Source: a candidate division TM6 bacterium GW2011_GWF2_43_87
GTDB lineage: Bacteria; Babelota; Babeliae; Babelales; Babelaceae
DNA length: 64,000 bases
Assembly: GCA_001000065.1 (NCBI GenBank)
Contig: LCGZ01000001.1
Span: 310,001-374,000 of the forward strand
Direction: 5' to 3'
A program made the position numbers and the translations under genes. The notes under the pieces were generated by a model. It worked only from the letters and a program-made list of their open reading frames with translations, ran no database searches and was not told the origin of the DNA. Below are positions 1 to 64,000 of the stretch, one piece after another. The stretch's first letter is position 1. Every line of letters begins with the position of its first letter.

Positions 1-71
1 GAGTCAATAGCCGTGGAAAACCCAAACTTCAGCATATCCCGGTCACTGTAAAGACGTTCCTTCACAACCAT
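1..71 (-). CDS. 5' end of an unidentified gene, cut by the window start
   Basis: Twenty-three complete codons are readable from an ATG at 71 toward the window edge, giving MVVKERLYSDRDMLKFGFST and a few more residues. The start is supported by an AAGGAG ribosome-binding site six bases upstream. There is no signal peptide, unlike most neighbours, so the product is probably cytoplasmic. Too little is present to name a family. The gene runs the same way as the ankyrin gene at 417-4481 but is separated from it by a strong hairpin, so it probably has its own promoter. Confidence 0.55.
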   Translation of the reverse strand, partial: MVVKERLYSDRDMLKFGFSTAID

Positions 72-345
72 ACCCTGCTCCTTTAGAAAACTCCCCATAC
101 TCCCGTGTCATGTACGCGATTAAAGCTTGCGTCATTTAATGCAACGGTGTCAACAGTCTGGGCTTTTAGATAATAACACCCTAAACGACCAAAGCCCTCG
201 CATCTAAAAATTAAAATTTTACAAATCATCCAGCATACATCTTCCATCCCAACTTATTCGAGTTTTCAAAAATATGGATGCCAGATGGAGTTCGTTTGAA
301 AAATTTATCGTTCAACTTCTCTTGCTTCATCAAACGAATTTCCGC
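72..345. other. Intergenic region upstream of the partial gene
   Basis: No open frame with a ribosome-binding site was found here. The stretch is AT-rich and should hold the promoter of the leftward gene starting at 71, but I could not pick a convincing -35/-10 pair. Together with the hairpin that follows, it is the non-coding interval between the first two genes. Confidence 0.4.
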
Positions 346-401
346 AAAGCTATAGGGCGTGAAATCTACCTAGATAGCAATATCGTACGCCCTATAGCTT
401 T
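346..401. terminator. 15-bp perfect stem-loop downstream of the first ankyrin gene
   Basis: AAAGCTATAGGGCGT at 346-360 pairs perfectly with its reverse complement at 387-401 across a 26-base loop, which contains its own small palindrome (ATCTACCTAGAT). The rightward side is followed by TTTTTGTT. The leftward side, the direction of the ankyrin gene ending at 417, has only a short T run. It lies 16 bases past that gene's stop and most likely ends its transcript. A bidirectional or processing role is possible. Confidence 0.6.
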
Positions 402-416
402 TTGTTAAATTTCCGT

Positions 417-3400
417 TTATTTATTCCATACCAAACGTCGGTCATATATGTCATTTTTTATAATGAAGCATGCTTGCTTTAAAGACAGCAATTGGCTTTG
501 CGCAAAATTATTAAGCATTGAACTTCTTTTTTGCAATAGTTTTAGCTTGTCCTCTAGGGATGTTTCGCCCTTGCAACTATTCATACCGTTTGACAATTTC
601 TGCAAAAGAAAGTCCATTTTATCATAAACTTTCTTTTGCCTTTTGCATATTACACTGCTAGCTATCGCTATTTTTCCCCAAACTGCATGGACATCATTTT
701 TCATTTGGCAAAATCTTCTACTTAGCTCGCCCGCCAACAGTCCACTAGACTGTGCACTGATATATTTCAACTCTTTATGCATAGCCCCTATTTTCATCAG
801 AGAATCCTTGATACAGGACTTGCACATTATGACATCATCAACATAATATCTTTTTTGTGGCTGCTCAAATGCGCTAAATGGGTCTTTTTTTTGCATAAAG
901 AACTTGCTAATTTCTGGGTCAAGGTCTAGGGCCGTACGACCATTTGGATCTTTGAGGTTAACATCGGCACCCATTTCAACCAAAACTCTTTCAAACTCAC
1001 ACCTGTGACTAAAAGCTGCGTAGTGAAGAGGTGTATAACCAAGGCTGTCTTTGAGGTCAACTTTAGCGCCCTTTCCAATAAGTTCTTTTATTGTTTTAAC
1101 CGTTCCACCACCTTGACAAACACTATGAAGAGAAATGCTCTCAGGTTCGTTCGAAATTACGGTTGGTGATTCACCTTCCTCCTGCTGCTGGATTAAAAAA
1201 TCAAGCAGCTTTCCGGCATCTTCTTCCGCAGACTTTACTTGAACTTCGCTAGTTAGAGGCTCTTGTAATGTTAACAGATCACCATCCTTAGGTTGTTTCA
1301 CTAGAAAATTTACCTCCTGCGGCTCCTCTGCAGGAACATCCACATTGGTTTTATTAACCCCCAATTCAGGTAATTCTGAAGAATTGCTTTCCATCCTTTT
1401 CACCCTGGATTCGTCTAATTTTAAATTAGATTTATTTTCCTGATCCCCAGCCTCGAATCCTAATTTATTAATAGATGGTTCAGGCAATGTGTTTATGAAA
1501 TCTTGGAATTCTGGGATTAGCGCATCCTCCATCTTTAGATAGCCCTGCACCGTTGACAGCAATTCCTCAAATAGATCATCCTTTATCGCCGACTCTTGGT
1601 AATTTTTTAAAAATAAGTCCAAAAGAGCTACCGAAGGTTTTATTTTGCACGACCGCACAAACGAATCAAATAATTTTTTATCCTTCTCAAACCAAATGTT
1701 AATATCCTGGAAATGCCTGTAAGGAGCAAGTTGATGTTGACTGTTGATTATGCTACCCATTTTTTTTATGTCAAAATATTGCCCATAGCCTGCTTGAGCA
1801 AATTTGAGACGCTTACAAAGAGTGTCAAACTGGGAGCTAGTCAAATTAAAAAACCGCTTAACCAACAGTGGGAACGGTGTTGTAGTACAAACAGATCTAC
1901 ACACTCGATCCTCTTCAACTGAATGCCAATTCCAAGGCATGATCCAGTCTGGTGCTTTTCGAGAGAAAAATGCCCAAATAAAATATTCGATTGCTTTTAT
2001 TATTGCGGCAGGATCTTCGACATCCTTTGAATTAAACAAGGGGTTGCCTTCGGGAACCATAGGACAATTCCCACAACTATTCTTAAACTCCGTAGCCATT
2101 ACTTCAAGGACAGAGCGTAAAAACTTATCTTGAGCACTATCTTTGTTTCTTGTTTTAAACGGAACAAGGGCCTCAAACAATTTAGTTATCTGCTCTATAT
2201 CCCAATAAATATGGATAAAACTACTCCAAATCTCTGCGCCATTTTCGATCAGAAACTTTGTAATTTCAAGATTTTTGTTTTCACATACTAGCTCAAGTGG
2301 AGTATATCCATCACCACTTTTTAAATCAGCACTAGCTCCCCATCTAATAAGGAACTTAATATTTTGCAAGTTATCTTTTTTGCAAGCCAAATGGAGCGGT
2401 GTAAGACCATCTTTAGTTTTAAGGTTAAGGTCGGCCTGATGTATAACTAGAAGCTTTACAATTTCACTATTATTTTTTTCGCAAGCGTAATGCAGGGGAG
2501 TATAATCAACTTTATTCGTTAAACCAAGACACGCACCCTTTTCAACCAAAAGTTTTGCAATTTCAACACAGTTATTTTCGCTGGCATAATGGAGCGGAGT
2601 ATAACCAACCGTATTAGTCGGATTAAGGTCCGCGCCTTTTTCAATCAAAAGTTTTGCGACATCAATATTATTATGTATGCAAGTATAATGAAGTGGGGTA
2701 AGGCCAACATAACCCTTTACATCTAGCTTCGCACCACCCTCAATAAGAAGCTTAGCTACAATTGGATTATTTAAAAAACAAGCTAAAAGAAGAATACTTG
2801 GATCATCAAGGTTAGCCTTATGTGCAATAAAAAGTTCTAAGATCTCAATATTATTGTTAACAAACGCATAATAGAGAGGAGCGTTGCCATATTTGTCTTT
2901 ACGGTTAAGATCTGCACCACCATCAATAAAAAACTTAACACGATCAAGATTCCCCTCTTTGCAAGCTAAGTGAAGAAGTGTAAAGCCATCATTGTCTTCG
3001 ACATTAAGGTCAGCTCCTAGGTTTATAAGCAGTTGGGCCATCTGCATCTTATTATTTTTACAAGCCTCCTGAAGAGGAGTTAAACCATCGTTATCTTTAA
3101 GGTTAAGAGTTGCACCGCTCATAATAAGGAGTGGGGCAATTTTCTTTTTCTCGTGCATGCAGACCAAGTGCAGAGGAGTACAACCAAGATTGTCTTTGAG
3201 GTTAAGATTTGCGCCATACCCTACAAGGAGTTTAACCAATTTCGCATTGTCGGTCATACACGCCCAATGCAGCGCTGTAAAACCAGCATTGCTTTGAACA
3301 TTGAGATCTGCACCTCCGTCAATAAGAAGCTTAACACGATCAAGATTTCCCTCTTTGCAGGCTAAGTGAAGAAGTGTAAAGCCATCATTGTCTTCGACAT

Positions 3401-4481
3401 TAAGGTCAGCTCCTAGGTTTATGAGCAGCTGGGCCATCTGTATCTTATTATTTTTACAGACCTCCTGAAGAGGAGTCAATCCATCGTTGTCTTTAAGGTT
3501 TAAATTAGCGCCCTTATTAACAAGAAGCTGAACCAATTGCAGCCAATTTTTTCCGCAAGCCACGTGGAGGGGTGTCAAACCATTATTGTCTTGAGTATTG
3601 GGATTTGCACCCCAGTCAATGAGGAGTTGTGCGAATTGTATTTTGTCGTTTTCACATGCTAAGTGTAGAGCTATACGGCCGACGTTGTCTTGAATATTAA
3701 GATTTGCACGGCTTGCAACGAGAATCTGAACGACTGGCCCATTGTTATTTCTGCACGCCTCATGGAGAGGCGTAAACCCAACATTGTCTTGAATATTAAG
3801 ATTTGCATGGCTTACAATGAGATGCTGAACAACAAGCGCATTGCCCAACTTACTGGACCAATGCAGAGGTGCTAACCCAGAATTATCTTGAATATCAAGA
3901 CTTGCACCACCTTTAGTAAGAAGCCTGATCGCCGGCATGTTACCATCTTTACAGGCCAAATTTAGGGGCGTCAGACCGGTGTTATCTTGAATATTAAGGT
4001 TTGCACCCATTCGAACAAGAAGATCTACCATCGCAAAATTATTTTTACAGGCCAAATGGAGAGGTGTAAAGCCAATATTATCTTGAACATTGAGACTTGC
4101 ACCATTTGTAATAAGAAGGTAGGCAATACTCGAAGCATTAGAATCAATAAAGCCTAAAAAGGGGACTGTCTCAAAAAGATTGTTTTCAAGGTCAAATTTA
4201 GCACAACTTGACACAAGGACTTGAGTCAGCTTCATACTGTTGTATTCGCAAGCCACATGGAGGGCTGTGCGCCCTAATCTATTCCTCCCATCAATGTTAA
4301 TCGGTACAGAAGAAGACAAGAAAGAGGATATTTGAGCAAAAACAGAAGGTTCAAGCAACTTAGTTATTCCCTCTATATTTTTCGTGGCTACAAGCCTATG
4401 TAATTTTCCTGCTTGGGCGTTATAGGTACAGATTATTGAAAATAATGCGATTGGGAAAAAAATGGACTTTAGAATTCTCAT
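417..4481 (-). CDS. Large exported ankyrin-repeat protein with shared C-terminal module
   Basis: The product has 1354 residues, starts at an ATG with AAGGAA eight bases upstream, and carries a signal peptide (about residues 1-24, ending AQA). Roughly twenty ankyrin repeats of 33 residues fill about residues 60-760, with the consensus DNxGxTPLHLACxxNN. A non-repeat region follows, containing the module common to seven ankyrin proteins here (about 820-960; VCRSVCTTTPFPLL near 860, then FQDINIWF). A low-complexity acidic stretch, two more ankyrin repeats (about 1120-1190) and a charged helical tail complete it. Ankyrin repeats bind proteins; export suggests a role at the surface or in a host, which is inference. 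One four-repeat block is recently duplicated (see the repeat entry). It faces the same way as the related gene at 4594-6312. Confidence 0.9.
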   Translation of the reverse strand: MRILKSIFFPIALFSIICTYNAQAGKLHRLVATKNIEGITKLLEPSVFAQISSFLSSSVPINIDGRNRLGRTALHVACEYNSMKLTQVLVSSCAKFDLENNLFETVPFLGFIDSNASSIAYLLITNGASLNVQDNIGFTPLHLACKNNFAMVDLLVRMGANLNIQDNTGLTPLNLACKDGNMPAIRLLTKGGASLDIQDNSGLAPLHWSSKLGNALVVQHLIVSHANLNIQDNVGFTPLHEACRNNNGPVVQILVASRANLNIQDNVGRIALHLACENDKIQFAQLLIDWGANPNTQDNNGLTPLHVACGKNWLQLVQLLVNKGANLNLKDNDGLTPLQEVCKNNKIQMAQLLINLGADLNVEDNDGFTLLHLACKEGNLDRVKLLIDGGADLNVQSNAGFTALHWACMTDNAKLVKLLVGYGANLNLKDNLGCTPLHLVCMHEKKKIAPLLIMSGATLNLKDNDGLTPLQEACKNNKMQMAQLLINLGADLNVEDNDGFTLLHLACKEGNLDRVKFFIDGGADLNRKDKYGNAPLYYAFVNNNIEILELFIAHKANLDDPSILLLACFLNNPIVAKLLIEGGAKLDVKGYVGLTPLHYTCIHNNIDVAKLLIEKGADLNPTNTVGYTPLHYASENNCVEIAKLLVEKGACLGLTNKVDYTPLHYACEKNNSEIVKLLVIHQADLNLKTKDGLTPLHLACKKDNLQNIKFLIRWGASADLKSGDGYTPLELVCENKNLEITKFLIENGAEIWSSFIHIYWDIEQITKLFEALVPFKTRNKDSAQDKFLRSVLEVMATEFKNSCGNCPMVPEGNPLFNSKDVEDPAAIIKAIEYFIWAFFSRKAPDWIMPWNWHSVEEDRVCRSVCTTTPFPLLVKRFFNLTSSQFDTLCKRLKFAQAGYGQYFDIKKMGSIINSQHQLAPYRHFQDINIWFEKDKKLFDSFVRSCKIKPSVALLDLFLKNYQESAIKDDLFEELLSTVQGYLKMEDALIPEFQDFINTLPEPSINKLGFEAGDQENKSNLKLDESRVKRMESNSSELPELGVNKTNVDVPAEEPQEVNFLVKQPKDGDLLTLQEPLTSEVQVKSAEEDAGKLLDFLIQQQEEGESPTVISNEPESISLHSVCQGGGTVKTIKELIGKGAKVDLKDSLGYTPLHYAAFSHRCEFERVLVEMGADVNLKDPNGRTALDLDPEISKFFMQKKDPFSAFEQPQKRYYVDDVIMCKSCIKDSLMKIGAMHKELKYISAQSSGLLAGELSRRFCQMKNDVHAVWGKIAIASSVICKRQKKVYDKMDFLLQKLSNGMNSCKGETSLEDKLKLLQKRSSMLNNFAQSQLLSLKQACFIIKNDIYDRRLVWNK
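2915..3506 (-). repeat. Recently duplicated ankyrin blocks, 396 bp apart, inside the first ankyrin gene
   Basis: Segments of about 195 bp at roughly 2915-3110 and 3311-3506 are nearly identical in DNA, offset by exactly 396 bases (132 codons, four 33-residue repeats). Each encodes GADLNVEDNDGFTLLHLACK and flanking residues. Other repeats in the gene are much more divergent in DNA, so this copy is young. The pattern fits unequal crossing-over in units of whole ankyrin repeats. Confidence 0.8.
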
Positions 4482-4593
4482 TATTATAGTTCCTTTGGTT
4501 TTTATAAATAAGGCTGTTTTTTGCTATTTTATCTTTACTAATAATACATAAAGTCATATGAACTTAATTCGCCTGGAAAAACCAATCCTGTTC

Positions 4594-6312
4594 CTATTTC
4601 TCGTTATTTAAATTTAGTTTTTGTACAAAATCGCGAAGTCTAAAATTTTGCTTTTCATCAGCTTTTACAATATTCCCCACCCTTGATAAAAGAGCCTTAA
4701 ATAGGGCGCTTTTAAGCTCCTTATCAGGATCAGACAATGATTGCCTGCCATTCTTTAAGAACGAGTTTAACAGGGCAACAGAAGGCTTTTTTTTGCACGA
4801 TCGTACAAACAGGTTAAATAGCCGCTCATCCTTCTTAAACCAGACGTTAATATCCTGAAAGCGCTTGTAAGAAACTAGTTGTTGTTGATCGTTTGGTACT
4901 TTCATTGCATTGTTTGTTGCATTGACGTATTGCCCATAGGCTGCTTGGGCAAATTTAAGGCGTCTGTAAAAAGCGTTAAGCTGATAAGGAGCCAAGTTAT
5001 AGAGGTGTTTAACCGCTAACTGGAATGGGGTTTTAGTGCAAAGAGTTTGGCAAATCGTAAGCTCTCTTTCTGAAAGCATATTTTTTGGCATCACATAATC
5101 TGGTTGTCTGGAACCAAAGAAAGCCTTTAGAAAACTTTCGACTGTTTTTATTATTACAGTATGGTTTTCAACATCTTGTGAATCAAATAGAGAGTTTTCC
5201 GGAGAAAGCGTGGGGAGAATGGACCCATTCTTAAATTCTGTTGCCAATGATTTAAGAACAAATTGAAAGAATTTATCTTGAATGCTTTCTTTATTTCTTG
5301 CTTTGAATGGAACAAGCAACTCAAATAACTCAATAATTTGCTCAATTGTCCACGTGGAACGAATAATATCAAGGGCTGTTTGACCATTTGCACTTTGAAT
5401 ATTTGGATCAGCTTTATGCTGAAGAAAAAGCGCTACAATTTCAGGACCATTCTCTTTGCATGCGGTATGAAGAACGGTACGTCCACCCTCGCATTTGAGG
5501 TTGAGATCTACGCCTTTTTCAATAAGCAATTGTATAATTTTAAGGCTATCACTTTTTAAAACCTCAGGGCTGCTATTTTTTATGGCACCAGGACGATTGT
5601 TTTTTAAGGCATAATGCAACGGGGTAAGATAACGATCATTAGATCTAGTGTTAGGCTTTGCACCCTTTTCTATAAGAAGTTTTACAATCTCAAAATTGTT
5701 GTTATCACATGCATAGTGAAGAGGTGTATAATTACCTTTGCTTTTAGGATCAGGATCAACTTTTTTATTTATTAAAAACTCGATAACTTTAATGCTGTTG
5801 CTATTGCAAGCAAAATGAAGAGCTGTCAAATCACAATTCTCAGGACCAGTTTTAAGATTTAAATTTGCACCTTTTTTAAGGAGTAAATTTATGACGTCAA
5901 GATTGTTGTTTTTGCAGGCGCAATGAAAAGGCGTTTCTCCACTTTTAGTAGTAAAGTTAATATCTTCGCCTTTATAAAGAAGAAGCTTTATTATTTCGAT
6001 GTTGCCTTTTTCACAAGCAAAATGAAGCGCTTTTTTACAATCTGCTCCTTTATCAAGAAGCAACTGAGCCATTTCAGCCCTGTCACCTTCAGCTTTACAA
6101 ACAATTTGAAGAGCTGTCCTTCCTAATTCATCTTCTTCGTTGATATCAGGGGGTGGACTGAAATAAGAAAAAAAAGGGATAGGTGTTAGCAATTTACAAA
6201 CTTTTTCAACACTTCCGGTTTGCACCAAATTATGCAATGGGCCTGCCTGAGTTCGAAATATGCACAAGAAAAGCAAGACAACTATAGAGATAATAGATTT
6301 AATATATTTCAT
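4594..6312 (-). CDS. Exported ankyrin-repeat protein, paralogue of the upstream one
   Basis: The open frame extends to 6375, but the ATG at 6312 has AGGA eight bases upstream and begins a normal signal peptide (MKYIKSIISIVVLLFLCIF, ending RTQA) that matches the neighbour at 417-4481, so 572 residues are preferred. About nine ankyrin repeats occupy residues 30-330. The C-terminal half carries the shared module: SFLKAFF near 390, then ICQTLCTKTPFQLAV near 421-435, then RLKFAQAAYGQY and RFQDINVWF, followed by SCKKKPSVALL, which is nearly the same as in the first gene. Function is not known. Adaptor-like protein binding by the repeats, with a common C-terminal activity, is inference. Confidence 0.88.
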   Translation of the reverse strand: MKYIKSIISIVVLLFLCIFRTQAGPLHNLVQTGSVEKVCKLLTPIPFFSYFSPPPDINEEDELGRTALQIVCKAEGDRAEMAQLLLDKGADCKKALHFACEKGNIEIIKLLLYKGEDINFTTKSGETPFHCACKNNNLDVINLLLKKGANLNLKTGPENCDLTALHFACNSNSIKVIEFLINKKVDPDPKSKGNYTPLHYACDNNNFEIVKLLIEKGAKPNTRSNDRYLTPLHYALKNNRPGAIKNSSPEVLKSDSLKIIQLLIEKGVDLNLKCEGGRTVLHTACKENGPEIVALFLQHKADPNIQSANGQTALDIIRSTWTIEQIIELFELLVPFKARNKESIQDKFFQFVLKSLATEFKNGSILPTLSPENSLFDSQDVENHTVIIKTVESFLKAFFGSRQPDYVMPKNMLSERELTICQTLCTKTPFQLAVKHLYNLAPYQLNAFYRRLKFAQAAYGQYVNATNNAMKVPNDQQQLVSYKRFQDINVWFKKDERLFNLFVRSCKKKPSVALLNSFLKNGRQSLSDPDKELKSALFKALLSRVGNIVKADEKQNFRLRDFVQKLNLNNEK

Positions 6313-6735
6313 TATTTTTATCCTATGTTTTTTTATAACTTCTATTTTCTTAGTTATTACTAAATTCTTAAACAATTGAATTTACCGAGTTTTGAATAGT
6401 TTTTTTTATTTTCAGCAAGAAACGCCAACTCGCAGGATAACCGTTTGATGCTGAGTTCGCAGGCTTTGAGCTTCCCTTATGAGCTAATAAAGCTGTTTTT
6501 TAAATTTGTCTAACGACAACGCTCTGTTTAATAGTTTCTAATTGTACTAATAGTTTCTATATTGCAATTTTAAGATCCATATAAACGTACAATATGTTTC
6601 AGCCTGTGTCAAACGATAATTTGAAGATTATTATAGAACAATCACCACATCCTAATTTTTTTATCCGCAACAGCCCTGATTTGGACTTCTACACCCTAAC
6701 TTTAAAGAATAAATGGATAACCCAAAGGAAAATTT
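6313..6735. other. Intergenic region between divergent genes
   Basis: This 423-base AT-rich interval must hold promoters for the leftward ankyrin gene and the rightward gene at 6736. A 12-base direct repeat, TAATAGTTTCTA, occurs twice near 6528-6569. A short open frame beginning at 6594 runs into the next gene in another frame and has no ribosome-binding site, so it is not called. No RNA gene was recognised. Confidence 0.4.
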
Positions 6736-7395
6736 ATGAATCTATTAAAATCAAATTTCAGCCACCTACTATACCACGCATGGATCATCACCCTTGTTAC
6801 ATTTCTAGCAACCCCAACGGCAGCCACTACGCTAACAACATCAAGCAACAATCTCTCGCACTTTATGCACGTTCCAAGCACCGTTGGATTTAATGACGTT
6901 TCCACAATGCCACTTACCCTCACCCAAATCTCAACTCACTCCTCCTTAGGCCGAAATCTGCTGGTTGGACTAGGATGCGCAGCCTTAAGCCCCTGTTTTC
7001 TCTATGTGGCGTCTGCAATCATAAAAACCCTCTCCCCCGATCTAAGAGCTATTACTAGTTATGGGTCATTCTACCTTAGGAATGACACCTCTTTTTGGGG
7101 ACCTCTAAAGACCTCTCTGAGCAATATCAACACCCTGGTCTCCATACCACAAGGAACAAAGCTTCCCCTCCCAGACCTTCTCCTTCTAGCCCAACTACGC
7201 CTATACGCCTGCAATTGGTTTCTCTTTGATCTTCCCGCAATTCTGTTTGTAGGCGCCGCTGCATCAAAGCCACTTGCTACTGCTTTTACCTGCCTATCCC
7301 TTGTTCGCCTAGGATGGAACAGCTACCAGGTTGTCAATGCAAGCAAAAACCCGGCCCCACAAATTCTTGAGGCAAAAAACACTTCTTCGCTATGA
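6736..7395 (+). CDS. Exported or membrane hypothetical protein
   Basis: The 219-residue product starts at an ATG with AAAGGA at suitable distance. An N-terminal hydrophobic segment (about 14-30, ending ATPTAA) looks like a signal peptide or anchor. Two or three further hydrophobic stretches (about 75-95, 150-180 and 180-200) suggest an integral membrane protein. It is rich in Ser, Thr, Leu and Ala, with no motif I recognise. It is a single-gene unit ending at the bidirectional terminator at 7467-7510 and converging on the ParB-like gene. Confidence 0.65.
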   Translation: MNLLKSNFSHLLYHAWIITLVTFLATPTAATTLTTSSNNLSHFMHVPSTVGFNDVSTMPLTLTQISTHSSLGRNLLVGLGCAALSPCFLYVASAIIKTLSPDLRAITSYGSFYLRNDTSFWGPLKTSLSNINTLVSIPQGTKLPLPDLLLLAQLRLYACNWFLFDLPAILFVGAAASKPLATAFTCLSLVRLGWNSYQVVNASKNPAPQILEAKNTSSL

Positions 7396-7466
7396 AAAAG
7401 CTCTTTGACTTAACCTATGGTCGACTCGGACTGCAATACCCAGATTTTGAAGAAAATTAGTTAAAA

Positions 7467-7510
7467 GTTAAAAAGAGTGCCAATACAATCGTATTAGCAC
7501 TCTTTTTAAC
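7467..7510. terminator. Bidirectional rho-independent terminator
   Basis: GTTAAAAAGAGTGC at 7467-7480 pairs with GCACTCTTTTTAAC at 7497-7510. An inner AATAC/GTATT stem closes the loop after one mismatch. A and T runs on both arms make it work in both directions, serving the convergent genes ending at 7395 and 7538. Confidence 0.85.
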
Positions 7511-7537
7511 TCCATTTAAATGATCTGACTCACCCAT

Positions 7538-8377
7538 CTAGGCAAAAACACCGTTACTCGTATTTTTAAGCCACTCCTTAATCGCAGAAGACTCTTTGTA
7601 AAATTCTTTTTTAGGAAGAAACTTAAGCTTTTTAAGAGGATGAACCTTGGTTAAAAGAGAAAGCCGTTGCTCAAGCATACCACGCGCCATCTCAATTTTT
7701 TGCTCAAACAATTTCTTATCTTGCTCATCGCCATAAACAAATTTAAAACCCGCCTCGTACAACAAATCCGCAACTCTAAACTCCACAAAAGGAACATCTT
7801 TCCCTATCTTCACCCACAAAGGATAATCCGCTCCCGTAGAATCAGAAAATTGTGCACTTTTCTCAAATTTTCGCGCAGCCAATGCAACGAAATAGCGCAC
7901 AGGATCATCCGTAAGGCTCTCAAAGTCGGCAGGGTATTTATTCTTTCCGTCTAGATCTCTTAAATACGCATAGTTCTTCTGGCTCGCCCATGTCCAAAAT
8001 ATCGGATTATTTTTCACATTAAAGTTATACTTATCCGCTATAAAAACAGGCATTGTTGTCGCACCAACTTCTTTGGAAGCCAAAACCGAATGGTGCCCAT
8101 CACATAAAAAAAGACCCTCAGGGGTTTTTATAACGGGAACGGCATCGTTAACATCAAAAATACTCGTTCCATTGTTGTATTTAAAATACAAAAAATTCTT
8201 AACCGTCGCGCCCTGTTTTATCGCCTTTTTTACCTTATCCTTAACATTTTCAGATGAATAACGAATTTGGGTTGGCCGTAATTCACTCAGGTCTGCGTAA
8301 AACACATCCCGTGCATTAAGTACCATAAAAAGGCCGGGTAAAACCGCACATACCACTCTAAAAAAACCAACGGTCAT
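7538..8377 (-). CDS. Exported ParB-like (ParBc_2-type) protein
   Basis: The product has 279 residues and starts at an ATG with AAAGGGA eight bases upstream. Residues 1-22 form a signal peptide. The core resembles the ParB-like putative nuclease family: an N-terminal segment ADLSELRPTQIR, then CDGHHSVLASKEVG with DGHH at 93-96, followed by an all-helical C-terminal half. In this fold the DGHHR-like motif lies at the nucleotide or nucleic-acid site; here Ser replaces the usual Arg. Partition ParB proteins are cytoplasmic, so export argues against a chromosome-segregation role. The real substrate is unknown. It is a single gene ending at the shared terminator. Confidence 0.65.
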   Translation of the reverse strand: MTVGFFRVVCAVLPGLFMVLNARDVFYADLSELRPTQIRYSSENVKDKVKKAIKQGATVKNFLYFKYNNGTSIFDVNDAVPVIKTPEGLFLCDGHHSVLASKEVGATTMPVFIADKYNFNVKNNPIFWTWASQKNYAYLRDLDGKNKYPADFESLTDDPVRYFVALAARKFEKSAQFSDSTGADYPLWVKIGKDVPFVEFRVADLLYEAGFKFVYGDEQDKKLFEQKIEMARGMLEQRLSLLTKVHPLKKLKFLPKKEFYKESSAIKEWLKNTSNGVFA

Positions 8378-8457
8378 AACTCTAATCCCTTTAATACATA
8401 AGTCAGATAATGCCGCCTACAGCTTATTTACAAGTTAATACACTGTCAATAAATGGC

Positions 8458-9978
8458 TTACGCAACAAAAGGGCATTCCTTCTTGATACGCTCGAGGTAG
8501 TGAGAACGCACATCCGCATTCTCCGGCACATCTTTAAAAGTTATATCTAGAACTGCACGCTTGTATTTCGGTTTACACGAATCAAACATCTTTTTAAAAT
8601 AGTGTAATCGAGTATCTCCTGTAAAAAAGAGTAGGATATGGCTAGTGTCGTGAAAACTCCCCTTCAGCTTTCTGTCTGCCACTGCCTTCAAAAGTCCCTC
8701 ACACACCCCCTTGCAAAGTTCGGATGAGATTGTCTGTGATTCGAACTGGCTAAGCGGCTTCATACCTAAATCAAGCAACGAGCTACCAAAAGAAACACAC
8801 TCTTCTTTGGTGAAGCTCTTGTGGAATGCACTTAAAATCGTAGCCTTATGCAGTAATAGACCTGCATTATCCAAAACAAAAGTCATAAATTTACTATGGT
8901 ATTCAGGAGCCAAAGGGCAACGGGCATGCTGATTAATAATGCAATTGTAAAGGAGAACCCGCTTGACCTTAGTTGTACCGCTCTGCCAGGCCTTTTTTAG
9001 ACAACAAAACTGCTGTTCCTTGGAAAGCTTCTTCCACAAAATAAATAAAAGCTTTAAGGAGGCGTGCTCTGGAATAGTATCAATGGCATAGGAGAAAAAC
9101 TCTTCTGCCTGCTTTCCATCAAGCTTTTCCATCACACTTTCCATACCAAAAACTTTATCATTTATACCGCCTTCAAACCCATTCAATATCTTCCACATTT
9201 TTTTCAATAGAGGTAGCCGATCGCTCAATGCTATCGTTTCCCAAAAACGCGCTACATTGTAGTAGCTCCCAAGTTTTTCGATGCAGGCAATTTTATGCGC
9301 ACCACTAATCTTATCCCCAAAACATTCTAGTAAATTTTCAGCAGTACTAACGCTCTTGTCCAACTCACCATAGTAATTATAATAGGTTGCTTTTTCGAAA
9401 AACTCGACAAAACTGTCCGCAAAAACTTGCGGATCCAGCTTAGCGCCAAATTGCTCAAAAAACCTTACCCTACGAACATAAGAATCTTCAGAGCCCACAA
9501 TCATATTAAAAAAAAGAGCGCGCAGATAGGGAGAAAACTTATCAATAAGTTTCGTAAATAACTCCTCTCTCTGATAAAACCTGTCTGTAGTACTCTTTTC
9601 CTCTGCAAACCCACATGCCTGAAAAAAGTAAGAAGACCGCTCCTCATCCGGGATGAACTCCCACATTTTAACAAGAAGCGCACCCTGTTCTTTAATCGTC
9701 CCTTTGTGAAACAATGTTTTCAAGTATCCCAAACGTTTTTCAACAGGCAATTGCGCCCACAGTCGCACCAAAAGATCCTCCTTTGACGACCAAGCACCCT
9801 CTTTATCCCCAAGCAGTTTTTCAAAACGTGAAAGGCGCTTGTTACTTTCAAGTTCATCCCACTGCTGAATAAGTTCAGAAGCAGCCAGCTGCTGTTCAGG
9901 TTTGTTCATACCAAAAGCATGAAATCCTAGACCTGTTGCCATCACCAAAAAAAGATATTTGAACACCATCTTCTTCAT
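8458..9978 (-). CDS. Exported helical-repeat hypothetical protein
   Basis: The longest frame begins at a TTG at 9984, but the ATG at 9978 has GAGGAG six bases upstream, giving 506 residues. A signal peptide covers about residues 1-23 (VMATGLGFHAFG). The rest is probably all alpha-helical, with a degenerate motif of about 35 residues such as LWAQLPVEKRLGYLKTLF, repeated loosely as MWEFIPDEERSSYFF and ILWKKLSKEQQFCCLKKAW. Similar phrases occur in the next gene (RFSFDERLIYLKALC), so the two are probably distant paralogues. No known family was recognised. Confidence 0.7.
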   Translation of the reverse strand: MKKMVFKYLFLVMATGLGFHAFGMNKPEQQLAASELIQQWDELESNKRLSRFEKLLGDKEGAWSSKEDLLVRLWAQLPVEKRLGYLKTLFHKGTIKEQGALLVKMWEFIPDEERSSYFFQACGFAEEKSTTDRFYQREELFTKLIDKFSPYLRALFFNMIVGSEDSYVRRVRFFEQFGAKLDPQVFADSFVEFFEKATYYNYYGELDKSVSTAENLLECFGDKISGAHKIACIEKLGSYYNVARFWETIALSDRLPLLKKMWKILNGFEGGINDKVFGMESVMEKLDGKQAEEFFSYAIDTIPEHASLKLLFILWKKLSKEQQFCCLKKAWQSGTTKVKRVLLYNCIINQHARCPLAPEYHSKFMTFVLDNAGLLLHKATILSAFHKSFTKEECVSFGSSLLDLGMKPLSQFESQTISSELCKGVCEGLLKAVADRKLKGSFHDTSHILLFFTGDTRLHYFKKMFDSCKPKYKRAVLDITFKDVPENADVRSHYLERIKKECPFVA

Positions 9979-10089
9979 CCTCAACTCCTCACAAAAACGT
10001 ACCCCAAAACATAGACACAGCCCGCCAATTTTTTGTTTAAAATTAATCTATCACAGATTAATAAACATCAATTAAATTCAGCCAAGCTA

Positions 10090-11127
10090 CTAGTCACCTT
10101 CTACCTCCTTGGAACACAGGGTGTAAAATTTCTCGGGAAGCTTTTCTTTTAAAGAGGAGAGCAGACACTTTTTATTAACCAGCTTATTACTATCATCTGC
10201 AATAAATTTTGACACACACAAAATACGGTCAGATTCCTCTAAAAGGTCCCAAAATCGCAAGATATAGTTTTGACGATTTTGAGGATGTGCAGTTTTAAGT
10301 GCTGAAAAAAACAGAGGCTTGATATCATTCACAGAAAATCGAGACCAAACCGCTTGAAGCGTCTGTGAAAGAAGATCATCCGCCACAATCATCCGCGGCT
10401 GCGTATTACACAGTCTCCTTAAACAGACCGTCAAAAGACCAAGGTCTGTAATTTTAGTATGACAGCACGCCAAAATCTTGGCTTGCGCGATGTCATCAAG
10501 GCATACAAAGTGGCTAAATCGATCTTTTTCAGGCATAAGAATAAATTTATCCTCGGGCAGCAGGCAATTCTGTTTATTTAAATTCTTCAACTTCTCCCAT
10601 AAGCCTTCAGAATTAGTTTTGCATAGCGCCTTTAAATAGATAAGACGCTCGTCAAAAGAAAACCGCTTCAAAAATGAGGCTTGTAGAGAAGTAGAAAAAG
10701 TGCAAAATTTTTGCGTAACCTGATTTGGAGCCTCTTTTACAGTCTTGTGAAAAACCACAGAAGGCAGAGTCATCAGAGCTTCCAAGCGCTCAGAGAGCAT
10801 TTTTTTCTCCCACCACTGTTCACACGCTAATATTAGGGATGATAATTTTACAGACTGCACAGAACCACAAAAAGGACAGTAAAAGTTTTCTGAAGCTTCC
10901 CCGACCATCGTACCCGCATAATTTGCAATACACGGATTTCTAAAGATCAAAGCGCCTAAGATAAAGTAAGGCTGAAGATCATGCGTACAGGATAAAAGAC
11001 TCTCCGTTTTTGCTCCATTATTTTGCTTGTTGTCATCCGATGTAAGCTGCATAGCTCTCATAGAAAACACTAATCCAACACATCCTACTAATGCCAATAC
11101 ACGTACCATAGAAAAAAAATTTTTCAT
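10090..11127 (-). CDS. Exported helical protein with a partial zinc-finger-like motif
   Basis: The 345-residue product starts at an ATG with AGGGAG nine bases upstream. Signal peptide is about residues 1-26. Residues 47-87 contain C47-T-H49, C66 and a C84-P-F-C87 pair (FYCPFCGS), which resembles the second half of a RING or similar zinc site; the first CxxC pair is missing, so I do not call it a RING domain. The remainder is helical, with phrases related to the gene at 8458-9978. It lies between that gene and the F-box/LRR gene, all leftward, with gaps of 111 and 139 bases. Confidence 0.65.
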   Translation of the reverse strand: MKNFFSMVRVLALVGCVGLVFSMRAMQLTSDDNKQNNGAKTESLLSCTHDLQPYFILGALIFRNPCIANYAGTMVGEASENFYCPFCGSVQSVKLSSLILACEQWWEKKMLSERLEALMTLPSVVFHKTVKEAPNQVTQKFCTFSTSLQASFLKRFSFDERLIYLKALCKTNSEGLWEKLKNLNKQNCLLPEDKFILMPEKDRFSHFVCLDDIAQAKILACCHTKITDLGLLTVCLRRLCNTQPRMIVADDLLSQTLQAVWSRFSVNDIKPLFFSALKTAHPQNRQNYILRFWDLLEESDRILCVSKFIADDSNKLVNKKCLLSSLKEKLPEKFYTLCSKEVEGD

Positions 11128-11266
11128 ACCCGTGTACTCCCTAAAATAAATTATACGGGCCCTCTATTTGCAAAAGAACCCACACTTACCAACACTCGCC
11201 CTGAGTATAGTCCACTTCAATCATTTAACACCATAATAATGTGTTAGAGAATTTTCTCTACATCCC

Positions 11267-13096
11267 TTACCAATATCTAAAATCTACATGAGGATACTGG
11301 TGGAGCAGTTTGGATGACCGATGCAGCTTCTCGCAGTAGAACACAGAAACCTTTTTCAACTCCGGGCAACTGTTTAATATCTCCCTCAATCCTTTTTCTG
11401 TAATAGCCGTACAATTTAACGCAACTGTTTTTAGATGTTTAACCTTATTCCATGGCAACCCACTAGCCCTTAGTCCAGTACACTCATGCAACGTAAGATC
11501 TTCAAGAAGCGGAAGATTATTAAGAATATCTGCAAGCCCTGTATCGCTAATTTTCGTTCCCCAGAGGTTAAGTCGTTTTATAGAAGATGCACGCTCCCAT
11601 TTTATAGATTTAAAAAGAAGGGCCTCACAAATACAAAGGCTAAGGTCTTCGAGCACGGGAACTCTATGAAATATTTTATTAAGAGAGCCATCAAATACCA
11701 ACGTATCATCCAATAGAAGGGTTTTAAGATCAAGGGAGTTTTTGCCCTCAAGAGAGGTCGTTGAAATTTTTTTGCACGAATTAAGCTTAAGCTTGACCAA
11801 CCGCTTGCAATGGGTAAAAATCTTCTCAAGCTGCTTATCATTAATTGCCGTAGCCCCGACATTAAGATCAGTAAGAAACGGAACCTTGCACCACGAGAGG
11901 TTACCTTTGAATTTTAATAGATCACATCCGTATAAATGAAGTTTTAATAAAAAAGGGCTATTCTTTAATATATTTTCCAGCTGATCGTCCGTGATATTCG
12001 TAGATCCAACATTAATCCTTTTTATCAATGCAAGATTTTTTTTGGCAAGAATATTAAACCCTACCCGTGGACACTGAGAAAAATTCACATTCTTTAAGTA
12101 ATTGCACGTCCCCAAAATACGTTCAAGTTCATGGCAAGAAATATCGGTCGAAAGGGCCTTTAACACACTTAAATCTTTACAATTCCATACAAAGTGGCTT
12201 AGAGCTACCGCATAACAACTATTTATCTTAAGCTCTTTAAGATTTACACATAAAGCAGGAACAGGCCGTAAGGTAGTGTCATTAATACTGTCTCCAGTAA
12301 AATCAATCGCTCTCAGATTGGTTAACGCTTCCCATGGTGTCTTTTTGAAATTAAGCTCCGTACACATTTTAAGCCCCAACGCAGTAATATTAGGACAACA
12401 TTTTATTATCTCATTAAGTTTCTGATCGCCAATATCAGTCTGCCCCACATTTAAGGCTTTTAAATTAGAAAAAAAAATCCACGGAATATTTTTTATAAGC
12501 ACCGCAGAACAATTAAGAAGGCTAAGCTGCTTTACCTGATTATGAGGCCGCGAATCAAAGGCTATATACAATGAATTCCAGTCGGGATACTTCAATTCAA
12601 AACAACTATTAATACTCAGCTTCTTAATGTGAGGAGCTATGCAAAAAAGTGATGTAAGCTTTTTATCCGTGATGCTCGTACTAGAAAAATCAAATTTATG
12701 AGGAACCAATGGCATACGGCCTTTTTGAAGCTGTATAAGCATTTTTTTAAAAAGCATAAATCTCTTACCTAAATCCAACGTACGATCTGTCACTCGTATA
12801 GTCGGAAAGGGCAGAACTTGCTGATTAAAATTTGCATGCGAAAACCGACTGTTAAGATCTGTACAAATCAACCGAAACTTACAGATTTCCTTGTCCTCTA
12901 AAAAAGTAGCAATAATACGTAAAACATCCGTTGGGATATCTAAAAACGATACAGAAGACTTCGCCGAAGCACTAGGGAATTGTGCCCTTAAAGGAATTAT
13001 AAGCTCATCTGATTTTTTTAAGCTCTTCTGTGCTGAATAAATCGCAGGCGCTGAAAATAAAACTAAAATATAAAATATAATTCTAATAAACCACAT
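11267..13096 (-). CDS. Exported F-box / leucine-rich-repeat protein
   Basis: The frame is open to a GTG at 13126, but the ATG at 13096 follows TGGAGG at six bases and begins a signal peptide (MWFIRIIFYILVLFSAP, ending YSA), giving 609 residues. Residues about 50-86 match an F-box (LDIPTDVLRIIATFL, then ICKFRLICTDLNSRF). From about 120 to the end there are at least twelve leucine-rich repeats of the cysteine-containing FBXL/AMN1 type, with phrases such as LKALNVGQTDIGDQKLNEII and CPNITALGLKMC. In eukaryotes this architecture recruits substrates to SCF ubiquitin ligases via SKP1. Bacteria lack ubiquitin, so a host target is inferred. An AGGAGG-led start and signal peptide show bacterial expression and export. 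Confidence 0.85.
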   Translation of the reverse strand: MWFIRIIFYILVLFSAPAIYSAQKSLKKSDELIIPLRAQFPSASAKSSVSFLDIPTDVLRIIATFLEDKEICKFRLICTDLNSRFSHANFNQQVLPFPTIRVTDRTLDLGKRFMLFKKMLIQLQKGRMPLVPHKFDFSSTSITDKKLTSLFCIAPHIKKLSINSCFELKYPDWNSLYIAFDSRPHNQVKQLSLLNCSAVLIKNIPWIFFSNLKALNVGQTDIGDQKLNEIIKCCPNITALGLKMCTELNFKKTPWEALTNLRAIDFTGDSINDTTLRPVPALCVNLKELKINSCYAVALSHFVWNCKDLSVLKALSTDISCHELERILGTCNYLKNVNFSQCPRVGFNILAKKNLALIKRINVGSTNITDDQLENILKNSPFLLKLHLYGCDLLKFKGNLSWCKVPFLTDLNVGATAINDKQLEKIFTHCKRLVKLKLNSCKKISTTSLEGKNSLDLKTLLLDDTLVFDGSLNKIFHRVPVLEDLSLCICEALLFKSIKWERASSIKRLNLWGTKISDTGLADILNNLPLLEDLTLHECTGLRASGLPWNKVKHLKTVALNCTAITEKGLREILNSCPELKKVSVFYCEKLHRSSKLLHQYPHVDFRYW

Positions 13097-13222
13097 AAAA
13101 AACCTCCAGATTTTTTTAAAAGCCACTTATGCTAGACCTTGTTCACTTATCACAAATAGTATTTTATTACTAATGCGCGTCACAATTCAACAGATAAATG
13201 CAAAGAAGTAACACAAGGCGAC

Positions 13223-13909
13223 CTAAAGGCCGTCTTGAACTCGCCCATCAATAATTTGAATAGTACGATCAGTTTTGTTAGCAATTTCACGGTCGTGGGT
13301 AACTATAACAAAGGTCACCCCAAGGTCTCTATTAAGCTGTCTAAAGATTTCAAGTGCTTGCGCACCTGTTTTTGAGTCTAAATTTCCCGTAGGCTCATCA
13401 GCAAGAATTAGAGAGGGACGATTTATAAGAGCGCGCGCCACTGCAACCCGCTGCCGCTGCCCCCCAGATAATTGGTTAGGATAATGGGCAAGCCGCTCCC
13501 CAAGATCAAGTGCAATCAACTGTTCTGCAGCCCTATCTCGTGCTTCTTTTTCTGATGCATCAGCATAAAGCAAAGGAAGTGCTACATTATCAAGCGCTGT
13601 TAAATCTTCAAGCAAGTTGAAGGTCTGAAAGATAAAGCCAATATGCCTATTGCGGATATGGGCCAGCGCGTCTGGACTCAGCGTCCCCGTATCCTTACCC
13701 TCAAAAAAATAAGTACCTGTTGTTGGACGATCTAGGCATCCTAGAATATTCATCAGGGTCGTTTTTCCTGAGCCTGATTTTCCAATAATGGATAAAAACT
13801 CTCCCTTCCGCACCGTTATAGAAACTCCATTTAAAATAGAATGTGTAATGCTACCCATAGGAAATACTTTTGTCAGACTTTCTGTTCGCAATAGCTCTTG
13901 GTTTTCCAT
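13223..13909 (-). CDS. ABC transporter ATPase of a MacB/LolD-type efflux system
   Basis: The 228 residues are typical of this family. Visible motifs are Walker A GKSGSGKTT (43-51), Q-loop Q95, signature LSGGQ (147-151), Walker B LILADE with E172, D-loop, and switch H205. The start ATG has AAAGGA upstream. It is the last gene of a leftward operon, outer-membrane factor, membrane-fusion protein, permease, then ATPase, with an 11-base gap after the permease. It powers the permease by ATP hydrolysis at the inner membrane. MacB itself fuses the ATPase to the permease; here they are separate, as in many MacB-like and YknYZ-like systems. Confidence 0.93.
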   Translation of the reverse strand: MENQELLRTESLTKVFPMGSITHSILNGVSITVRKGEFLSIIGKSGSGKTTLMNILGCLDRPTTGTYFFEGKDTGTLSPDALAHIRNRHIGFIFQTFNLLEDLTALDNVALPLLYADASEKEARDRAAEQLIALDLGERLAHYPNQLSGGQRQRVAVARALINRPSLILADEPTGNLDSKTGAQALEIFRQLNRDLGVTFVIVTHDREIANKTDRTIQIIDGRVQDGL

Positions 13910-13920
13910 GTCAGTTTCCT

Positions 13921-15153
13921 TTACACATAATAGAGGGCCTTTACAGGATCAAGAAGTGATGCCTTGCGCGCCGGATAATACCCAAAAGAGATACCAATAA
14001 GCATGGTAACAACTAATGCTCCCAATAAGGGCATAATCTCTACAACACCCGGTAAATTTGTTAGCGCTCCCAGCAAAAAGTTGAGCCCTAGCCCCACCAA
14101 AATCCCAATAATCCCTCCAAGCACACATAGAGAAACAGATTCTATTAAAAACTGTGCTTGAATAGTGCTTTGAGTCGCACCCAGTGCCAGCCGAACACCA
14201 ATTTCGCGCGTTCTTTCTTGCACCGATACTAACATAATATTCATAATTCCAATGCCGCCTACCAATAAAGATATGGAGGCTGCGATTAACCCAAATAGTT
14301 GGATTATCTGCGACGCCGTCTCCGCTGAGGTTGCTATTGATTGTTGGTCAAAGATAGTAAAGTCATCTTCATCGCCCGGTTTAATATGGTGCGTATGCCT
14401 CAGGGCGCGAGTTATTTTTCGCAGACCTTCCCCTTTAGACTTCTCATCACCCAACTTTGCAGCTATAAAGTCCACGTCCTGATCGCCCTTGGTGCTTTTT
14501 TTAAAATATTTTTTTGCAACCGTATAGGGCATAAAGCCTTGCTTATTTGGATCTTGAGTTCCCCAATAATTGTCTTCATGCGCTAAGACGCCAAGAACCG
14601 TAAAGGGTACCTTTTTTATATGAATAGTTTTGCCCAGCGGCTCTTCGCCTTTAAACAGATTTTTCGCAAGAACATCTCCCAGAACAACCACATTTACTCG
14701 CTCTTGAATGTGATAATCATTAAAAAAATCACCACGAGCAACCGTCTTCCCCTGTATCTGCAACATGGTAATATCACTTCCCATTATTCTTTCTTGAGCC
14801 GTCACAGAACCATACGTTATGGATTCCATCACCTCATATCCTGGAGAGATGTAAGCAACACTCTCTATCTGCTCCTGTATAGCATATAGATCTTGCATAG
14901 TAACTTTTGGTTTTTTACCAAGGTTTGATCGCACATGCCCCCGTTCAATAACATTTCCCGGAATTATATAAAGAGAGTTTTCTCCCAAGGCCATAATCTG
15001 CGATCGTATACGCTGCTCAGCACCCCGTCCAATAGAAAAGGTAACAATAATAGAAGCGATACCAATCATAATGCCAAGAATAGTTAATACAGAACGCGCA
15101 GCATGACGATAGATAACAGCCAATGATGTTTTAAGAAGAATTAACGTCGTCAT
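13921..15153 (-). CDS. MacB-like ABC transporter permease (FtsX/MacB_PCD)
   Basis: The 410-residue product has four membrane helices: one at about 18-40, then a large periplasmic domain (about 45-280), then three near 285-405. The sequences GGIGIMNIMLVSVQERTREI and IGVRLALGA are the classic FtsX/MacB core. Periplasmic phrases such as GSDITMLQIQGKTVARGDFF are typical of the MacB_PCD domain. Its ATG overlaps the stop of the fusion-protein gene (ATGA, 15150-15153), so translation is probably coupled. Mechanotransmission-type export of peptides, macrolides or lipoprotein-like cargo is known for the family; the cargo here is unknown. Confidence 0.92.
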   Translation of the reverse strand: MTTLILLKTSLAVIYRHAARSVLTILGIMIGIASIIVTFSIGRGAEQRIRSQIMALGENSLYIIPGNVIERGHVRSNLGKKPKVTMQDLYAIQEQIESVAYISPGYEVMESITYGSVTAQERIMGSDITMLQIQGKTVARGDFFNDYHIQERVNVVVLGDVLAKNLFKGEEPLGKTIHIKKVPFTVLGVLAHEDNYWGTQDPNKQGFMPYTVAKKYFKKSTKGDQDVDFIAAKLGDEKSKGEGLRKITRALRHTHHIKPGDEDDFTIFDQQSIATSAETASQIIQLFGLIAASISLLVGGIGIMNIMLVSVQERTREIGVRLALGATQSTIQAQFLIESVSLCVLGGIIGILVGLGLNFLLGALTNLPGVVEIMPLLGALVVTMLIGISFGYYPARKASLLDPVKALYYV

Positions 15154-16343
15154 TGCAATCCTGTTTTAAACATCTTTTTAAAGAATTTTTCGGTCGCATT
15201 TTCTTCTATAGTATCAATAACCACAAGGTCGTTAGCATCAAGCCCTTCTAGTACCTCGAAGAAGGCGCCATCGCTCACCCCTACTTTAACAGGCTTTTCA
15301 ATAAAAACCTTTTCCTTCTCTATCCAGATAGTCTTGCACAGTCCCTTTTTATAACAAACCTTCCTATCCTCATCTGACAGCGGTTTATATCCAAGCTTCT
15401 TCATAGCTGCAATCATCTCTATAGTCTTTGGACTAATGGCAAATTGTTGCGCTTGGACCGCAAGAACATTCTCTCTCTGCGCTACCACAATCTCGGCATC
15501 TACCGTCATTCCCGGTTTAAAGAGTAACTTTGAGTTATCAATAGGTACGGTAGCGTTGTAACTTACCGTTCCACCCTTTTCAATAGGATTGTTACTCAAG
15601 TCTGTTATCTTGCTGCTAAACACATCGCCCAGGTACGTTTCAAACGTCATACTAACGTCCATACCCTTCTTAACATGGCTTATATTACTCTCATCAATCT
15701 CAATCTTCCCTTCCATCTTGCGGATATCCCTGGCAATGGTATAAATAACCGTTGGAGGTGCGTAAAGCGTAACTGTCTCTCCCTCATTGCTAGGCTTCCC
15801 TACCACAATACCATCCACAGGGGCTATTATGCGCTTATTATTAAAGGTTAAAACCGCCTGATCATATTTTGCCTGATTTAACGCAACATCACTTTTAGCC
15901 GTTTCATAATCTCGCGTGGATTGTTCAAATTCGTCATCAGAAATAAAGTGCGCATCATGCAATGCCGCTTGTCTTTTATAGTGAGGTATCTGATAGTTTA
16001 ATTTTGCCTGAGAAAGCTCCAAAGACGCCTTAGCAGCTTTAACTTCATTGTCTCGCTTACCATCATCAATGGTTGCAAGAAGCTGCCCTTTTTTTACAAA
16101 CTCATTTTCTTCGACATACATTTTCTCAAGAATTCCAGAAACCAAACTACCAATCTTCATGGATTCTTCGGCCTCTATAGCTCCTGATGCTTTTATAACA
16201 TGCCGAATAGATCTCCGACTGACCTTTTGGACGGTATAAAGCCGCTGTTCAGGCTTTGCTATAAAAAGGGTGTAAACAATATAAAAAAGTCCTGCCAATA
16301 ATGTAAAAAAAAGTAGGCGGACAACAATACGAGTCATATTCAT
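15150..16343 (-). CDS. Periplasmic membrane-fusion protein (MacA/HlyD type)
   Basis: The product has 397 residues. An N-terminal membrane anchor (about 6-28) is followed by a beta-barrel/lipoyl half (ASGAIEAEESMKIGSLVSG), a coiled-coil hairpin (about 100-165), the returning lipoyl half (IIAPVDGIVVGKPSNEGETV) and the membrane-proximal domain. The gene sits between the TolC-like and permease genes, with a 9-base gap before it and a 4-base overlap after it. It should bridge the permease and the outer-membrane channel. An insertion near 300-340 with a CYKKGLCKTIW pair of cysteines is less usual. Confidence 0.92.
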   Translation of the reverse strand: MNMTRIVVRLLFFTLLAGLFYIVYTLFIAKPEQRLYTVQKVSRRSIRHVIKASGAIEAEESMKIGSLVSGILEKMYVEENEFVKKGQLLATIDDGKRDNEVKAAKASLELSQAKLNYQIPHYKRQAALHDAHFISDDEFEQSTRDYETAKSDVALNQAKYDQAVLTFNNKRIIAPVDGIVVGKPSNEGETVTLYAPPTVIYTIARDIRKMEGKIEIDESNISHVKKGMDVSMTFETYLGDVFSSKITDLSNNPIEKGGTVSYNATVPIDNSKLLFKPGMTVDAEIVVAQRENVLAVQAQQFAISPKTIEMIAAMKKLGYKPLSDEDRKVCYKKGLCKTIWIEKEKVFIEKPVKVGVSDGAFFEVLEGLDANDLVVIDTIEENATEKFFKKMFKTGLQ

Positions 16344-16352
16344 TTGGCATTC

Positions 16353-17732
16353 CTATCGTGAAGTATCAAAATCTGATGGGTTTTTAAGAGGGGAAATCGG
16401 GAGATGTTGCAATTGAGAAGGACCTGGTGGATACCCCGCGTTAAACAAGAGCTCTTCATGTTTATTTACAGCACTATTTAGAGTATTTTCCAACTCCGCT
16501 TGAGCTCGTTCCCATGTAGTTTTAGCTTTTTTAAATTCAACCTCGGAAAGCAGTCCAACCTCAAACGATTTTACACTCTTAAAAAAATCAATTCGCGCCT
16601 GCTCAAGGCTAGAAAGACCGCTACGAACCGATTCCGCTGCATTTTGAAGTGCAAGGTGGGAAGTTATAACCGCATCTTTTACTTCAAACTCTGTCCGTTT
16701 TCTTGTTAAAATCTTTTCCATACGCTCAGCTCGCGCAGATCGTACAGAATGCAAACTCCCAAAGCTATCAAAACTCCACTGGGCAGAAAGACCAACGGTC
16801 CAGGGATAGAGAAGATCCGCTCCTAAACCAGCCTCAAGCACCGTAGTACCTGAATCAAAATGATATGCATAGGTAGTAGCATTAAATGAAATAGACGGTA
16901 GATAGTAGTAACGCGCAATATCCGTCCTAATCTCTGCTTGCTCAATTTGCGCATCTAGTATTGCAAATTCAGTACGATATTTAAGAGCCTGCTTAATAAG
17001 CGTCTCGGTATCATGATGTTCAATCTCTTTCCATAAGGCATCAAGCACCAATCGAGTATCAGGAATAGCCAAAGCTCTTTCAAGACTATTTTCAGTGCTC
17101 GAGATAACGTGCTCTTTCCCAGCTTTTCGATCATTGGCAAGCGAAAATACTTTTGTTTTTGCGTTTCTAAATTGTGCTTCTGCCTGTTGCATCTGAGGGT
17201 CGGAATAAAGACCAATGATCTTTTTTCGCAACGCACTTTTATACTCAATAGATGAACTCTGATCCAGAGCATTTTGGGCAGCTTCTTCATATAAACGAGT
17301 ACGATAGTTAAAGAAGTTGCGAGTCACGTCTAGTCGGATACGATTCTGCAAATCCTGCCTTTGGAATGTGGCAATTTTTGTATTCAATCGCGCAACTTCT
17401 CGCTCCATTATAGCCCCGTCGGGCTCAAAAAGCACCTGACTGAAATTGGCCTGTAAAATCCGTTCTGCATAGGCATCTTCCTTGCTTTTCTGAACGGTAC
17501 CCTTCAAGTCAACATGAGGAAACAGACCGCTAGCAATTACCCATTCTTGCTGTCTAATTTTTTCTATAGTTTCGTCTTGTGCACGAATATCAGAACGACA
17601 TTCCAAGGCATGCTCTAACAATCTTTCAAGATATAGGGAGTCTGACTGCGAAACGTCAGAAAACAAGTGTAGTGAATACAGGAGAGCAAGAACGCTCAAG
17701 CCCTTCACAGAGCGCAAATCAGGGTAAATCAT
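16353..17732 (-). CDS. TolC-family outer-membrane efflux channel
   Basis: The longest frame starts at a TTG at 17747, but the ATG at 17732 follows AAAGGA at good distance, giving 459 residues with a signal peptide (about 1-28). The two-fold repeat of long helices and short strands typical of outer-membrane efflux proteins is visible. One copy (about 30-230) begins LERLLEHALECRSDIRAQDE; the second (about 240-440) contains YYYLPSISFNATTYAY and later the helix SVKSFEVGLLSEVEFKKAKT. First gene of the efflux operon. Its presence implies an outer membrane. Confidence 0.9.
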   Translation of the reverse strand: MIYPDLRSVKGLSVLALLYSLHLFSDVSQSDSLYLERLLEHALECRSDIRAQDETIEKIRQQEWVIASGLFPHVDLKGTVQKSKEDAYAERILQANFSQVLFEPDGAIMEREVARLNTKIATFQRQDLQNRIRLDVTRNFFNYRTRLYEEAAQNALDQSSSIEYKSALRKKIIGLYSDPQMQQAEAQFRNAKTKVFSLANDRKAGKEHVISSTENSLERALAIPDTRLVLDALWKEIEHHDTETLIKQALKYRTEFAILDAQIEQAEIRTDIARYYYLPSISFNATTYAYHFDSGTTVLEAGLGADLLYPWTVGLSAQWSFDSFGSLHSVRSARAERMEKILTRKRTEFEVKDAVITSHLALQNAAESVRSGLSSLEQARIDFFKSVKSFEVGLLSEVEFKKAKTTWERAQAELENTLNSAVNKHEELLFNAGYPPGPSQLQHLPISPLKNPSDFDTSR

Positions 17733-17826
17733 ACTATTTCCTTTCAAGACGCCAGTATTTCATGCTAGTCTACAATAAGAATCATTTTTTTGTCGATAGG
17801 AATGCGAAACAGAGGGGAAAATTGAA

Positions 17827-18450
17827 ATGACAGAAGGTCTCGATTCCTCAACCGGCTGCATTCAGCCTCGCTATGGAATCGTCTTAAGATCCTATCTTCC
17901 CGAACGAAGATCATGTCTACTCTTTGACCGATTCAGAGGGATGATCACCATAAATTTTGGCAGACAACGCAAAGTTCCTTCAATAGTAAATGGCGCTCTG
18001 TTGCGCTACGTTCTTGAAGAACGCGCTGGAAGGTTTTTTTTCGAAGATGTCTCGCTCCACTCTCTCCCCTCTCAATGGGCCTTAGACGATATACTATTTT
18101 TACACCATGTACTTGAAATAAGCGAAGCCTTTTTGGCAGAAGAACAGGCCGACCGATCAATAATGAACCTATTGTTAGAATTGCATCACCCTCTTACAAA
18201 CTTTGATGATATTGAACTTTATCGGATAGTCTTTATGGGAAGACTTTTCATGACATTAGGGCTCTATCCAGACGAAGAATCTAGTATTTCTATCAGAGAT
18301 GCTTTGGGCTTGATTTATCACTTGGAAGACACTACTATAAATTCTAGGAGGGGTTCTCAATGGAAATCATCTCTTATTTGCTGGTTAAAAAGATGCGTCG
18401 CGCAGCATCCCCATGCGCATACGTTTAAAACGGTTGGATTTTTAAAATAA
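17827..18450 (+). CDS. Hypothetical protein, possibly RecO-like
   Basis: The 207-residue product starts at an ATG with GAGGGG nine bases upstream. It has no signal peptide. The N-terminus (YGIVLRSYLPERRSCLLFD) could be the OB-fold of RecO, the DNA repair annealing protein, and the helical remainder (LDDILFLHHVLEISEAFL) resembles RecO's middle part, but the zinc-binding cysteines seen in some RecO proteins are absent and the match is weak. It is 17 bases upstream of the MscS gene, so the two probably share a transcript. It diverges from the efflux operon across about 95 bases, which must hold both promoters. Confidence 0.5.
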   Translation: MTEGLDSSTGCIQPRYGIVLRSYLPERRSCLLFDRFRGMITINFGRQRKVPSIVNGALLRYVLEERAGRFFFEDVSLHSLPSQWALDDILFLHHVLEISEAFLAEEQADRSIMNLLLELHHPLTNFDDIELYRIVFMGRLFMTLGLYPDEESSISIRDALGLIYHLEDTTINSRRGSQWKSSLICWLKRCVAQHPHAHTFKTVGFLK

Positions 18451-18467
18451 ATAAGTGTAGGTGCATT

Positions 18468-21400
18468 ATGAAGCAAATACATCACATTAAGTTGTACACA
18501 ATATTAATAGGATTTTTGATTCCCCAAGCACTATGTGCTGGACTATTCCAGGCTTTTCTTACCAACGATCGAAAGTCTCAACCAAAAGAAGAAACTAGTG
18601 AACTTGAAAGACGACTTGCAGTCTTAAAAAAAACAGCCGATGGACTAAAAGCTAAAAACGAAGAAATAACCGTATTTGAGCAGGTAGCTGCTGAATTAGT
18701 GGCCCTAAAACAACGTGTTTCAAATGCAACAAATCAATCCAAGTCTTTTTGGCAGAAGAAACTTGCGGTGGTTAGCCATCTATACCAAACATTAAGTGAA
18801 ATTCTCCAAGTAAAGGATCAGATGCGCGCGATAGTTGAAGAGCACTCAGCTATTTTGCAACAGCCACGTTCTTTAGAAGAAAAAGCAACTCGAAATAGAT
18901 TGGGAAAAAAGGCACTCCCCACTTTTGAAGATTTACAAAAGGCCGGCAAACAGGTCTCCGAGCTTAAAAATCAAATTGAGTCGCTTGAAAAATCAAAGTC
19001 CACGCTAGTATCTGACCAAGGTAAACGCAAGAAGGCATTAGACGATATATCTAAAGAATATGACGAAAAAAAGGCTCAGCACGATGCTTTTCGCCAAGAA
19101 GCAAAAGTACCGGAAGAGTTTCAAGGTTTTTCAAAAGTTCAATGGGGAGAACTTGTTGACGAGGAGTTGAGGGTATTGCGGTATCGAAAGATACTTGCTC
19201 AACTCAAGATTGACGAAGGAATAGCACGATTATCTTTGGTAGAAACAAAGTTGATTGATACCCAAAAATTATTACACGCACAAGAGGCCTTCTATTCCGA
19301 CATAAAACGTGGGGTCGAAATTGAACTCTGGCAAGTCAAGGACGCAGAAGCCCATCTTGAAAAAGACAGACAAGACTTTTTTATTCAGCGCGACAATCTT
19401 TACACCGCTACCAGAATGCTGGTTCCACAACTTGAAGAATTTCGAGTTCAAACAGCGCACATACTGGATAAGGCATTAGCCATTGCGGTAGATTTGACGG
19501 CACTTCAAAACTGGAGCTTCGACGTTGATCGCCTTAAAAAGGCGTCCGATTGGCATGATGTTTGCATAGCGGGAGCTAAATTAACTTACCTCAGTGCAGT
19601 AGAAAGTAAAATCAGGCTTTACGAAGCCCAGATTGACCAAGCAAAGCAAGAGTTAGCTCAAAAAGAGCTTAATGTTGATATTGTACGCTCGTGGCACAGG
19701 CTTACGCGCAGATCTATGCGTTTAAACATGGCAGAAGTATTTGGGCAGGAGAAAAAAAAATATAGCGCAATAAGCTCTTCATTAAAAGCAGATATTGCCG
19801 ACTTTACAGGGCGACGCGACAAGGCTATAGAACTTCTATACCAACTAAATGTGACTCGAGATACGGTAAACGCCCTTCAAAAAAAGCTTACCGACCGCAA
19901 AGAACAAATTTTTTTTAACTCCACAGATCTGTTTCAACAGACTCTAGATGCACTTTTAGCAACGAGCGATAACCTTAATAATCGCATTGCAGTTACCACT
20001 AAACTCATGGAATTATACGCCAAAACGCTAGGGATATTACAAGATATGCTAAAAAGCACCCAAGAAATTTCATCAGAACTTTCTGAACAGGCTTTTTGGA
20101 TGCGGTCCGGCAAATCTATCGATTTTCAGGAGCTAAAGAACTTCTTACCCGACGTTCAGCGATTCTTTAAAGATAATAGTCGCGTTGGCGCATCCTATTG
20201 GTCTCGTGCAACTTTGGCTAGTTTTTCGACTAAAATACAAAGCTATTGGGATGATCCCTCCTCAGGATTGCTACTTTTGATAAAAATATTGATCATCATC
20301 TTTATTTTCTTCTTGTTTAGAACGTATTTGCCACGTATTGAAAACAGCCTACTTCGTGCTAGGTCTCGTTATCGGTTTTTCTCAACCCTTCGTGCCTTTG
20401 TAGCTGTGTGCCTTGGATTTTTCCACAAACATCTCTTTGGACTCTATTTATGGAGCGTAATAGCTGTTGCAATTAATCTCTTTGGGATGGCTCCTTTCTT
20501 TTCCATCCTCTTTTACCTGCTTTCCATCCCCTACCTACTCTTTATAATGCATTCATTCTTTGCCTATTTCATGCAGATCAACACAGAACGGGGATACCAG
20601 TTTGTAAAGCAGTCGTTTTTACACCGTTTTAAGATAGTAGTACCTACTTTCTGTTATCTAACGCTTATCCTAATGCTTTTTAAACAAGCGTTTGTGCTGG
20701 GCAACTATTTCAACTCCCAGGTTCCCGCAATACTTTCGGCAACCATTGTCATTCTCCTTCAACTTGCCGTTATTGCCCTTATAAGCAAAGATAGCCTTAT
20801 TGGTCAATCACACGTTCTATGGGTATTTTCTCGTGCCACTCCCTTTGGAAAGTGGATTGAGGAACGCATAAACAAGTATTACTACATTTTCCTACTAGCT
20901 CTAACTACCATAATCATAATTATGAATCCTTTTGTGGGATATGGGCGCCAAGTATCCTACGTATTATCTCGGCTCTTTTTAACGGCGCTTTTAATTCCTC
21001 TGTTTACATGGATATATGAACGTTTAAAACGGGCATCCTCCGACTTCTTCTTTTATTACCCCGATGGGTTAGTAGTAAAAGAGCGCTTTGCAGGCGGTAA
21101 AACCTGGTATGGCTTCTTTGTGGTAGCTTCTTTCCTACTCTTTGTATTTTTAGGAATACTAATTGGTGCACGCGTATGGGGTCAAGGATGGGGATGGGCT
21201 GATATTCAAGGGTTTTTGAACCATGTATTATATCCTGCAGGTTTTAATGAGGTAACCGGTGAACCTATACAGGTCACCGTAATGTCCATTATCAAGATTG
21301 TCCTCTATGTGCTAGGCGGCGCAGGTATTGTTTACATTATCAACCGTTTTGTATTACAGCGGATATTTGATCCCCTGTTAGTAGGATCAGGCGTACAGAG

Positions 21401-22115
21401 CACTATAATGACACTTAGTCGCTATGCCATTATGATTCTAGCCTTCTTGCTTGCATTGCAAAGTGTTGGACTTGGTGCAATGGCAACAAAGATAAGTCTT
21501 ATTATCGGTGCGGTTGCATACATTATCCGGGAACCCATTGGAGATTTCTTCTCCTACTTTATCATCTTAGTCCAACGCCCCATTAAAATTGGTGATTATG
21601 TTGAGTGTGATGATCCCATTGTTTCGGGGGTTGTACGACATATTACACCGCGTACCACGATTATACGGCACAAAAACAGCGTAACCTACGTCGTTCCAAA
21701 CTCAACCATTGTAACAAAAGTATTACGCAATTGGCACTTCTCACGCTCTTTCTGCGCCTTTGATGACATTATAATTACAGTAGGATATAGCGCCAATCCA
21801 GATCGAGTAAAGACATTGATAACTCAAACACTTGAGGAAAATCAAACCATTCTCAAAAACCCTGCTCCCCTTGTCTGGCTAGTTGATTTTGCTGAAAATG
21901 GGTACAAGTTCTCTATTCGAGGTTTTATTTCAGCAGATCGAGTAATGGATAAGTGGGAGATTGAATCGCAGATCCGCTTTGTAGTTGCAAAAAAACTGAA
22001 GGCAGAGAACATTCCTTTTGCATGCCCTACTCGCTTAGTTGCTGTAAAGCAGGCTTTAGATGGTCAAGCCTTTGGAATAGATTCGCCCTGCAACAAGGAT
22101 TCAGAATCGAAATAA
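18468..22115 (+). CDS. Giant MscS-family mechanosensitive channel with coiled-coil periplasmic domain
   Basis: The product has 1215 residues. A signal peptide (about 1-24, ending ALCAG) is followed by a long charged coiled-coil region (about 40-600) predicted to be periplasmic. About ten membrane helices lie between about 605 and 1035, and the MscS pore/beta domain is at about 1010-1195. The core phrases are REPIGDFFSYFIILVQRPIK, IGDYVECDD, VPNSTIVTKVLRNW and a C-terminal alpha/beta domain. Architecture matches the MscK/MscM group, which release solutes on hypo-osmotic shock. The ribosome-binding site (TAGGTG) is weak; coupling to the gene 17 bases upstream is likely. Confidence 0.9.
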   Translation: MKQIHHIKLYTILIGFLIPQALCAGLFQAFLTNDRKSQPKEETSELERRLAVLKKTADGLKAKNEEITVFEQVAAELVALKQRVSNATNQSKSFWQKKLAVVSHLYQTLSEILQVKDQMRAIVEEHSAILQQPRSLEEKATRNRLGKKALPTFEDLQKAGKQVSELKNQIESLEKSKSTLVSDQGKRKKALDDISKEYDEKKAQHDAFRQEAKVPEEFQGFSKVQWGELVDEELRVLRYRKILAQLKIDEGIARLSLVETKLIDTQKLLHAQEAFYSDIKRGVEIELWQVKDAEAHLEKDRQDFFIQRDNLYTATRMLVPQLEEFRVQTAHILDKALAIAVDLTALQNWSFDVDRLKKASDWHDVCIAGAKLTYLSAVESKIRLYEAQIDQAKQELAQKELNVDIVRSWHRLTRRSMRLNMAEVFGQEKKKYSAISSSLKADIADFTGRRDKAIELLYQLNVTRDTVNALQKKLTDRKEQIFFNSTDLFQQTLDALLATSDNLNNRIAVTTKLMELYAKTLGILQDMLKSTQEISSELSEQAFWMRSGKSIDFQELKNFLPDVQRFFKDNSRVGASYWSRATLASFSTKIQSYWDDPSSGLLLLIKILIIIFIFFLFRTYLPRIENSLLRARSRYRFFSTLRAFVAVCLGFFHKHLFGLYLWSVIAVAINLFGMAPFFSILFYLLSIPYLLFIMHSFFAYFMQINTERGYQFVKQSFLHRFKIVVPTFCYLTLILMLFKQAFVLGNYFNSQVPAILSATIVILLQLAVIALISKDSLIGQSHVLWVFSRATPFGKWIEERINKYYYIFLLALTTIIIIMNPFVGYGRQVSYVLSRLFLTALLIPLFTWIYERLKRASSDFFFYYPDGLVVKERFAGGKTWYGFFVVASFLLFVFLGILIGARVWGQGWGWADIQGFLNHVLYPAGFNEVTGEPIQVTVMSIIKIVLYVLGGAGIVYIINRFVLQRIFDPLLVGSGVQSTIMTLSRYAIMILAFLLALQSVGLGAMATKISLIIGAVAYIIREPIGDFFSYFIILVQRPIKIGDYVECDDPIVSGVVRHITPRTTIIRHKNSVTYVVPNSTIVTKVLRNWHFSRSFCAFDDIIITVGYSANPDRVKTLITQTLEENQTILKNPAPLVWLVDFAENGYKFSIRGFISADRVMDKWEIESQIRFVVAKKLKAENIPFACPTRLVAVKQALDGQAFGIDSPCNKDSESK

Positions 22116-22133
22116 AGAGGCTGAGGGATTATG

Positions 22134-22340
22134 CTACCGTTTTAGCTGCTGTTTTATAAGTTCGTAAATACCAGACATCAATAGCCCTTTTGCAATAAGA
22201 CCCACTGCAAAAAGAACCATTATTACGGTAATGCCCACTTGCACGTAGCCAAAGGTATTTAACAAGAGCAACATGCCAAGAATAAGTAATCCCAAGCCCT
22301 GCAGAGTTGGTTTTTTATATAAATTCAAACTATCGTCCAT
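22134..22340 (-). CDS. Small two-helix membrane protein
   Basis: The frame is open to 22469, inside the upstream gene, but the ATG at 22340 has AAAGGGAG four bases upstream, giving 68 residues (MDDSLNLYKK at the N-terminus). Two membrane helices are visible (about 14-32 and 34-56), then a basic tail IKQQLKR. A longer alternative starting at a GTG at 22391 would add an IKCTHCKG motif with a CxxC pair; I cannot exclude it. It follows the amidase-like gene and is convergent with the MscS gene, 18 bases away. No function is recognised. Confidence 0.6.
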   Translation of the reverse strand: MDDSLNLYKKPTLQGLGLLILGMLLLLNTFGYVQVGITVIMVLFAVGLIAKGLLMSGIYELIKQQLKR

Positions 22341-22387
22341 GACACTCCCTTTACAATGGGTACATTTTATCTGTTTAAGAAGCGAAT

Positions 22388-23596
22388 TTACACCGCCCCC
22401 TCTTTCTTGCTTGCCCATTGTACCACACGAATAATGCCTTCTGCTAGAGGGGTAACAAAAAGCTTCCACATATCCTTATCATGAAGCCCTATTTCACAAA
22501 CTAAGGCAGGAGCTTTTATCCCTATAATAGGTCGCACAGGCAACCCACAAAATGTATGAAGTTGAAATAGCCCTTGTCGATGATATGGCAAGAGTGATTT
22601 ATAAATAAGATCGGCATAAGAAACCGTTGCATCTAAAGTTGCACAATGAGCAGCCTGATAAGGCTCCCAAGCAAAAGTATCATCACGCTTATGCCAACTA
22701 TCTGTTGAAGGGTTATAGAGAAAATAGTAGAGCGATGCATGCGAAGGGGCATGAGCCTCCTGATAGAAGGCTAAATGGAGATAAAAATCCGCTTTTAGTC
22801 GATTGGAAAAAGCCGCATTTTGCAACGGTTCTAAGGTTTCACCAGGGATACGAGTTAAAATAATCCGAACACCCGGAATAATTTTTTCAAGTAATTCTTT
22901 TAGGGCTTCTGCACACTGCAAGGTTATGCCTCGTTCAAAACTATCATCTATCACTCGACCTGTATGTTGTGCATCTCCTGCCGGATCAAGCATTATAGTA
23001 AAAGGCGAAGCAAGATCATGCACTAGATTATTTTTTTGCATAGAAACCGCTCCCCCCTCCCCTAAAAAGCCGCCTATTGGCCACGGTTTTGAAAAATCCA
23101 AGTGAGCATCTTCCGCAGGCTGATGATGGACCAAAAAGGCTACTTCTTTAAAAGTAGGGCAAACAGTCCGAATCGTTTTTAATAAACTTTCTATAGAGAA
23201 CCATTTTTCACGCGTAGAGGCCTCTTCATTAAAAGGCAAACGATCAAATGAAATAAGTAGCTGCTGATTATCATGAGCCGTTGCCACGGTCTGAAGAGTT
23301 GTCTTTTTCTTTATTACCTCTTCTTCATCTAGAAGCGCCAACCATGCATTAACTAGATATTCAGCACTATCTTGCGGATATTTCGACCACAAAACCTCCC
23401 GCCGTTCTTGCTTTGAAAACTTTTCATCCGGCAAATAGATAGAGATGTTTTTTCTCTCTAGCATTTCAGAATGGGGAACGGCTATGGTTGTATGAAACAA
23501 AGGGAGATTAAAAAGGATCCATTTATTGTAAAAAGCATAAACAACAATACCTAATGTAAATGCTGCGCCAAGGTAAACCATTAATTTTTTTGACAT
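22388..23596 (-). CDS. Membrane-anchored GerMN plus amidase_3-like protein with altered zinc ligands
   Basis: The product has 402 residues. An N-terminal membrane helix (about 5-24) is followed by a region like the GerMN domain (about 50-170; SAEYLVNAWLALL, then WFSIESLLKTIRTVCP) and then a region with the plan of N-acetylmuramoyl-L-alanine amidase type 3 (about 190-400). The family's DPGHGG is here DPAGDA, so the first zinc histidine is missing. The ligand glutamate is kept (SFERGI), the second histidine is displaced (FYLHLAF), and the final catalytic glutamate is kept (PALVCEIGL). It may bind peptidoglycan without cutting, or use a rearranged site. It likely acts in the periplasm on the cell wall. 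Confidence 0.65.
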   Translation of the reverse strand: MSKKLMVYLGAAFTLGIVVYAFYNKWILFNLPLFHTTIAVPHSEMLERKNISIYLPDEKFSKQERREVLWSKYPQDSAEYLVNAWLALLDEEEVIKKKTTLQTVATAHDNQQLLISFDRLPFNEEASTREKWFSIESLLKTIRTVCPTFKEVAFLVHHQPAEDAHLDFSKPWPIGGFLGEGGAVSMQKNNLVHDLASPFTIMLDPAGDAQHTGRVIDDSFERGITLQCAEALKELLEKIIPGVRIILTRIPGETLEPLQNAAFSNRLKADFYLHLAFYQEAHAPSHASLYYFLYNPSTDSWHKRDDTFAWEPYQAAHCATLDATVSYADLIYKSLLPYHRQGLFQLHTFCGLPVRPIIGIKAPALVCEIGLHDKDMWKLFVTPLAEGIIRVVQWASKKEGAV

Positions 23597-23723
23597 GGCA
23601 AAAGGGCTCCTTTACTTATATTTTTAGTATCTCAACTAAGAGTAAAGTATACCAGATTACAGTCAAAAATTCATCCGCAAAACCTTGCCCTAATGCCTAT
23701 AAAAATAGCGAAAAAACGCCTTC

Positions 23724-25595
23724 CTAAATCAGCATCTTACTGGTTGCCAACTCTTTCATTTCCACTTCAGTTAGGCTATCTAAGAGAGAAATAGAACTCT
23801 TTTTTCCCATAGTTTGAGGCTTTTTAAGCACCTTTTTTGCGCCAAGAAACTCAAAAAAAATCTCAAGATCAACGAATCGATTTATCTGCCCACTATTTCC
23901 AGTCTTACCACTAGCACTACACGCCTGGTTATATCGATTATTCTCATAGTACCTTTTATCTTTGGTCATTGAATAGAGAGCATCATTCACTTCCTCTACA
24001 ATTTGAAAAGGCACCTTTTTAAACAGTTTTAAGCAGAGACAATTTTGCAATTTTGTAAGCTTGTTTTTTTTTCTTTCAAAAGGCATTATAGGATCAAAAA
24101 TTGCTTCCAAAAAACACTCGATTATTACAAGCCAATCCTCTGAATTTTTAACAGTCTCAAGATCCTTTAGAAGGATCTTGTCCATTTCAAGCTTTGGTGT
24201 CTTAAAAAATGCTTTTGGATCCTGTAAATCGATAATCTTTTTTATAAAATCAAACTCCACTGGATTTTTATCGGTCTCACAGTCCTTGAAAGGAATTTTG
24301 GCCCTTTCAAGCCTCGATACTTTTGGATACTCTGAATCGATAAAATTTTTCATAAAATCAAGATCCGCAATTAAATTACTATCTAACTGTTTTCCGTCTT
24401 TCAAATTATGAAAAAAAGAATTAGAAAAAGGACATGGTAAAAGGTCTGAAGGTGTCTTGCCATCCAAATCTTTATTGTTCATTGAATAACAACCCTTGCT
24501 TCTTAAAAAGGATATAAGCGATAAGTTATTGAGACAGGCAAGGTGAAGAGGTGTTTGCTTTTCCGGCGTACAGACATTTAAAGAGGCACCGCATTCCAAA
24601 AGGAATTTTACCATTTCGACAGAACTTGATTCACAGGCTGCAAGAAAATGATTACACATTCCATACGATTTAAATTTCATTCCCCAAGACAGAAGACTTT
24701 TTACAAGGGCTACATTATTCGACAAAATCGCTAAATTAAGGAGACTATCAGAGGTTTCACTCGCCAGTGCAACCCTTTTCCGCACAGCATCGTTTAATAA
24801 AAGCTGGTTTACAATATTAAGAAATCCCATTCTACAAGCTTGCTGGATGGGCGTTCCAATCCTAACACTCCAGGCATTTACACAAGCCCCGTTATCAACA
24901 AGAAATTTTACTATCTCTAAAAATCCTTTGCGACAAGCTATATGGAGGGGCGTGTCACTGCTAAATGCGCCATCATCATCACCATCATCATATTTTATAT
25001 TGGCGCCATACGTAGCAAGAAGCTTTACAATTTCTAAAGACCCACCCATGCACGCACAGTGAAAAGGCGTGAATCCATACTTATTTCTTGCGTTTATATT
25101 TAATTTATCATGAAGATCTTCGTAATCCTCATCATCAAAGTCTTCATCACCCTTATCACGAAGCTCTTCATCACCATCATCAAGCACTTCATCACCATCA
25201 TCAAGCTCTTCACCCCCCGTACCACCTTCACACTCCAGAAGATAGCGCACTATTTCTACGTACCGTTTAGCACACGCTATGTGAAGAAGCGTATGCTTAC
25301 TAGGGGAAGTAACAATGTTCTTCCGGACATTTACGCTTTCATAGTTTAATTTTACCGCAGACAAATCTCCCTTGTAACAAGCCTGCACAATAGCCTTCTC
25401 CTCTGCAGAACAGGGTTGCTCAGCAACCTCAACCATAAAATCATCACTATTATGTCCTGCCAGAAAATTGGCATGCGCCTCAAGCTCTGCGTCATAGTCT
25501 ATTACTACTGATAAATCAGAATTACTTGCTTGAATATAAGTTATGCACACAGCACACAAAATGAATACGCTCACTATTTTTTTTATAATTTTCAC
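23724..25595 (-). CDS. Exported ankyrin-repeat protein, duplicated pair copy 1
   Basis: The longest frame begins at a TTG at 25631. The GTG at 25595 is preferred because GGAG lies upstream and it aligns exactly with the ATG start of the sister gene at 27745 (both KIIKKI, signal peptide ending AS). That gives 623 residues. Ankyrin repeats cover about residues 60-400 and are interrupted by a run of about 34 Asp/Glu/Gly-rich residues near 130-165 that is much shorter in the sister. The shared C-terminal module follows (DWLVIIECFLEAIF, then LCLKLFKKVPFQIV near 520, then RFVDLEIFF). The protein ends with the tail LTEVEMKELATSKMLI shared with the next two genes. Confidence 0.87.
   Translation of the reverse strand: MKIIKKIVSVFILCAVCITYIQASNSDLSVVIDYDAELEAHANFLAGHNSDDFMVEVAEQPCSAEEKAIVQACYKGDLSAVKLNYESVNVRKNIVTSPSKHTLLHIACAKRYVEIVRYLLECEGGTGGEELDDGDEVLDDGDEELRDKGDEDFDDEDYEDLHDKLNINARNKYGFTPFHCACMGGSLEIVKLLATYGANIKYDDGDDDGAFSSDTPLHIACRKGFLEIVKFLVDNGACVNAWSVRIGTPIQQACRMGFLNIVNQLLLNDAVRKRVALASETSDSLLNLAILSNNVALVKSLLSWGMKFKSYGMCNHFLAACESSSVEMVKFLLECGASLNVCTPEKQTPLHLACLNNLSLISFLRSKGCYSMNNKDLDGKTPSDLLPCPFSNSFFHNLKDGKQLDSNLIADLDFMKNFIDSEYPKVSRLERAKIPFKDCETDKNPVEFDFIKKIIDLQDPKAFFKTPKLEMDKILLKDLETVKNSEDWLVIIECFLEAIFDPIMPFERKKNKLTKLQNCLCLKLFKKVPFQIVEEVNDALYSMTKDKRYYENNRYNQACSASGKTGNSGQINRFVDLEIFFEFLGAKKVLKKPQTMGKKSSISLLDSLTEVEMKELATSKMLI
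25100..25225 (-). repeat. Short tandem repeats encoding an acidic insertion
   Basis: Repeated blocks close to CTTCATCACCATCATCAAG (plus-strand view) encode runs such as LDDGDEVLDDGDEELRDKGD inside the ankyrin domain of the gene at 23724-25595. The sister gene has one short acidic phrase (DDEGDEDLNDEF) at the same place, so the run was expanded by slippage or unequal exchange. Frame is kept throughout. Confidence 0.75.
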
Positions 25596-25616
25596 AGTGT
25601 TTGTTCTCCAGATAAG

Positions 25617-25715
25617 TTTAAAGTGCCGCAATAAAATATAGCTACTTTAACAGATAATATTTAATAGATAACGCAGCCAAAACTATTCATTCTAAAAAAC
25701 AATAGAAAAGGTTAG
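25617..25715 (-). repeat. Duplicated 5' flank of the ankyrin pair, copy 1
   Basis: This stretch matches 27757-27860 closely, including AAAATATAGC.ACTTTAACAG and AAAACTATTCAT. Both copies lie immediately upstream of the paired ankyrin genes, so the duplication carried the promoter and leader as well as the coding region. The AT-rich block TTTAACAGATAATATTTAAT probably contains part of the promoter. Confidence 0.75.
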
Positions 25716-25763
25716 CCAAATTTAGAAAAAAACCCTATATAAAACGATCGAAAAAACGCCCTC

Positions 25764-25988
25764 CTAAATCAGCATCTTACTGGTTACCAACTCTTCTCTC
25801 TCCGCTTCAGTTAGGCCAGCAAAGGGGGAAAGGTGAGAAACGGAACGCCGTTTTTTCGGAGGAACTTCAGAGCTTTTTTTATCTTCACTATTTTTTCTAA
25901 TCAAATGCTTTATTGACATCATAGCATCTGCAGTATGACTTGCCATAGCAAGACTTCCCAATACTAATACAAGCAAGGATTTATTCAT
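25764..25988 (-). CDS. Small exported protein sharing its C-terminal tail with the flanking ankyrin proteins
   Basis: The ATG at 25988 is preferred over the GTG at 25997 because GAGGTG lies six bases upstream; 74 residues result. Residues 1-22 are a signal peptide. The short middle is very basic (PPKKRRSVSHLS), like a nuclear-localisation-type cluster, though that is only a resemblance. The last 16 residues, LTEAEREELVTSKMLI, match the ends of both flanking ankyrin proteins, and the DNA just past the stop also matches. It may be an ankyrin paralogue from which the whole middle was deleted, leaving signal peptide plus tail, or a deliberate short member of the family. Confidence 0.7.
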   Translation of the reverse strand: MNKSLLVLVLGSLAMASHTADAMMSIKHLIRKNSEDKKSSEVPPKKRRSVSHLSPFAGLTEAEREELVTSKMLI

Positions 25989-26098
25989 TCTATTCACCTC
26001 ATATTAATTCATTTTTTTATTGCTATATAAATGCTGCATTATGCCAACAAAAAACTAGATAGAGTTAAAGAAGCTCTAAAAAGCGAAAAAACGCCTTC

Positions 26099-27745
26099 CT
26101 AAAGCAGCGTCTTACTGGTTTCCAACTCTTTCATTTCCACTTCAGTTAGGCTATCTAAGAGAGAAACAGAACTCTTTTTTTCCATAGTTTGAGTCTTTTT
26201 AAACACCTTTTTTGCACCAAGAGACTCAAAAAGAATCTTAAGATCAACAAATCGGTTTATCTGCCCACTATTTCCAGTCTTACCACTAACCGTAAGCGCC
26301 TGGTTATACCGATTATTCTCATAATACCTTTTATCGTTAGTCCTTGGATAGAAAACACCAATCGCTTCATCGATAATTTGAAAAGGCTTTTTTTCAAACA
26401 GCGTTAAACAAAGAGCATTTTGCAACTTCGTAAGCTTATCTTTTTTTGTTTCAAAGGGCATTACAGGGCCAAAAATCGCTTCCAAAAAATACTCGATTAT
26501 TACAAGCCAGTCCTCTGAATTTTTAACTTCCTCAAGATCCTTTAGAAAGATATTGTTTCTTTCAAGCTTTGATGTCTGAAAAAACACTTTTGGGTTCTGT
26601 AAAGCAATAACCTTTTTTATAAAATCAAGCTCCGCCGTTACCCCACCATCTAACGATTCTTCGTCTTTTAAAGGAAAAACAGAGACAGGGAAAGAGGTTG
26701 GGAAAAGATCTAAAGCTGTTTTGTTATCCAAATCTCTTTTAGCAGTAGCAGTAATTGAACAACCCTTGCTTCTTAAAAAGGATATAAGCGATAAGTTTTT
26801 GAGACAGGCAAGATGAAGAGGTGATTGCTTCTTCTTCTGTGTACAGACATCTAAACAAACACCACGTTCAAAAAGGAATTTTATCATTGCAACAGAACTT
26901 GATTTACAGGCTGCAAGAAAATGATTACACATTCCATACGATTCAAATTTCATTCCCTGAAACAAAAGAAATTTTACAAGGTCTACATTTCCCGATAAAA
27001 CCGCTAAATTAAGAAAATCTTTAAATTCAGTCTTCAATGAAGCCCCTTCTGAAATAAGAAATCTTACTATCTCTAAAAATCCTTCCCTACAAGCTTGCTG
27101 AATAGGCGTTTCCCCCTTAAAATTCTTAGCATTTATACATGCATTTTTTTCTAAAACAAGAAACTTTACTATGTCTAAAAATCCGTTACGGCAAGCTAAA
27201 TGAAGGGGAGTGTCGCAGTGGAGCACCTTATCGTTAGAACCATAGTTTATATAGGCACCATACTCAACAAGAAGCTTTACAATTTCTAAAGACCCACCTA
27301 TACACGCGCAGTAAAAAGGCGTATCTCCATGCTCATTTTTAGCGTTTATATTGAATTCATCATTAAGGTCTTCATCACCTTCATCATCTACATGCTCCAG
27401 AAGATAGCGCACTATTTCTACGTACCCCTTAGCACACGCTATGTGAAGAAGTGTATGCCCGCTAGGAAAAGTAACAATATTCTTCCGGACATTTTTGTAG
27501 TTTGCTTTTACCACAAACAAATCTCCCTTGTAGCAAGCCCGCACAACATCCTTCTCAACTTCAGAACGTGGTTGGTCTGCAGCCTCAACTACAAAATCAT
27601 AAGGTTGAATTTTCGGCAAAGAATTCACATATGCATTAACCACCGAAAGTAAATTAGGGATACCCACACCATTACTTGCTCGAAGATAATTTGTACACAC
27701 CGCACATAAAATGAGTAACTTCGCTATTTTTTTTATAATTTTCAT
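26099..27745 (-). CDS. Exported ankyrin-repeat protein, duplicated pair copy 2
   Basis: The 548-residue product starts at an ATG at 27745 (MKIIKKIAKLLILCAVC), with a signal peptide to about residue 23. Ankyrin repeats fill about 50-350. The shared C-terminal module (DWLVIIEYFLEAIF; LCLTLFEKKPFQII near 440-455; RFVDLKILFE) and the tail LTEVEMKELETSKTLL follow. Most of the sequence aligns directly with the gene at 23724-25595; main differences are the acidic insertion and small losses in the ankyrin region. The C-terminal part is better conserved than the repeats, suggesting selection on the module. Confidence 0.88.
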   Translation of the reverse strand: MKIIKKIAKLLILCAVCTNYLRASNGVGIPNLLSVVNAYVNSLPKIQPYDFVVEAADQPRSEVEKDVVRACYKGDLFVVKANYKNVRKNIVTFPSGHTLLHIACAKGYVEIVRYLLEHVDDEGDEDLNDEFNINAKNEHGDTPFYCACIGGSLEIVKLLVEYGAYINYGSNDKVLHCDTPLHLACRNGFLDIVKFLVLEKNACINAKNFKGETPIQQACREGFLEIVRFLISEGASLKTEFKDFLNLAVLSGNVDLVKFLLFQGMKFESYGMCNHFLAACKSSSVAMIKFLFERGVCLDVCTQKKKQSPLHLACLKNLSLISFLRSKGCSITATAKRDLDNKTALDLFPTSFPVSVFPLKDEESLDGGVTAELDFIKKVIALQNPKVFFQTSKLERNNIFLKDLEEVKNSEDWLVIIEYFLEAIFGPVMPFETKKDKLTKLQNALCLTLFEKKPFQIIDEAIGVFYPRTNDKRYYENNRYNQALTVSGKTGNSGQINRFVDLKILFESLGAKKVFKKTQTMEKKSSVSLLDSLTEVEMKELETSKTLL

Positions 27746-27756
27746 AGTGTTCTCTT

Positions 27757-27860
27757 GGTAAGTTTAAAACGCCGTAATAAAATATAGCGACTTTAACAGA
27801 TAATATTTAATAAATAACGCAGTCAAAACTATTCATACTGCAAAAAAACAATAAAAGAGG
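27757..27860 (-). repeat. Duplicated 5' flank of the ankyrin pair, copy 2
   Basis: This is the partner of 25617-25715. Differences are few single bases and small indels, for example AATAAATAACGCAGTC against AATAGATAACGCAGCC. The homology fades near 27865. Confidence 0.75.
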
Positions 27861-27962
27861 ACTGGCAAGCTATCTATATTTCTTACAAAAAAATATGCCA
27901 AATAAAAAACAATAAGTCAAGTTTAGACGGTAAATTAATATAAAAAATGGCTTAGATACAAG

Positions 27963-28007
27963 AAAAAAGGCCGGACATCGCAACTTTACGGTTGCAATGT
28001 CCGGCCT
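27963..28007 (-). terminator. Rho-independent terminator
   Basis: AGGCCGGACAT then GCAAC pairs with GTTGC then ATGTCCGGCCT around a short loop, with a single C/A mismatch between the two stem parts. Read leftward it is followed by TTTTTTCTTG. It lies 27 bases past the stop of the gene at 28034-28582. Confidence 0.88.
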
Positions 28008-28033
28008 AAAAAGCCTAATAAAAGGATCAAGCC

Positions 28034-28582
28034 TTACCTAATATAAACTTTTAACTTACGCCAACCCGACTCAAAAACAAGCTCTAAAACAACTTCGAAC
28101 TTTGTTCCATCTTGGAGCCAATATGTATTAACAATCTGAGGCGTAACACCTTGGCCCCACCACCCTGGGTAGTATACTCGTTTCCCATCAAGGTACGCTA
28201 TCATAGCGTCTTGGTTTACCTTTTCGTTCGTCATTTGGTAAACACCCCAATTACCAGGAGCCCCATAGAACTGAAATTTTATTGGCGTCTCAGCGGCTAC
28301 AGGCCGGCCAGGACCTTGTTTTTTACTTACAAACATGGTGTAATCCCTGCTAACAATATCCCCAGCATTTTGAGGCACCGTTTCAATAGTCATATATTTA
28401 AGACCCAAGTTTCCACCAGCGGTATCCGAAAAATCAACCCCACCCGGAACAAGCCCGCCGCCCACAATCTTAACATGAAGCTCTGGACGATCATTTCGAA
28501 TTTCAATCGGAAAGCTTCCAACTCCGAGCATGTAACCAGAACTGCTTAGCAATGCCAATGTTATTACAAAATACTTATTCAT
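28034..28582 (-). CDS. Exported hypothetical protein
   Basis: The ATG at 28582 follows GGAGGAGGAGA at four bases, a very strong ribosome-binding site, so the nine codons of the longer frame are excluded; 182 residues remain. A signal peptide covers about 1-20. The mature protein is rich in beta-strand-like phrases, Gly and aromatic residues (PGWWGQGVTPQIVNTYW, FQFYGAPGNWGVYQM), suggesting a small beta-sandwich. It has a strong terminator and strong start, so it may be abundant. I do not recognise the family. Confidence 0.7.
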   Translation of the reverse strand: MNKYFVITLALLSSSGYMLGVGSFPIEIRNDRPELHVKIVGGGLVPGGVDFSDTAGGNLGLKYMTIETVPQNAGDIVSRDYTMFVSKKQGPGRPVAAETPIKFQFYGAPGNWGVYQMTNEKVNQDAMIAYLDGKRVYYPGWWGQGVTPQIVNTYWLQDGTKFEVVLELVFESGWRKLKVYIR

Positions 28583-28773
28583 ACCATCTCCTCCTCCGTG
28601 TAGATACACACATTCACCACTTGAGTTTTTTTATTCCAGCACCAATGCACCGCCTTAAAAACTCTTCTAATTCTAGAATAACAAATATATATTCCAAATT
28701 GCAATAAATTTGAAATATAGTTCTATTTTGTGGAATGTATAAAATCACACAAGCTCTAACGTACCTACGCCGC

Positions 28774-30396
28774 CTAGGAAATAAGAACCTTTATTAGGAT
28801 AGAAAGCGCCCCTGCTGCATACACCCCTGACCAGAACGGGTCCATCGCCTCTTTTTTTCTGACCAAGAGCGTCAAAAGTCCGCCTATAATAAGCAGTAAC
28901 GAGTGTTCAACAGAAAACAAAAGTCCCGTGAAAACAAGGACCGTATTAATACGCAGAAAATGCAGTATTGCGGCAAACGCCACCCCTAAAAGCAAAACCA
29001 CAAAATCAAACTGAAACGCCTGAATAAGCAATGCTCGCGACTGCGCTCTTTGCGCAATCAACAAACTCGAACCAAGCCCCAAATGCTGGATAAACAACCA
29101 GAAAACATACCCCATAGATAGAGCCGCAACCACAAGCCCTATAAACTGATACAGGGCAACTTTTTCATGGGCAATGTCACTATGTCGCGCCATAACACGC
29201 CCAAAAAGTAGATCAACGGCTATACCACCCGCAAGACCAACAAAAAGGGATACAAACGTCACCAAGATCCCATCAAAACTAAACAAGAAATAACCAGGTA
29301 GCATCACAAAGGTCGCAAAGCGTCCAAAAGGAGCTAATCCCGTCTTACCGCCAATAACCAACAGTTGGTATACACATACAGCAGAGAAAAAGAAGACGTA
29401 AAGCTGCCCCAGAGGCGATAACCCCCAATAGGTAAAAAAGCTAATAAAACTAAGAACTGCGGCACCAAACAGCAAAAGATCCCGCCGCCGACTAACCACA
29501 AGTTGGTAGAACGTAGATCCCTTCGCCAAACCTGAACGCAAAGCCGAAATAGCCAACTTAAATAAGACAGGCAACTTAAGAAGATCTAGCCCAACACCAA
29601 AAAGTATCAGTCCACTCCCAAAAGCCAGAATAAAGCTTAACGGAGTAAGTGCGGGGAAGAACAAACGTCGTGCGGGCTCTACAAGAAACACTTTCGAAAC
29701 CGTACCTACAAAGAGCGGTACTAATAAAACACTACCCGCCACAAAACCTATAGCTACAAAGGTCAAGAGTATATCCATAGGCAAAATCAATGCAGGCAAT
29801 TGGACAACTGATACCGTTGCACCCGAAAAAATCTGTATTGCCTTAGGGATAAAGTTTGTAAAGTACTGAATTCCATTAAATGCAAACGTCCCTATTGCAC
29901 CCGCCAACAGCTCCATAGCCTTGCGTAAAGTTGAAGCAGAGGTAATAATTCCACTCACCATACGCCCTATAGGAAATGGCATACGCTCATCTGCAAGAAA
30001 GCGTTGTTCAAAAAAGCGTGCGCACAAGAAAGCAAATAATCCCCCCACCATTACCATTGAAAAGACAATGCATGAAAAATTAAAGGGATCCGCCGCCCAC
30101 TTTAAAAAGAGCGCCTTATCAAGAAAATAGAGCGTTGGTAGCGTAAAACCACAGGCCGTAGCGGCAATTCCTGCCACCCCACCCGCAACGGTAGTCAACC
30201 CAATAGACTCACCAATGCGCTCCGGCTTTTTACGAAATAAAAAACTAAAAACGAGGAGGGCTAAAAGCGCCACGATCATTTCAACCCACGGGCCTATAGG
30301 AGTAGCCAATGAGACATATCCTGACACCACAACCGCAAAAAGCGAAAAGACTATTGAAAAGAAAAAGGTAAGTATAGGCACAAATAGCATCCCCAA
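28774..30396 (-). CDS. OPT-superfamily-like transporter
   Basis: The 540-residue product is an integral membrane protein of about 12-14 helices. A TTG at 30396 has AGGAG six bases upstream; an ATG two codons later (30390) is the alternative. The sequence FLADERMPFPIGRMVSGII fits the oligopeptide transporter (OPT) pattern of a cytoplasmic loop with FP followed by a helix, and helices with internal symmetry fit the family. OPT proteins take up oligopeptides or metal chelates by cation symport. Peptide uptake would suit a host-dependent cell. Length is shorter than many OPT members (600-700), so the assignment is moderate. Confidence 0.6.
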   Translation of the reverse strand: MGMLFVPILTFFFSIVFSLFAVVVSGYVSLATPIGPWVEMIVALLALLVFSFLFRKKPERIGESIGLTTVAGGVAGIAATACGFTLPTLYFLDKALFLKWAADPFNFSCIVFSMVMVGGLFAFLCARFFEQRFLADERMPFPIGRMVSGIITSASTLRKAMELLAGAIGTFAFNGIQYFTNFIPKAIQIFSGATVSVVQLPALILPMDILLTFVAIGFVAGSVLLVPLFVGTVSKVFLVEPARRLFFPALTPLSFILAFGSGLILFGVGLDLLKLPVLFKLAISALRSGLAKGSTFYQLVVSRRRDLLLFGAAVLSFISFFTYWGLSPLGQLYVFFFSAVCVYQLLVIGGKTGLAPFGRFATFVMLPGYFLFSFDGILVTFVSLFVGLAGGIAVDLLFGRVMARHSDIAHEKVALYQFIGLVVAALSMGYVFWLFIQHLGLGSSLLIAQRAQSRALLIQAFQFDFVVLLLGVAFAAILHFLRINTVLVFTGLLFSVEHSLLLIIGGLLTLLVRKKEAMDPFWSGVYAAGALSILIKVLIS

Positions 30397-30519
30397 AAAT
30401 ATCTCCTGAAAAACAGTTCTAGTCTACTATGCCATTCAGGTTTTCTCAAATATGAGCAGGGGCATTCAAAAAAAGATATTCCAACCCCCCACACTCCCTC
30501 AATATAAACGGGATGAGTG

Positions 30520-30556
30520 AAGAATTGGAATATCCAATTCTTAGGTCAACGACCTA
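30520..30556 (-). terminator. Paired hairpins just after groEL
   Basis: TAGGTC/GACCTA (542-556 side) and AAGAATTGGA/TCCAATTCTT (30520-30542) form two consecutive perfect stems directly after the groEL stop at 30558. Neither is followed by a T run in the leftward direction, so this may be a weak terminator or an mRNA-end stabiliser. Confidence 0.45.
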
Positions 30557-30557
30557 G

Positions 30558-32207
<1,650 letters not shown>

Positions 32208-32242
32208 TTATTAAACATTTACTTCTAACTAGAGAAGCTCTG

Positions 32243-32539
32243 CTATTTTTCAAATACACCCAAGATATCATCTTCACGCAAAATGATACGGTCTTTACCA
32301 GCATCAGTGCCTGCATATTTTGCAAAAAGCACTCGATCCCCCATTTTAATCGCAAGAGGTGTAAGAGCTCCCGACTCGGTACGGCGACCTGCACCCACAG
32401 CAACCACTTCTCCAACCTGCCCTTTTTCTTTAGCAGTGTCTGGAATAATAATTCCTGCAGGGCTCTTTTCTTCCATATCCTCTAGACGCTTTACCAAAAT
32501 ACGATCATATAGAGGACGAATTTTGTCACACATGTTCAC
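32243..32539 (-). CDS. groS: Co-chaperonin GroES (Hsp10)
   Basis: The 98-residue product has the typical N-terminus [14 protein letters not shown], the mobile-loop region [19 protein letters not shown], and the C-terminus [11 protein letters not shown]...[16 protein letters not shown] precedes the ATG by six bases. It is the first gene of the groES-groEL operon, behind the promoter at 32599-32626. Confidence 0.98.
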
Positions 32540-32598
32540 TCCTTAGTACAGGCTATATTTGTATGCCAAACGGTTCTTGTTTAAAACCATTAGTTTTA

Positions 32599-32626
32599 AG
32601 TATACAGGAAAGAAAAGTCTCTTCAA
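32599..32626 (-). promoter_or_regulatory. Probable housekeeping promoter of groES-groEL
   Basis: Read leftward, TTGAAG (complement of 32621-32626) and TATACT (complement of 32599-32604) are separated by 16 bases, close to sigma-70 consensus. It lies about 60 bases before the groES start. No CIRCE inverted repeat and no CCCCAT-type heat-shock -10 were found, so heat-shock control is not evident. Confidence 0.6.
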
Positions 32627-32781
32627 GATCTTATATTAAATGACTAAGATTTTTTAAAAGAACGCCGGAAGAAAAATATCACTCAAAGCTCAAACAGCCT
32701 CTTGGCGCAATCTTATTTTTAGGCTATTATTCCCCAGAGTAGAACCACCATAAGAAGAGTACTAATGTTATAGGAGAAACC

Positions 32782-33258
32782 ATGAAGAAAGTTTCACATT
32801 TCATAATTGTGTCAGCCTGCTGTACACTCTGTTCCTGCAATTATCCAGAGAAGAAAGAGGCCGACAAGATACCCCATACCGGAGACGCAAGAGCCATGAC
32901 AACTCAAACATTTGAGTCAGGATTAAAGAAAGAAATTTTAATCGAAGCTCGTAAAGATGCTACAACACCTGAAGCGGGCAAACAGGTCGCAGTGCATTAC
33001 ACTGGATGGCTTGAAGAAAACGGCACACAAGGAAGAATGTTTGATAGCAGCGTCAAACGCGGAACGCCCCTGGTTTTTCACGTGGGCGTTGGACAGGTAA
33101 TCAGAGGGTGGGATGAGGGCGTTATGACCATGAAAGAGGGCGAGAAAGCACGTTTCACTATCCCTGCAAATCTTGGATATGGAGCTCGCGGCGCTGGAGC
33201 CGCTATTCCACCTAATGCAACCCTTATCTTTGATGTTGAGTTATTAAAGATCGGGTAA
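32782..33258 (+). CDS. FKBP-type peptidyl-prolyl isomerase, predicted lipoprotein
   Basis: The product has 158 residues. A signal peptide ends in LCSC, a lipobox with Cys19 as the lipid-attachment residue. The FKBP domain occupies about 50-158, with VAVHYTGWLEENG, MFDSS, FHVGVGQVIRGWDEGVMTM, YGARGAGAAIPPNATL and FDVELLKI; the active-site aromatic and Asp residues are present. It should catalyse proline isomerisation during protein folding in the periplasm. AGGAG precedes the ATG. It is 13 bases upstream of the epimerase gene and probably cotranscribed. Confidence 0.93.
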   Translation: MKKVSHFIIVSACCTLCSCNYPEKKEADKIPHTGDARAMTTQTFESGLKKEILIEARKDATTPEAGKQVAVHYTGWLEENGTQGRMFDSSVKRGTPLVFHVGVGQVIRGWDEGVMTMKEGEKARFTIPANLGYGARGAGAAIPPNATLIFDVELLKIG

Positions 33259-33271
33259 AAAGGAGCTTGTA

Positions 33272-33931
33272 ATGATAGCACTCTACCCCTCATTAATGGC
33301 TGCAGACTTACTTAATCTAAAGTCAGAAATAACAAAACTCGAACCGCATTGCAACGGTTTTCATATGGATGTAATGGACCACACGCTCGTTCCAAATCTC
33401 ACCTGGGGTCCAGACATAGTCAATGCCGTACGCAAAGTCTCAAAGAAAACCATATGGGTCGATTTACTAGTAGATCGACCTACTCTCTACCTTGATAAAC
33501 TAGAGCTTCACCGCGGAGACATAGTAACTTTGCATCATGAAAGCCGCAGTATTATGCAAGATAAAGAAGAGTTTTCACAATTAGTTACACAGTTAAAAGA
33601 ACGAGGGCTCACGGTCAGCATAGCCATAAGCCCCAAAACGCCCGTAAAAGTTTTTGCAGGATATCTAGATCAGATTGACCATGCGATACTGATGTCGGTT
33701 GAACCCGGCTTTTCGGGCAACCCGTTCATGCGCTCAACTCTAACACGGCTTCCAGAACTGCATACCATGATCAAACAAAAGGGTAGAAAAATAATGGTAG
33801 GACTTGATGGAGGCATAAATGAGGAGACCTTCTTACAAGTAAAGCCACTTGGCGTTGATATAGCGGCAATTGGCTCCGGCATTTTTGGCCGACCAGACGC
33901 TATCAAAGCACTAAAATGGTATAACCAGTAG
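33272..33931 (+). CDS. rpe: Ribulose-phosphate 3-epimerase
   Basis: The 219-residue TIM-barrel enzyme interconverts ribulose-5-phosphate and xylulose-5-phosphate in the pentose phosphate pathway. Family motifs are PSLMAADL (6-13), HMDVMD (31-36), VTLHHES, MSVEPGFSGNPF (141-152), GLDGGIN (177-183) and GSGIFG. The metal site has H31, D33 and D179, but the usual second histidine (DVHLM) is Asp64 here (WVDLLVD), an unusual change that could still bind metal. AAGGAG precedes the ATG. Confidence 0.9.
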   Translation: MIALYPSLMAADLLNLKSEITKLEPHCNGFHMDVMDHTLVPNLTWGPDIVNAVRKVSKKTIWVDLLVDRPTLYLDKLELHRGDIVTLHHESRSIMQDKEEFSQLVTQLKERGLTVSIAISPKTPVKVFAGYLDQIDHAILMSVEPGFSGNPFMRSTLTRLPELHTMIKQKGRKIMVGLDGGINEETFLQVKPLGVDIAAIGSGIFGRPDAIKALKWYNQ

Positions 33932-33940
33932 AACCTATAA

Positions 33941-35194
33941 TCAAGAAGCAGCGAAGAAGATTTTCATATCAAATTGCTGCTTCTTCAACTCCGCTTTTGA
34001 CTCAATAGACGTTTTACCCATTTGGACCATGCCTGCAACTCGAGCAACGGCCCCAAGGTTCTTAAAAAACAGGTCATATCCCTTACGGGTTGCATCCTCA
34101 AATTCCAGCCAACAATCCAGAGGCATTTTATCACATAGCTCCCTGCATAACGCCAAAACAGCTGGCGAAAGATAAAGCAATTCGCTAGGAAAACGGTTTT
34201 TGCTAAGAGTAGCAATTAGGTAAGCACGCACAAAACCCAAAAAATCATCAGGATTCATATTCTCAGCTTTAAGAGATTTTATGAATTCTAAATCAAAAGA
34301 AGGCAGAATCGTCTTAGAAGGATCGATCCGAAACTTTGTCATAATCTCTTTCTCGACATAGAACTCATACTTACCATACGCATCTCTAAACCCTTGAAAA
34401 AGACTCCGGTCAAAAAAGTAATCTGCAAGATTTTGATAATAAAAATGGAACTCCATAAGTGGCCAAATAGATATAACCACAGAAGATATATCATCCGATT
34501 CTACGCCTGAGCGAGCTAAGTGAGTAATGCGCATATTATGGACAAATAGACGTATAACAGATAATGCCAACTCTTCCTCTGCTGAAGAGCTATCACACAT
34601 TTTATGCAACGCAACCTTAATAATCCCAGCAGGATTCTTAATAAGAGGATTTAGACGAAGCTTTTCAAAAAGCGTTATAAGTATCTTAATATTTCTACTC
34701 TTCACAGCACCCGTAAAAAGGTAGTGCGTATTTTTATCCTTTTTATCAACCACAGCACCTCGAGCAACCAAAAGATTAAAAACATCAAACGCTCCGCTCC
34801 TACAGGCCCAATAAAGAGGTGTACGCTTCCCTTTATTAATAAATCCTTGAGGATTTGCACCGCTATCAAGCAAGAATCTTGTTGTTTGCAGAGATTTTCC
34901 CTCCGCTTTTTTACACGTTTCTATAAGGCAATGCGTTAGCAACCATTTATCTTCTGGCTTTAAAAACGGAGCAAATTGCTTCATTTTCTCCAGGTTATTT
35001 TGCTTAAAAGCCCTTGAAAATTTTTTGGCTGCCTTTGAAACAATCGCCACCTCCATTCCCTCCATTCCCTCCCCCCCACCTACTCCCTCATCTTTTTGGC
35101 AACTCTGCAGGGCTGAAGAATCCAAAAAAAAGGTACAAGCATGCAAACAAAATACAATTAATAGGCGGAAAGGTAGGCGATAGTCATTTATCAT
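33941..35194 (-). CDS. Exported ankyrin protein with shared C-terminal module
   Basis: The product has 417 residues. GGAG precedes the ATG by four to five bases; signal peptide about 1-28. Only about three recognisable ankyrin repeats remain (about 85-185; TPLYWACRSGAFDVFNLLVA). A helical region follows, then the shared module (PDDFLGFVRAYLIA, LCRELCDKMPLDCW near 348-362, ending FDMKIFF). The end of the protein coincides with the equivalent of the RFxDI segment in the relatives. It is convergent with the epimerase gene, 9 bases away. Confidence 0.82.
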   Translation of the reverse strand: MINDYRLPFRLLIVFCLHACTFFLDSSALQSCQKDEGVGGGEGMEGMEVAIVSKAAKKFSRAFKQNNLEKMKQFAPFLKPEDKWLLTHCLIETCKKAEGKSLQTTRFLLDSGANPQGFINKGKRTPLYWACRSGAFDVFNLLVARGAVVDKKDKNTHYLFTGAVKSRNIKILITLFEKLRLNPLIKNPAGIIKVALHKMCDSSSAEEELALSVIRLFVHNMRITHLARSGVESDDISSVVISIWPLMEFHFYYQNLADYFFDRSLFQGFRDAYGKYEFYVEKEIMTKFRIDPSKTILPSFDLEFIKSLKAENMNPDDFLGFVRAYLIATLSKNRFPSELLYLSPAVLALCRELCDKMPLDCWLEFEDATRKGYDLFFKNLGAVARVAGMVQMGKTSIESKAELKKQQFDMKIFFAAS

Positions 35195-35231
35195 AAAGCT
35201 CCATTTTTGGTTAACAAGGCCCTCTATATAA

Positions 35232-35292
35232 CTTGAGATTACCGACTACCAAATCCAAAGATCAAGAGACATGGGAAAAAAGATTTTAAAAA
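35232..35292 (+). repeat. 61-bp perfect direct repeat, copy 1
   Basis: This non-coding stretch, beginning CTTGAGATTACCGACTACC and ending in AAGATTTTAAAAA, is identical over 61 bases to 37096-37156. It lies upstream of the ankyrin gene starting at 35194. It lacks terminal inverted repeats and any transposase. Read rightward it encodes LEITDYQIQRSRDMGKKILK without start or stop. Confidence 0.85.
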
Positions 35293-35432
35293 CTACACAC
35301 TCCCTGATATGCTACCGTTGGCAAACGGCAAGACTCTAACCACATTTTGATTATCAATGTCAATGCTATTATCTCAGACCTCTGTCACAAGTTAGACGTA
35401 TAGATAATCACTATACACACCACCTTACACCT

Positions 35433-36281
35433 TCACGGCTCAGACATAATATATGCCAACAATTTATTTCTAAAAGCTAACCCTTTTTCAGCATAATTAA
35501 ATTCAATATAACGAGGAGCTCCAATAAAATTCATAACCGCCGTAGGAGCTTCTCCCGAAAGGTCTAGTCCCACAATCTTGTTAATAATAAGATGCAATAT
35601 GGGATCATGTGAAATCACCTGGGCTCCCATAACATCCGCCGCACCTAAAAGACATATACTGCGAACCAACTGTTGATAGTCCTTGCTTCTTCTATTGAGC
35701 TTCCCACCCTTATAACCCGTTTTGGCAATGTAGTTATCAAGTTCTTTTAACACTGTTTCAAATGAGACGCCCAACATTAGATTGCCAAGCGAATGATGCA
35801 TACCCACCATAATAGAAACAAATTTTCTATCATCAAAGGACAATCCCAAGGAATCAAAAAGTATCTTGAAATCAAAATTTTTCGCATTATTAATACTGTA
35901 TGATTTGCTACCAACCAGATAACACAGACCCGTATCTGGGTGACACCCCTTGGGAAAATAGTTATAGTTAAAATCTCCCGCCTTACCGACATCATGCAAC
36001 AGTGCCGAGATAATAATAAGTCTAAACAAATCGTGACTAAGTCCCTCTTGCCAGTCACTGCAATCTAAAAAATTGGCCGCAGCGCGAGCAACCCAAATTG
36101 TGTGTTCAAACAGCCGGCCTGAATGAAAATCTGCGTTAATAGGTCCATAAAGCTTCATATCCTTAAGCAATGAAATAAAATCATCTTCCTGCTTGATCGC
36201 ATGAAGACATCCAGCACCCAAGACACACAACATCACTAGACTAAAACATGCCCGCAGGTATACCAAGTTAATTAATTTCAT
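35433..36281 (-). CDS. Exported HD-domain phosphohydrolase
   Basis: The ATG at 36281 follows GGGAGG closely and begins a signal peptide (MKLINLVYLRACFSLVMLCV, then LGAGCLHA); 282 residues. The HD metal site is H60 (FEHTIWVARAAANF), H96-D97 (ALLHDVGK) and D216 (GAADVMGA), so all four HD-family ligands are present. Such domains hydrolyse phosphomono- or diesters, often of nucleotides. Export is unusual because most HD enzymes are cytoplasmic; the cysteine in GAGC could alternatively make it a lipoprotein. The substrate is unknown. Confidence 0.75.
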   Translation of the reverse strand: MKLINLVYLRACFSLVMLCVLGAGCLHAIKQEDDFISLLKDMKLYGPINADFHSGRLFEHTIWVARAAANFLDCSDWQEGLSHDLFRLIIISALLHDVGKAGDFNYNYFPKGCHPDTGLCYLVGSKSYSINNAKNFDFKILFDSLGLSFDDRKFVSIMVGMHHSLGNLMLGVSFETVLKELDNYIAKTGYKGGKLNRRSKDYQQLVRSICLLGAADVMGAQVISHDPILHLIINKIVGLDLSGEAPTAVMNFIGAPRYIEFNYAEKGLAFRNKLLAYIMSEP

Positions 36282-36472
36282 AAGCCTCCCCCAAGTTAAC
36301 GGCGTCATCTCTTTTACAATTTAGAACAGTCAGAAATTCTAAATCAATGATTTTTAGGTGCGAAAAAATCTTCAATCTCCAGCCACAAAATCATTTAGCT
36401 AAACTCTTTCATAAACAGCGATGAGCATGTTAAACTTTTTATAAATAAAAATGAAATCCATAAGGAGAAAAA

Positions 36473-37036
36473 ATGCGACACCCACTACTACTGTGCGCTT
36501 TTTTGACATATACTTCGCTTCAAGGATACGATGAAATAGATAATCTAGCACAAGCATTGAAGAATATTGCAGAAACGGAAGACGCACTTATGACGGCTAT
36601 AAAACATTATGCGCCCATAACAGCGATTAAAGACTTGCTAAACAAAAAAGCCGACGTCAACTCCCACGGTTTAAATGATCGCACTCCTCTACACGAAGCC
36701 TGCGATCAAGATAATCTTGCCCTGATTACCCTTCTTATTCATAACGGCGCTAACGTTAAGGCAACCGATGTCAACGGGATAACCCCCCTTCATCTAGCCT
36801 ATGGTATTGAGGCAATAAAGCTCTTAATTACTAACGGGGCTGACATCAACGCTGCAGACAAAATGGGGTTAACACCCCTTCATAGTGCGGCCGACTTTCC
36901 TAATTTTCAGGCAGTAGAGCTACTCATTAAAAACGGTGCCAATATCAAAGCAATTGACAAGAGCGGAAAAGGACCACTCGCATGGTCACGGTGCTCAAAA
37001 ATCACCTTATTATTAAAAAACAAAGGGGCTGCCTGA
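36473..37036 (+). CDS. Short exported ankyrin-repeat protein
   Basis: The 187-residue product starts with AAGGAG five bases before the ATG and a short signal peptide (MRHPLLLCAFLTYTSLQG). Four or five ankyrin repeats follow (DRTPLHEACDQDNLALITLL; VNGITPLHLAYG; KMGLTPLHSAADF). It ends abruptly at LLLKNKGAA, where the relatives would continue, and lacks the shared C-terminal module. The downstream DNA keeps an open frame in another phase up to 37221, so a frameshift near the A run at 37014-37020 may have shortened it. Confidence 0.75.
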   Translation: MRHPLLLCAFLTYTSLQGYDEIDNLAQALKNIAETEDALMTAIKHYAPITAIKDLLNKKADVNSHGLNDRTPLHEACDQDNLALITLLIHNGANVKATDVNGITPLHLAYGIEAIKLLITNGADINAADKMGLTPLHSAADFPNFQAVELLIKNGANIKAIDKSGKGPLAWSRCSKITLLLKNKGAA

Positions 37037-37457
37037 TTCGCAGTTCACATACCCAGCTAAAACAGACCAAAAAACCGATCTTAGAGGATACAGCTCTTGA
37101 GATTACCGACTACCAAATCCAAAGATCAAGAGACATGGGAAAAAAGATTTTAAAAATGTGCATTTTCAACCAAAAAAGGGGTCCCATGAAACGCATTATT
37201 GACCATTTTTTAACACAATGAAAACAAACCGATTCACAAAACCCTTATTAATACGAGGGGCGCGACAAAATTTGTTCCTACCCTTTGTATGCAATAAGCA
37301 AAGTCATGAGCGATAAAGATACCGAAATCAAGGATGCCATAAGTAGCCTAATGTAAATACATTAGAGAGAGCTCATAAACCAGATTTAAGTAGTTAAACC
37401 TTCTTGGCAATAAATAGAATGGGAAAATAAAAAGTGGATCAAGGGCCGTGCACCTTG
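37037..37457. other. Region with possible gene remnant and second 61-bp repeat
   Basis: After the short ankyrin gene, the plus strand is open to 37221 in a shifted frame, with protein-like phrases such as EDTALEITDYQIQRSRDMGK; this contains the second copy of the 61-bp repeat (37096-37156) and may be a broken C-terminus. No ribosome-binding site is visible. At 37348-37365 there is a short perfect palindrome (CTAATGTA/TACATTAG). Nothing else is recognised. Confidence 0.4.
37096..37156 (+). repeat. 61-bp perfect direct repeat, copy 2
   Basis: It is identical to 35232-35292 and in the same orientation, about 1.86 kb away, flanking the HD-domain and short ankyrin genes. This copy sits in the open frame downstream of the ankyrin gene, so it is probably the source copy. 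Confidence 0.85.
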
Positions 37458-37534
<77 letters not shown>

Positions 37535-37592
37535 CTATGAATTCACCTGTTTACTATACACTAGAAATAAATCTAGTTCAAAGGGCTTTTTA

Positions 37593-39116
37593 TTAGTTTG
37601 TTACAGGAGATGAAACAAACACCTCCATAAACTCACGCGCAACCTCTCGAAGTGAATTAAGAGTCTCTGGTGATAAATCCTTCGTCTCTTCAATAGTCTT
37701 ATAGATTGCAGAGTACACAGATCTAACATAACTAATAAATTGTATTACGCAGTCTCTGACACGCTTTAGCTCAATTTTGTCCAAGAAATTCTCACGTAGC
37801 AAGAATAGCTGCAATGATTGATCTATAAACGTAAGCGTCTCAAACTGCGGCTGTTTTAAAAGCTCGACTACCACGGCACCACGAGCCAATCGACGTTGCG
37901 AAGTTGCATCTAACTCAGAGCCAAACTGCGAGAAGGATAACAACTCATTATATTGAGCAAGCTCAAGACGTAATGCACGTGTCATCTTCTTAATAGCCTT
38001 AGTTTGAGCCGCTCCCCCTACACGAGAAACCGAAAGCTCAACGTTCACAGAAGGAAGCACACCCGCGTTAAAAAGCTTAGTATCAAGAAAGATCTGCCCG
38101 TCTGTAATAGATATCAAGTTGGTTGGAATATAGGCCGTAATATCATCTCCCTGCACCTGCACTATCGGCAATGCCGTAAGAGACCCCCCTTTAGCAAGCC
38201 TTCCAGCCCGTTCTAAAAGACGAGAATGCAAATAAAAAACGTCGCCAGGATAAGCTTCACGTCCAGGTGGACGACGCATTAAAAGTGAAATTTCACGATA
38301 AGCAACCGCATGATTACTAAGGTCATCGTAGACGACCAATACATCCTTGCCTTGCTCACGGAAAAATTCACCAATGGTCGTCGCAACATACGGTGCTAGA
38401 TAGCGATTTAAGGCGGACGTACTTGCGTCTGCACTTACCACTACACTATACTCAAGAGCACCATTCTCTTCAAAAAGACGAACTATACGTGCCAAATTCG
38501 CTTGACGCTGACCAATCGAAACATAGATGCAATAAACCCCTTTGCCCTTTTGATGCAAAATTGTATCAAGCGCAAGAGCCGTTTTACCAGTGCTTCTATT
38601 GCCCACAATAAGTTCACGCTGTCCCCTGCCAATTGGCACAAGAGCATCAACTACCGTTATTCCCGTTTCAAGGGGCTGATCAATAGGCGTACGATCAATA
38701 ATGCCGGGGATATCAACTTCAATAGGCCACTTAGCTTCACAAGCCAAATCACCTAAAGCATCAATTGGCATTCCTATTGCATCGATAACACGACCCAATA
38801 ATTGATAACCTACAGGAGCCCTAAAAACCCCACCTGTTCTTCGAACAATTTCTTGCTCGTTAACCGCGATATGGGAATAAAGAAGAAAAACAACAACGTG
38901 ATCCTCTTTAAGATCAAGGACTATACCCTGGTTTCCACCCTCAAATTGTACAAGTTCACCATAGACCGCCGTCGAAAGACCATGAACTCGACAATTTTCG
39001 TCACCTACCTGGACAACACGGCCAATCTCCTGGAGCTCAAGCTCTGACTTCCCCATCTTCAACTCTCTGAGCGAACGCTCAAACAGTGAAACGAGGTCAG
39101 TACTCTTTATTTCCAT
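37593..39116 (-). CDS. atpA: F-type ATP synthase subunit alpha
   Basis: The 507 residues are typical of AtpA. The P-loop is GNRSTGKTALALDTI (canonical GDRQTGKT; Asn and Ser variants here). Other family phrases are VDALVPIGRGQRELIVG, YVSIGQR, LLMRRPPGREAYPGDVFYLH and SLTALPIVQVQGDDITAYIP. It forms the non-catalytic part of the F1 hexamer. Last gene of the operon dNK-atpE-atpF'-atpF-atpH-atpA; 9 bases after atpH. The usual following genes for gamma, beta and epsilon are not here; the tRNA-Arg gene comes next. Confidence 0.97.
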   Translation of the reverse strand: MEIKSTDLVSLFERSLRELKMGKSELELQEIGRVVQVGDENCRVHGLSTAVYGELVQFEGGNQGIVLDLKEDHVVVFLLYSHIAVNEQEIVRRTGGVFRAPVGYQLLGRVIDAIGMPIDALGDLACEAKWPIEVDIPGIIDRTPIDQPLETGITVVDALVPIGRGQRELIVGNRSTGKTALALDTILHQKGKGVYCIYVSIGQRQANLARIVRLFEENGALEYSVVVSADASTSALNRYLAPYVATTIGEFFREQGKDVLVVYDDLSNHAVAYREISLLMRRPPGREAYPGDVFYLHSRLLERAGRLAKGGSLTALPIVQVQGDDITAYIPTNLISITDGQIFLDTKLFNAGVLPSVNVELSVSRVGGAAQTKAIKKMTRALRLELAQYNELLSFSQFGSELDATSQRRLARGAVVVELLKQPQFETLTFIDQSLQLFLLRENFLDKIELKRVRDCVIQFISYVRSVYSAIYKTIEETKDLSPETLNSLREVAREFMEVFVSSPVTN

Positions 39117-39125
39117 ACATCACCT

Positions 39126-39638
39126 TTATTGCAACTGTTCTATCGCCCGCAGCTGACTTGAAACAGAATGTTCCCATATCAACGAGTCCCCCTCAACCCG
39201 TATCCCTGCCACTAGACCTCGGTCAACCACAGTTGTGTAAAAAATACGCTTGCCCGAAGCATGCTCAAGAAACGTACACAGAGCCTTCTTTTGCTCGTCC
39301 ATCAATTTATGCGACGATTTTATCAGGCAAAATTCTAACCCATGCTGCTCTTTATACTGTTTCGCAAAACTACGAACAACCGCCACAAAAAGCTCTTCAT
39401 GTTTTTGTGACGTTAACAGCTTCAAAAGCAGATCAAAATTACATCTATCTAACTCAAAAATATGTGCAATTCGCAAAAACATTTCAGATTCTAGACCCAT
39501 CAGGTCAGACTGGTAACGATTGAGAAAGAAAACAAATGCATCAAGACGCCACGCAAGATCCTCATGGGCTTCACAAGCAGAATAGCGTAAAAGCGCACAC
39601 GCATACCGAGCTGCAAGCAATTCATGCACCACGTCCAT
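39126..39638 (-). CDS. atpH: F-type ATP synthase subunit delta
   Basis: The ATG at 39638 is preferred (AAGGAG upstream; overlaps the atpF stop by 17 bases), giving 170 residues. The sequence is divergent, but the size, position between b and alpha, N-terminal helical bundle (AARYACALLRYS) and C-terminal VDRGLVAGIRVEGDSLIWEH segment fit the OSCP/delta family (canonical DpxLIGGxxxxxGd). It links the peripheral stalk to F1. Confidence 0.85.
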   Translation of the reverse strand: MDVVHELLAARYACALLRYSACEAHEDLAWRLDAFVFFLNRYQSDLMGLESEMFLRIAHIFELDRCNFDLLLKLLTSQKHEELFVAVVRSFAKQYKEQHGLEFCLIKSSHKLMDEQKKALCTFLEHASGKRIFYTTVVDRGLVAGIRVEGDSLIWEHSVSSQLRAIEQLQ

Positions 39639-40128
39639 AGGACTCCTTAGTTCTTTGTTCGACCACTTTGATAACACCTTCTATATAGGCATCTCCAGCT
39701 CGGTCTTTCTGAAAAAAGTCATACAGCTCAAGACGCGCTTGAGCCAAGGCCTGCGGAACCACTCGAGCACGAATACGCTGCATAGCAGCACGCTCGCGCC
39801 CCTTTTTAAACCGCTCTTCTGCCAATACAAGCACCCGGGCACTCTCGAGCTTTAAAGCTTCTTGCCGCTCAATCTCCGCCTGCTTCCACTGCACAACTTT
39901 TCCCAAAACCTCTTGATACGTCTGCTCTCGTCTTTCGCGTTCCTCTTGAATATGTGCAAGCTTTTCAAAAAACTCCTCACGAAGTTTTTCCGCTGCTAAA
40001 CGCTGAGCACGACGATCACGAATATCTCGAATGAATTTAGGAAGAAATTGCGAATAAAAGACATATCCCAGAAGTGCTAACAACACTCCAAAGTTTAACC
40101 ACGAAAAAATGAGATCAACAAAAGACAT
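39622..40128 (-). CDS. atpF: F-type ATP synthase subunit b
   Basis: The 168-residue product has one N-terminal membrane helix (about 5-28; SWLNFGVLLALLGYVFYSQF), then a long charged helix rich in Arg, Glu and Lys (about 35-150), the hallmark of subunit b. Its ATG overlaps the stop of the upstream b-like gene. It forms the peripheral stalk as a dimer, here probably with the b-like partner. Confidence 0.88.
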   Translation of the reverse strand: MSFVDLIFSWLNFGVLLALLGYVFYSQFLPKFIRDIRDRRAQRLAAEKLREEFFEKLAHIQEERERREQTYQEVLGKVVQWKQAEIERQEALKLESARVLVLAEERFKKGRERAAMQRIRARVVPQALAQARLELYDFFQKDRAGDAYIEGVIKVVEQRTKESYGRGA

Positions 40129-40499
40129 TAGTTTCCTCCAGAAACATGCTCTACTAGAACATCCTTAAGGTCTGTCATTAGCTTTTTTTCGTCCACCGTA
40201 CCAAAAGAGACAACCACCGGTTCAGCTCTCACCCGCTCAGCTACCACTACCTTTACCGGCAAAGGCATTCGCGAACGGAGCACCCCACAATGGCGTGACC
40301 ATTGGTCCCTTACCAAAGCATTTTGCAGATCAACCTCTTCCTCAAGTAACGCCAAATCACGCTTGATAGAACGATCTGAGTCGTCAATATTACGCAGAAC
40401 CTTCAGCCCCGGCTTGAGCAAAACATGCTTCAAAATGAGGTAAGCGATGAAAAAATGCACTATCTGAAGCAATAATAGCGCATTAGGCGCATCAATCAT
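40128..40499 (-). CDS. Second b-type subunit (b') of ATP synthase
   Basis: The 123 residues comprise an N-terminal membrane helix (LLLLQIVHFFIAYLILKHVL, about 8-27) and a short charged helical domain. Position between atpE and atpF and overlap with atpF support a b or b' subunit. It is much shorter than a normal b subunit (about 156-180) and has a beta-rich end (VKVVVAERVRAEPVVVSFG) that is unlike a coiled coil. The role as b' is therefore inference from context and the membrane helix. Confidence 0.65.
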   Translation of the reverse strand: MIDAPNALLLLQIVHFFIAYLILKHVLLKPGLKVLRNIDDSDRSIKRDLALLEEEVDLQNALVRDQWSRHCGVLRSRMPLPVKVVVAERVRAEPVVVSFGTVDEKKLMTDLKDVLVEHVSGGN

Positions 40500-40507
40500 T
40501 GCTCATC

Positions 40508-40756
40508 TCACTTAGCAAAGAGGATGAGTGCACCCGAAATAAGCAGTGCATAGATCGCCATCGTTTCAATCAAGATAAGCGCCAAAAACATAGTCGCGCG
40601 TATATTCCCTGCGCTCTCTGGGTACTTACCAATATTCTCACATGCACGAGACGCTACTAACCCTTGTGCAAGGGCAGAGCCAAACGTGCCCATGCCTATG
40701 GCAAGTGCGGCCCCAATAAATCCTGCTGCTTTAGCAATAAATAAATACTCTTCCAT
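40508..40756 (-). CDS. atpE: F-type ATP synthase subunit c (possible Na+-binding type)
   Basis: The 82-residue hairpin has helix 1 at about 5-38 (AIGMGTFGSALAQG) and helix 2 at about 52-80. The ion-binding carboxylate is E64 in LILIETMAIYALL. Compared with the sodium-binding c subunit of Ilyobacter tartaricus (Q32, E65, S66, Y70), this protein has Q31, E64, T65 and Y69 at a constant offset of one, so the known Na+ ligand pattern is present. AAGGGAG precedes the ATG. Experimental ion specificity is unknown. Confidence 0.95.
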   Translation of the reverse strand: MEEYLFIAKAAGFIGAALAIGMGTFGSALAQGLVASRACENIGKYPESAGNIRATMFLALILIETMAIYALLISGALILFAK

Positions 40757-40768
40757 AAGAAGACTCCC

Positions 40769-41473
40769 TTAAAGTCGAGTTTGCGAGGCAACCAACGTCT
40801 CGCTCGTCGGCAATCCAGTATAAGAACTAACAAATTCTGCTACACGTTCCGCATGACACTGCTGCAACTGTTCATCCGATTCAAAGTCTTGATCACAATC
40901 AAGGACCAAAACAGGAACTTCTTGTACAAAAGAGAACACATCCCGCTTGTGAATCAACCAGGATTCATGTTTTTTGTGAAGTAATTGGAGATAATCCAAA
41001 GAAACTAATTTTTCCTCAATACGATTACGCTTGGTCAGACGCCCAAAACAGATCTCTGGCTCCGCTCTAAGATAAATAAATCCCGCCGGTTTTTCAACAC
41101 GATTTTCAACAAACCACCCAAACCAGTCGTTATAAAGCGCCCACTCTAAATTGGTCATCATTCCAAGTTCGTACGCATTTTCTGCAAAACAATAATCGGC
41201 AAAAACTGACCGTTCTGCAAGAATAAATGGCTTATTGCTTTTCCGCATATGCTCTTCTAAAGACATAATACGAGTCATAAAAGCGTAGGTCTGGAACGTA
41301 TAGTTCCACCGCTTACCATCTTTGTAATAAGCATCAAAAAGATTTTCTCCGCCCACATTTTGCCAGGCTTCAAGAGATTCAAAAACCACATGCGTCTTTA
41401 AAAGCGCCCCCATCTTCTTTAAAAACGTTGACTTTCCCGCGCCAATATTTCCTTCAACTACAAAAAACGCCAT
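40769..41473 (-). CDS. Deoxynucleoside kinase
   Basis: The 234-residue product is a P-loop kinase with GNIGAGKST at 8-16, an ERS triad (87-89, equivalent to DRS/ERS of deoxynucleoside kinases), a WxxWFxWF segment, and an arginine-rich lid (RLTKRNRIEEK). It phosphorylates deoxynucleosides to monophosphates for salvage. The exact base specificity cannot be read. It is the first gene of the ATP-synthase operon, 12 bases before atpE, with GGAG nine bases before its ATG. Dependence on host nucleosides is a reasonable inference. Confidence 0.88.
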   Translation of the reverse strand: MAFFVVEGNIGAGKSTFLKKMGALLKTHVVFESLEAWQNVGGENLFDAYYKDGKRWNYTFQTYAFMTRIMSLEEHMRKSNKPFILAERSVFADYCFAENAYELGMMTNLEWALYNDWFGWFVENRVEKPAGFIYLRAEPEICFGRLTKRNRIEEKLVSLDYLQLLHKKHESWLIHKRDVFSFVQEVPVLVLDCDQDFESDEQLQQCHAERVAEFVSSYTGLPTSETLVASQTRL

Positions 41474-41639
41474 GGCTCAGATCTCCACCGCTTAAAAGCA
41501 ATCTTTCTTCAACCCTACGATACTACGCAGCAGATAAAAAATCGAATACTTTGTCACTCAAGTTAAATATTTGGTAGTCTATTGACTTGAATGCAAAGCA
41601 GTCTGTGCAACAAAACAGTATACCAGAAAAGCCTTTTTT

Positions 41640-43289
41640 ATGAAGATAAAAGCATATTTCTTTCTTTCTTTGATTCTCATAATCCCTTGTTTCTACCACC
41701 ACAATTTGCACACAGAAGAACTTTTACCCCCTCCAAAACCTTCTAATTCACCCCTTATTAATTCCTCTCAAGATTTTGATGCGGTGTCGTTCTTTGATAC
41801 AGATACCTACACCTACACCCCACTCCCCGCTGCAAATATAACTCGCAGTGGCCTTACCCCCATAAATATTCTCGAATTTGTAAATGCGGATATGTTGGAA
41901 CTTCTACAAAAAAACTTTTATAAATATACACATCCGGTAAATGTCCGCCCACTACTTGAACTTCCGGCATTAAGGCCGCCACAAGAGCCCTGCGGCTGCC
42001 ATAAAAGGCTCTGGAATTTCAACCTATTTTACAACCAAACACGAAAACAGTATCTAACCTCCCGCAGCCCCTACATAAAAGACTATCTAGCCTTTTCAGA
42101 CAAAGAATTCACCGATATTTTTGATAAAATTGCCGACATTTTTCACCAACTAGCGCCTGATCAGCCTATACCTAACCTACCCGAGATGCTCCATCTCTTT
42201 GATACAATAAAATTTGAAGAGCGACGCGCAGGGGCAATCTTTTCTGCTCTCAGAAACAGCGGCCCCTTCTCATTCTATGCAGCGCTACCGCTCTATTTTA
42301 TAGAACACAATTTCTATGTAACGCCTGGCGAACAGAATGCTATCGCAAATTCTGACTTCTTCAGAACCTATGTTGGCAGCGGCGGAGAAGACCACTCCGT
42401 AGAAGATTTTCTTACTAAACACGTAGTCCATGACTTTTTTGGCTTTGGCGACCTGCGGCTTAATGGAATGTGGAACCTTGAAAAAGAGTGCAGCAGACTA
42501 CGCCTAGGAGTTGAACTTTCGCTCCCCACATCAGCCATAATGACCGAACGCATGATCGGAGGCCCTCGCTGCATGATGCCCACGCAGCCAGATCTTGATA
42601 TTGTTAAAATTGCAAACCAGATAATAGATGGCGACTATGCCTACCAGCCAGAAATAATCGATCTAGGCGTCAACGCGCTTGACCGGCTTATTCTAGTAAC
42701 GGGAGATACCCGACTTGGCGAGGAGCAGGTTCGTTTTGGCCCCCGAATTGATTTTGACTTCAACCTCTCTCCCCATTTTGTTCTTCATCAAATGATGCTT
42801 CTTGAATATCAACCACGTTACACCTCTACACGGTTCTTCCGTGAAGCAAAATATGCCTCCCTCTTCAACCGAGACTACAAAAATCCTAATCAAGCAGACC
42901 AAAATATCCAATTTTTAGAACAACGAATCGTAAACATGCTCTACCCTCCTGCGCTTGAAACACGCATACTACCAACCTGCTCTCTTGAATACACTCTATC
43001 CGGTCAATGGATGTGCGGATGTGTGCATGGTGAAGTAGGATACGATTTGTGGTATAGAACAAGAGAAGGCGTCGAGATCATAGAATCAAACTATAACCCC
43101 TGCCCTTTTGATATTCAGGTCGCTCCACGCACAAAGGCTATGGAACATAAATTATTTGGATCCCTACTCTGGCGTCATGAAGGAGTCTGGCACACGGGAG
43201 ACTTTGGAGCCTCTTTGGATGGAACTATTGCCAACAAAGGAATTGGTAAAAGTTTAACCGTAAGCCTTATTGGCACCTTAACCTGGTAA
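41640..43289 (+). CDS. Predicted outer-membrane beta-barrel protein
   Basis: The 549-residue product has a signal peptide (about 1-24) and a proline-rich leader. The last 200 residues alternate polar and hydrophobic residues with glycines (RLRLGVELSLPTSA, GEVGYDLWYRTREGVEI, LFGSLLWRHEGVWHTGDFGA) and the final strand GKSLTVSLIGTLTW ends in Trp, the terminal aromatic that outer-membrane proteins use for assembly by the BAM complex. Two cysteine pairs (EPCGCHK and WMCGCVH) are unusual for a barrel. No clear ribosome-binding site precedes the ATG. No named family recognised. Confidence 0.7.
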   Translation: MKIKAYFFLSLILIIPCFYHHNLHTEELLPPPKPSNSPLINSSQDFDAVSFFDTDTYTYTPLPAANITRSGLTPINILEFVNADMLELLQKNFYKYTHPVNVRPLLELPALRPPQEPCGCHKRLWNFNLFYNQTRKQYLTSRSPYIKDYLAFSDKEFTDIFDKIADIFHQLAPDQPIPNLPEMLHLFDTIKFEERRAGAIFSALRNSGPFSFYAALPLYFIEHNFYVTPGEQNAIANSDFFRTYVGSGGEDHSVEDFLTKHVVHDFFGFGDLRLNGMWNLEKECSRLRLGVELSLPTSAIMTERMIGGPRCMMPTQPDLDIVKIANQIIDGDYAYQPEIIDLGVNALDRLILVTGDTRLGEEQVRFGPRIDFDFNLSPHFVLHQMMLLEYQPRYTSTRFFREAKYASLFNRDYKNPNQADQNIQFLEQRIVNMLYPPALETRILPTCSLEYTLSGQWMCGCVHGEVGYDLWYRTREGVEIIESNYNPCPFDIQVAPRTKAMEHKLFGSLLWRHEGVWHTGDFGASLDGTIANKGIGKSLTVSLIGTLTW

Positions 43290-43320
43290 CTTATTTTATC
43301 CTAAAAAAGGAGTACTACTT

Positions 43321-44004
43321 ATGAACGTACGCTTATGGTACGCTCTTGCACCACTTGTTCTATCTTCATTATGCATGGAAAACAGAGGAATTATGGCTCC
43401 AATCATACTTCCTGACACACCTATATTAAGAACCGTTGATAAAATGGGTTTCATAAACATAGGGCAAATTTTTACGTATGCTCAAAACATTATTGTTCTT
43501 CTTCAAGGAACCAAAAATCCTGAACAAGCAAGTAAATTAGCTGCAGCGTTTGACCTGCAACTCCCTATGCCACTAATACAAGGCAATAAAAGAACTAATC
43601 GCTTTGCGATTGTTCCTTACGGTGATGAATACCTAACCGTCAGAGAGCTTGCTGCTCTAGAAGAAAATGGAACCGGCGATCCTGTCCTTCTAGAAAAAGC
43701 TCTAAAATTCGCAATAGACGACTATGAAAAGCTTTCTCAGGATTATGTCGAAGAGATACAGACTGCAAAAGACTACATGACCAAACTCATAGACCATTGG
43801 TGCACAGCCCGAAATCGGCCTGATTCAATTTTACGTGACTGGGGATCTATTGATAATTCAGAATGCGAAAGTATGCACAAAACGCTAAACTCTTTCTCCA
43901 TTTTGACCCGATTCTTAGACGACCTGCTTCCATTCCTCAGAGACTTGATCGAAAACTGCCCCATCTCTCATAAGAAATACCGCGAGTCTTTGAAAAAGAA
44001 TTAA
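43321..44004 (+). CDS. Hypothetical, probably exported protein
   Basis: The 227-residue product starts at an ATG with AAGGAG upstream. A short N-terminal hydrophobic segment (LWYALAPLVLSSLCMEN) looks like a signal peptide. The rest is mostly alpha-helical (DPVLLEKALKFAIDDYEKLS and further helices to the end), with a few cysteines. It is 31 bases after the barrel gene, so the two may share a transcript that ends at the terminator 44021-44078. Function unknown. Confidence 0.7.
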   Translation: MNVRLWYALAPLVLSSLCMENRGIMAPIILPDTPILRTVDKMGFINIGQIFTYAQNIIVLLQGTKNPEQASKLAAAFDLQLPMPLIQGNKRTNRFAIVPYGDEYLTVRELAALEENGTGDPVLLEKALKFAIDDYEKLSQDYVEEIQTAKDYMTKLIDHWCTARNRPDSILRDWGSIDNSECESMHKTLNSFSILTRFLDDLLPFLRDLIENCPISHKKYRESLKKN

Positions 44005-44020
44005 TCTTTTACCAAATCTA

Positions 44021-44078
44021 AAAAGAACATGCGGTCCAGAAGGCACAATTTTCTGCCTCTTTGACCGCATGTTCTTTT
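44021..44078. terminator. Bidirectional rho-independent terminator
   Basis: AAAAGAACATGCGGTC (44021-44036) pairs with GACCGCATGTTCTTTT (44063-44078), and an inner AGGCA/TGCCT stem folds the loop. A and T tracts at both ends suit the convergent genes ending at 44004 and 44117. Confidence 0.9.
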
Positions 44079-44116
44079 TATTCTTATGCCTCTTCTTGCC
44101 TATGCTCAAAGAAACA

Positions 44117-45463
44117 TTAATTTTCTTTCAAACCCTGCCTCACAACCTCTTTAAACTCTGTCCGATAGACTCCCTGGTCAAACTGTGCAAGGTTTTTAAA
44201 GTCATTCTCTAAAGCATCAAGCAAAATTAATCGTGTAATCTTGTTATCGCCAATATCAAGTGGTATCTTGCACAAAGCAAGTTTTTCCTTAAATTGCACG
44301 AGAAATTTGATCTGAGCCTCAGTTGCTACATTTTTGCTCGCTTGAAAATCAACAACAACTGGCAGATGATCGGATGGCGTTGTGATATAAATTTCTCCCG
44401 TTGTCTTTAACGTTTTTGGATCGATTTTTTCACTCTGCACCGTTGTATAGTCAACGTGGATTACTGCAGGTTCCAACCCCGTCCCTTTGGTGAAATAAAG
44501 GTAGTCAACAGTTTTTCCAAAACAAGAAGTAAACTTAGGAGCCTGGTCAGGTAATGCATCATAAACATTACCAAGCCACTCTTCCTCTTTCTCAAAAAGC
44601 TCTGCAATACTTTGTGGAGTTTTTATTTTACGTTCAAGGTCATCCCCTTTGAGAAGCTCCCATACCTTTTTACCTGACTCGAAATAATCGTAATCTTTTG
44701 CACGGACCGCATTAAAATCGCCCCCGATAATAAAGGTAGTGTTAGGGAATATTTTGCGTTGCTCTTTGATAAAACTAATAAGCTCTTTTACCTGTTGAGC
44801 GCGCGTGTCGCCGGTCTGATCCCAAACATCTAAATGTAATGCATACGTAGCGACTTTTTTGCCATTCCAAATAAAATGCCCCCCAACAAATCCCCGCTTT
44901 TCATCATCATTTGGTTTTGCAAAGTTAACATTAAAGATTTTGCTAATTGCATTGGTTACCGCAAGCGTTTTTTTCCAGCAACACTGATTACCAAACCCAT
45001 TGTAAAGTTTCCATGTTTTCACAGGCGTAAATTCATAATCCATCTTCTTGAGCTCTTTGCCCATATGAAAATCTTTGTTATGACCCCGATTAAAGCATCC
45101 ATCCAATCCTGCAAATTCTTGGAGAAACAGGACATCTGCGTACAGTTTACCAATAACTCCGGCTAGATGTGCGGCGGAGTTTGGATCCTTGTTTGAATAG
45201 GGATCCACAAAACAGTGTAGGTTATAGGTTGCTACTCTCAGCAGCGATGTAGATGATTTTGCGGGAACAGAAAACTTCTTGTTAAGAACACAGTCTTTAA
45301 TAAATAGATTCCATTTTTCGTCTCGCGAGAGCTTTTCATTTTGTGCAATCTCTGACCATATCGAGCTTTTTGGCGAAAAATTTTTCATAGCAACTAGTTG
45401 TGTCATGCTGGAACCAAAAACCAGACCACAAAACAGACCTGCGACCTTCAAAATATTCTTCAT
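44117..45463 (-). CDS. Exported endonuclease/exonuclease/phosphatase-family hydrolase
   Basis: The ATG at 45463 with AAAGG upstream begins a signal peptide (MKNILKVAGLFCGLVFGSSM), so 448 residues are preferred over the longer frame. EEP-fold motifs are visible: TYNLHC with N81, FLQEF with metal ligand E116, ALHLDVWD near 206-213, GGDFNAV near 246, a TVDYLYF strand and SDHLPVVVDF near 364. The fold includes DNase I, sphingomyelinases and inositol phosphatases; which substrate applies cannot be read. An additional helical C-terminal part of about 80 residues follows. Exported, so possibly acting on host lipids or nucleic acid (inference). Confidence 0.82.
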   Translation of the reverse strand: MKNILKVAGLFCGLVFGSSMTQLVAMKNFSPKSSIWSEIAQNEKLSRDEKWNLFIKDCVLNKKFSVPAKSSTSLLRVATYNLHCFVDPYSNKDPNSAAHLAGVIGKLYADVLFLQEFAGLDGCFNRGHNKDFHMGKELKKMDYEFTPVKTWKLYNGFGNQCCWKKTLAVTNAISKIFNVNFAKPNDDEKRGFVGGHFIWNGKKVATYALHLDVWDQTGDTRAQQVKELISFIKEQRKIFPNTTFIIGGDFNAVRAKDYDYFESGKKVWELLKGDDLERKIKTPQSIAELFEKEEEWLGNVYDALPDQAPKFTSCFGKTVDYLYFTKGTGLEPAVIHVDYTTVQSEKIDPKTLKTTGEIYITTPSDHLPVVVDFQASKNVATEAQIKFLVQFKEKLALCKIPLDIGDNKITRLILLDALENDFKNLAQFDQGVYRTEFKEVVRQGLKEN

Positions 45464-45529
45464 AATAACCTTTTTAATAAGGGATATATAAGTAAAGGCA
45501 TGACTATACCATATCAACGTTCAGTGTAC

Positions 45530-46606
45530 TTAATTACAAGGAGTACCACTATCAAACGGTGGTTCGAACACAATCCCCGAACCCCAACACTGATTCGTGC
45601 CAAAGATAGGGTTAATAACTGGATCATTTTCCTCTACTTCTTCTATTTCTTCCATGCGCTCATTTGGCACTTTACTAAGTTTCTGCATAGTATAAAATTC
45701 TTTGTCAGTTGGCAATGTGGTTGTTAGTCCACCACGCGTCTTTTCAAAAAGTGTTTTGTACGCGGAAAGCAACGGCCCCCGTTCCTTGGCGAAAATCAAG
45801 TTATCATACATGCTAACCATCTTCTCAATAATTAATTTGGCTTTTTTGGGATCTGCCACATTTTTAAATTCTAAGATTTTTTTAAGCCGCGAAAGCGCAT
45901 CAAGCAGAAAAAATGATTCATAAACAGGAAGCTTTTTTACCAAGATGTCACAGAGAGACAAGAGTTTGAGTTTGTTCTCTTTAGAAGCCTGCGGCAACTC
46001 TTTTTCTTGAATCTGGTGATACTTTTGTATAGCCCACGTGTAAAGCTCATGTTTGGCTTCTTTATAACCACCAAAACGCTTTATCATCTCAACCACATGT
46101 TTCCAATTTTTACAAGCCGCTTGTTGGTCAGTTAACTCAAGATAAATGTTGGCAAAATCTTCAAAACTCCGCCATTGTTTACCAAGGGAATATAGATCAT
46201 TCCAAAGCGCAAGGTAAGTAGTGATCACTGAATATTTATTTTGGATTGCAAGATCTTTTGCATTACAATCATTTTTGTCTCGAAAATAAACATTTGCACC
46301 TTGCAATACCAACATCTTAACACTGCGAAATTTGCCATTTTCTGCTGCAACACAAAGAGGTGTTTTACCGTCATGATCCTGTTCATTAATATACCTATGT
46401 TCTTTATCCAAGAGCTTTTTTAATGCAACAATGTTTTCTGTCTTTGCGGCACTGTGGAGCGGATATTTTTTTTCGTAATCTATTTTAGCTAATGCTGATG
46501 TTAACGGCGATGAGTCAGGTAGCATCGCTAGAGAGCTGCCCATCCACGCGCTACTCACAACGAGCGAGAGGATAAATGTATAGGTTATAGTTCTATGCAT
46601 CATCAT
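45530..46606 (-). CDS. Exported protein with short ankyrin domain
   Basis: The product has 358 residues. GGAG lies six bases before the ATG; the signal peptide spans about 1-27. Two to three ankyrin repeats follow (KYPLHSAAKTENIVALKKLL; DGKTPLCVAAENGKFRSVKML). The remaining 220 residues are helical (KHVVEMIKRFGGYKEAKHEL) and end in an acidic stretch. The LCxxLCxKxPF pattern of the shared module is not seen, so it belongs to a different subgroup. Confidence 0.8.
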   Translation of the reverse strand: MMMHRTITYTFILSLVVSSAWMGSSLAMLPDSSPLTSALAKIDYEKKYPLHSAAKTENIVALKKLLDKEHRYINEQDHDGKTPLCVAAENGKFRSVKMLVLQGANVYFRDKNDCNAKDLAIQNKYSVITTYLALWNDLYSLGKQWRSFEDFANIYLELTDQQAACKNWKHVVEMIKRFGGYKEAKHELYTWAIQKYHQIQEKELPQASKENKLKLLSLCDILVKKLPVYESFFLLDALSRLKKILEFKNVADPKKAKLIIEKMVSMYDNLIFAKERGPLLSAYKTLFEKTRGGLTTTLPTDKEFYTMQKLSKVPNERMEEIEEVEENDPVINPIFGTNQCWGSGIVFEPPFDSGTPCN

Positions 46607-46651
46607 ATTAAAGCTCCAAGGTTCTAGTTATGGAAATAGATTTTTAGATCG

Positions 46652-47046
46652 TTACGGGGTACATATAATTTTCATATCAGATTTGAATCCATAGTTCTTC
46701 TGTGTAAATGGACAAGCAGCACGCTTTTTCTTCAGATATTCGAAAATAATAGTCTCACACATTATGTTTTCACGTCTGTGTGCGCTATCTAGATAACAAA
46801 GAGTCCACCATTTTTTTAATGATGCTCCATTAACAAGTAATAGGTTTACTACATCAGGGAAATTGCTTTTTATTGCATAGGAAAGAGCAGTAGCACCCTT
46901 TTCATTTTGATGATTCAATTTTTTTCCCCGCTTGCTAAGCGTGCGAATTACCTTGAGATAATTCTCTTTTTTATCATCCTCCGTGTAATCAAAAGGTCTA
47001 TTTTTAAAAGATCTTGCATCAGCACCTGATAAAGACAAAATGACAG
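46652..47046 (-). pseudogene. Ankyrin gene fragment lacking its 5' end
   Basis: From about 47046 leftward the frame reads as ankyrin (LSLSGADARSFKNRPFD, then EKGATALSYAIKSNFPDVVN, LLLVNGASLKKWW) and ends at 46652 with KIICTP. No start codon with a ribosome-binding site or signal peptide occurs; upstream codons to 47221 are the antisense of the next gene. The fragment abuts the start of the opposite-strand ankyrin gene, so an inversion or deletion removed its front. It is probably not expressed. Confidence 0.6.
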
Positions 47047-48563
47047 CACTGCATATAGCGGCTGACCATGGCAACACAGAAATCGTCGCCCTGCTGTTAA
47101 ATAGTGGCGCAGATATCAATGCAAAAACTAAATATAACCGCACTGTCTTTGAGTACGCCGCATCCAACGGACATGTTAAAATTATGAAGCTTCTGGTAAA
47201 CAAGGGAGCTACTATCAACACAAATACTGCCTACTCCGCCCTGAGACTCGCCACAGAAAATGGTCGCTACGACGCCGTTTTCTATCTTAGCAATGCGTAC
47301 AATTTTGGTGACCAAGAAGACCCCCTTATACGTATAGCTGCTGCCAATGGATTCTACGACATTGTCAAACTTTTCATTTCAATGGGCGTAGACGTTAACG
47401 CCAAAGATGCCATCAACAGAACACCTCTCATATACGCGGCATACAAAGGTCGCTTTGACGTTGTAAAACTTCTTATTGCAAACGGTGCACTCATAAATGA
47501 AAAAGAGAAATCCAACTACACCGCTTTGCACTGCGCATCTGAATACAACGACTTAAAAATTAATGGCTCACTGCCCGACGAAGACGTTTACCTAAAGATC
47601 GTCGCCCTGCTGTTAAATAGCGGTGCAGATATCAATGCCACGCAGTTTGCGGGTAGAACACCCCTCATCCTTGCAGCAAAAGATGGACTCCTAAAAATTG
47701 TCAAAACTCTTGTCGACCGAGGCGCCCTTATAAACCTAAAAGACACCACAGGCTCTGGACATGGAAGCGCATTAAACGCAACCGCGCTTTTCTATGCCAT
47801 CGACCGCAACCATTTGGACCTAGCTAAATTCCTTATCGAAAATGGAGCGGATGTTACTGCAAAAGCCAACGGGTCAATAAATAAAAACAACCCGCTTGAA
47901 CAACTTAACGCCGCACAACATCCCCTATTTTGCAACTCTCTCCTTCCACTCAAAACAGCAGAACAAGCGGGAGCAAAAAGTGAAGAGTCCATCAAAGCGC
48001 ACAAACAAGAGTGCGCCCTATTACAGCTAGCATTCGAAGCCGCCCTGCCAGAAAGCCCATGCACCTTTGCTTCCCTCAAATCTCACGCACAAGAAGCTAT
48101 ACAAAAGCTAAAGCCGGCATTGCCCAACCGTTACAAAACTGTTGCAGACGCCTTTGCACGCTTCTACTTATTACCTGCCCGCTTCCCAGAAATGTACAAA
48201 CTACTGCAAGAAGAAGAAATACTATGCAAGACGCTGTGCACCCACCTTCCGTTCAAACTAGGCCGTCATCGTTTCTACAAACAATTTTATAACTCAAAAT
48301 CAACGAATTTCTGCATGGTACCATACACTTTTGGGAATTTAAAACGGCTCCTTCCACTTTTAAAAAACCAAAAGCAACCCTCCTCAATTTGCAAACCAGA
48401 TATGCTAATCACCTTCTCCAAGCCTAGAGGCAGCAAACGCAAAAAAGAAAGTCATCTGGAGACCACAGACAACTGGTCATACATTTTCCCCCAATCCCAC
48501 CAGTATGAAGCAATTAATGATAAATTTTACATCTGCATGTCCCACCTGAACCACCAAAACTAG
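47040..48563 (+). CDS. Ankyrin protein lacking a signal peptide, with shared C-terminal module
   Basis: The 507-residue product starts at an ATG that falls in the middle of an ankyrin repeat (MTALHIAADHGN) and has no ribosome-binding site; the in-frame codons just upstream (APDKDK) continue the repeat. About eight repeats fill 1-285. A helical region and the shared module follow (LCKTLCTHLPFKLG near 396-409). All related proteins here are exported, so this is probably a 5'-truncated gene, possibly silent. The long open frame suggests a recent event or use of an unrecognised start. Confidence 0.7.
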   Translation: MTALHIAADHGNTEIVALLLNSGADINAKTKYNRTVFEYAASNGHVKIMKLLVNKGATINTNTAYSALRLATENGRYDAVFYLSNAYNFGDQEDPLIRIAAANGFYDIVKLFISMGVDVNAKDAINRTPLIYAAYKGRFDVVKLLIANGALINEKEKSNYTALHCASEYNDLKINGSLPDEDVYLKIVALLLNSGADINATQFAGRTPLILAAKDGLLKIVKTLVDRGALINLKDTTGSGHGSALNATALFYAIDRNHLDLAKFLIENGADVTAKANGSINKNNPLEQLNAAQHPLFCNSLLPLKTAEQAGAKSEESIKAHKQECALLQLAFEAALPESPCTFASLKSHAQEAIQKLKPALPNRYKTVADAFARFYLLPARFPEMYKLLQEEEILCKTLCTHLPFKLGRHRFYKQFYNSKSTNFCMVPYTFGNLKRLLPLLKNQKQPSSICKPDMLITFSKPRGSKRKKESHLETTDNWSYIFPQSHQYEAINDKFYICMSHLNHQN

Positions 48564-48710
48564 AGGATTAGCAATCACCTCGCACCATCACAAAAAAATA
48601 ATTGACATAATAACAAAAACCACATTTCACAGTAGGAATTTTTTAAAATTCATGGTACTATAAATACATAAAAACAAATCAAGCCCTTATTGAATATTTA
48701 TCGAGTAATC

Positions 48711-50285
48711 ATGAAAACAAACAAAAATAAAACTAATAAAAAGCTTTTATACACACTTGCTGTTGTCCTTTTTGCAACTCCATCTCTTAGAGCTATGCAA
48801 TTTGGAAACTGCCCAACCTCAAGCCCTGTTGAACTTTTCACACTGCTATGGGCACTCTATTCCTTGCAACAAAACAACCTTATTAACACGCAGCCTGTTT
48901 TAGAGCCACAGACAAATCCACCATCTCAGCAAACAAACATCTCGCTCACTTTCAACGGCCCCACAAACATTATTTTAAACCAGACACCACCTCCAACAAC
49001 AGTCCAACCCGAGTTTTCTAGATTCTCAACAACAAATACACCACAGGCATATAATACTCAAAGACCGTTGCTCAACCTTGATTACAGCGAATTTTGCACC
49101 ACACAACCAGATCAGCCGATTATATCAAACCAGATCATCGACACCTCTAAAAAACGGACCTTCTCGCAATTTTCCCCACCTAACATGCCAAAGAATCAAC
49201 AATACAAAATCAGAGGGCTAAATACTCAACAAAACGGACCATCTCAACCCATACGTTGCTTCATTCCAACGACTCCCCCATGCAATCAAAACGCAAAAAA
49301 AATCATCAACCTAACAACCCCCTCAAAAGAAAACAACTCTCCACAGCAAAGCACTTTCACACCCACTTCTTCTGAAGAAAAAGTATTTGAAAAAGCATTG
49401 GAGGATTTCAAACACCAGACTCGCTCTACCTCTCGACACCTTGTCCTAAGGCCTTACTTCACTTCAAAAATAGAACGCCCAGAATACATAATACAATTGC
49501 TCTCTATCTGCTCAAAGCCCGCATTGGCAATAAAAATTTTAAATACTATAGAATACGACCTAGAGGATTCGCTATTCAATTACGCGGTTACCCATAGATC
49601 CGTCAATTTTTTAGAAAAAATAATCGATTACATAATAAGTCGTATAAATAGGTGTAAAAAGCAGTCATGCACGAACAATATGTATGAATCTCTAAGTGAC
49701 CTTATAACCAAAGGGGCAGAGCTGGCAACTAAGAAAAACAGAACTGACATGGCCACACTTCTCAATCAAAAAGCCGACGAACTTAAAAAAAATTTCCCTC
49801 CCAAACCCTCTCACACGCCCATTTATTGCATTCACCCCTCTTTTATATCTTTAACAAATAAGCGCACGCCCATTCAAACTCCAAAAACTAAATATCTAAC
49901 CTCCCCAGAAGTTATAAAAAACTGGGTTTTAAGTAACTCAACAAAACCATTGGTCTTCTATGACCCATTAAACAAAAAACAGCCTTTAAACACAAACAAA
50001 ACTATAGAAGCACTAATAAAGACTACCTTCCACCTCGGCTATCGGAATGCATTTGAATTTGCAACGGCAGAGGGATCCCTGGAAACTCTCACGTTACTGT
50101 TGAAAATTGCAACAGACCTCCTTGCAAACTCAGATCTTAAAGACAGATTATATTACTATTCAATGGTCATAACAGCGCTTAACAAAAGTAAATTCTTCGC
50201 ACATGACTTTAAGAAACTGCAGGCATTATCCGACACAATTTTTCAACTTAAAACCGCTTCAGACAAGTTGCTAAAAGAAAAATAA
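48711..50285 (+). CDS. Exported protein of the KRTFSQFS family, large member
   Basis: The ATG at 48711 is preferred over the TTG at 48690; 524 residues. A signal peptide (LLYTLAVVLFATPSLRA) is followed by a long low-complexity region rich in Pro, Thr, Gln and Asn (about 40-240), containing LLNLDYSEF and KKRTFSQFSPPN, both echoed in the genes at 56386 and 58970. The C-terminal half is helical, with two related subdomains (ALAIKILNTIEYDLEDSLFN; LETLTLLLKIATDLLANSDL). No known family recognised. The disordered N-terminal half and export suggest a secreted interaction protein; this is inference. Confidence 0.7.
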   Translation: MKTNKNKTNKKLLYTLAVVLFATPSLRAMQFGNCPTSSPVELFTLLWALYSLQQNNLINTQPVLEPQTNPPSQQTNISLTFNGPTNIILNQTPPPTTVQPEFSRFSTTNTPQAYNTQRPLLNLDYSEFCTTQPDQPIISNQIIDTSKKRTFSQFSPPNMPKNQQYKIRGLNTQQNGPSQPIRCFIPTTPPCNQNAKKIINLTTPSKENNSPQQSTFTPTSSEEKVFEKALEDFKHQTRSTSRHLVLRPYFTSKIERPEYIIQLLSICSKPALAIKILNTIEYDLEDSLFNYAVTHRSVNFLEKIIDYIISRINRCKKQSCTNNMYESLSDLITKGAELATKKNRTDMATLLNQKADELKKNFPPKPSHTPIYCIHPSFISLTNKRTPIQTPKTKYLTSPEVIKNWVLSNSTKPLVFYDPLNKKQPLNTNKTIEALIKTTFHLGYRNAFEFATAEGSLETLTLLLKIATDLLANSDLKDRLYYYSMVITALNKSKFFAHDFKKLQALSDTIFQLKTASDKLLKEK

Positions 50286-50288
50286 AGC

Positions 50289-51194
50289 TTACACAGGGCG
50301 CGCTTTGTGCTCACCACCATAAAAAACATAGAGGCCAAGAGCGACTAACCCGATGCTAACCCCATAATGCCACGTGATGACTCCTCCCATAAAAAGCCAT
50401 TCATACAAAACACCAAAGCTGGGAGACAAAAAGCCTGCTAGTGCTATAAACGTAAGAGAATAGGATTTGATAAGCCAGCCATACAAGTTGTAGAAGAATA
50501 TATTTGCAGAAACTATAAGTGCAAAAATCCAGACCAAGAACCAGGTCCAATCCGTAACCGGTGCGACAAAACCAACTATGCTCCCTTTAAGAACCCACGA
50601 CGCCATACTCAACGCCCCACCCACCAACATGGCCACCCCATTAATTACCAAAAGGCCGTACCCACGCGCCATAAGGTCTTTAACGATAAACCATGCATAA
50701 GATGAACTTAACACCGCTCCCAAAAGCGCCAACTCAGGTAACAATACACTGGAAGACCCGCCCCACACTTCGCATACCTTTGTATCCGCTATTAAACAGA
50801 CCGGGAAAATACTTAAGGTTCCAATAAGCATTCCTACAATCTGCGCAAAAGAAAGACGTTCTTTTAAAATCACATAGGATAAGAGCGCCGTAACAAACGG
50901 AGATGTGGCATAGATTACATTGGCCTTTAATGCCGAAAGATACTGCAATGACCAAAAATCTAAGATAAAAGCAAAATAAATATGAAACAGAGAGACTTTT
51001 AAAAAAATCCCCCAGTCCTTTTTAGGCACAACTAACGCTCGTCTATCCACAAGAAACTGCCACAAAAGCAAGAGCGAGCCCGCAATGAGCATGCGAAACC
51101 CGATGATAAAGAGAGGCTCACTATACCGCACCGCCTCCACACTAAAGATAAATGTCGAGGCCAATAAGGCATATAAAACAAAAACTAAAACCAT
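50289..51194 (-). CDS. EamA/DMT-superfamily transporter
   Basis: About ten membrane helices in two EamA-type halves are visible, 301 residues from the ATG at 51194 (AAGGGG upstream). A GTG at 51212 that overlaps the preceding ankyrin stop is an alternative start. Phrases such as SLQYLSALKANVIYATSPFV and LTALLSYVILKERLSF fit the drug/metabolite transporter family (nucleotide, amino-acid or drug export and exchange). The substrate is unknown. It follows the ankyrin gene and may share its transcript. Confidence 0.82.
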   Translation of the reverse strand: MVLVFVLYALLASTFIFSVEAVRYSEPLFIIGFRMLIAGSLLLLWQFLVDRRALVVPKKDWGIFLKVSLFHIYFAFILDFWSLQYLSALKANVIYATSPFVTALLSYVILKERLSFAQIVGMLIGTLSIFPVCLIADTKVCEVWGGSSSVLLPELALLGAVLSSSYAWFIVKDLMARGYGLLVINGVAMLVGGALSMASWVLKGSIVGFVAPVTDWTWFLVWIFALIVSANIFFYNLYGWLIKSYSLTFIALAGFLSPSFGVLYEWLFMGGVITWHYGVSIGLVALGLYVFYGGEHKARPV

Positions 51195-51208
51195 GCTACG
51201 TAACCCCT

Positions 51209-53758
51209 TCACAAATCTAACTCTTCTCGATTCAAAAGATCAGCCATCAGCAAATGCTTCCCTTTCTTGGCCCAATCAAGAGGTGTCTCACCCTCTATAG
51301 TCTTTGCATCCTTATGGGCGCCATATTTTAGCAGCAACTTCGTCAACTCATAATTCCCAGAGCCTGCAGCGTAATGTAGAGGAGTTGCATTCTGATACTT
51401 ACTATCCTTCACATTAACGTTTGCATGATGTTTTAAAAATAAGCACACAATCTCAAGAAAAGAGATACTCGCATAGCAATTATCAAGATATAAACCATAC
51501 AAATGCCTTTGAAGAGTGGTTCTTCCATCGTATAGCGCATCAATATCTGCCCCTCTTTCAATCAGCCTTTTTATAGTGAACGAATTACCCGCATTACGTA
51601 ACAGTTTGCCCGCCAATATAGGGTCTGACTTCAGGTCCACCGTGCGCCCCCCCGCAAGAAATTCTATAAGATCAAGATCTTTCCCTACCTCTACGGCATA
51701 ATCGAATGCAGTCTTATCTTCTGTATCTTTTTCGCTGTTTTCCGCCCCATATGCAATAAGCAGCTGTGCTTCAGCAAGGGTCTTCACATGATGAAGAGCT
51801 GTTTGTTTCTGATATTTATCCTTGACGTTGGGATCAACTCCCGCATCCAAAAATATCTTCAAAACTTCTGATCTATCGCTTGCGCGAGGCCAGTCATAAA
51901 CTGCTAAAAAAACGCATGTTTGGTTATAACAGGTAACTTCATGAACATTAGCATGATGTTGCATGAGTAGTTTAATGGCTTCCACATTACCATTCTCTGC
52001 TGCCAGATGCAAAGGAGTTTTTTTGTTTTCGTCTTTGGCATTTACATCGGCACCATTTTTTAACAGCTCCTCAATAACCGCCATACCCCCCGAAGATTCA
52101 ACTGTGAGATGCAATGGAGTTGAGCCGCCACATGCGTTACTAAGCCCCAGAGCTCCATGAACAAGCAGCTCTTTAACAATCTCAAGATACCCATTTTTTG
52201 CCGCTATATGAAGTGGAGTATAGCCTGTCCACTGCTGCCATATGCCGTTGGGATTTGCCCCCTCTTCCAATGCCTGCCGAACCTTGTATACATCACCCTC
52301 AAAAGCCCCATCAAAAAGCATCTCGTTTGCAGCAGCCACTCCTTTGAGAAACTTAAAGATAGAGACTTGGTTTAGCAACACCGCCCCTGCAACACAACCA
52401 GTAGTATCAACGTCCGGACAAGAAAAAAGATACTGGACTAGGGGTAGATTCCCACAACGTATCGCCTCACGTATCGGAGTCATAGGAATATCCTGAAAAA
52501 TAGGCTCGTCAGACAATTTTTGATACGGAGAAGGTAACGTGTAACCAATGGCGTTTAAATTAGCACCCTTTTGAAGCAGAAGCGTTACCATATTAAGGTC
52601 ACCAGAGCGAATTGCTACGAATAATGGAGGAAGACCACCAAAACAAGGAGTATTAGCTATATCCGGCTGTGCCGAAGCAACATAGTCCACCACGCCCAAA
52701 CGACCACTAGAAACCGCAAGAGACAGCGCCGTCTCATGCTTTAGATCCTCAAGTAATAGATCTGCAGGGTTCTGTTCAAAAAAATACTCCACTACGGTCG
52801 TGCAACCATTCTTTGCAGCATAGTGAAGCGGAGTCCTTCCCTTCTTATCTTTAAGGTCGTAGAGGCCCGCCTGCGCACCATTTTTAATAAGTAGTTTTAT
52901 GACATCCAACTTTCCACTCATACTCGCTACATGAACAGCCGTCTGGCCCTTTTTATTCTGGGTATTAATATATAGTTCATTCTGATCCAGAATATACGCA
53001 ACCAGTTTAGTACGCCCAAAAAAAGATGCTACGTGTAATACCGATGCACCGTTTGCATCGCGTGTTTTTATGTCTGCGCCACGCTGAATCGCCTCCTTAA
53101 ATATTTCAAGGTCACCAGCAGCCGCTGCTCGGAACAGGGCATTATTAAGCTCCACGGTTGTTTTTGTAATCACATTACGGAATAACTTCTCATCCGCACC
53201 ATTAACAATCGCCAACTTTGCTTTCTCAAGATTTTCTTCTTCAATAAGAGCACCTTCGCATACGCGGTTTAATGCCTTCTTTAAAAGCGCACTTACCTGC
53301 GAATTATTCTTAGCGAGGCCCAGTGGCATGAGCTCACCATACCCACTCAATAGCGATGGACTATGGTTTATCAGATACTCCACCACCTTGTAATGCCCTT
53401 CGGCAGAAGCAAGGTGAAGAGGAGTTCGATTCCACACATCAACAATATTAGTCTGCGCACCGCTTTCGACTAAAAATTTTACCTGTTTTAAATCCCCTTT
53501 ATGCGCCGCTATATGGAGAAACGTCCATGCCGCTCCGTCCCACTGCACATTTAAATCTGCACCCCTTTTAAGAAAAGATTTAGCAAGATTAAATTTTCTA
53601 TGTTGCATCGCCTTATAAAGTGCTTTGGTTGCACTCTGAACTGTCCTGACTAACACCGCTGTCTGTTCTAAGGTTGCTTTCATGGTGCCTACGTACACCG
53701 AGCACATGAATAGCCCTATCACAAAAACCATTACATTAGGCCGCATGTTTTTTTTCAT
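51209..53758 (-). CDS. Exported protein made almost entirely of ankyrin repeats
   Basis: The ATG at 53758 (signal peptide MKKNMRPNVMVFVIGLFMCS) is preferred over upstream starts; 849 residues. About twenty ankyrin repeats run from about 45 to the C-terminus (GRTPLHYAAKNGCTTVVEYF; KKTPLHLAAENGNVEAIKLL; TPLHYAAGSGNYELTKLLLK). It ends right after the last repeat (LLMADLLNREELDL), so the shared C-terminal module is absent. The repeats are more varied in length than those of the first gene. Downstream lies the EamA transporter. Confidence 0.9.
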   Translation of the reverse strand: MKKNMRPNVMVFVIGLFMCSVYVGTMKATLEQTAVLVRTVQSATKALYKAMQHRKFNLAKSFLKRGADLNVQWDGAAWTFLHIAAHKGDLKQVKFLVESGAQTNIVDVWNRTPLHLASAEGHYKVVEYLINHSPSLLSGYGELMPLGLAKNNSQVSALLKKALNRVCEGALIEEENLEKAKLAIVNGADEKLFRNVITKTTVELNNALFRAAAAGDLEIFKEAIQRGADIKTRDANGASVLHVASFFGRTKLVAYILDQNELYINTQNKKGQTAVHVASMSGKLDVIKLLIKNGAQAGLYDLKDKKGRTPLHYAAKNGCTTVVEYFFEQNPADLLLEDLKHETALSLAVSSGRLGVVDYVASAQPDIANTPCFGGLPPLFVAIRSGDLNMVTLLLQKGANLNAIGYTLPSPYQKLSDEPIFQDIPMTPIREAIRCGNLPLVQYLFSCPDVDTTGCVAGAVLLNQVSIFKFLKGVAAANEMLFDGAFEGDVYKVRQALEEGANPNGIWQQWTGYTPLHIAAKNGYLEIVKELLVHGALGLSNACGGSTPLHLTVESSGGMAVIEELLKNGADVNAKDENKKTPLHLAAENGNVEAIKLLMQHHANVHEVTCYNQTCVFLAVYDWPRASDRSEVLKIFLDAGVDPNVKDKYQKQTALHHVKTLAEAQLLIAYGAENSEKDTEDKTAFDYAVEVGKDLDLIEFLAGGRTVDLKSDPILAGKLLRNAGNSFTIKRLIERGADIDALYDGRTTLQRHLYGLYLDNCYASISFLEIVCLFLKHHANVNVKDSKYQNATPLHYAAGSGNYELTKLLLKYGAHKDAKTIEGETPLDWAKKGKHLLMADLLNREELDL

Positions 53759-54026
53759 AGCAACTCTTACTCCCCAAAACATTTGTAACGTAACCTGCAA
53801 ACCAGGCAACATTAGGATATACAAGACCTGAACGTTTTGCACAGCACAAAAGATATATCAGCAACGCGATACGTTTCTCACGTAAGGTAAAATTTTCACC
53901 CTACAGTACCATTGGTCCTAACGGGCACAACTGACATTTCTTAAAATCTCTGCTACGATTCAAGATGATTTTCCAATCTTTTTAGCAAAAACCTCACACC
54001 TTTTAAAACAGAGACTTTAGAACCTA

Positions 54027-56207
54027 GTGAACCAGAAAATGAATCAGGCCAATGAAATTATTTCGGGAACCGTAGAGCGCGTCATTTTTCAAAGCGCTGA
54101 CGGCGGTTTTGCTGTCTTTGTACTGGTTACACCCTCATTTTCAACAACCGTTCGAGGCCACATTCCTTCGGTTCGCGAAGGGCAAGAAGTTGACGTTGAA
54201 GGAGCCTGGACCGTACACCAAAAATTTGGAAAACAATTTTTTGCAGAACGATGCCTACAGCGAATGCCCACATCCCTTTCTGGACTAAAAAAATATTTGG
54301 GTTCAGGCGTAATTAAGGGCATCGGGAAAGCCTACGGTGAAAAACTAGTAGATTACTTTGGTGACCGAATTCTAGAGATTATAGAAAATGAACCTCACCG
54401 GCTTCATGAAGTAGGTGGTTTTGGCGAGCGTCGCGTTGCTATGATAGTAGAGTCATGGAAAACTCAACGAGCCACAGCACAGATCATGGTCTTCCTCCAA
54501 GAAAAAGGCGCATCACCCGCCTACGCTGCAAAAATATATAAACAGTACGGAGACTCTGCGCTAAATGTCCTATCAGACAACCCCTACCGCCTTGCAAATG
54601 ATGTATGGGGAATCGGATTTTCCATCGCAGACTCTATTGCACAAAACCTAGGCTTTACACGAACCGATGAGCGACGACTACACGCAGGAATCTCATTTGT
54701 ATTTTCTGCGGCTGCAGCGCAAGGGCATCTCTACGTAGAAAAAAGCAAATTATGGGAAAAAGCATGCCCCATGCTTGAACTTTCAGAAGACGAGATCCCC
54801 CTACTTGAAAAAGCGTATGACATACTCCTTGCCCAAGGCCATGTCATCTCGCTTCACGATAAAGAGGTGGAATATCGCGGGCTCATGGCTCACTACAAAA
54901 CAGAAAAGGCTGTTGCAGAAAACTGCACGAGGCTTCTCAGCACCCCATCACCTCACCGCCTCGATCTTGAAGCGATGTATAACACCTTACGAATACCACG
55001 CCCTACAGAAATCGCTCTCAATGAAGATCAGCAAAAAGGCGTCATGACCGCACTTAGCCATAAAGTATCCATCATCACGGGAGGCCCGGGAACGGGTAAA
55101 ACAACCCTGGTAAGAAAACTCCTCTCTCTTCTTGAAAAAGAAAACCTAAACGTTAAGCTCTGCGCCCCAACGGGACGTGCATCAAAACGTCTTATGGAAA
55201 GCACTGGCCACTTTGCACTTACCATCCATCGTTTGCTCGAATTCGATCCTGCAAATAAACGATTTAGTAAGGACGAATACAACACGCTCAAGGTAGACGT
55301 ATTAATTGTAGACGAGGTCTCTATGGTTGATATTTTTCTTGCACATTCTTTATTACAAGCACTACCATCCTCTGCACATTTAGTAATGATTGGAGATAGT
55401 GATCAGCTACCCTCAGTAGGACCAGGCAACGTCTTGCGAGACCTACTTGAAAGCAAAGCTATTCCATCAGTACGGTTAACCGAAATTTTCAGACAAGCGC
55501 AAAGCAGTCTTATCATAGTCAATGCACATCGCATTAACAAAGGCGAATTTCCTCTCTCGCCCTCAGCATCTCCCGAAACTACGCCCGACTTTATTTTCCT
55601 AAAAGAGACCGAAGCCCAGAATATTCCCACTCATCTAAAACGCCTATTTAGCGGAGAGATAAAAAGACGCGGATTCTCACCCCTTGACGTACACGTCCTA
55701 GCTCCCATGAACCGCGGAATTGCAGGAACACAGACCCTAAATCTCTTCTTACAATCATTAATATATCCGGCAGAACGGCCTTCGATTGCCTTTCGAGGAA
55801 CCAATTTCCACCCCGGCGACAAGGTAATGCAAATTCGCAACAACTACGACAAAAACGTATTTAATGGCGACATAGGCTTTGTAAAAGAAGTTGATACAAC
55901 AGAACAGATGCTAATTGTTGAATACGGCGAACGTCCTGTTGAATATGAAATAAGTGAGCTAGACGAGCTAATACTAGCCTACGCAACAACCATTCATAAA
56001 AGCCAAGGATCAGAATACCCCGTTGTAATCATTCCACTCTTTATGCAACACTTTATATTATTGCAACGAAATCTTCTTTACACTGCGCTCACTCGAGCTC
56101 AAAAATTGTGCATCCTTATGGGTGAACCCCGCGCCATAGCAATGGCAATCAAAAAAGTGGATGCCACCAGTCGGATTACCTTTCTTCAATCCATGCTTTC
56201 TCTATAG
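54027..56207 (+). CDS. recD2: RecD2-type 5'-3' DNA helicase
   Basis: The 726-residue product has an N-terminal OB-like domain (about 1-85), a helix-hairpin-helix region (about 90-200; KGIGKAYGEKLVDYFG), Walker A GGPGTGKTT near 352-360, Walker B VLIVDEVSMVD near 425, GDSDQLPSVGPGNVL, and the C-terminal UvrD_C_2 motif YATTIHKSQGSEYPVVIIP. This matches RecD2 in bacteria lacking RecBC. It unwinds DNA 5' to 3' in repair. The frame starts at a GTG (54027) or ATG (54039); neither has a clear ribosome-binding site. Confidence 0.95.
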   Translation: MNQKMNQANEIISGTVERVIFQSADGGFAVFVLVTPSFSTTVRGHIPSVREGQEVDVEGAWTVHQKFGKQFFAERCLQRMPTSLSGLKKYLGSGVIKGIGKAYGEKLVDYFGDRILEIIENEPHRLHEVGGFGERRVAMIVESWKTQRATAQIMVFLQEKGASPAYAAKIYKQYGDSALNVLSDNPYRLANDVWGIGFSIADSIAQNLGFTRTDERRLHAGISFVFSAAAAQGHLYVEKSKLWEKACPMLELSEDEIPLLEKAYDILLAQGHVISLHDKEVEYRGLMAHYKTEKAVAENCTRLLSTPSPHRLDLEAMYNTLRIPRPTEIALNEDQQKGVMTALSHKVSIITGGPGTGKTTLVRKLLSLLEKENLNVKLCAPTGRASKRLMESTGHFALTIHRLLEFDPANKRFSKDEYNTLKVDVLIVDEVSMVDIFLAHSLLQALPSSAHLVMIGDSDQLPSVGPGNVLRDLLESKAIPSVRLTEIFRQAQSSLIIVNAHRINKGEFPLSPSASPETTPDFIFLKETEAQNIPTHLKRLFSGEIKRRGFSPLDVHVLAPMNRGIAGTQTLNLFLQSLIYPAERPSIAFRGTNFHPGDKVMQIRNNYDKNVFNGDIGFVKEVDTTEQMLIVEYGERPVEYEISELDELILAYATTIHKSQGSEYPVVIIPLFMQHFILLQRNLLYTALTRAQKLCILMGEPRAIAMAIKKVDATSRITFLQSMLSL

Positions 56208-56385
56208 AGCCTTTTCTCATTTCACGTGCAAAAAAGCAACGAGAGAAGGCAGACTACCTCTCGCTACATAAAGCACGCGAATAAAAAATTAAAAAACTTT
56301 TCAAATAAATAAAATTAGTATAAAATAGTTCACATAGAACCATAATGTAAAAACCAAGTTATATAATTTTGTAAGGATATAAAAC

Positions 56386-57336
56386 ATGTTCGCACGACTA
56401 ATCTATTCACTGGCCCTTTTAGCTACTGTTCCTTTAATTAAAGGCATGGAAAATAATCCCACTCACCATACCTATCAAAACCTCAATGAACAACGCAATG
56501 AAATGATGCTCCGGCTAATCCATTATTATAACACCCAACCGCCCTGTACAAATTTACCTAAGCAAAGCAACATCCCTACAAAGCAAAAACCCCTTGTTGC
56601 AATACTCAACGAACACTATTTCCCGCCTATTCTTATGGATGTGCCTGGCGAAAAGCCCACGCAACAAACAACACAAGGGCTCTTTTTAAAACTCGACTAT
56701 AACGATATTTTTACAAATCCCATCGATATAAACCCTACGACAGAATTCCCTACGACAAAAATCCCTACTGAGACCCCCGCCAACAAAAGGACCTTTTCTC
56801 AGTTTTCTAGCAAAGCAGGCTCCAGCATAAAATTTAGAAAAATCACCTTCGAAGATGAAACGATCTGCTACCCAAATCCCCCCAAAAACATACAAAAAAT
56901 AACACAAATAAATAGCGGCCCTTCAAAACAAAGCAACCCGCCTGTTCAAAAAACCAAATTAACAACACCCACGACTTCCGCCATTCAAGATTGCATCAAC
57001 CAACCTGCAACAAACCCCAACAAATTAAATTTCCTCATACAACTCCTCAACACATCTGTGCCACAAGTAACAATCAACTATTTAATGAAGAGTAAAGACA
57101 ACACCCCCTCTCTATTCACCCAGATCATCACAAAAAACTCTGACCAATTTGTTGAAAACATTCTCAACGATCTATGCGATCGTATCAAAAAATTAAAAAT
57201 CCAAGCCAAGAATCTATGCCGCATTAAATTGCTCTCGATGGTCCAAAATGGCATACAAGATTCCATTAAAGCAAAAAATGACCCCATGACCCTAATGCTC
57301 AACAAAATAGCGCAAGAGCTCAAAAAACTCGAATAA
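56386..57336 (+). CDS. Exported KRTFSQFS-family protein, duplicated block A
   Basis: The 316-residue product starts at an ATG with AAGGA upstream. Signal peptide about 1-20. A low-complexity region contains LFLKLDYNDIF and KRTFSQFSSKAGSSIKFRKI (about 131-150), then PTTSAIQDCINQPATNPNKL and a helical C-terminal domain (about 205-316). It is a close paralogue of the gene at 58970-59896; a 66-base stretch including the KRTFSQFS codons is identical in both. The function is unknown. Confidence 0.75.
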   Translation: MFARLIYSLALLATVPLIKGMENNPTHHTYQNLNEQRNEMMLRLIHYYNTQPPCTNLPKQSNIPTKQKPLVAILNEHYFPPILMDVPGEKPTQQTTQGLFLKLDYNDIFTNPIDINPTTEFPTTKIPTETPANKRTFSQFSSKAGSSIKFRKITFEDETICYPNPPKNIQKITQINSGPSKQSNPPVQKTKLTTPTTSAIQDCINQPATNPNKLNFLIQLLNTSVPQVTINYLMKSKDNTPSLFTQIITKNSDQFVENILNDLCDRIKKLKIQAKNLCRIKLLSMVQNGIQDSIKAKNDPMTLMLNKIAQELKKLE

Positions 57337-57369
57337 AAACCAATGATCTAAAGTGCAATCCAGGCTATT

Positions 57370-57639
57370 TTATTCTTTTATGATAACAGAATCGTTTTGC
57401 TGACTTCCCCCAAAGGTACGCACTCGCACAAGTGAATTTTGCACCGGATGTTTCATATAATGCTTTATCCAAGGAAGTTTTTCCTGCACAGTCTTTAGAG
57501 CTACAAGCTCTGGATAATCCAAAAAACCGGTTCTCGTTTTATAAAACAATTTTTTCACATCGAACGCATTCAGGGCAAACTCCATAGGTGCTAGCACCAG
57601 CACAACCACTCCAAATAAACAAATTGTTTTTATATTCAT
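57370..57639 (-). CDS. Small exported hypothetical protein
   Basis: The ATG at 57639 (89 residues) is preferred, with GAGGGA nine bases upstream; the ATG at 57648 is too close to that site. A signal peptide (about 1-22, ending EFALNA) is followed by a short mature part (KLFYKTRTGFLDYPELVALK and VRVRTFGGSQQNDSVIIKE). It converges on the KRTFSQFS gene, 33 bases away. A decayed copy of its end lies at 59965-60024. Confidence 0.65.
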   Translation of the reverse strand: MNIKTICLFGVVVLVLAPMEFALNAFDVKKLFYKTRTGFLDYPELVALKTVQEKLPWIKHYMKHPVQNSLVRVRTFGGSQQNDSVIIKE

Positions 57640-57886
57640 GTTAATCATTCCCTCTAAACGAGTAGAAAAATAAAATATTCACACCCCATTGTGCCACTAA
57701 ACCACTCTAATGCAAAGATTCACAATTGTTTAGTTAAATTTTATTTTTTAACATGAATGCAAAATAGCTCCAGATCAACCTTCACACATGTTTCTTACAA
57801 ATTAAGAATGCGATTCTCAATCTGCAAAAACCATAGTATGCTCTAATAAAAATTGCATCCTGCTGCAGTTAACAAGGACTAGAAAA

Positions 57887-58573
57887 ATGAAAAAAACAAC
57901 ACACTACACAGCAGAGTCGATTCTGGAAATTCTTAAATCTGAACAGAACCCTGAAACGGTTACAGGACTCAAACGATTTGCAGCCGGCGGAGCTGTAACA
58001 CTTGGCATACCAATGCCACGACTGCGCGCCCTTGCAAAGGAAATTGGGAAAAATCATACCATAGCGCTGGATTTATGGAAAAGCGGCATACATGAAGCCC
58101 GTATTCTCGCAAGTATAGTTGAAGAACCTGCCCTGGTCCAAGAAGACCAAGTTGACGAATGGGTGAAAGACTTTGATTCATGGGATATTTGTGACCAATG
58201 CTGTCTAAATCTCCTCAAAAAGCTTCCCTTCGCCGTCAAAAAAATTCATGTCTGGTCTCAACGCGAAGAAACCTTTGTAAAACGCACGGCATTCGCCCTA
58301 ATAGCTTGTCTATGCCATGGCAACAAAAAAACAGATGACGCACTATTCATCTCATTCTTTCCACTCATTCAAGCAGCCTCAACGGACGATCGTAATTTTG
58401 TTAAAAAAGCGATCAATTGGGCATTGCGCCAGATAGGAAAACGCAATAGCACTCTCAACCAACTCGCTCAACAAGAGGCGATTGAATTAATAAATTCTGG
58501 GAATAAATGCGCAATCTGGATCGGCAAAGACGCACTTCGTGAGCTCCAAAAGAAAGCGATGTTTTTGCCTTAA
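57887..58573 (+). CDS. AlkD-like DNA alkylation repair enzyme
   Basis: The 228 residues form HEAT-like helical repeats typical of AlkC/AlkD glycosylases: LGIPMPRLRALAKEI, the motif LWKSGIHEARILAS, the WVKDFDSWDICDQCC segment with the conserved Asp/Trp, and DDRNFVKKAINWALRQIGKR. It should remove alkylated bases from DNA. AAGGAC precedes the ATG. It is wedged between duplicated blocks A and B, and was not copied with them. Confidence 0.87.
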   Translation: MKKTTHYTAESILEILKSEQNPETVTGLKRFAAGGAVTLGIPMPRLRALAKEIGKNHTIALDLWKSGIHEARILASIVEEPALVQEDQVDEWVKDFDSWDICDQCCLNLLKKLPFAVKKIHVWSQREETFVKRTAFALIACLCHGNKKTDDALFISFFPLIQAASTDDRNFVKKAINWALRQIGKRNSTLNQLAQQEAIELINSGNKCAIWIGKDALRELQKKAMFLP

Positions 58574-58960
58574 AACTGTCATCCCAACACATAAGCGCCT
58601 CTATAGATAACACCTTGCCACTACCCTTCTGCACTACAGCCCTACAGAACACTCAAGATATGCTCTCGTTAAGCTCAGCAACATGTTACGTGGATATTAC
58701 CCCTAAAAGTGACGGCTAGAACGACGCATTACCCACATCTTTTGAAAAACAACTTTGAGTGAAAAAATGCGCGATTATTCCTTTTTATCTAACGGAAAGA
58801 AAGACTAAAAAAGAACTTTTTACTTTGCAAAAAAGCGGAATTTATCGCCTTACATTGACATTATTTTATTACAAATCTTTACAAATGAAAAGATTTGTAA
58901 TAAAATAATGTCAATAAGTTTCAATAAGAAAACCGATGTAATTCCTATAATTCTGTAAGG
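58574..58960. other. Intergenic region before duplicated block B
   Basis: This 387-base interval has no gene. It contains a 27-bp perfect hairpin at 58854-58915 (separate entry) and the leader of the next gene, whose last 30 bases (ATAATTCTGTAAGGATGTA) match the leader at 56355-56380. The part nearest 58600-58800 shows nothing recognisable. Confidence 0.5.
58854..58915. repeat. 27-bp perfect inverted repeat with 8-base loop
   Basis: The arm at 58854-58880 (ATTGACATTATTTTATTACA plus AATCTTT) pairs without a mismatch with 58889-58915, with loop ACAAATGA. There is no T run after it, and it sits about 55 bases before the start at 58970. It could be a regulatory leader structure, a cruciform site, or a miniature element; none has proof. 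Confidence 0.85.
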
Positions 58961-58969
58961 ATGTATACT

Positions 58970-59896
58970 ATGTACGCACGTCTAATCTGTTCATTGGCCA
59001 TTTTGATGACCGTTCCCTATATTACCAGCAGTTCCGCTTGTACCTATTCACAACCACAAACTGCAGATGAGCATTTTTTGAAACTCGACTATAAAGCTGT
59101 TTACAATGAATGGATTAAAAAGTCAGGTAATCCCATAAATCTGGAACCCCTTACAAAAATCACTACAGAAACCCAGGTCAACAAAAGGACCTTTTCTCAG
59201 TTTTCTAGCAAAGCAGGCTCCAGCATAAAATTTAGAAAAATCACGTTTATAGATGAAACAATATGTTACCCAAGTCCCTCAAAAGGCATACAAAAAACCG
59301 CACAAATAAATAAGATCCCTTCGAAACAGAGCACCCTCCCTGTTCAAGCAACCACATTAACAACACCCACGACTTCCGCCATTCAAGATTGCATCAGCCA
59401 ACCTGCAACAAACCCAAACAAATTAAGCAACCTCACGCAACTTCTCAATGGATACACACCACAAGTAGCCATCAATAAGTTAATAAAGAGTAAAAACAAT
59501 AACCCACCTCTATTTACCCAGCTTATCGCACAAAACTCTGACGAATTTATTGAAAGCGTTATAAATCACCTATACAGTCGCAGCCAAACATTAAAAACCC
59601 AAGCCCGAAATCTATACTGCAGTAAATTGCTCGCTATGGTCAAAAATTGCACACTATACACCCTTGAGGCAAAAAAGGACGCCACAACCCTAATGCTCAA
59701 TAAAATGGCGCAAAAACTCGTAGATTTAAACAAAGAAAAACTCGAGCCCAAATATAAGCAAGAGTTCAACAAAATAACTGGGTTTATAACAACAGTAAAC
59801 AAGCAATTAAAAATCAACCCAACGCCCTCAGGCAACAAAAAAAAGGTCGTTTGGACACTAAAAGGAGCTCCGTCGCAGCCAAACCTCAAAAAATAA
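58970..59896 (+). CDS. Exported KRTFSQFS-family protein, duplicated block B
   Basis: The ATG at 58970 (AAGGA eight bases upstream) is preferred over the one at 58961 and aligns with the paralogue's start (MYARLICSLAIL against MFARLIYSLALL); 308 residues. Signal peptide about 1-22. The region HFLKLDYKAVY, then KRTFSQFSSKAGSSIKFRKI, PTTSAIQDCISQPATNPNKL and the helical C-terminal domain follow, with an extra tail ending LKGAPSQPNLKK that copy A lacks. The N-terminal low-complexity region is shorter. Confidence 0.75.
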   Translation: MYARLICSLAILMTVPYITSSSACTYSQPQTADEHFLKLDYKAVYNEWIKKSGNPINLEPLTKITTETQVNKRTFSQFSSKAGSSIKFRKITFIDETICYPSPSKGIQKTAQINKIPSKQSTLPVQATTLTTPTTSAIQDCISQPATNPNKLSNLTQLLNGYTPQVAINKLIKSKNNNPPLFTQLIAQNSDEFIESVINHLYSRSQTLKTQARNLYCSKLLAMVKNCTLYTLEAKKDATTLMLNKMAQKLVDLNKEKLEPKYKQEFNKITGFITTVNKQLKINPTPSGNKKKVVWTLKGAPSQPNLKK

Positions 59897-59927
59897 GTGC
59901 TACAAACGATTACTCTAAGTAATTTCA

Positions 59928-59970
59928 TGCGGCCACATAGCTTTAAACCATGTGGCCGCAGTTTTTATTC
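59928..59970 (+). terminator. Rho-independent terminator
   Basis: TGCGGCCACAT (59928-59938) pairs with ATGTGGCCGCA (59950-59960) around an 11-base loop and is followed by GTTTTTATTC. It ends the KRTFSQFS gene at 59896. Confidence 0.9.
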
Positions 59971-60024
59971 TTTTATGACAATAGAATCCATCAGCCCTAT
60001 CCGAAATTTTACTTTTAAAAATCC
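59965..60024 (-). pseudogene. Decayed 3' end of a second copy of the small exported gene
   Basis: Read leftward the sequence encodes KVKFRIGLMDSIVIKE and a stop, matching the end of the protein at 57370-57639 (VRVRTFG..NDSVIIKE). The DNA around the stop (TATTCTTTTATGA) is the same in both. No upstream part of the gene survives; only about 60 bases remain, after which the flank at 60064-60102 again matches 57794-57832. Confidence 0.65.
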
Positions 60025-60114
60025 AAACCCTAGTACTCCGCTTCATTTTTTTTATATGCTATTCTTACAAATCAAGGATTCAATTCTTAATCTGCAAAGA
60101 ACCGTGAGGATATT

Positions 60115-61320
60115 ATGTTAATTAGACGAAGATTAGAAGAAAAACTTATTGAAGCAGCACAAGAATTCCCTGTCATAGCACTTGTCGGACCACGCCAGTC
60201 AGGAAAAACAACATTAGCCCAGGTCTCCTTTCCCGATCATCGATATGTTTCACTTGAAGATTATGACATTTTATCCCTTGCGCTTTCTGATCCAAGAAAA
60301 TTCTTAACGGAATATCCGTCGGCATCCGGTATCATTTTGGATGAAATACAACATGCGCCCATTCTCCTCTCCTATATGCAAACGATAGTTGATAAAACCA
60401 AAAAAAACGGCTTCTTTATAGTAACGGGCTCACAAAATTTTCTTGTTGATGAAGCCATCACCCAAACATTGGCAGGCCGAATGGCCGTATTAACCTTACT
60501 TCCACTTTCCATTAGTGAGCTTAGTGATGCACATCTATTACCAGAAAGAATTGAGACTTTGATCCACAAAGGGTTCTACCCAAAAGCGCATGCCGCCGAT
60601 GTTTCTGTGGAGCGTTTATACTCAAATTATATCCGTTTATATGTGGAACGAGATGTTCGTCAGATAAAAAATATTGCAGATTTAGGAACATTTCAAAAAT
60701 TTATGCGCTTATGCGCAGGCCGCATAGGGCAAGTAGTTAATTTAACATCCCTAGGCAATGATTGTGGAATTAATCAAAGTACCGTAAAGGCGTGGTTATC
60801 CCTACTTGAAGCAAGCTATATCATTTTTTCACTCTACCCGTACTATAAAAATTTTGGAAAACGACTTATCAAAGCCCCCAAACTTTACTTTATTGACACA
60901 GGCCTAGCCTGCTCTCTATTGAAAATACGCTCTACAGATGAGGTTTCTGACCACTATTTACGAGGCGGATTAGTTGAATCTCTCATCATAGCCGATCTTC
61001 TTAAACAGCAGCATAACAATGAAGAACAACCGAGCCTCTATTTCTGGCGTGACAGTACCGGCAATGAGATTGATTGTATCATCGATGAATCCCGTTACCC
61101 CGTTCCTATCGAAATCAAGGCAGGAAAAACTATTGTTTCCGACTTTTTCAAGAACATGGATTACTGGGGTAAAACAACCGAGAATACCCACACCCCCCGC
61201 TACCTAGTATATGGCGGAGACGAAGATCAAAGTTGGCCTCAAGCAGAGGTAGTAGCCTGGAAATCGGCGGGGGACCTTATCAAAAAAGTACGTTCTACCG
61301 CGATAAAAAAGAATAAATAA
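60115..61320 (+). CDS. AAA-type ATPase with DUF4143 domain
   Basis: The 401-residue product has Walker A GPRQSGKTT (about 25-33), Walker B GIILDEIQ near 82, a sensor-type TGSQNFL, and the C-terminal DUF4143 region with a nuclease-like core (YFWRDSTGNEIDCIID, PVPIEIKAGKT, with D, E and K residues in a PD-(D/E)XK-like arrangement). Such proteins are common in bacteria and archaea and are often linked to mobile or defence functions; the role is unproven. GAGGA precedes the ATG. It directly follows the duplicated flank. Confidence 0.9.
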   Translation: MLIRRRLEEKLIEAAQEFPVIALVGPRQSGKTTLAQVSFPDHRYVSLEDYDILSLALSDPRKFLTEYPSASGIILDEIQHAPILLSYMQTIVDKTKKNGFFIVTGSQNFLVDEAITQTLAGRMAVLTLLPLSISELSDAHLLPERIETLIHKGFYPKAHAADVSVERLYSNYIRLYVERDVRQIKNIADLGTFQKFMRLCAGRIGQVVNLTSLGNDCGINQSTVKAWLSLLEASYIIFSLYPYYKNFGKRLIKAPKLYFIDTGLACSLLKIRSTDEVSDHYLRGGLVESLIIADLLKQQHNNEEQPSLYFWRDSTGNEIDCIIDESRYPVPIEIKAGKTIVSDFFKNMDYWGKTTENTHTPRYLVYGGDEDQSWPQAEVVAWKSAGDLIKKVRSTAIKKNK

Positions 61321-61411
61321 TCCACCTCCTCTGATAGTGGCTTTGACAACCCCCTAGAAGAAAAAAACAGACCTATTTCTCTCTAGCCTACATGCAGAAA
61401 ATTTCCAAAGA

Positions 61412-61439
61412 TTGACAATTGTGCAAAAACCTGTAATAT
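61412..61439 (+). promoter_or_regulatory. Strong sigma-70-type promoter
   Basis: A consensus -35 TTGACA (61412-61417) and a near-consensus -10 TAATAT (61434-61439) are separated by 16 bases. It is about 80 bases before the small exported repeat protein gene at 61519. Confidence 0.75.
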
Positions 61440-61518
61440 TAGCTATGTAAATGTTACATAAGAAAAACTAATTATATTTCTAAACAAACACTAATCCGAT
61501 AGTGTAGGAGGTACATAC

Positions 61519-61863
61519 ATGACACGTTTTAACCTAAAGCTAGTTGCTTTACCTGTTTTAGTTTTGACTGTGGTCGCAGGGCTCCAGGCAACACCTAAAG
61601 AATTTATAGAAGAAGCGGCTCAAGCCCCTGGAAGAATCATCGAATCGATGGTTGGAATTCCAGTCTCAACAACAAAGGCAACAAAGAACAAGGGACATAG
61701 AACTGAAAGACGGGCTCCAAAATTTATCGAAGAAACGGTTAGAACCCCTTTTAAAGTCATCAAAAAAATAGCTCACATTCCTGGTAAAATCGCAAAATCG
61801 ATCAAAAATAAAACACACGGATCTAAAACTAAGGCATGTTGCGCTGTAAACGACGCAAAGTAA
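61519..61863 (+). CDS. Small exported basic protein with an internal duplication
   Basis: The 114-residue product starts at an ATG with AGGAGG eight bases upstream and a signal peptide (about 1-24, ending GLQA). The mature part is two copies of about 38 residues: PKEFIEEAAQAPGRIIESMV and PKFIEETVRTPFKVIKKIAH, each followed by a Lys-rich KNKxHxxx stretch. It ends with a CC pair. The strong promoter, ribosome-binding site and terminator suggest high expression. No known family. Confidence 0.75.
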   Translation: MTRFNLKLVALPVLVLTVVAGLQATPKEFIEEAAQAPGRIIESMVGIPVSTTKATKNKGHRTERRAPKFIEETVRTPFKVIKKIAHIPGKIAKSIKNKTHGSKTKACCAVNDAK

Positions 61864-61901
61864 ACGCCACTCGGCCATAAAGGCCGCTGAATTATCATTA
61901 G

Positions 61902-61940
61902 ATAGGCAGTGAATTATTTAGATGGTTCACTGCCTATTAC
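61902..61940 (+). terminator. Rho-independent terminator
   Basis: ATAGGCAGTGAA (61902-61913) pairs with TTCACTGCCTAT (61926-61937) around a 12-base loop, followed by TACTTTATT. It lies 40 bases past the stop of the small repeat protein. Confidence 0.8.
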
Positions 61941-62063
61941 TTTATTACATGTAAAAACATGAAGCCCTATAGGCTCTCAAAACGTACAGTCCGATCTTCG
62001 TAAAGCCTCAAAAAAAACGGCCCCAGCGATGCAAAACCACAAAACAACGTATAACCTAGGCTT

Positions 62064-63485
62064 TTATTTTTTGCAAAAGCTCTTCATCTCATCAAGATTG
62101 ATTTCTCCAATACGCGGCCGCAAACTGGAAAACAACAGAACCGTCATTTGTAACAATCCCGGATGACGAGTGAAGAATAATTTAAGCGGGGTAGTTCCAA
62201 AAAATTTTGCGCATAACATCTCTTCACTCAGAGTCAATTCAAGCCCCTTAGGAACAACGCCAAGACTTTTGACAAATTTTTTACACAGTCGATACGTATC
62301 ACTCTTAGTCAACGTCTCTTCATCATTTAAAAATGCATCCACCTTATTTTTACGCACAGCCTCTTTAAACCGTGCAAAAAAATTAAAGCATTCATCCTGA
62401 AATGCGAGCATCAACTTCAAGTCAGCATCAGGCTTCCTAATCCGTTCAAGCGAAAACTTTTTGGGAAATGGTTTCATCTGAAAAAAACGCCTAAAAAAAG
62501 CCGAGCTATGTGTAAAACATTTTAACGCCCGGCGAGATACCTCAGCCCCCGATTCTATAAGTAAAGTTGCAACCTCAACCCGTTTTACTGATTTTACCGT
62601 ACTATCAAGTGGCGCAACCCCAAAGATCGACTTTGTATTTACCTTAGCCCCCTGTTTTATAAGAAGCTTTACAACGTCAACAAAGTTAGAAGAAGCTGCA
62701 CAATGAAGTGGGGTCCAGAGACCATTATTTTTAACATCAACAAATGCCCCTTTTTTGAGCAACATATGAACAGCCTCAATTCGATTTCCCTGCACCGCAA
62801 GATACAACGGAGTGCATCCCTCGCTATCCCACGCCTCAATGTTCGCCCCTTGTGTCAAAAGAAACTCAATCGATTCAAGCTTTCCACACAATCCAGCAAG
62901 ATGAAGTGGTGTACGCAAACAATCATCACGAACATCTATGCCAGACTTCATTTTAGACCATGCCAAGGCTATAATTTTTTCATTCCCCCCCATTGCAGCA
63001 TAATGGAGCAACGTACGCTTATGGTCGTCACAAGCATCCACCCTTGCCCCCTGTTCTATAAGAAATCGACAACCTTCTTCATATCCAAAAAAAGCAGCTT
63101 GAAGCAAAGGCGTTTTTCCCTCTACCCCCTTTGCCTCCATCTTCGCTTTCCTTTGCACAAGTACCTTAATTATCTCTACTTTTTCAACCCCCACCGCACA
63201 ATGAAGAGGCGACAGTTTTAACAGATTTCTTGCCTCAATAAAAGCCCCATTATCTAAAAGAAACTCCACAACCTCCTTGGTAGAATAAAGTGCCGCAATA
63301 TGCAGAGGAGTGTTGCCCCGCGAGTCTGGAAACCCCACAAAGACACCATTTTTCAAGCATTCACTTATGCCTTTTATATTCCCATCCCGTACATAATCAT
63401 GAATTAAATAGGCATTGCTAGTCTGTGCTGCACCTATCCACAAACACAAGGTCACCAGTCTTAAAACTAATTTTACACATGTCAT
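62064..63485 (-). CDS. Exported ankyrin-repeat protein with shared C-terminal module
   Basis: The ATG at 63485 follows GGGAG and begins a signal peptide (MTCVKLVLRLVTLCLWIG, ending TSNA); 473 residues, not the longer frame to 63578. About ten ankyrin repeats run from 25 to 340 (GNTPLHIAALYSTKEVVEFL; GCTPLYLAVQGNRIEAVHML). A linker follows, then a divergent form of the shared module (ECFNFFARF; MLCAKFFGTTPLKLFF near 422-437). It ends with a helix KSFCKK. It is single, facing left. Confidence 0.85.
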   Translation of the reverse strand: MTCVKLVLRLVTLCLWIGAAQTSNAYLIHDYVRDGNIKGISECLKNGVFVGFPDSRGNTPLHIAALYSTKEVVEFLLDNGAFIEARNLLKLSPLHCAVGVEKVEIIKVLVQRKAKMEAKGVEGKTPLLQAAFFGYEEGCRFLIEQGARVDACDDHKRTLLHYAAMGGNEKIIALAWSKMKSGIDVRDDCLRTPLHLAGLCGKLESIEFLLTQGANIEAWDSEGCTPLYLAVQGNRIEAVHMLLKKGAFVDVKNNGLWTPLHCAASSNFVDVVKLLIKQGAKVNTKSIFGVAPLDSTVKSVKRVEVATLLIESGAEVSRRALKCFTHSSAFFRRFFQMKPFPKKFSLERIRKPDADLKLMLAFQDECFNFFARFKEAVRKNKVDAFLNDEETLTKSDTYRLCKKFVKSLGVVPKGLELTLSEEMLCAKFFGTTPLKLFFTRHPGLLQMTVLLFSSLRPRIGEINLDEMKSFCKK

Positions 63486-63644
63486 AAAAGCTCCCTCGCC
63501 CCTGCCTTCAAACGTGATAAATATAAAATATTGACCACCAAATCGACTCAACCTATGTCTCTTTGCAATTACTGTCAAGGCGACCGTGCAATAACCTAGA
63601 AGAGGATGCCACTAAAAATCAAATGAAAAACCTGCTAGTTCATA

Positions 63645-64000
63645 CTAGTCTTCAAGCTGTTCAAAGCTTAAATCCAGAAGGTCAAATTGTTCCCACCCCA
63701 AAAGATCAAAATGCCACCATTCTGTATAAAGCGGTTCAAAGCCCTGTTTTACCATACTCTCTTCAAGCAATTTACAGTTTTTTGCAACACCCAGAGGCAT
63801 CCCAGCATAACAACGATGAGCTCTGTTGCTAAAATCATCAAAGCCTGATGGCATCTCAAGCTCTTGTCCCGTTTGCAGGTCAATAAGCGTAAGATCAACC
63901 GCCACACCTCGACTATGCCGGGAGCCTTCAACCAAGGTGCCGTCAGCACCTCTAATAGGTTCTAGAAGATAATGGGGATTAGGACAGAATTCCCAAAAAA
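63645..64000 (-). CDS. D-alanyl-D-alanine dipeptidase (VanX/DdpX-like), 5' end outside the window
   Basis: The frame is open to the window edge, with about 118 residues visible. It begins FWEFCPNPHYLLEP and contains the zinc-peptidase motif EGSRHSRGVAVDLTL (SxHxxGxAxD, with the H and D ligands) and TEWWHFDL (ExxH with the catalytic Glu and third ligand). These are the defining motifs of the M15D family, which cleaves D-Ala-D-Ala. In bacteria it is used for cell-wall salvage or vancomycin resistance; salvage is more likely here. It ends LDLSFEQLED, downstream of which lies the ankyrin gene. Confidence 0.88.
   Translation of the reverse strand, partial: FWEFCPNPHYLLEPIRGADGTLVEGSRHSRGVAVDLTLIDLQTGQELEMPSGFDDFSNRAHRCYAGMPLGVAKNCKLLEESMVKQGFEPLYTEWWHFDLLGWEQFDLLDLSFEQLED

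What the first reader, a model, noticed from the sequence alone, without database searches (positions are those of the whole stretch)
1600..2130. One C-terminal module shared by seven otherwise divergent ankyrin proteins
The ankyrin proteins at 417, 4594, 23724, 26099, 33941, 47040 and 62064 all carry, after the repeats, a pattern like LCxxLCxKxPFxL. It is preceded by a helix such as ExFLxAFF and followed in most by RFxDI(N/E)xF. Examples: VCRSVCTTTPFPLL, ICQTLCTKTPFQLA, LCLKLFKKVPFQIV, LCRELCDKMPLDCW, LCKTLCTHLPFKLG, LCAKFFGTTPLKLF. The rest of each protein varies. A fixed effector-like module with variable ankyrin arrays points to a family-wide function not named by any domain I know. The pox PRANC domain was considered; its pattern differs.
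Basis: partly seen in the sequence, partly recalled or inferred. Interest (0 to 1): 0.82.

Follow-up and report, generated by a model that had tools for sequence, protein, structure and literature searches.

The report
Helical tail domain on ankyrin proteins
About 25 otherwise different exported ankyrin-repeat proteins of one small parasite-like bacterium, and about ten in its sister species, share the same undescribed helical tail domain, which may be a common docking part for interchangeable target-binding arms.

Summary
It is a domain of about 125-195 aa (usually 160-175) directly after the last ankyrin repeat. Leave-one-out profile tests support six of the seven window proteins (E 1e-5 to 1e-15); 62064 is marginal (E 0.02-0.05, no tail). 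The profile finds 25 copies in this genome and 10-11 in the one sister species held, but nothing credible in 99 other genomes of the phylum, including ankyrin-rich ones of the same family. AlphaFold2 gives a confident all-helical domain (pLDDT 86, pTM 0.76) with the same helix order in a second, divergent member. No match was found in the PDB, BFVD, Pfam, PRANC or F-box. The module is more conserved than the ankyrin part in 8 of 8 related pairs. The three most conserved residues lie in a tail predicted to be disordered. Best reading: a genus-specific adaptor domain of secreted ankyrin effectors that works like the Ank-PRANC/F-box design but is not a member of it. The domain is well supported; its function is inferred.

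The parts
1680..2204 (-). C-terminal module of ankyrin protein 417-4481 (LVPFK at 2154-2168; CRSVCTTTPF at 1872-1901; DINIWF tail at 1689-1706); followed by 420 aa including a second ankyrin block
   Evidence: profile E 3.9e-48, leave-one-out E 5.6e-8, coordinates
4828..5352 (-). module of ankyrin protein 4594-6375; modelled by AlphaFold2
   Evidence: leave-one-out E 1.9e-15; model pLDDT 86.2, pTM 0.76
23850..24326 (-). module of ankyrin protein 23724-25631 (CLKLFKKVPF, DLEIFF)
   Evidence: leave-one-out E 6.9e-10
26222..26698 (-). module of ankyrin protein 26099-27745 (VFPLK, CLTLFEKKPF, DLKILF); second AlphaFold2 model
   Evidence: leave-one-out E 1e-9
33947..34426 (-). module of ankyrin protein 33941-35194 (CRELCDKMPL, DMKIFF at the C-terminus)
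   Evidence: leave-one-out E 9.1e-6
47910..48425 (+). module of ankyrin protein 47040-48563 (LLPLK, CKTLCTHLPF, DMLITF)
   Evidence: leave-one-out E 6.8e-6
62067..62519 (-). probable degenerate or C-terminally truncated module of ankyrin protein 62064-63578 (CAKFFGTTPL; no DxxIxF tail)
   Evidence: profile E 0.022, leave-one-out E 0.053, not significant; relative at G000:C3:105121
417..4481 (-). ankyrin protein with the longest array in the window that carries the module; N-terminal signal peptide
   Evidence: Pfam Ank E 1e-147; sequence

Best explanation
The module is a real, previously unnamed all-helical domain of about 125-195 aa, found only on Sec-exported ankyrin proteins of one bacterial genus (probably Dependentiae/Babelota). 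It has spread by duplication of whole ankyrin genes. Most likely it is a common docking or adaptor part of host-acting effectors: the variable ankyrin array selects a target, and the helical module with its exposed basic-D-(L/I)-x-(I/V)-x-F tail binds one shared partner, probably a host protein complex. Shown here: domain boundaries, homology, predicted fold, genus restriction, stronger conservation than the ankyrin part, signal peptides on most members, and the conserved tail lying in a region predicted to be disordered. Inferred: action in the host, the shared partner, and the adaptor mechanism.
For: Homology: leave-one-out E 1e-5 to 1e-15 for six of seven window members; independent hits in the sister genome, none used as seeds, down to 1e-22 and 11 after iteration. 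Fold: pLDDT 86/pTM 0.76 for 4594; same helix order in 26099, 74% agreement in helix assignment, and in both models the only bridge within the module joins the P(F/L)K motif to the end of the LCxxLC helix. Constraint: module identity exceeds ankyrin-part identity in 8 of 8 related pairs, e.g. 90 vs 64 and 49 vs 26. Tail: D, I and F are the top three conserved columns yet lie at pLDDT 59-65; present in 29 of 30 members, mostly within 20 aa of the C-terminus; among 340 other ORFs only three carry it within 20 aa of the end, two of them ankyrin proteins and one a sister-genome fragment resembling one of those. Co-occurrence: every copy except one remnant ORF follows ankyrin repeats. One copy sits between ankyrin repeats and a Macro domain (L062; Pfam E 1.1e-8). 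Precedent: seven Orientia Ank proteins of 13-43% identity share a C-terminal PRANC/F-box-like domain and bind Skp1/Cullin1 (PMC4148323).
Against: No activity, partner or translocation has been shown for any member. No structural or sequence neighbour gives a functional clue. The pattern could also arise from plain gene-family expansion in which the module only caps the ankyrin solenoid. Restriction to one genus limits the argument for a broadly conserved host partner. Seeds were partly chosen by the tail motif, which inflates its apparent conservation, although sister-genome members found without that criterion also carry it.
Confidence: 0.45

Rival explanations
1. The module is a structural cap or extension of the ankyrin solenoid (or a dimerisation element) with no dedicated partner; it is shared only because the genes arose by duplication.
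For: It starts directly after the last repeat, it is exclusive to ankyrin proteins, and relatives form paralogous clusters in the tree.
Against: Most ankyrin proteins of this genome do without it, as do equally ankyrin-rich genomes of the same family. The most conserved residues lie in a predicted disordered tail, not at the ankyrin interface. Across all 435 pairs, module identity barely tracks last-repeat identity (Spearman 0.10), although at this divergence both are near the noise floor.
Confidence: 0.25
2. The module is a bacterial sorting or export determinant that carries the Sec-exported ankyrin proteins across the outer membrane or to a chaperone.
For: A common near-terminal motif on variable passengers is typical of secretion signals; most members carry N-terminal signal peptides by a simple heuristic.
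Against: Many signal-peptide ankyrin proteins of the same genome lack it. It is internal in 417 (420 aa after), L031_15295 (553 aa after) and L062 (Macro domain after). No module-bearing non-ankyrin protein was found. Other ankyrin-rich genomes of the family lack it.
Confidence: 0.2
3. It is a very divergent F-box/PRANC-type domain that recruits a Skp1-Cullin ubiquitin ligase.
For: Same bipartite architecture as Ank-PRANC proteins (PMC4148323); the window also encodes an F-box-LRR protein at 11267-13126 (Pfam F-box E 4.7e-4).
Against: No PRANC match in this genome at E<=10; none of 22 modules matches any F-box or PRANC model at E<=1; no PDB fold match; a module of about 165 aa with long helices is larger than an F-box (about 45 aa) or PRANC (97 positions).
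Confidence: 0.08
4. The resemblance is just divergent ankyrin repeats or chance motif matching.
Against: Leave-one-out tests and shuffles; confident non-ankyrin helix pattern with helices of 16-25 residues; no Pfam ankyrin match to the modules; no profile hits in equally ankyrin-rich genomes.
Confidence: 0.02

Closest known systems
Ank-PRANC / Ank-F-box proteins (poxviruses, Orientia tsutsugamushi, Wolbachia, Rickettsiella)
   Same: Variable N-terminal ankyrin arrays with one shared C-terminal domain, as a multi-copy family of an intracellular parasite
   Different: No sequence or fold match to PRANC or F-box; larger all-helical module; different signature motifs (P(F/L)K, LCxxLFxKxP, DLxIxF)
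Ankyrin-repeat proteins of Dependentiae (Babela massiliensis 126, Chromulinavorax destructans 98; PMC4378268, PMC6561590)
   Same: Mass expansion of signal-peptide ankyrin proteins in small genomes
   Different: The passages found by keyword in these papers do not mention a shared C-terminal domain; the module was not detected in any of the 99 other genomes of this phylum searched here
ASB proteins (ankyrin + SOCS box)
   Same: Ankyrin array plus C-terminal adaptor box; superficially similar Leu/Cys-rich helix
   Different: The cysteine spacing does not fit the BC-box as recalled from general knowledge, and the cysteines are not conserved across the family

Membership tests
PRANC (PF09372) | match to the PRANC profile at the C-terminus of ankyrin proteins | tested here: not met
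   no match in the genome at E<=10; none in 22 modules at E<=1
PRANC (PF09372) | ankyrin array followed by a C-terminal domain | tested here: met
PRANC (PF09372) | binds Skp1/Cullin1 | not testable with these tools
   needs pull-down
F-box (PF00646, PF12937) | F-box profile match | tested here: not met
   F-box-like (PF12937) hits in the genome lie outside the module copies; none in 22 modules
F-box (PF00646, PF12937) | F-box fold | tested here: not met
   Foldseek against PDB: best E 1.3, probability <=0.06
Ankyrin repeat (PF00023/PF12796) | 33-residue helix-turn-helix repeats | tested here: not met
   for the module: no hits, long helices; the part before it is ankyrin
SOCS box | BC-box and Cul-box motifs | tested here: not met
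   no SOCS hit in Pfam; cysteines not conserved
The new module family | (L/I)xP(F/L)K ... LxxLFxxxP ... D(L/I)x(I/V)xF after ankyrin repeats | tested here: met
   six of seven window proteins; 62064 inconclusive

The most novel reading that the evidence does not exclude
A new protein fold that evolved within one genus of intracellular bacteria as a plug-in adaptor for ankyrin effectors: it captures a single host complex other than SCF through a conserved disordered D(L/I)x(I/V)xF tail, so that dozens of ankyrin arrays act through one host machine.
Probability: 0.25. Interest if true: 0.72.

Novelty: new variant of a known kind. Interest (0 to 1): 0.5.

Why it matters
The role of the huge ankyrin repertoires of Dependentiae-like bacteria is unknown; the Chromulinavorax paper says so explicitly (PMC6561590). 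A shared domain on about 25 of them turns many unrelated-looking proteins into one testable question: what does this module bind? It also gives a small, well-bounded construct with a short conserved tail that can be mutated, and an example of a new domain family arising and multiplying inside one genus.

Tried and rejected
The search for related loci with the four-sequence profile in genome contigs and viral contigs found pattern matches but no relatives; the wide alignment was too diverse for that tool. A GroEL search meant to name the organism gave only generic bacterial hits. Weak hits in other genomes of the phylum (G022, G055, G047) fall in an overlapping or short frame or in an unrelated enzyme and were rejected. 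Pairwise BLAST alone cannot link the divergent members. The PDB profile search gave only E 0.89. SOCS-box and PRANC readings were rejected. The test for co-inheritance of module and neighbouring repeats is near the noise floor and only weakly informative.

Full report
Setting. The window is G000:C1:310001-374000 of a 1.13 Mb, four-contig genome with at least 187 ankyrin profile matches.

Observation. The seven proteins carry the LCxxLC-like motif after the ankyrin array. A profile of the four clearest copies finds, in the whole genome, those four, two further ankyrin proteins (C1:8542, E 1e-10; C4:174897, E 3e-4) and 47040 (E 0.0025). Reading the C-termini of all ankyrin proteins fetched showed a longer shared region: (L/I)xP(F/L)K right after the last repeat, a helix around ExFLxxhF, the LCxxL(C/F)xKxP helix, and D(L/I)x(I/V)xF close to the stop codon.

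Significance. Because the divergent copies share only 15-25% identity, each was tested against a profile built without it and its close paralogues. Six of the seven window members give E from 1e-5 to 1e-15 and beat 200 shuffles of their own sequence by at least 10 bits; 62064 does not (E 0.05). Its only relative is another ankyrin protein with the same helix motif and an FFPFK start (L175), so it is best called a probable degenerate copy. Some divergent copies outside the window also fail the strict test (L027_5154, L036_12584, L023_4513, L033_4871, L018_1549) and enter only through intermediates.

Distribution. The iterated profile finds 25 places in this genome and 10-11 in the only other genome of the genus. 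None of the sister-genome copies was used as a seed in the first search. Nothing credible appears in the other 99 genomes of the phylum; the weak hits lie in an overlapping frame, short ORFs, or an unrelated enzyme ORF. Several genomes of the same family are as rich or richer in ankyrin repeats (G003, G008, G005, G011), so the absence is not for lack of ankyrin proteins. In the module tree the two species interleave, with few well-supported deep branches: several copies predate the split, and later duplications are seen in both.

Structure. AlphaFold2 on the 4594 module with 22 relatives gives pLDDT 86.2 and pTM 0.76: an all-helical domain with helices of up to 25 residues, unlike the short helix pairs of ankyrin repeats. 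A separate model of 26099 with its last repeats (pLDDT 75.6, pTM 0.52) gives the same order of helices (74% agreement over 151 aligned positions). In both, the only bridge within the module links the P(F/L)K motif to the end of the LCxxLC helix. Foldseek against PDB and BFVD gives nothing below E 0.99; the profile has no PDB sequence relative and no Pfam family. A novel fold cannot be claimed firmly, since no library of predicted cellular structures was available.

Conservation. In eight of eight related pairs the module is more alike than the part before it, from a few points up to 90 vs 64 and 49 vs 26 per cent. The three most conserved columns are D167, F172 and I170, in the tail where confidence falls to 59-65. 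The tail is usually preceded by a basic stretch, ends within 20 aa of the stop in most members, and among 340 other ORFs is found that near the end in only three; two are ankyrin proteins and the third is a sister-genome fragment resembling one of them. A conserved motif in a disordered tail is typical of a docking peptide. The seeds were partly picked by this motif, so its conservation is somewhat inflated.

Architecture. Most members have a signal peptide by a simple heuristic. Copies are normally C-terminal, but in 417 and L031_15295 more ankyrin repeats follow, and in L062 a Macro domain follows (Pfam E 1.1e-8). Many ankyrin proteins with signal peptides lack the module, so it is not needed for Sec export. 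No copy was found on a protein that clearly lacks ankyrin repeats, apart from one remnant ORF (C2:121813) with an internal stop.

Mechanism. The best-supported account is an adaptor: ankyrin repeats bind a target, and the module plus tail bind one shared partner. The closest experimental precedent is Orientia, where seven Ank proteins of 13-43% identity share a C-terminal PRANC/F-box-like domain and bind Skp1 or Cullin1 (PMC4148323). The present module works like that in layout, but is not PRANC or F-box: no match to PRANC at E<=10 in the genome and none to F-box models in any of 22 modules. The partner is unknown. A pure solenoid cap or a bacterial export determinant remain possible and are listed as rivals.

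Verdict. It is a new domain family on a known design (ankyrin array plus C-terminal adaptor).

Noticed in passing
window 11267-13126 (-), F-box at about 12848-12943: A signal-peptide-like protein with an N-terminal F-box (Pfam E 4.7e-4, 20.4 bits against a cut-off of 20.5) and leucine-rich repeats, an FBXL-type architecture that could engage a host SCF ligase; separate from the module.
   Followed up: partly
L062:646-2406 (-) (G000:C3, about 191.7-193.5 kb): Ankyrin repeats + the module + a C-terminal Macro domain (Pfam E 1.1e-8): a possible ADP-ribose-binding or -removing effector carrying the module.
   Followed up: partly
L016:12041-14254 (+) and L016:14444-16900 (+): Two neighbouring ankyrin proteins share a different conserved C-terminal region (YEDALPSTCDIVWFPGSLFTGKSASQHL...), so the genome has more than one C-terminal module type.
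   Followed up: no
L024:3561-4676 (+) and L024:6727-9117 (+): Ankyrin proteins sharing a C-terminal hydrophobic segment with RWWYARRHG(V/L)SF, perhaps a membrane anchor; a run of related genes lies side by side.
   Followed up: no
L027:942-3320 (+) and L031:6710-8959 (+): Two long ankyrin proteins share another C-terminus (LAYGKLYEQKVKNGF / FAAYKTLYKDKIKNGF).
   Followed up: no
G000:C2:121813-122268 (+) (L033:3290-3766): Remnant of a module gene with an internal TAA, next to an intact relative (L033:3868-4815) and another member (L033:4871-6097): a local duplication cluster with decay.
   Followed up: partly
window 46989-48563 (+): Ankyrin protein 47040 has no signal peptide and no upstream in-frame extension, so it may be 5'-truncated, unlike most other members.
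   Followed up: partly
window 48690-50285 (+) and 58961-59896 (+): Two proteins with N-terminal signal-like segments and a KKRTFSQFS / NKRTFSQFS motif in low-complexity Asn/Pro/Thr-rich sequence; possibly another lineage-specific secreted family.
   Followed up: no
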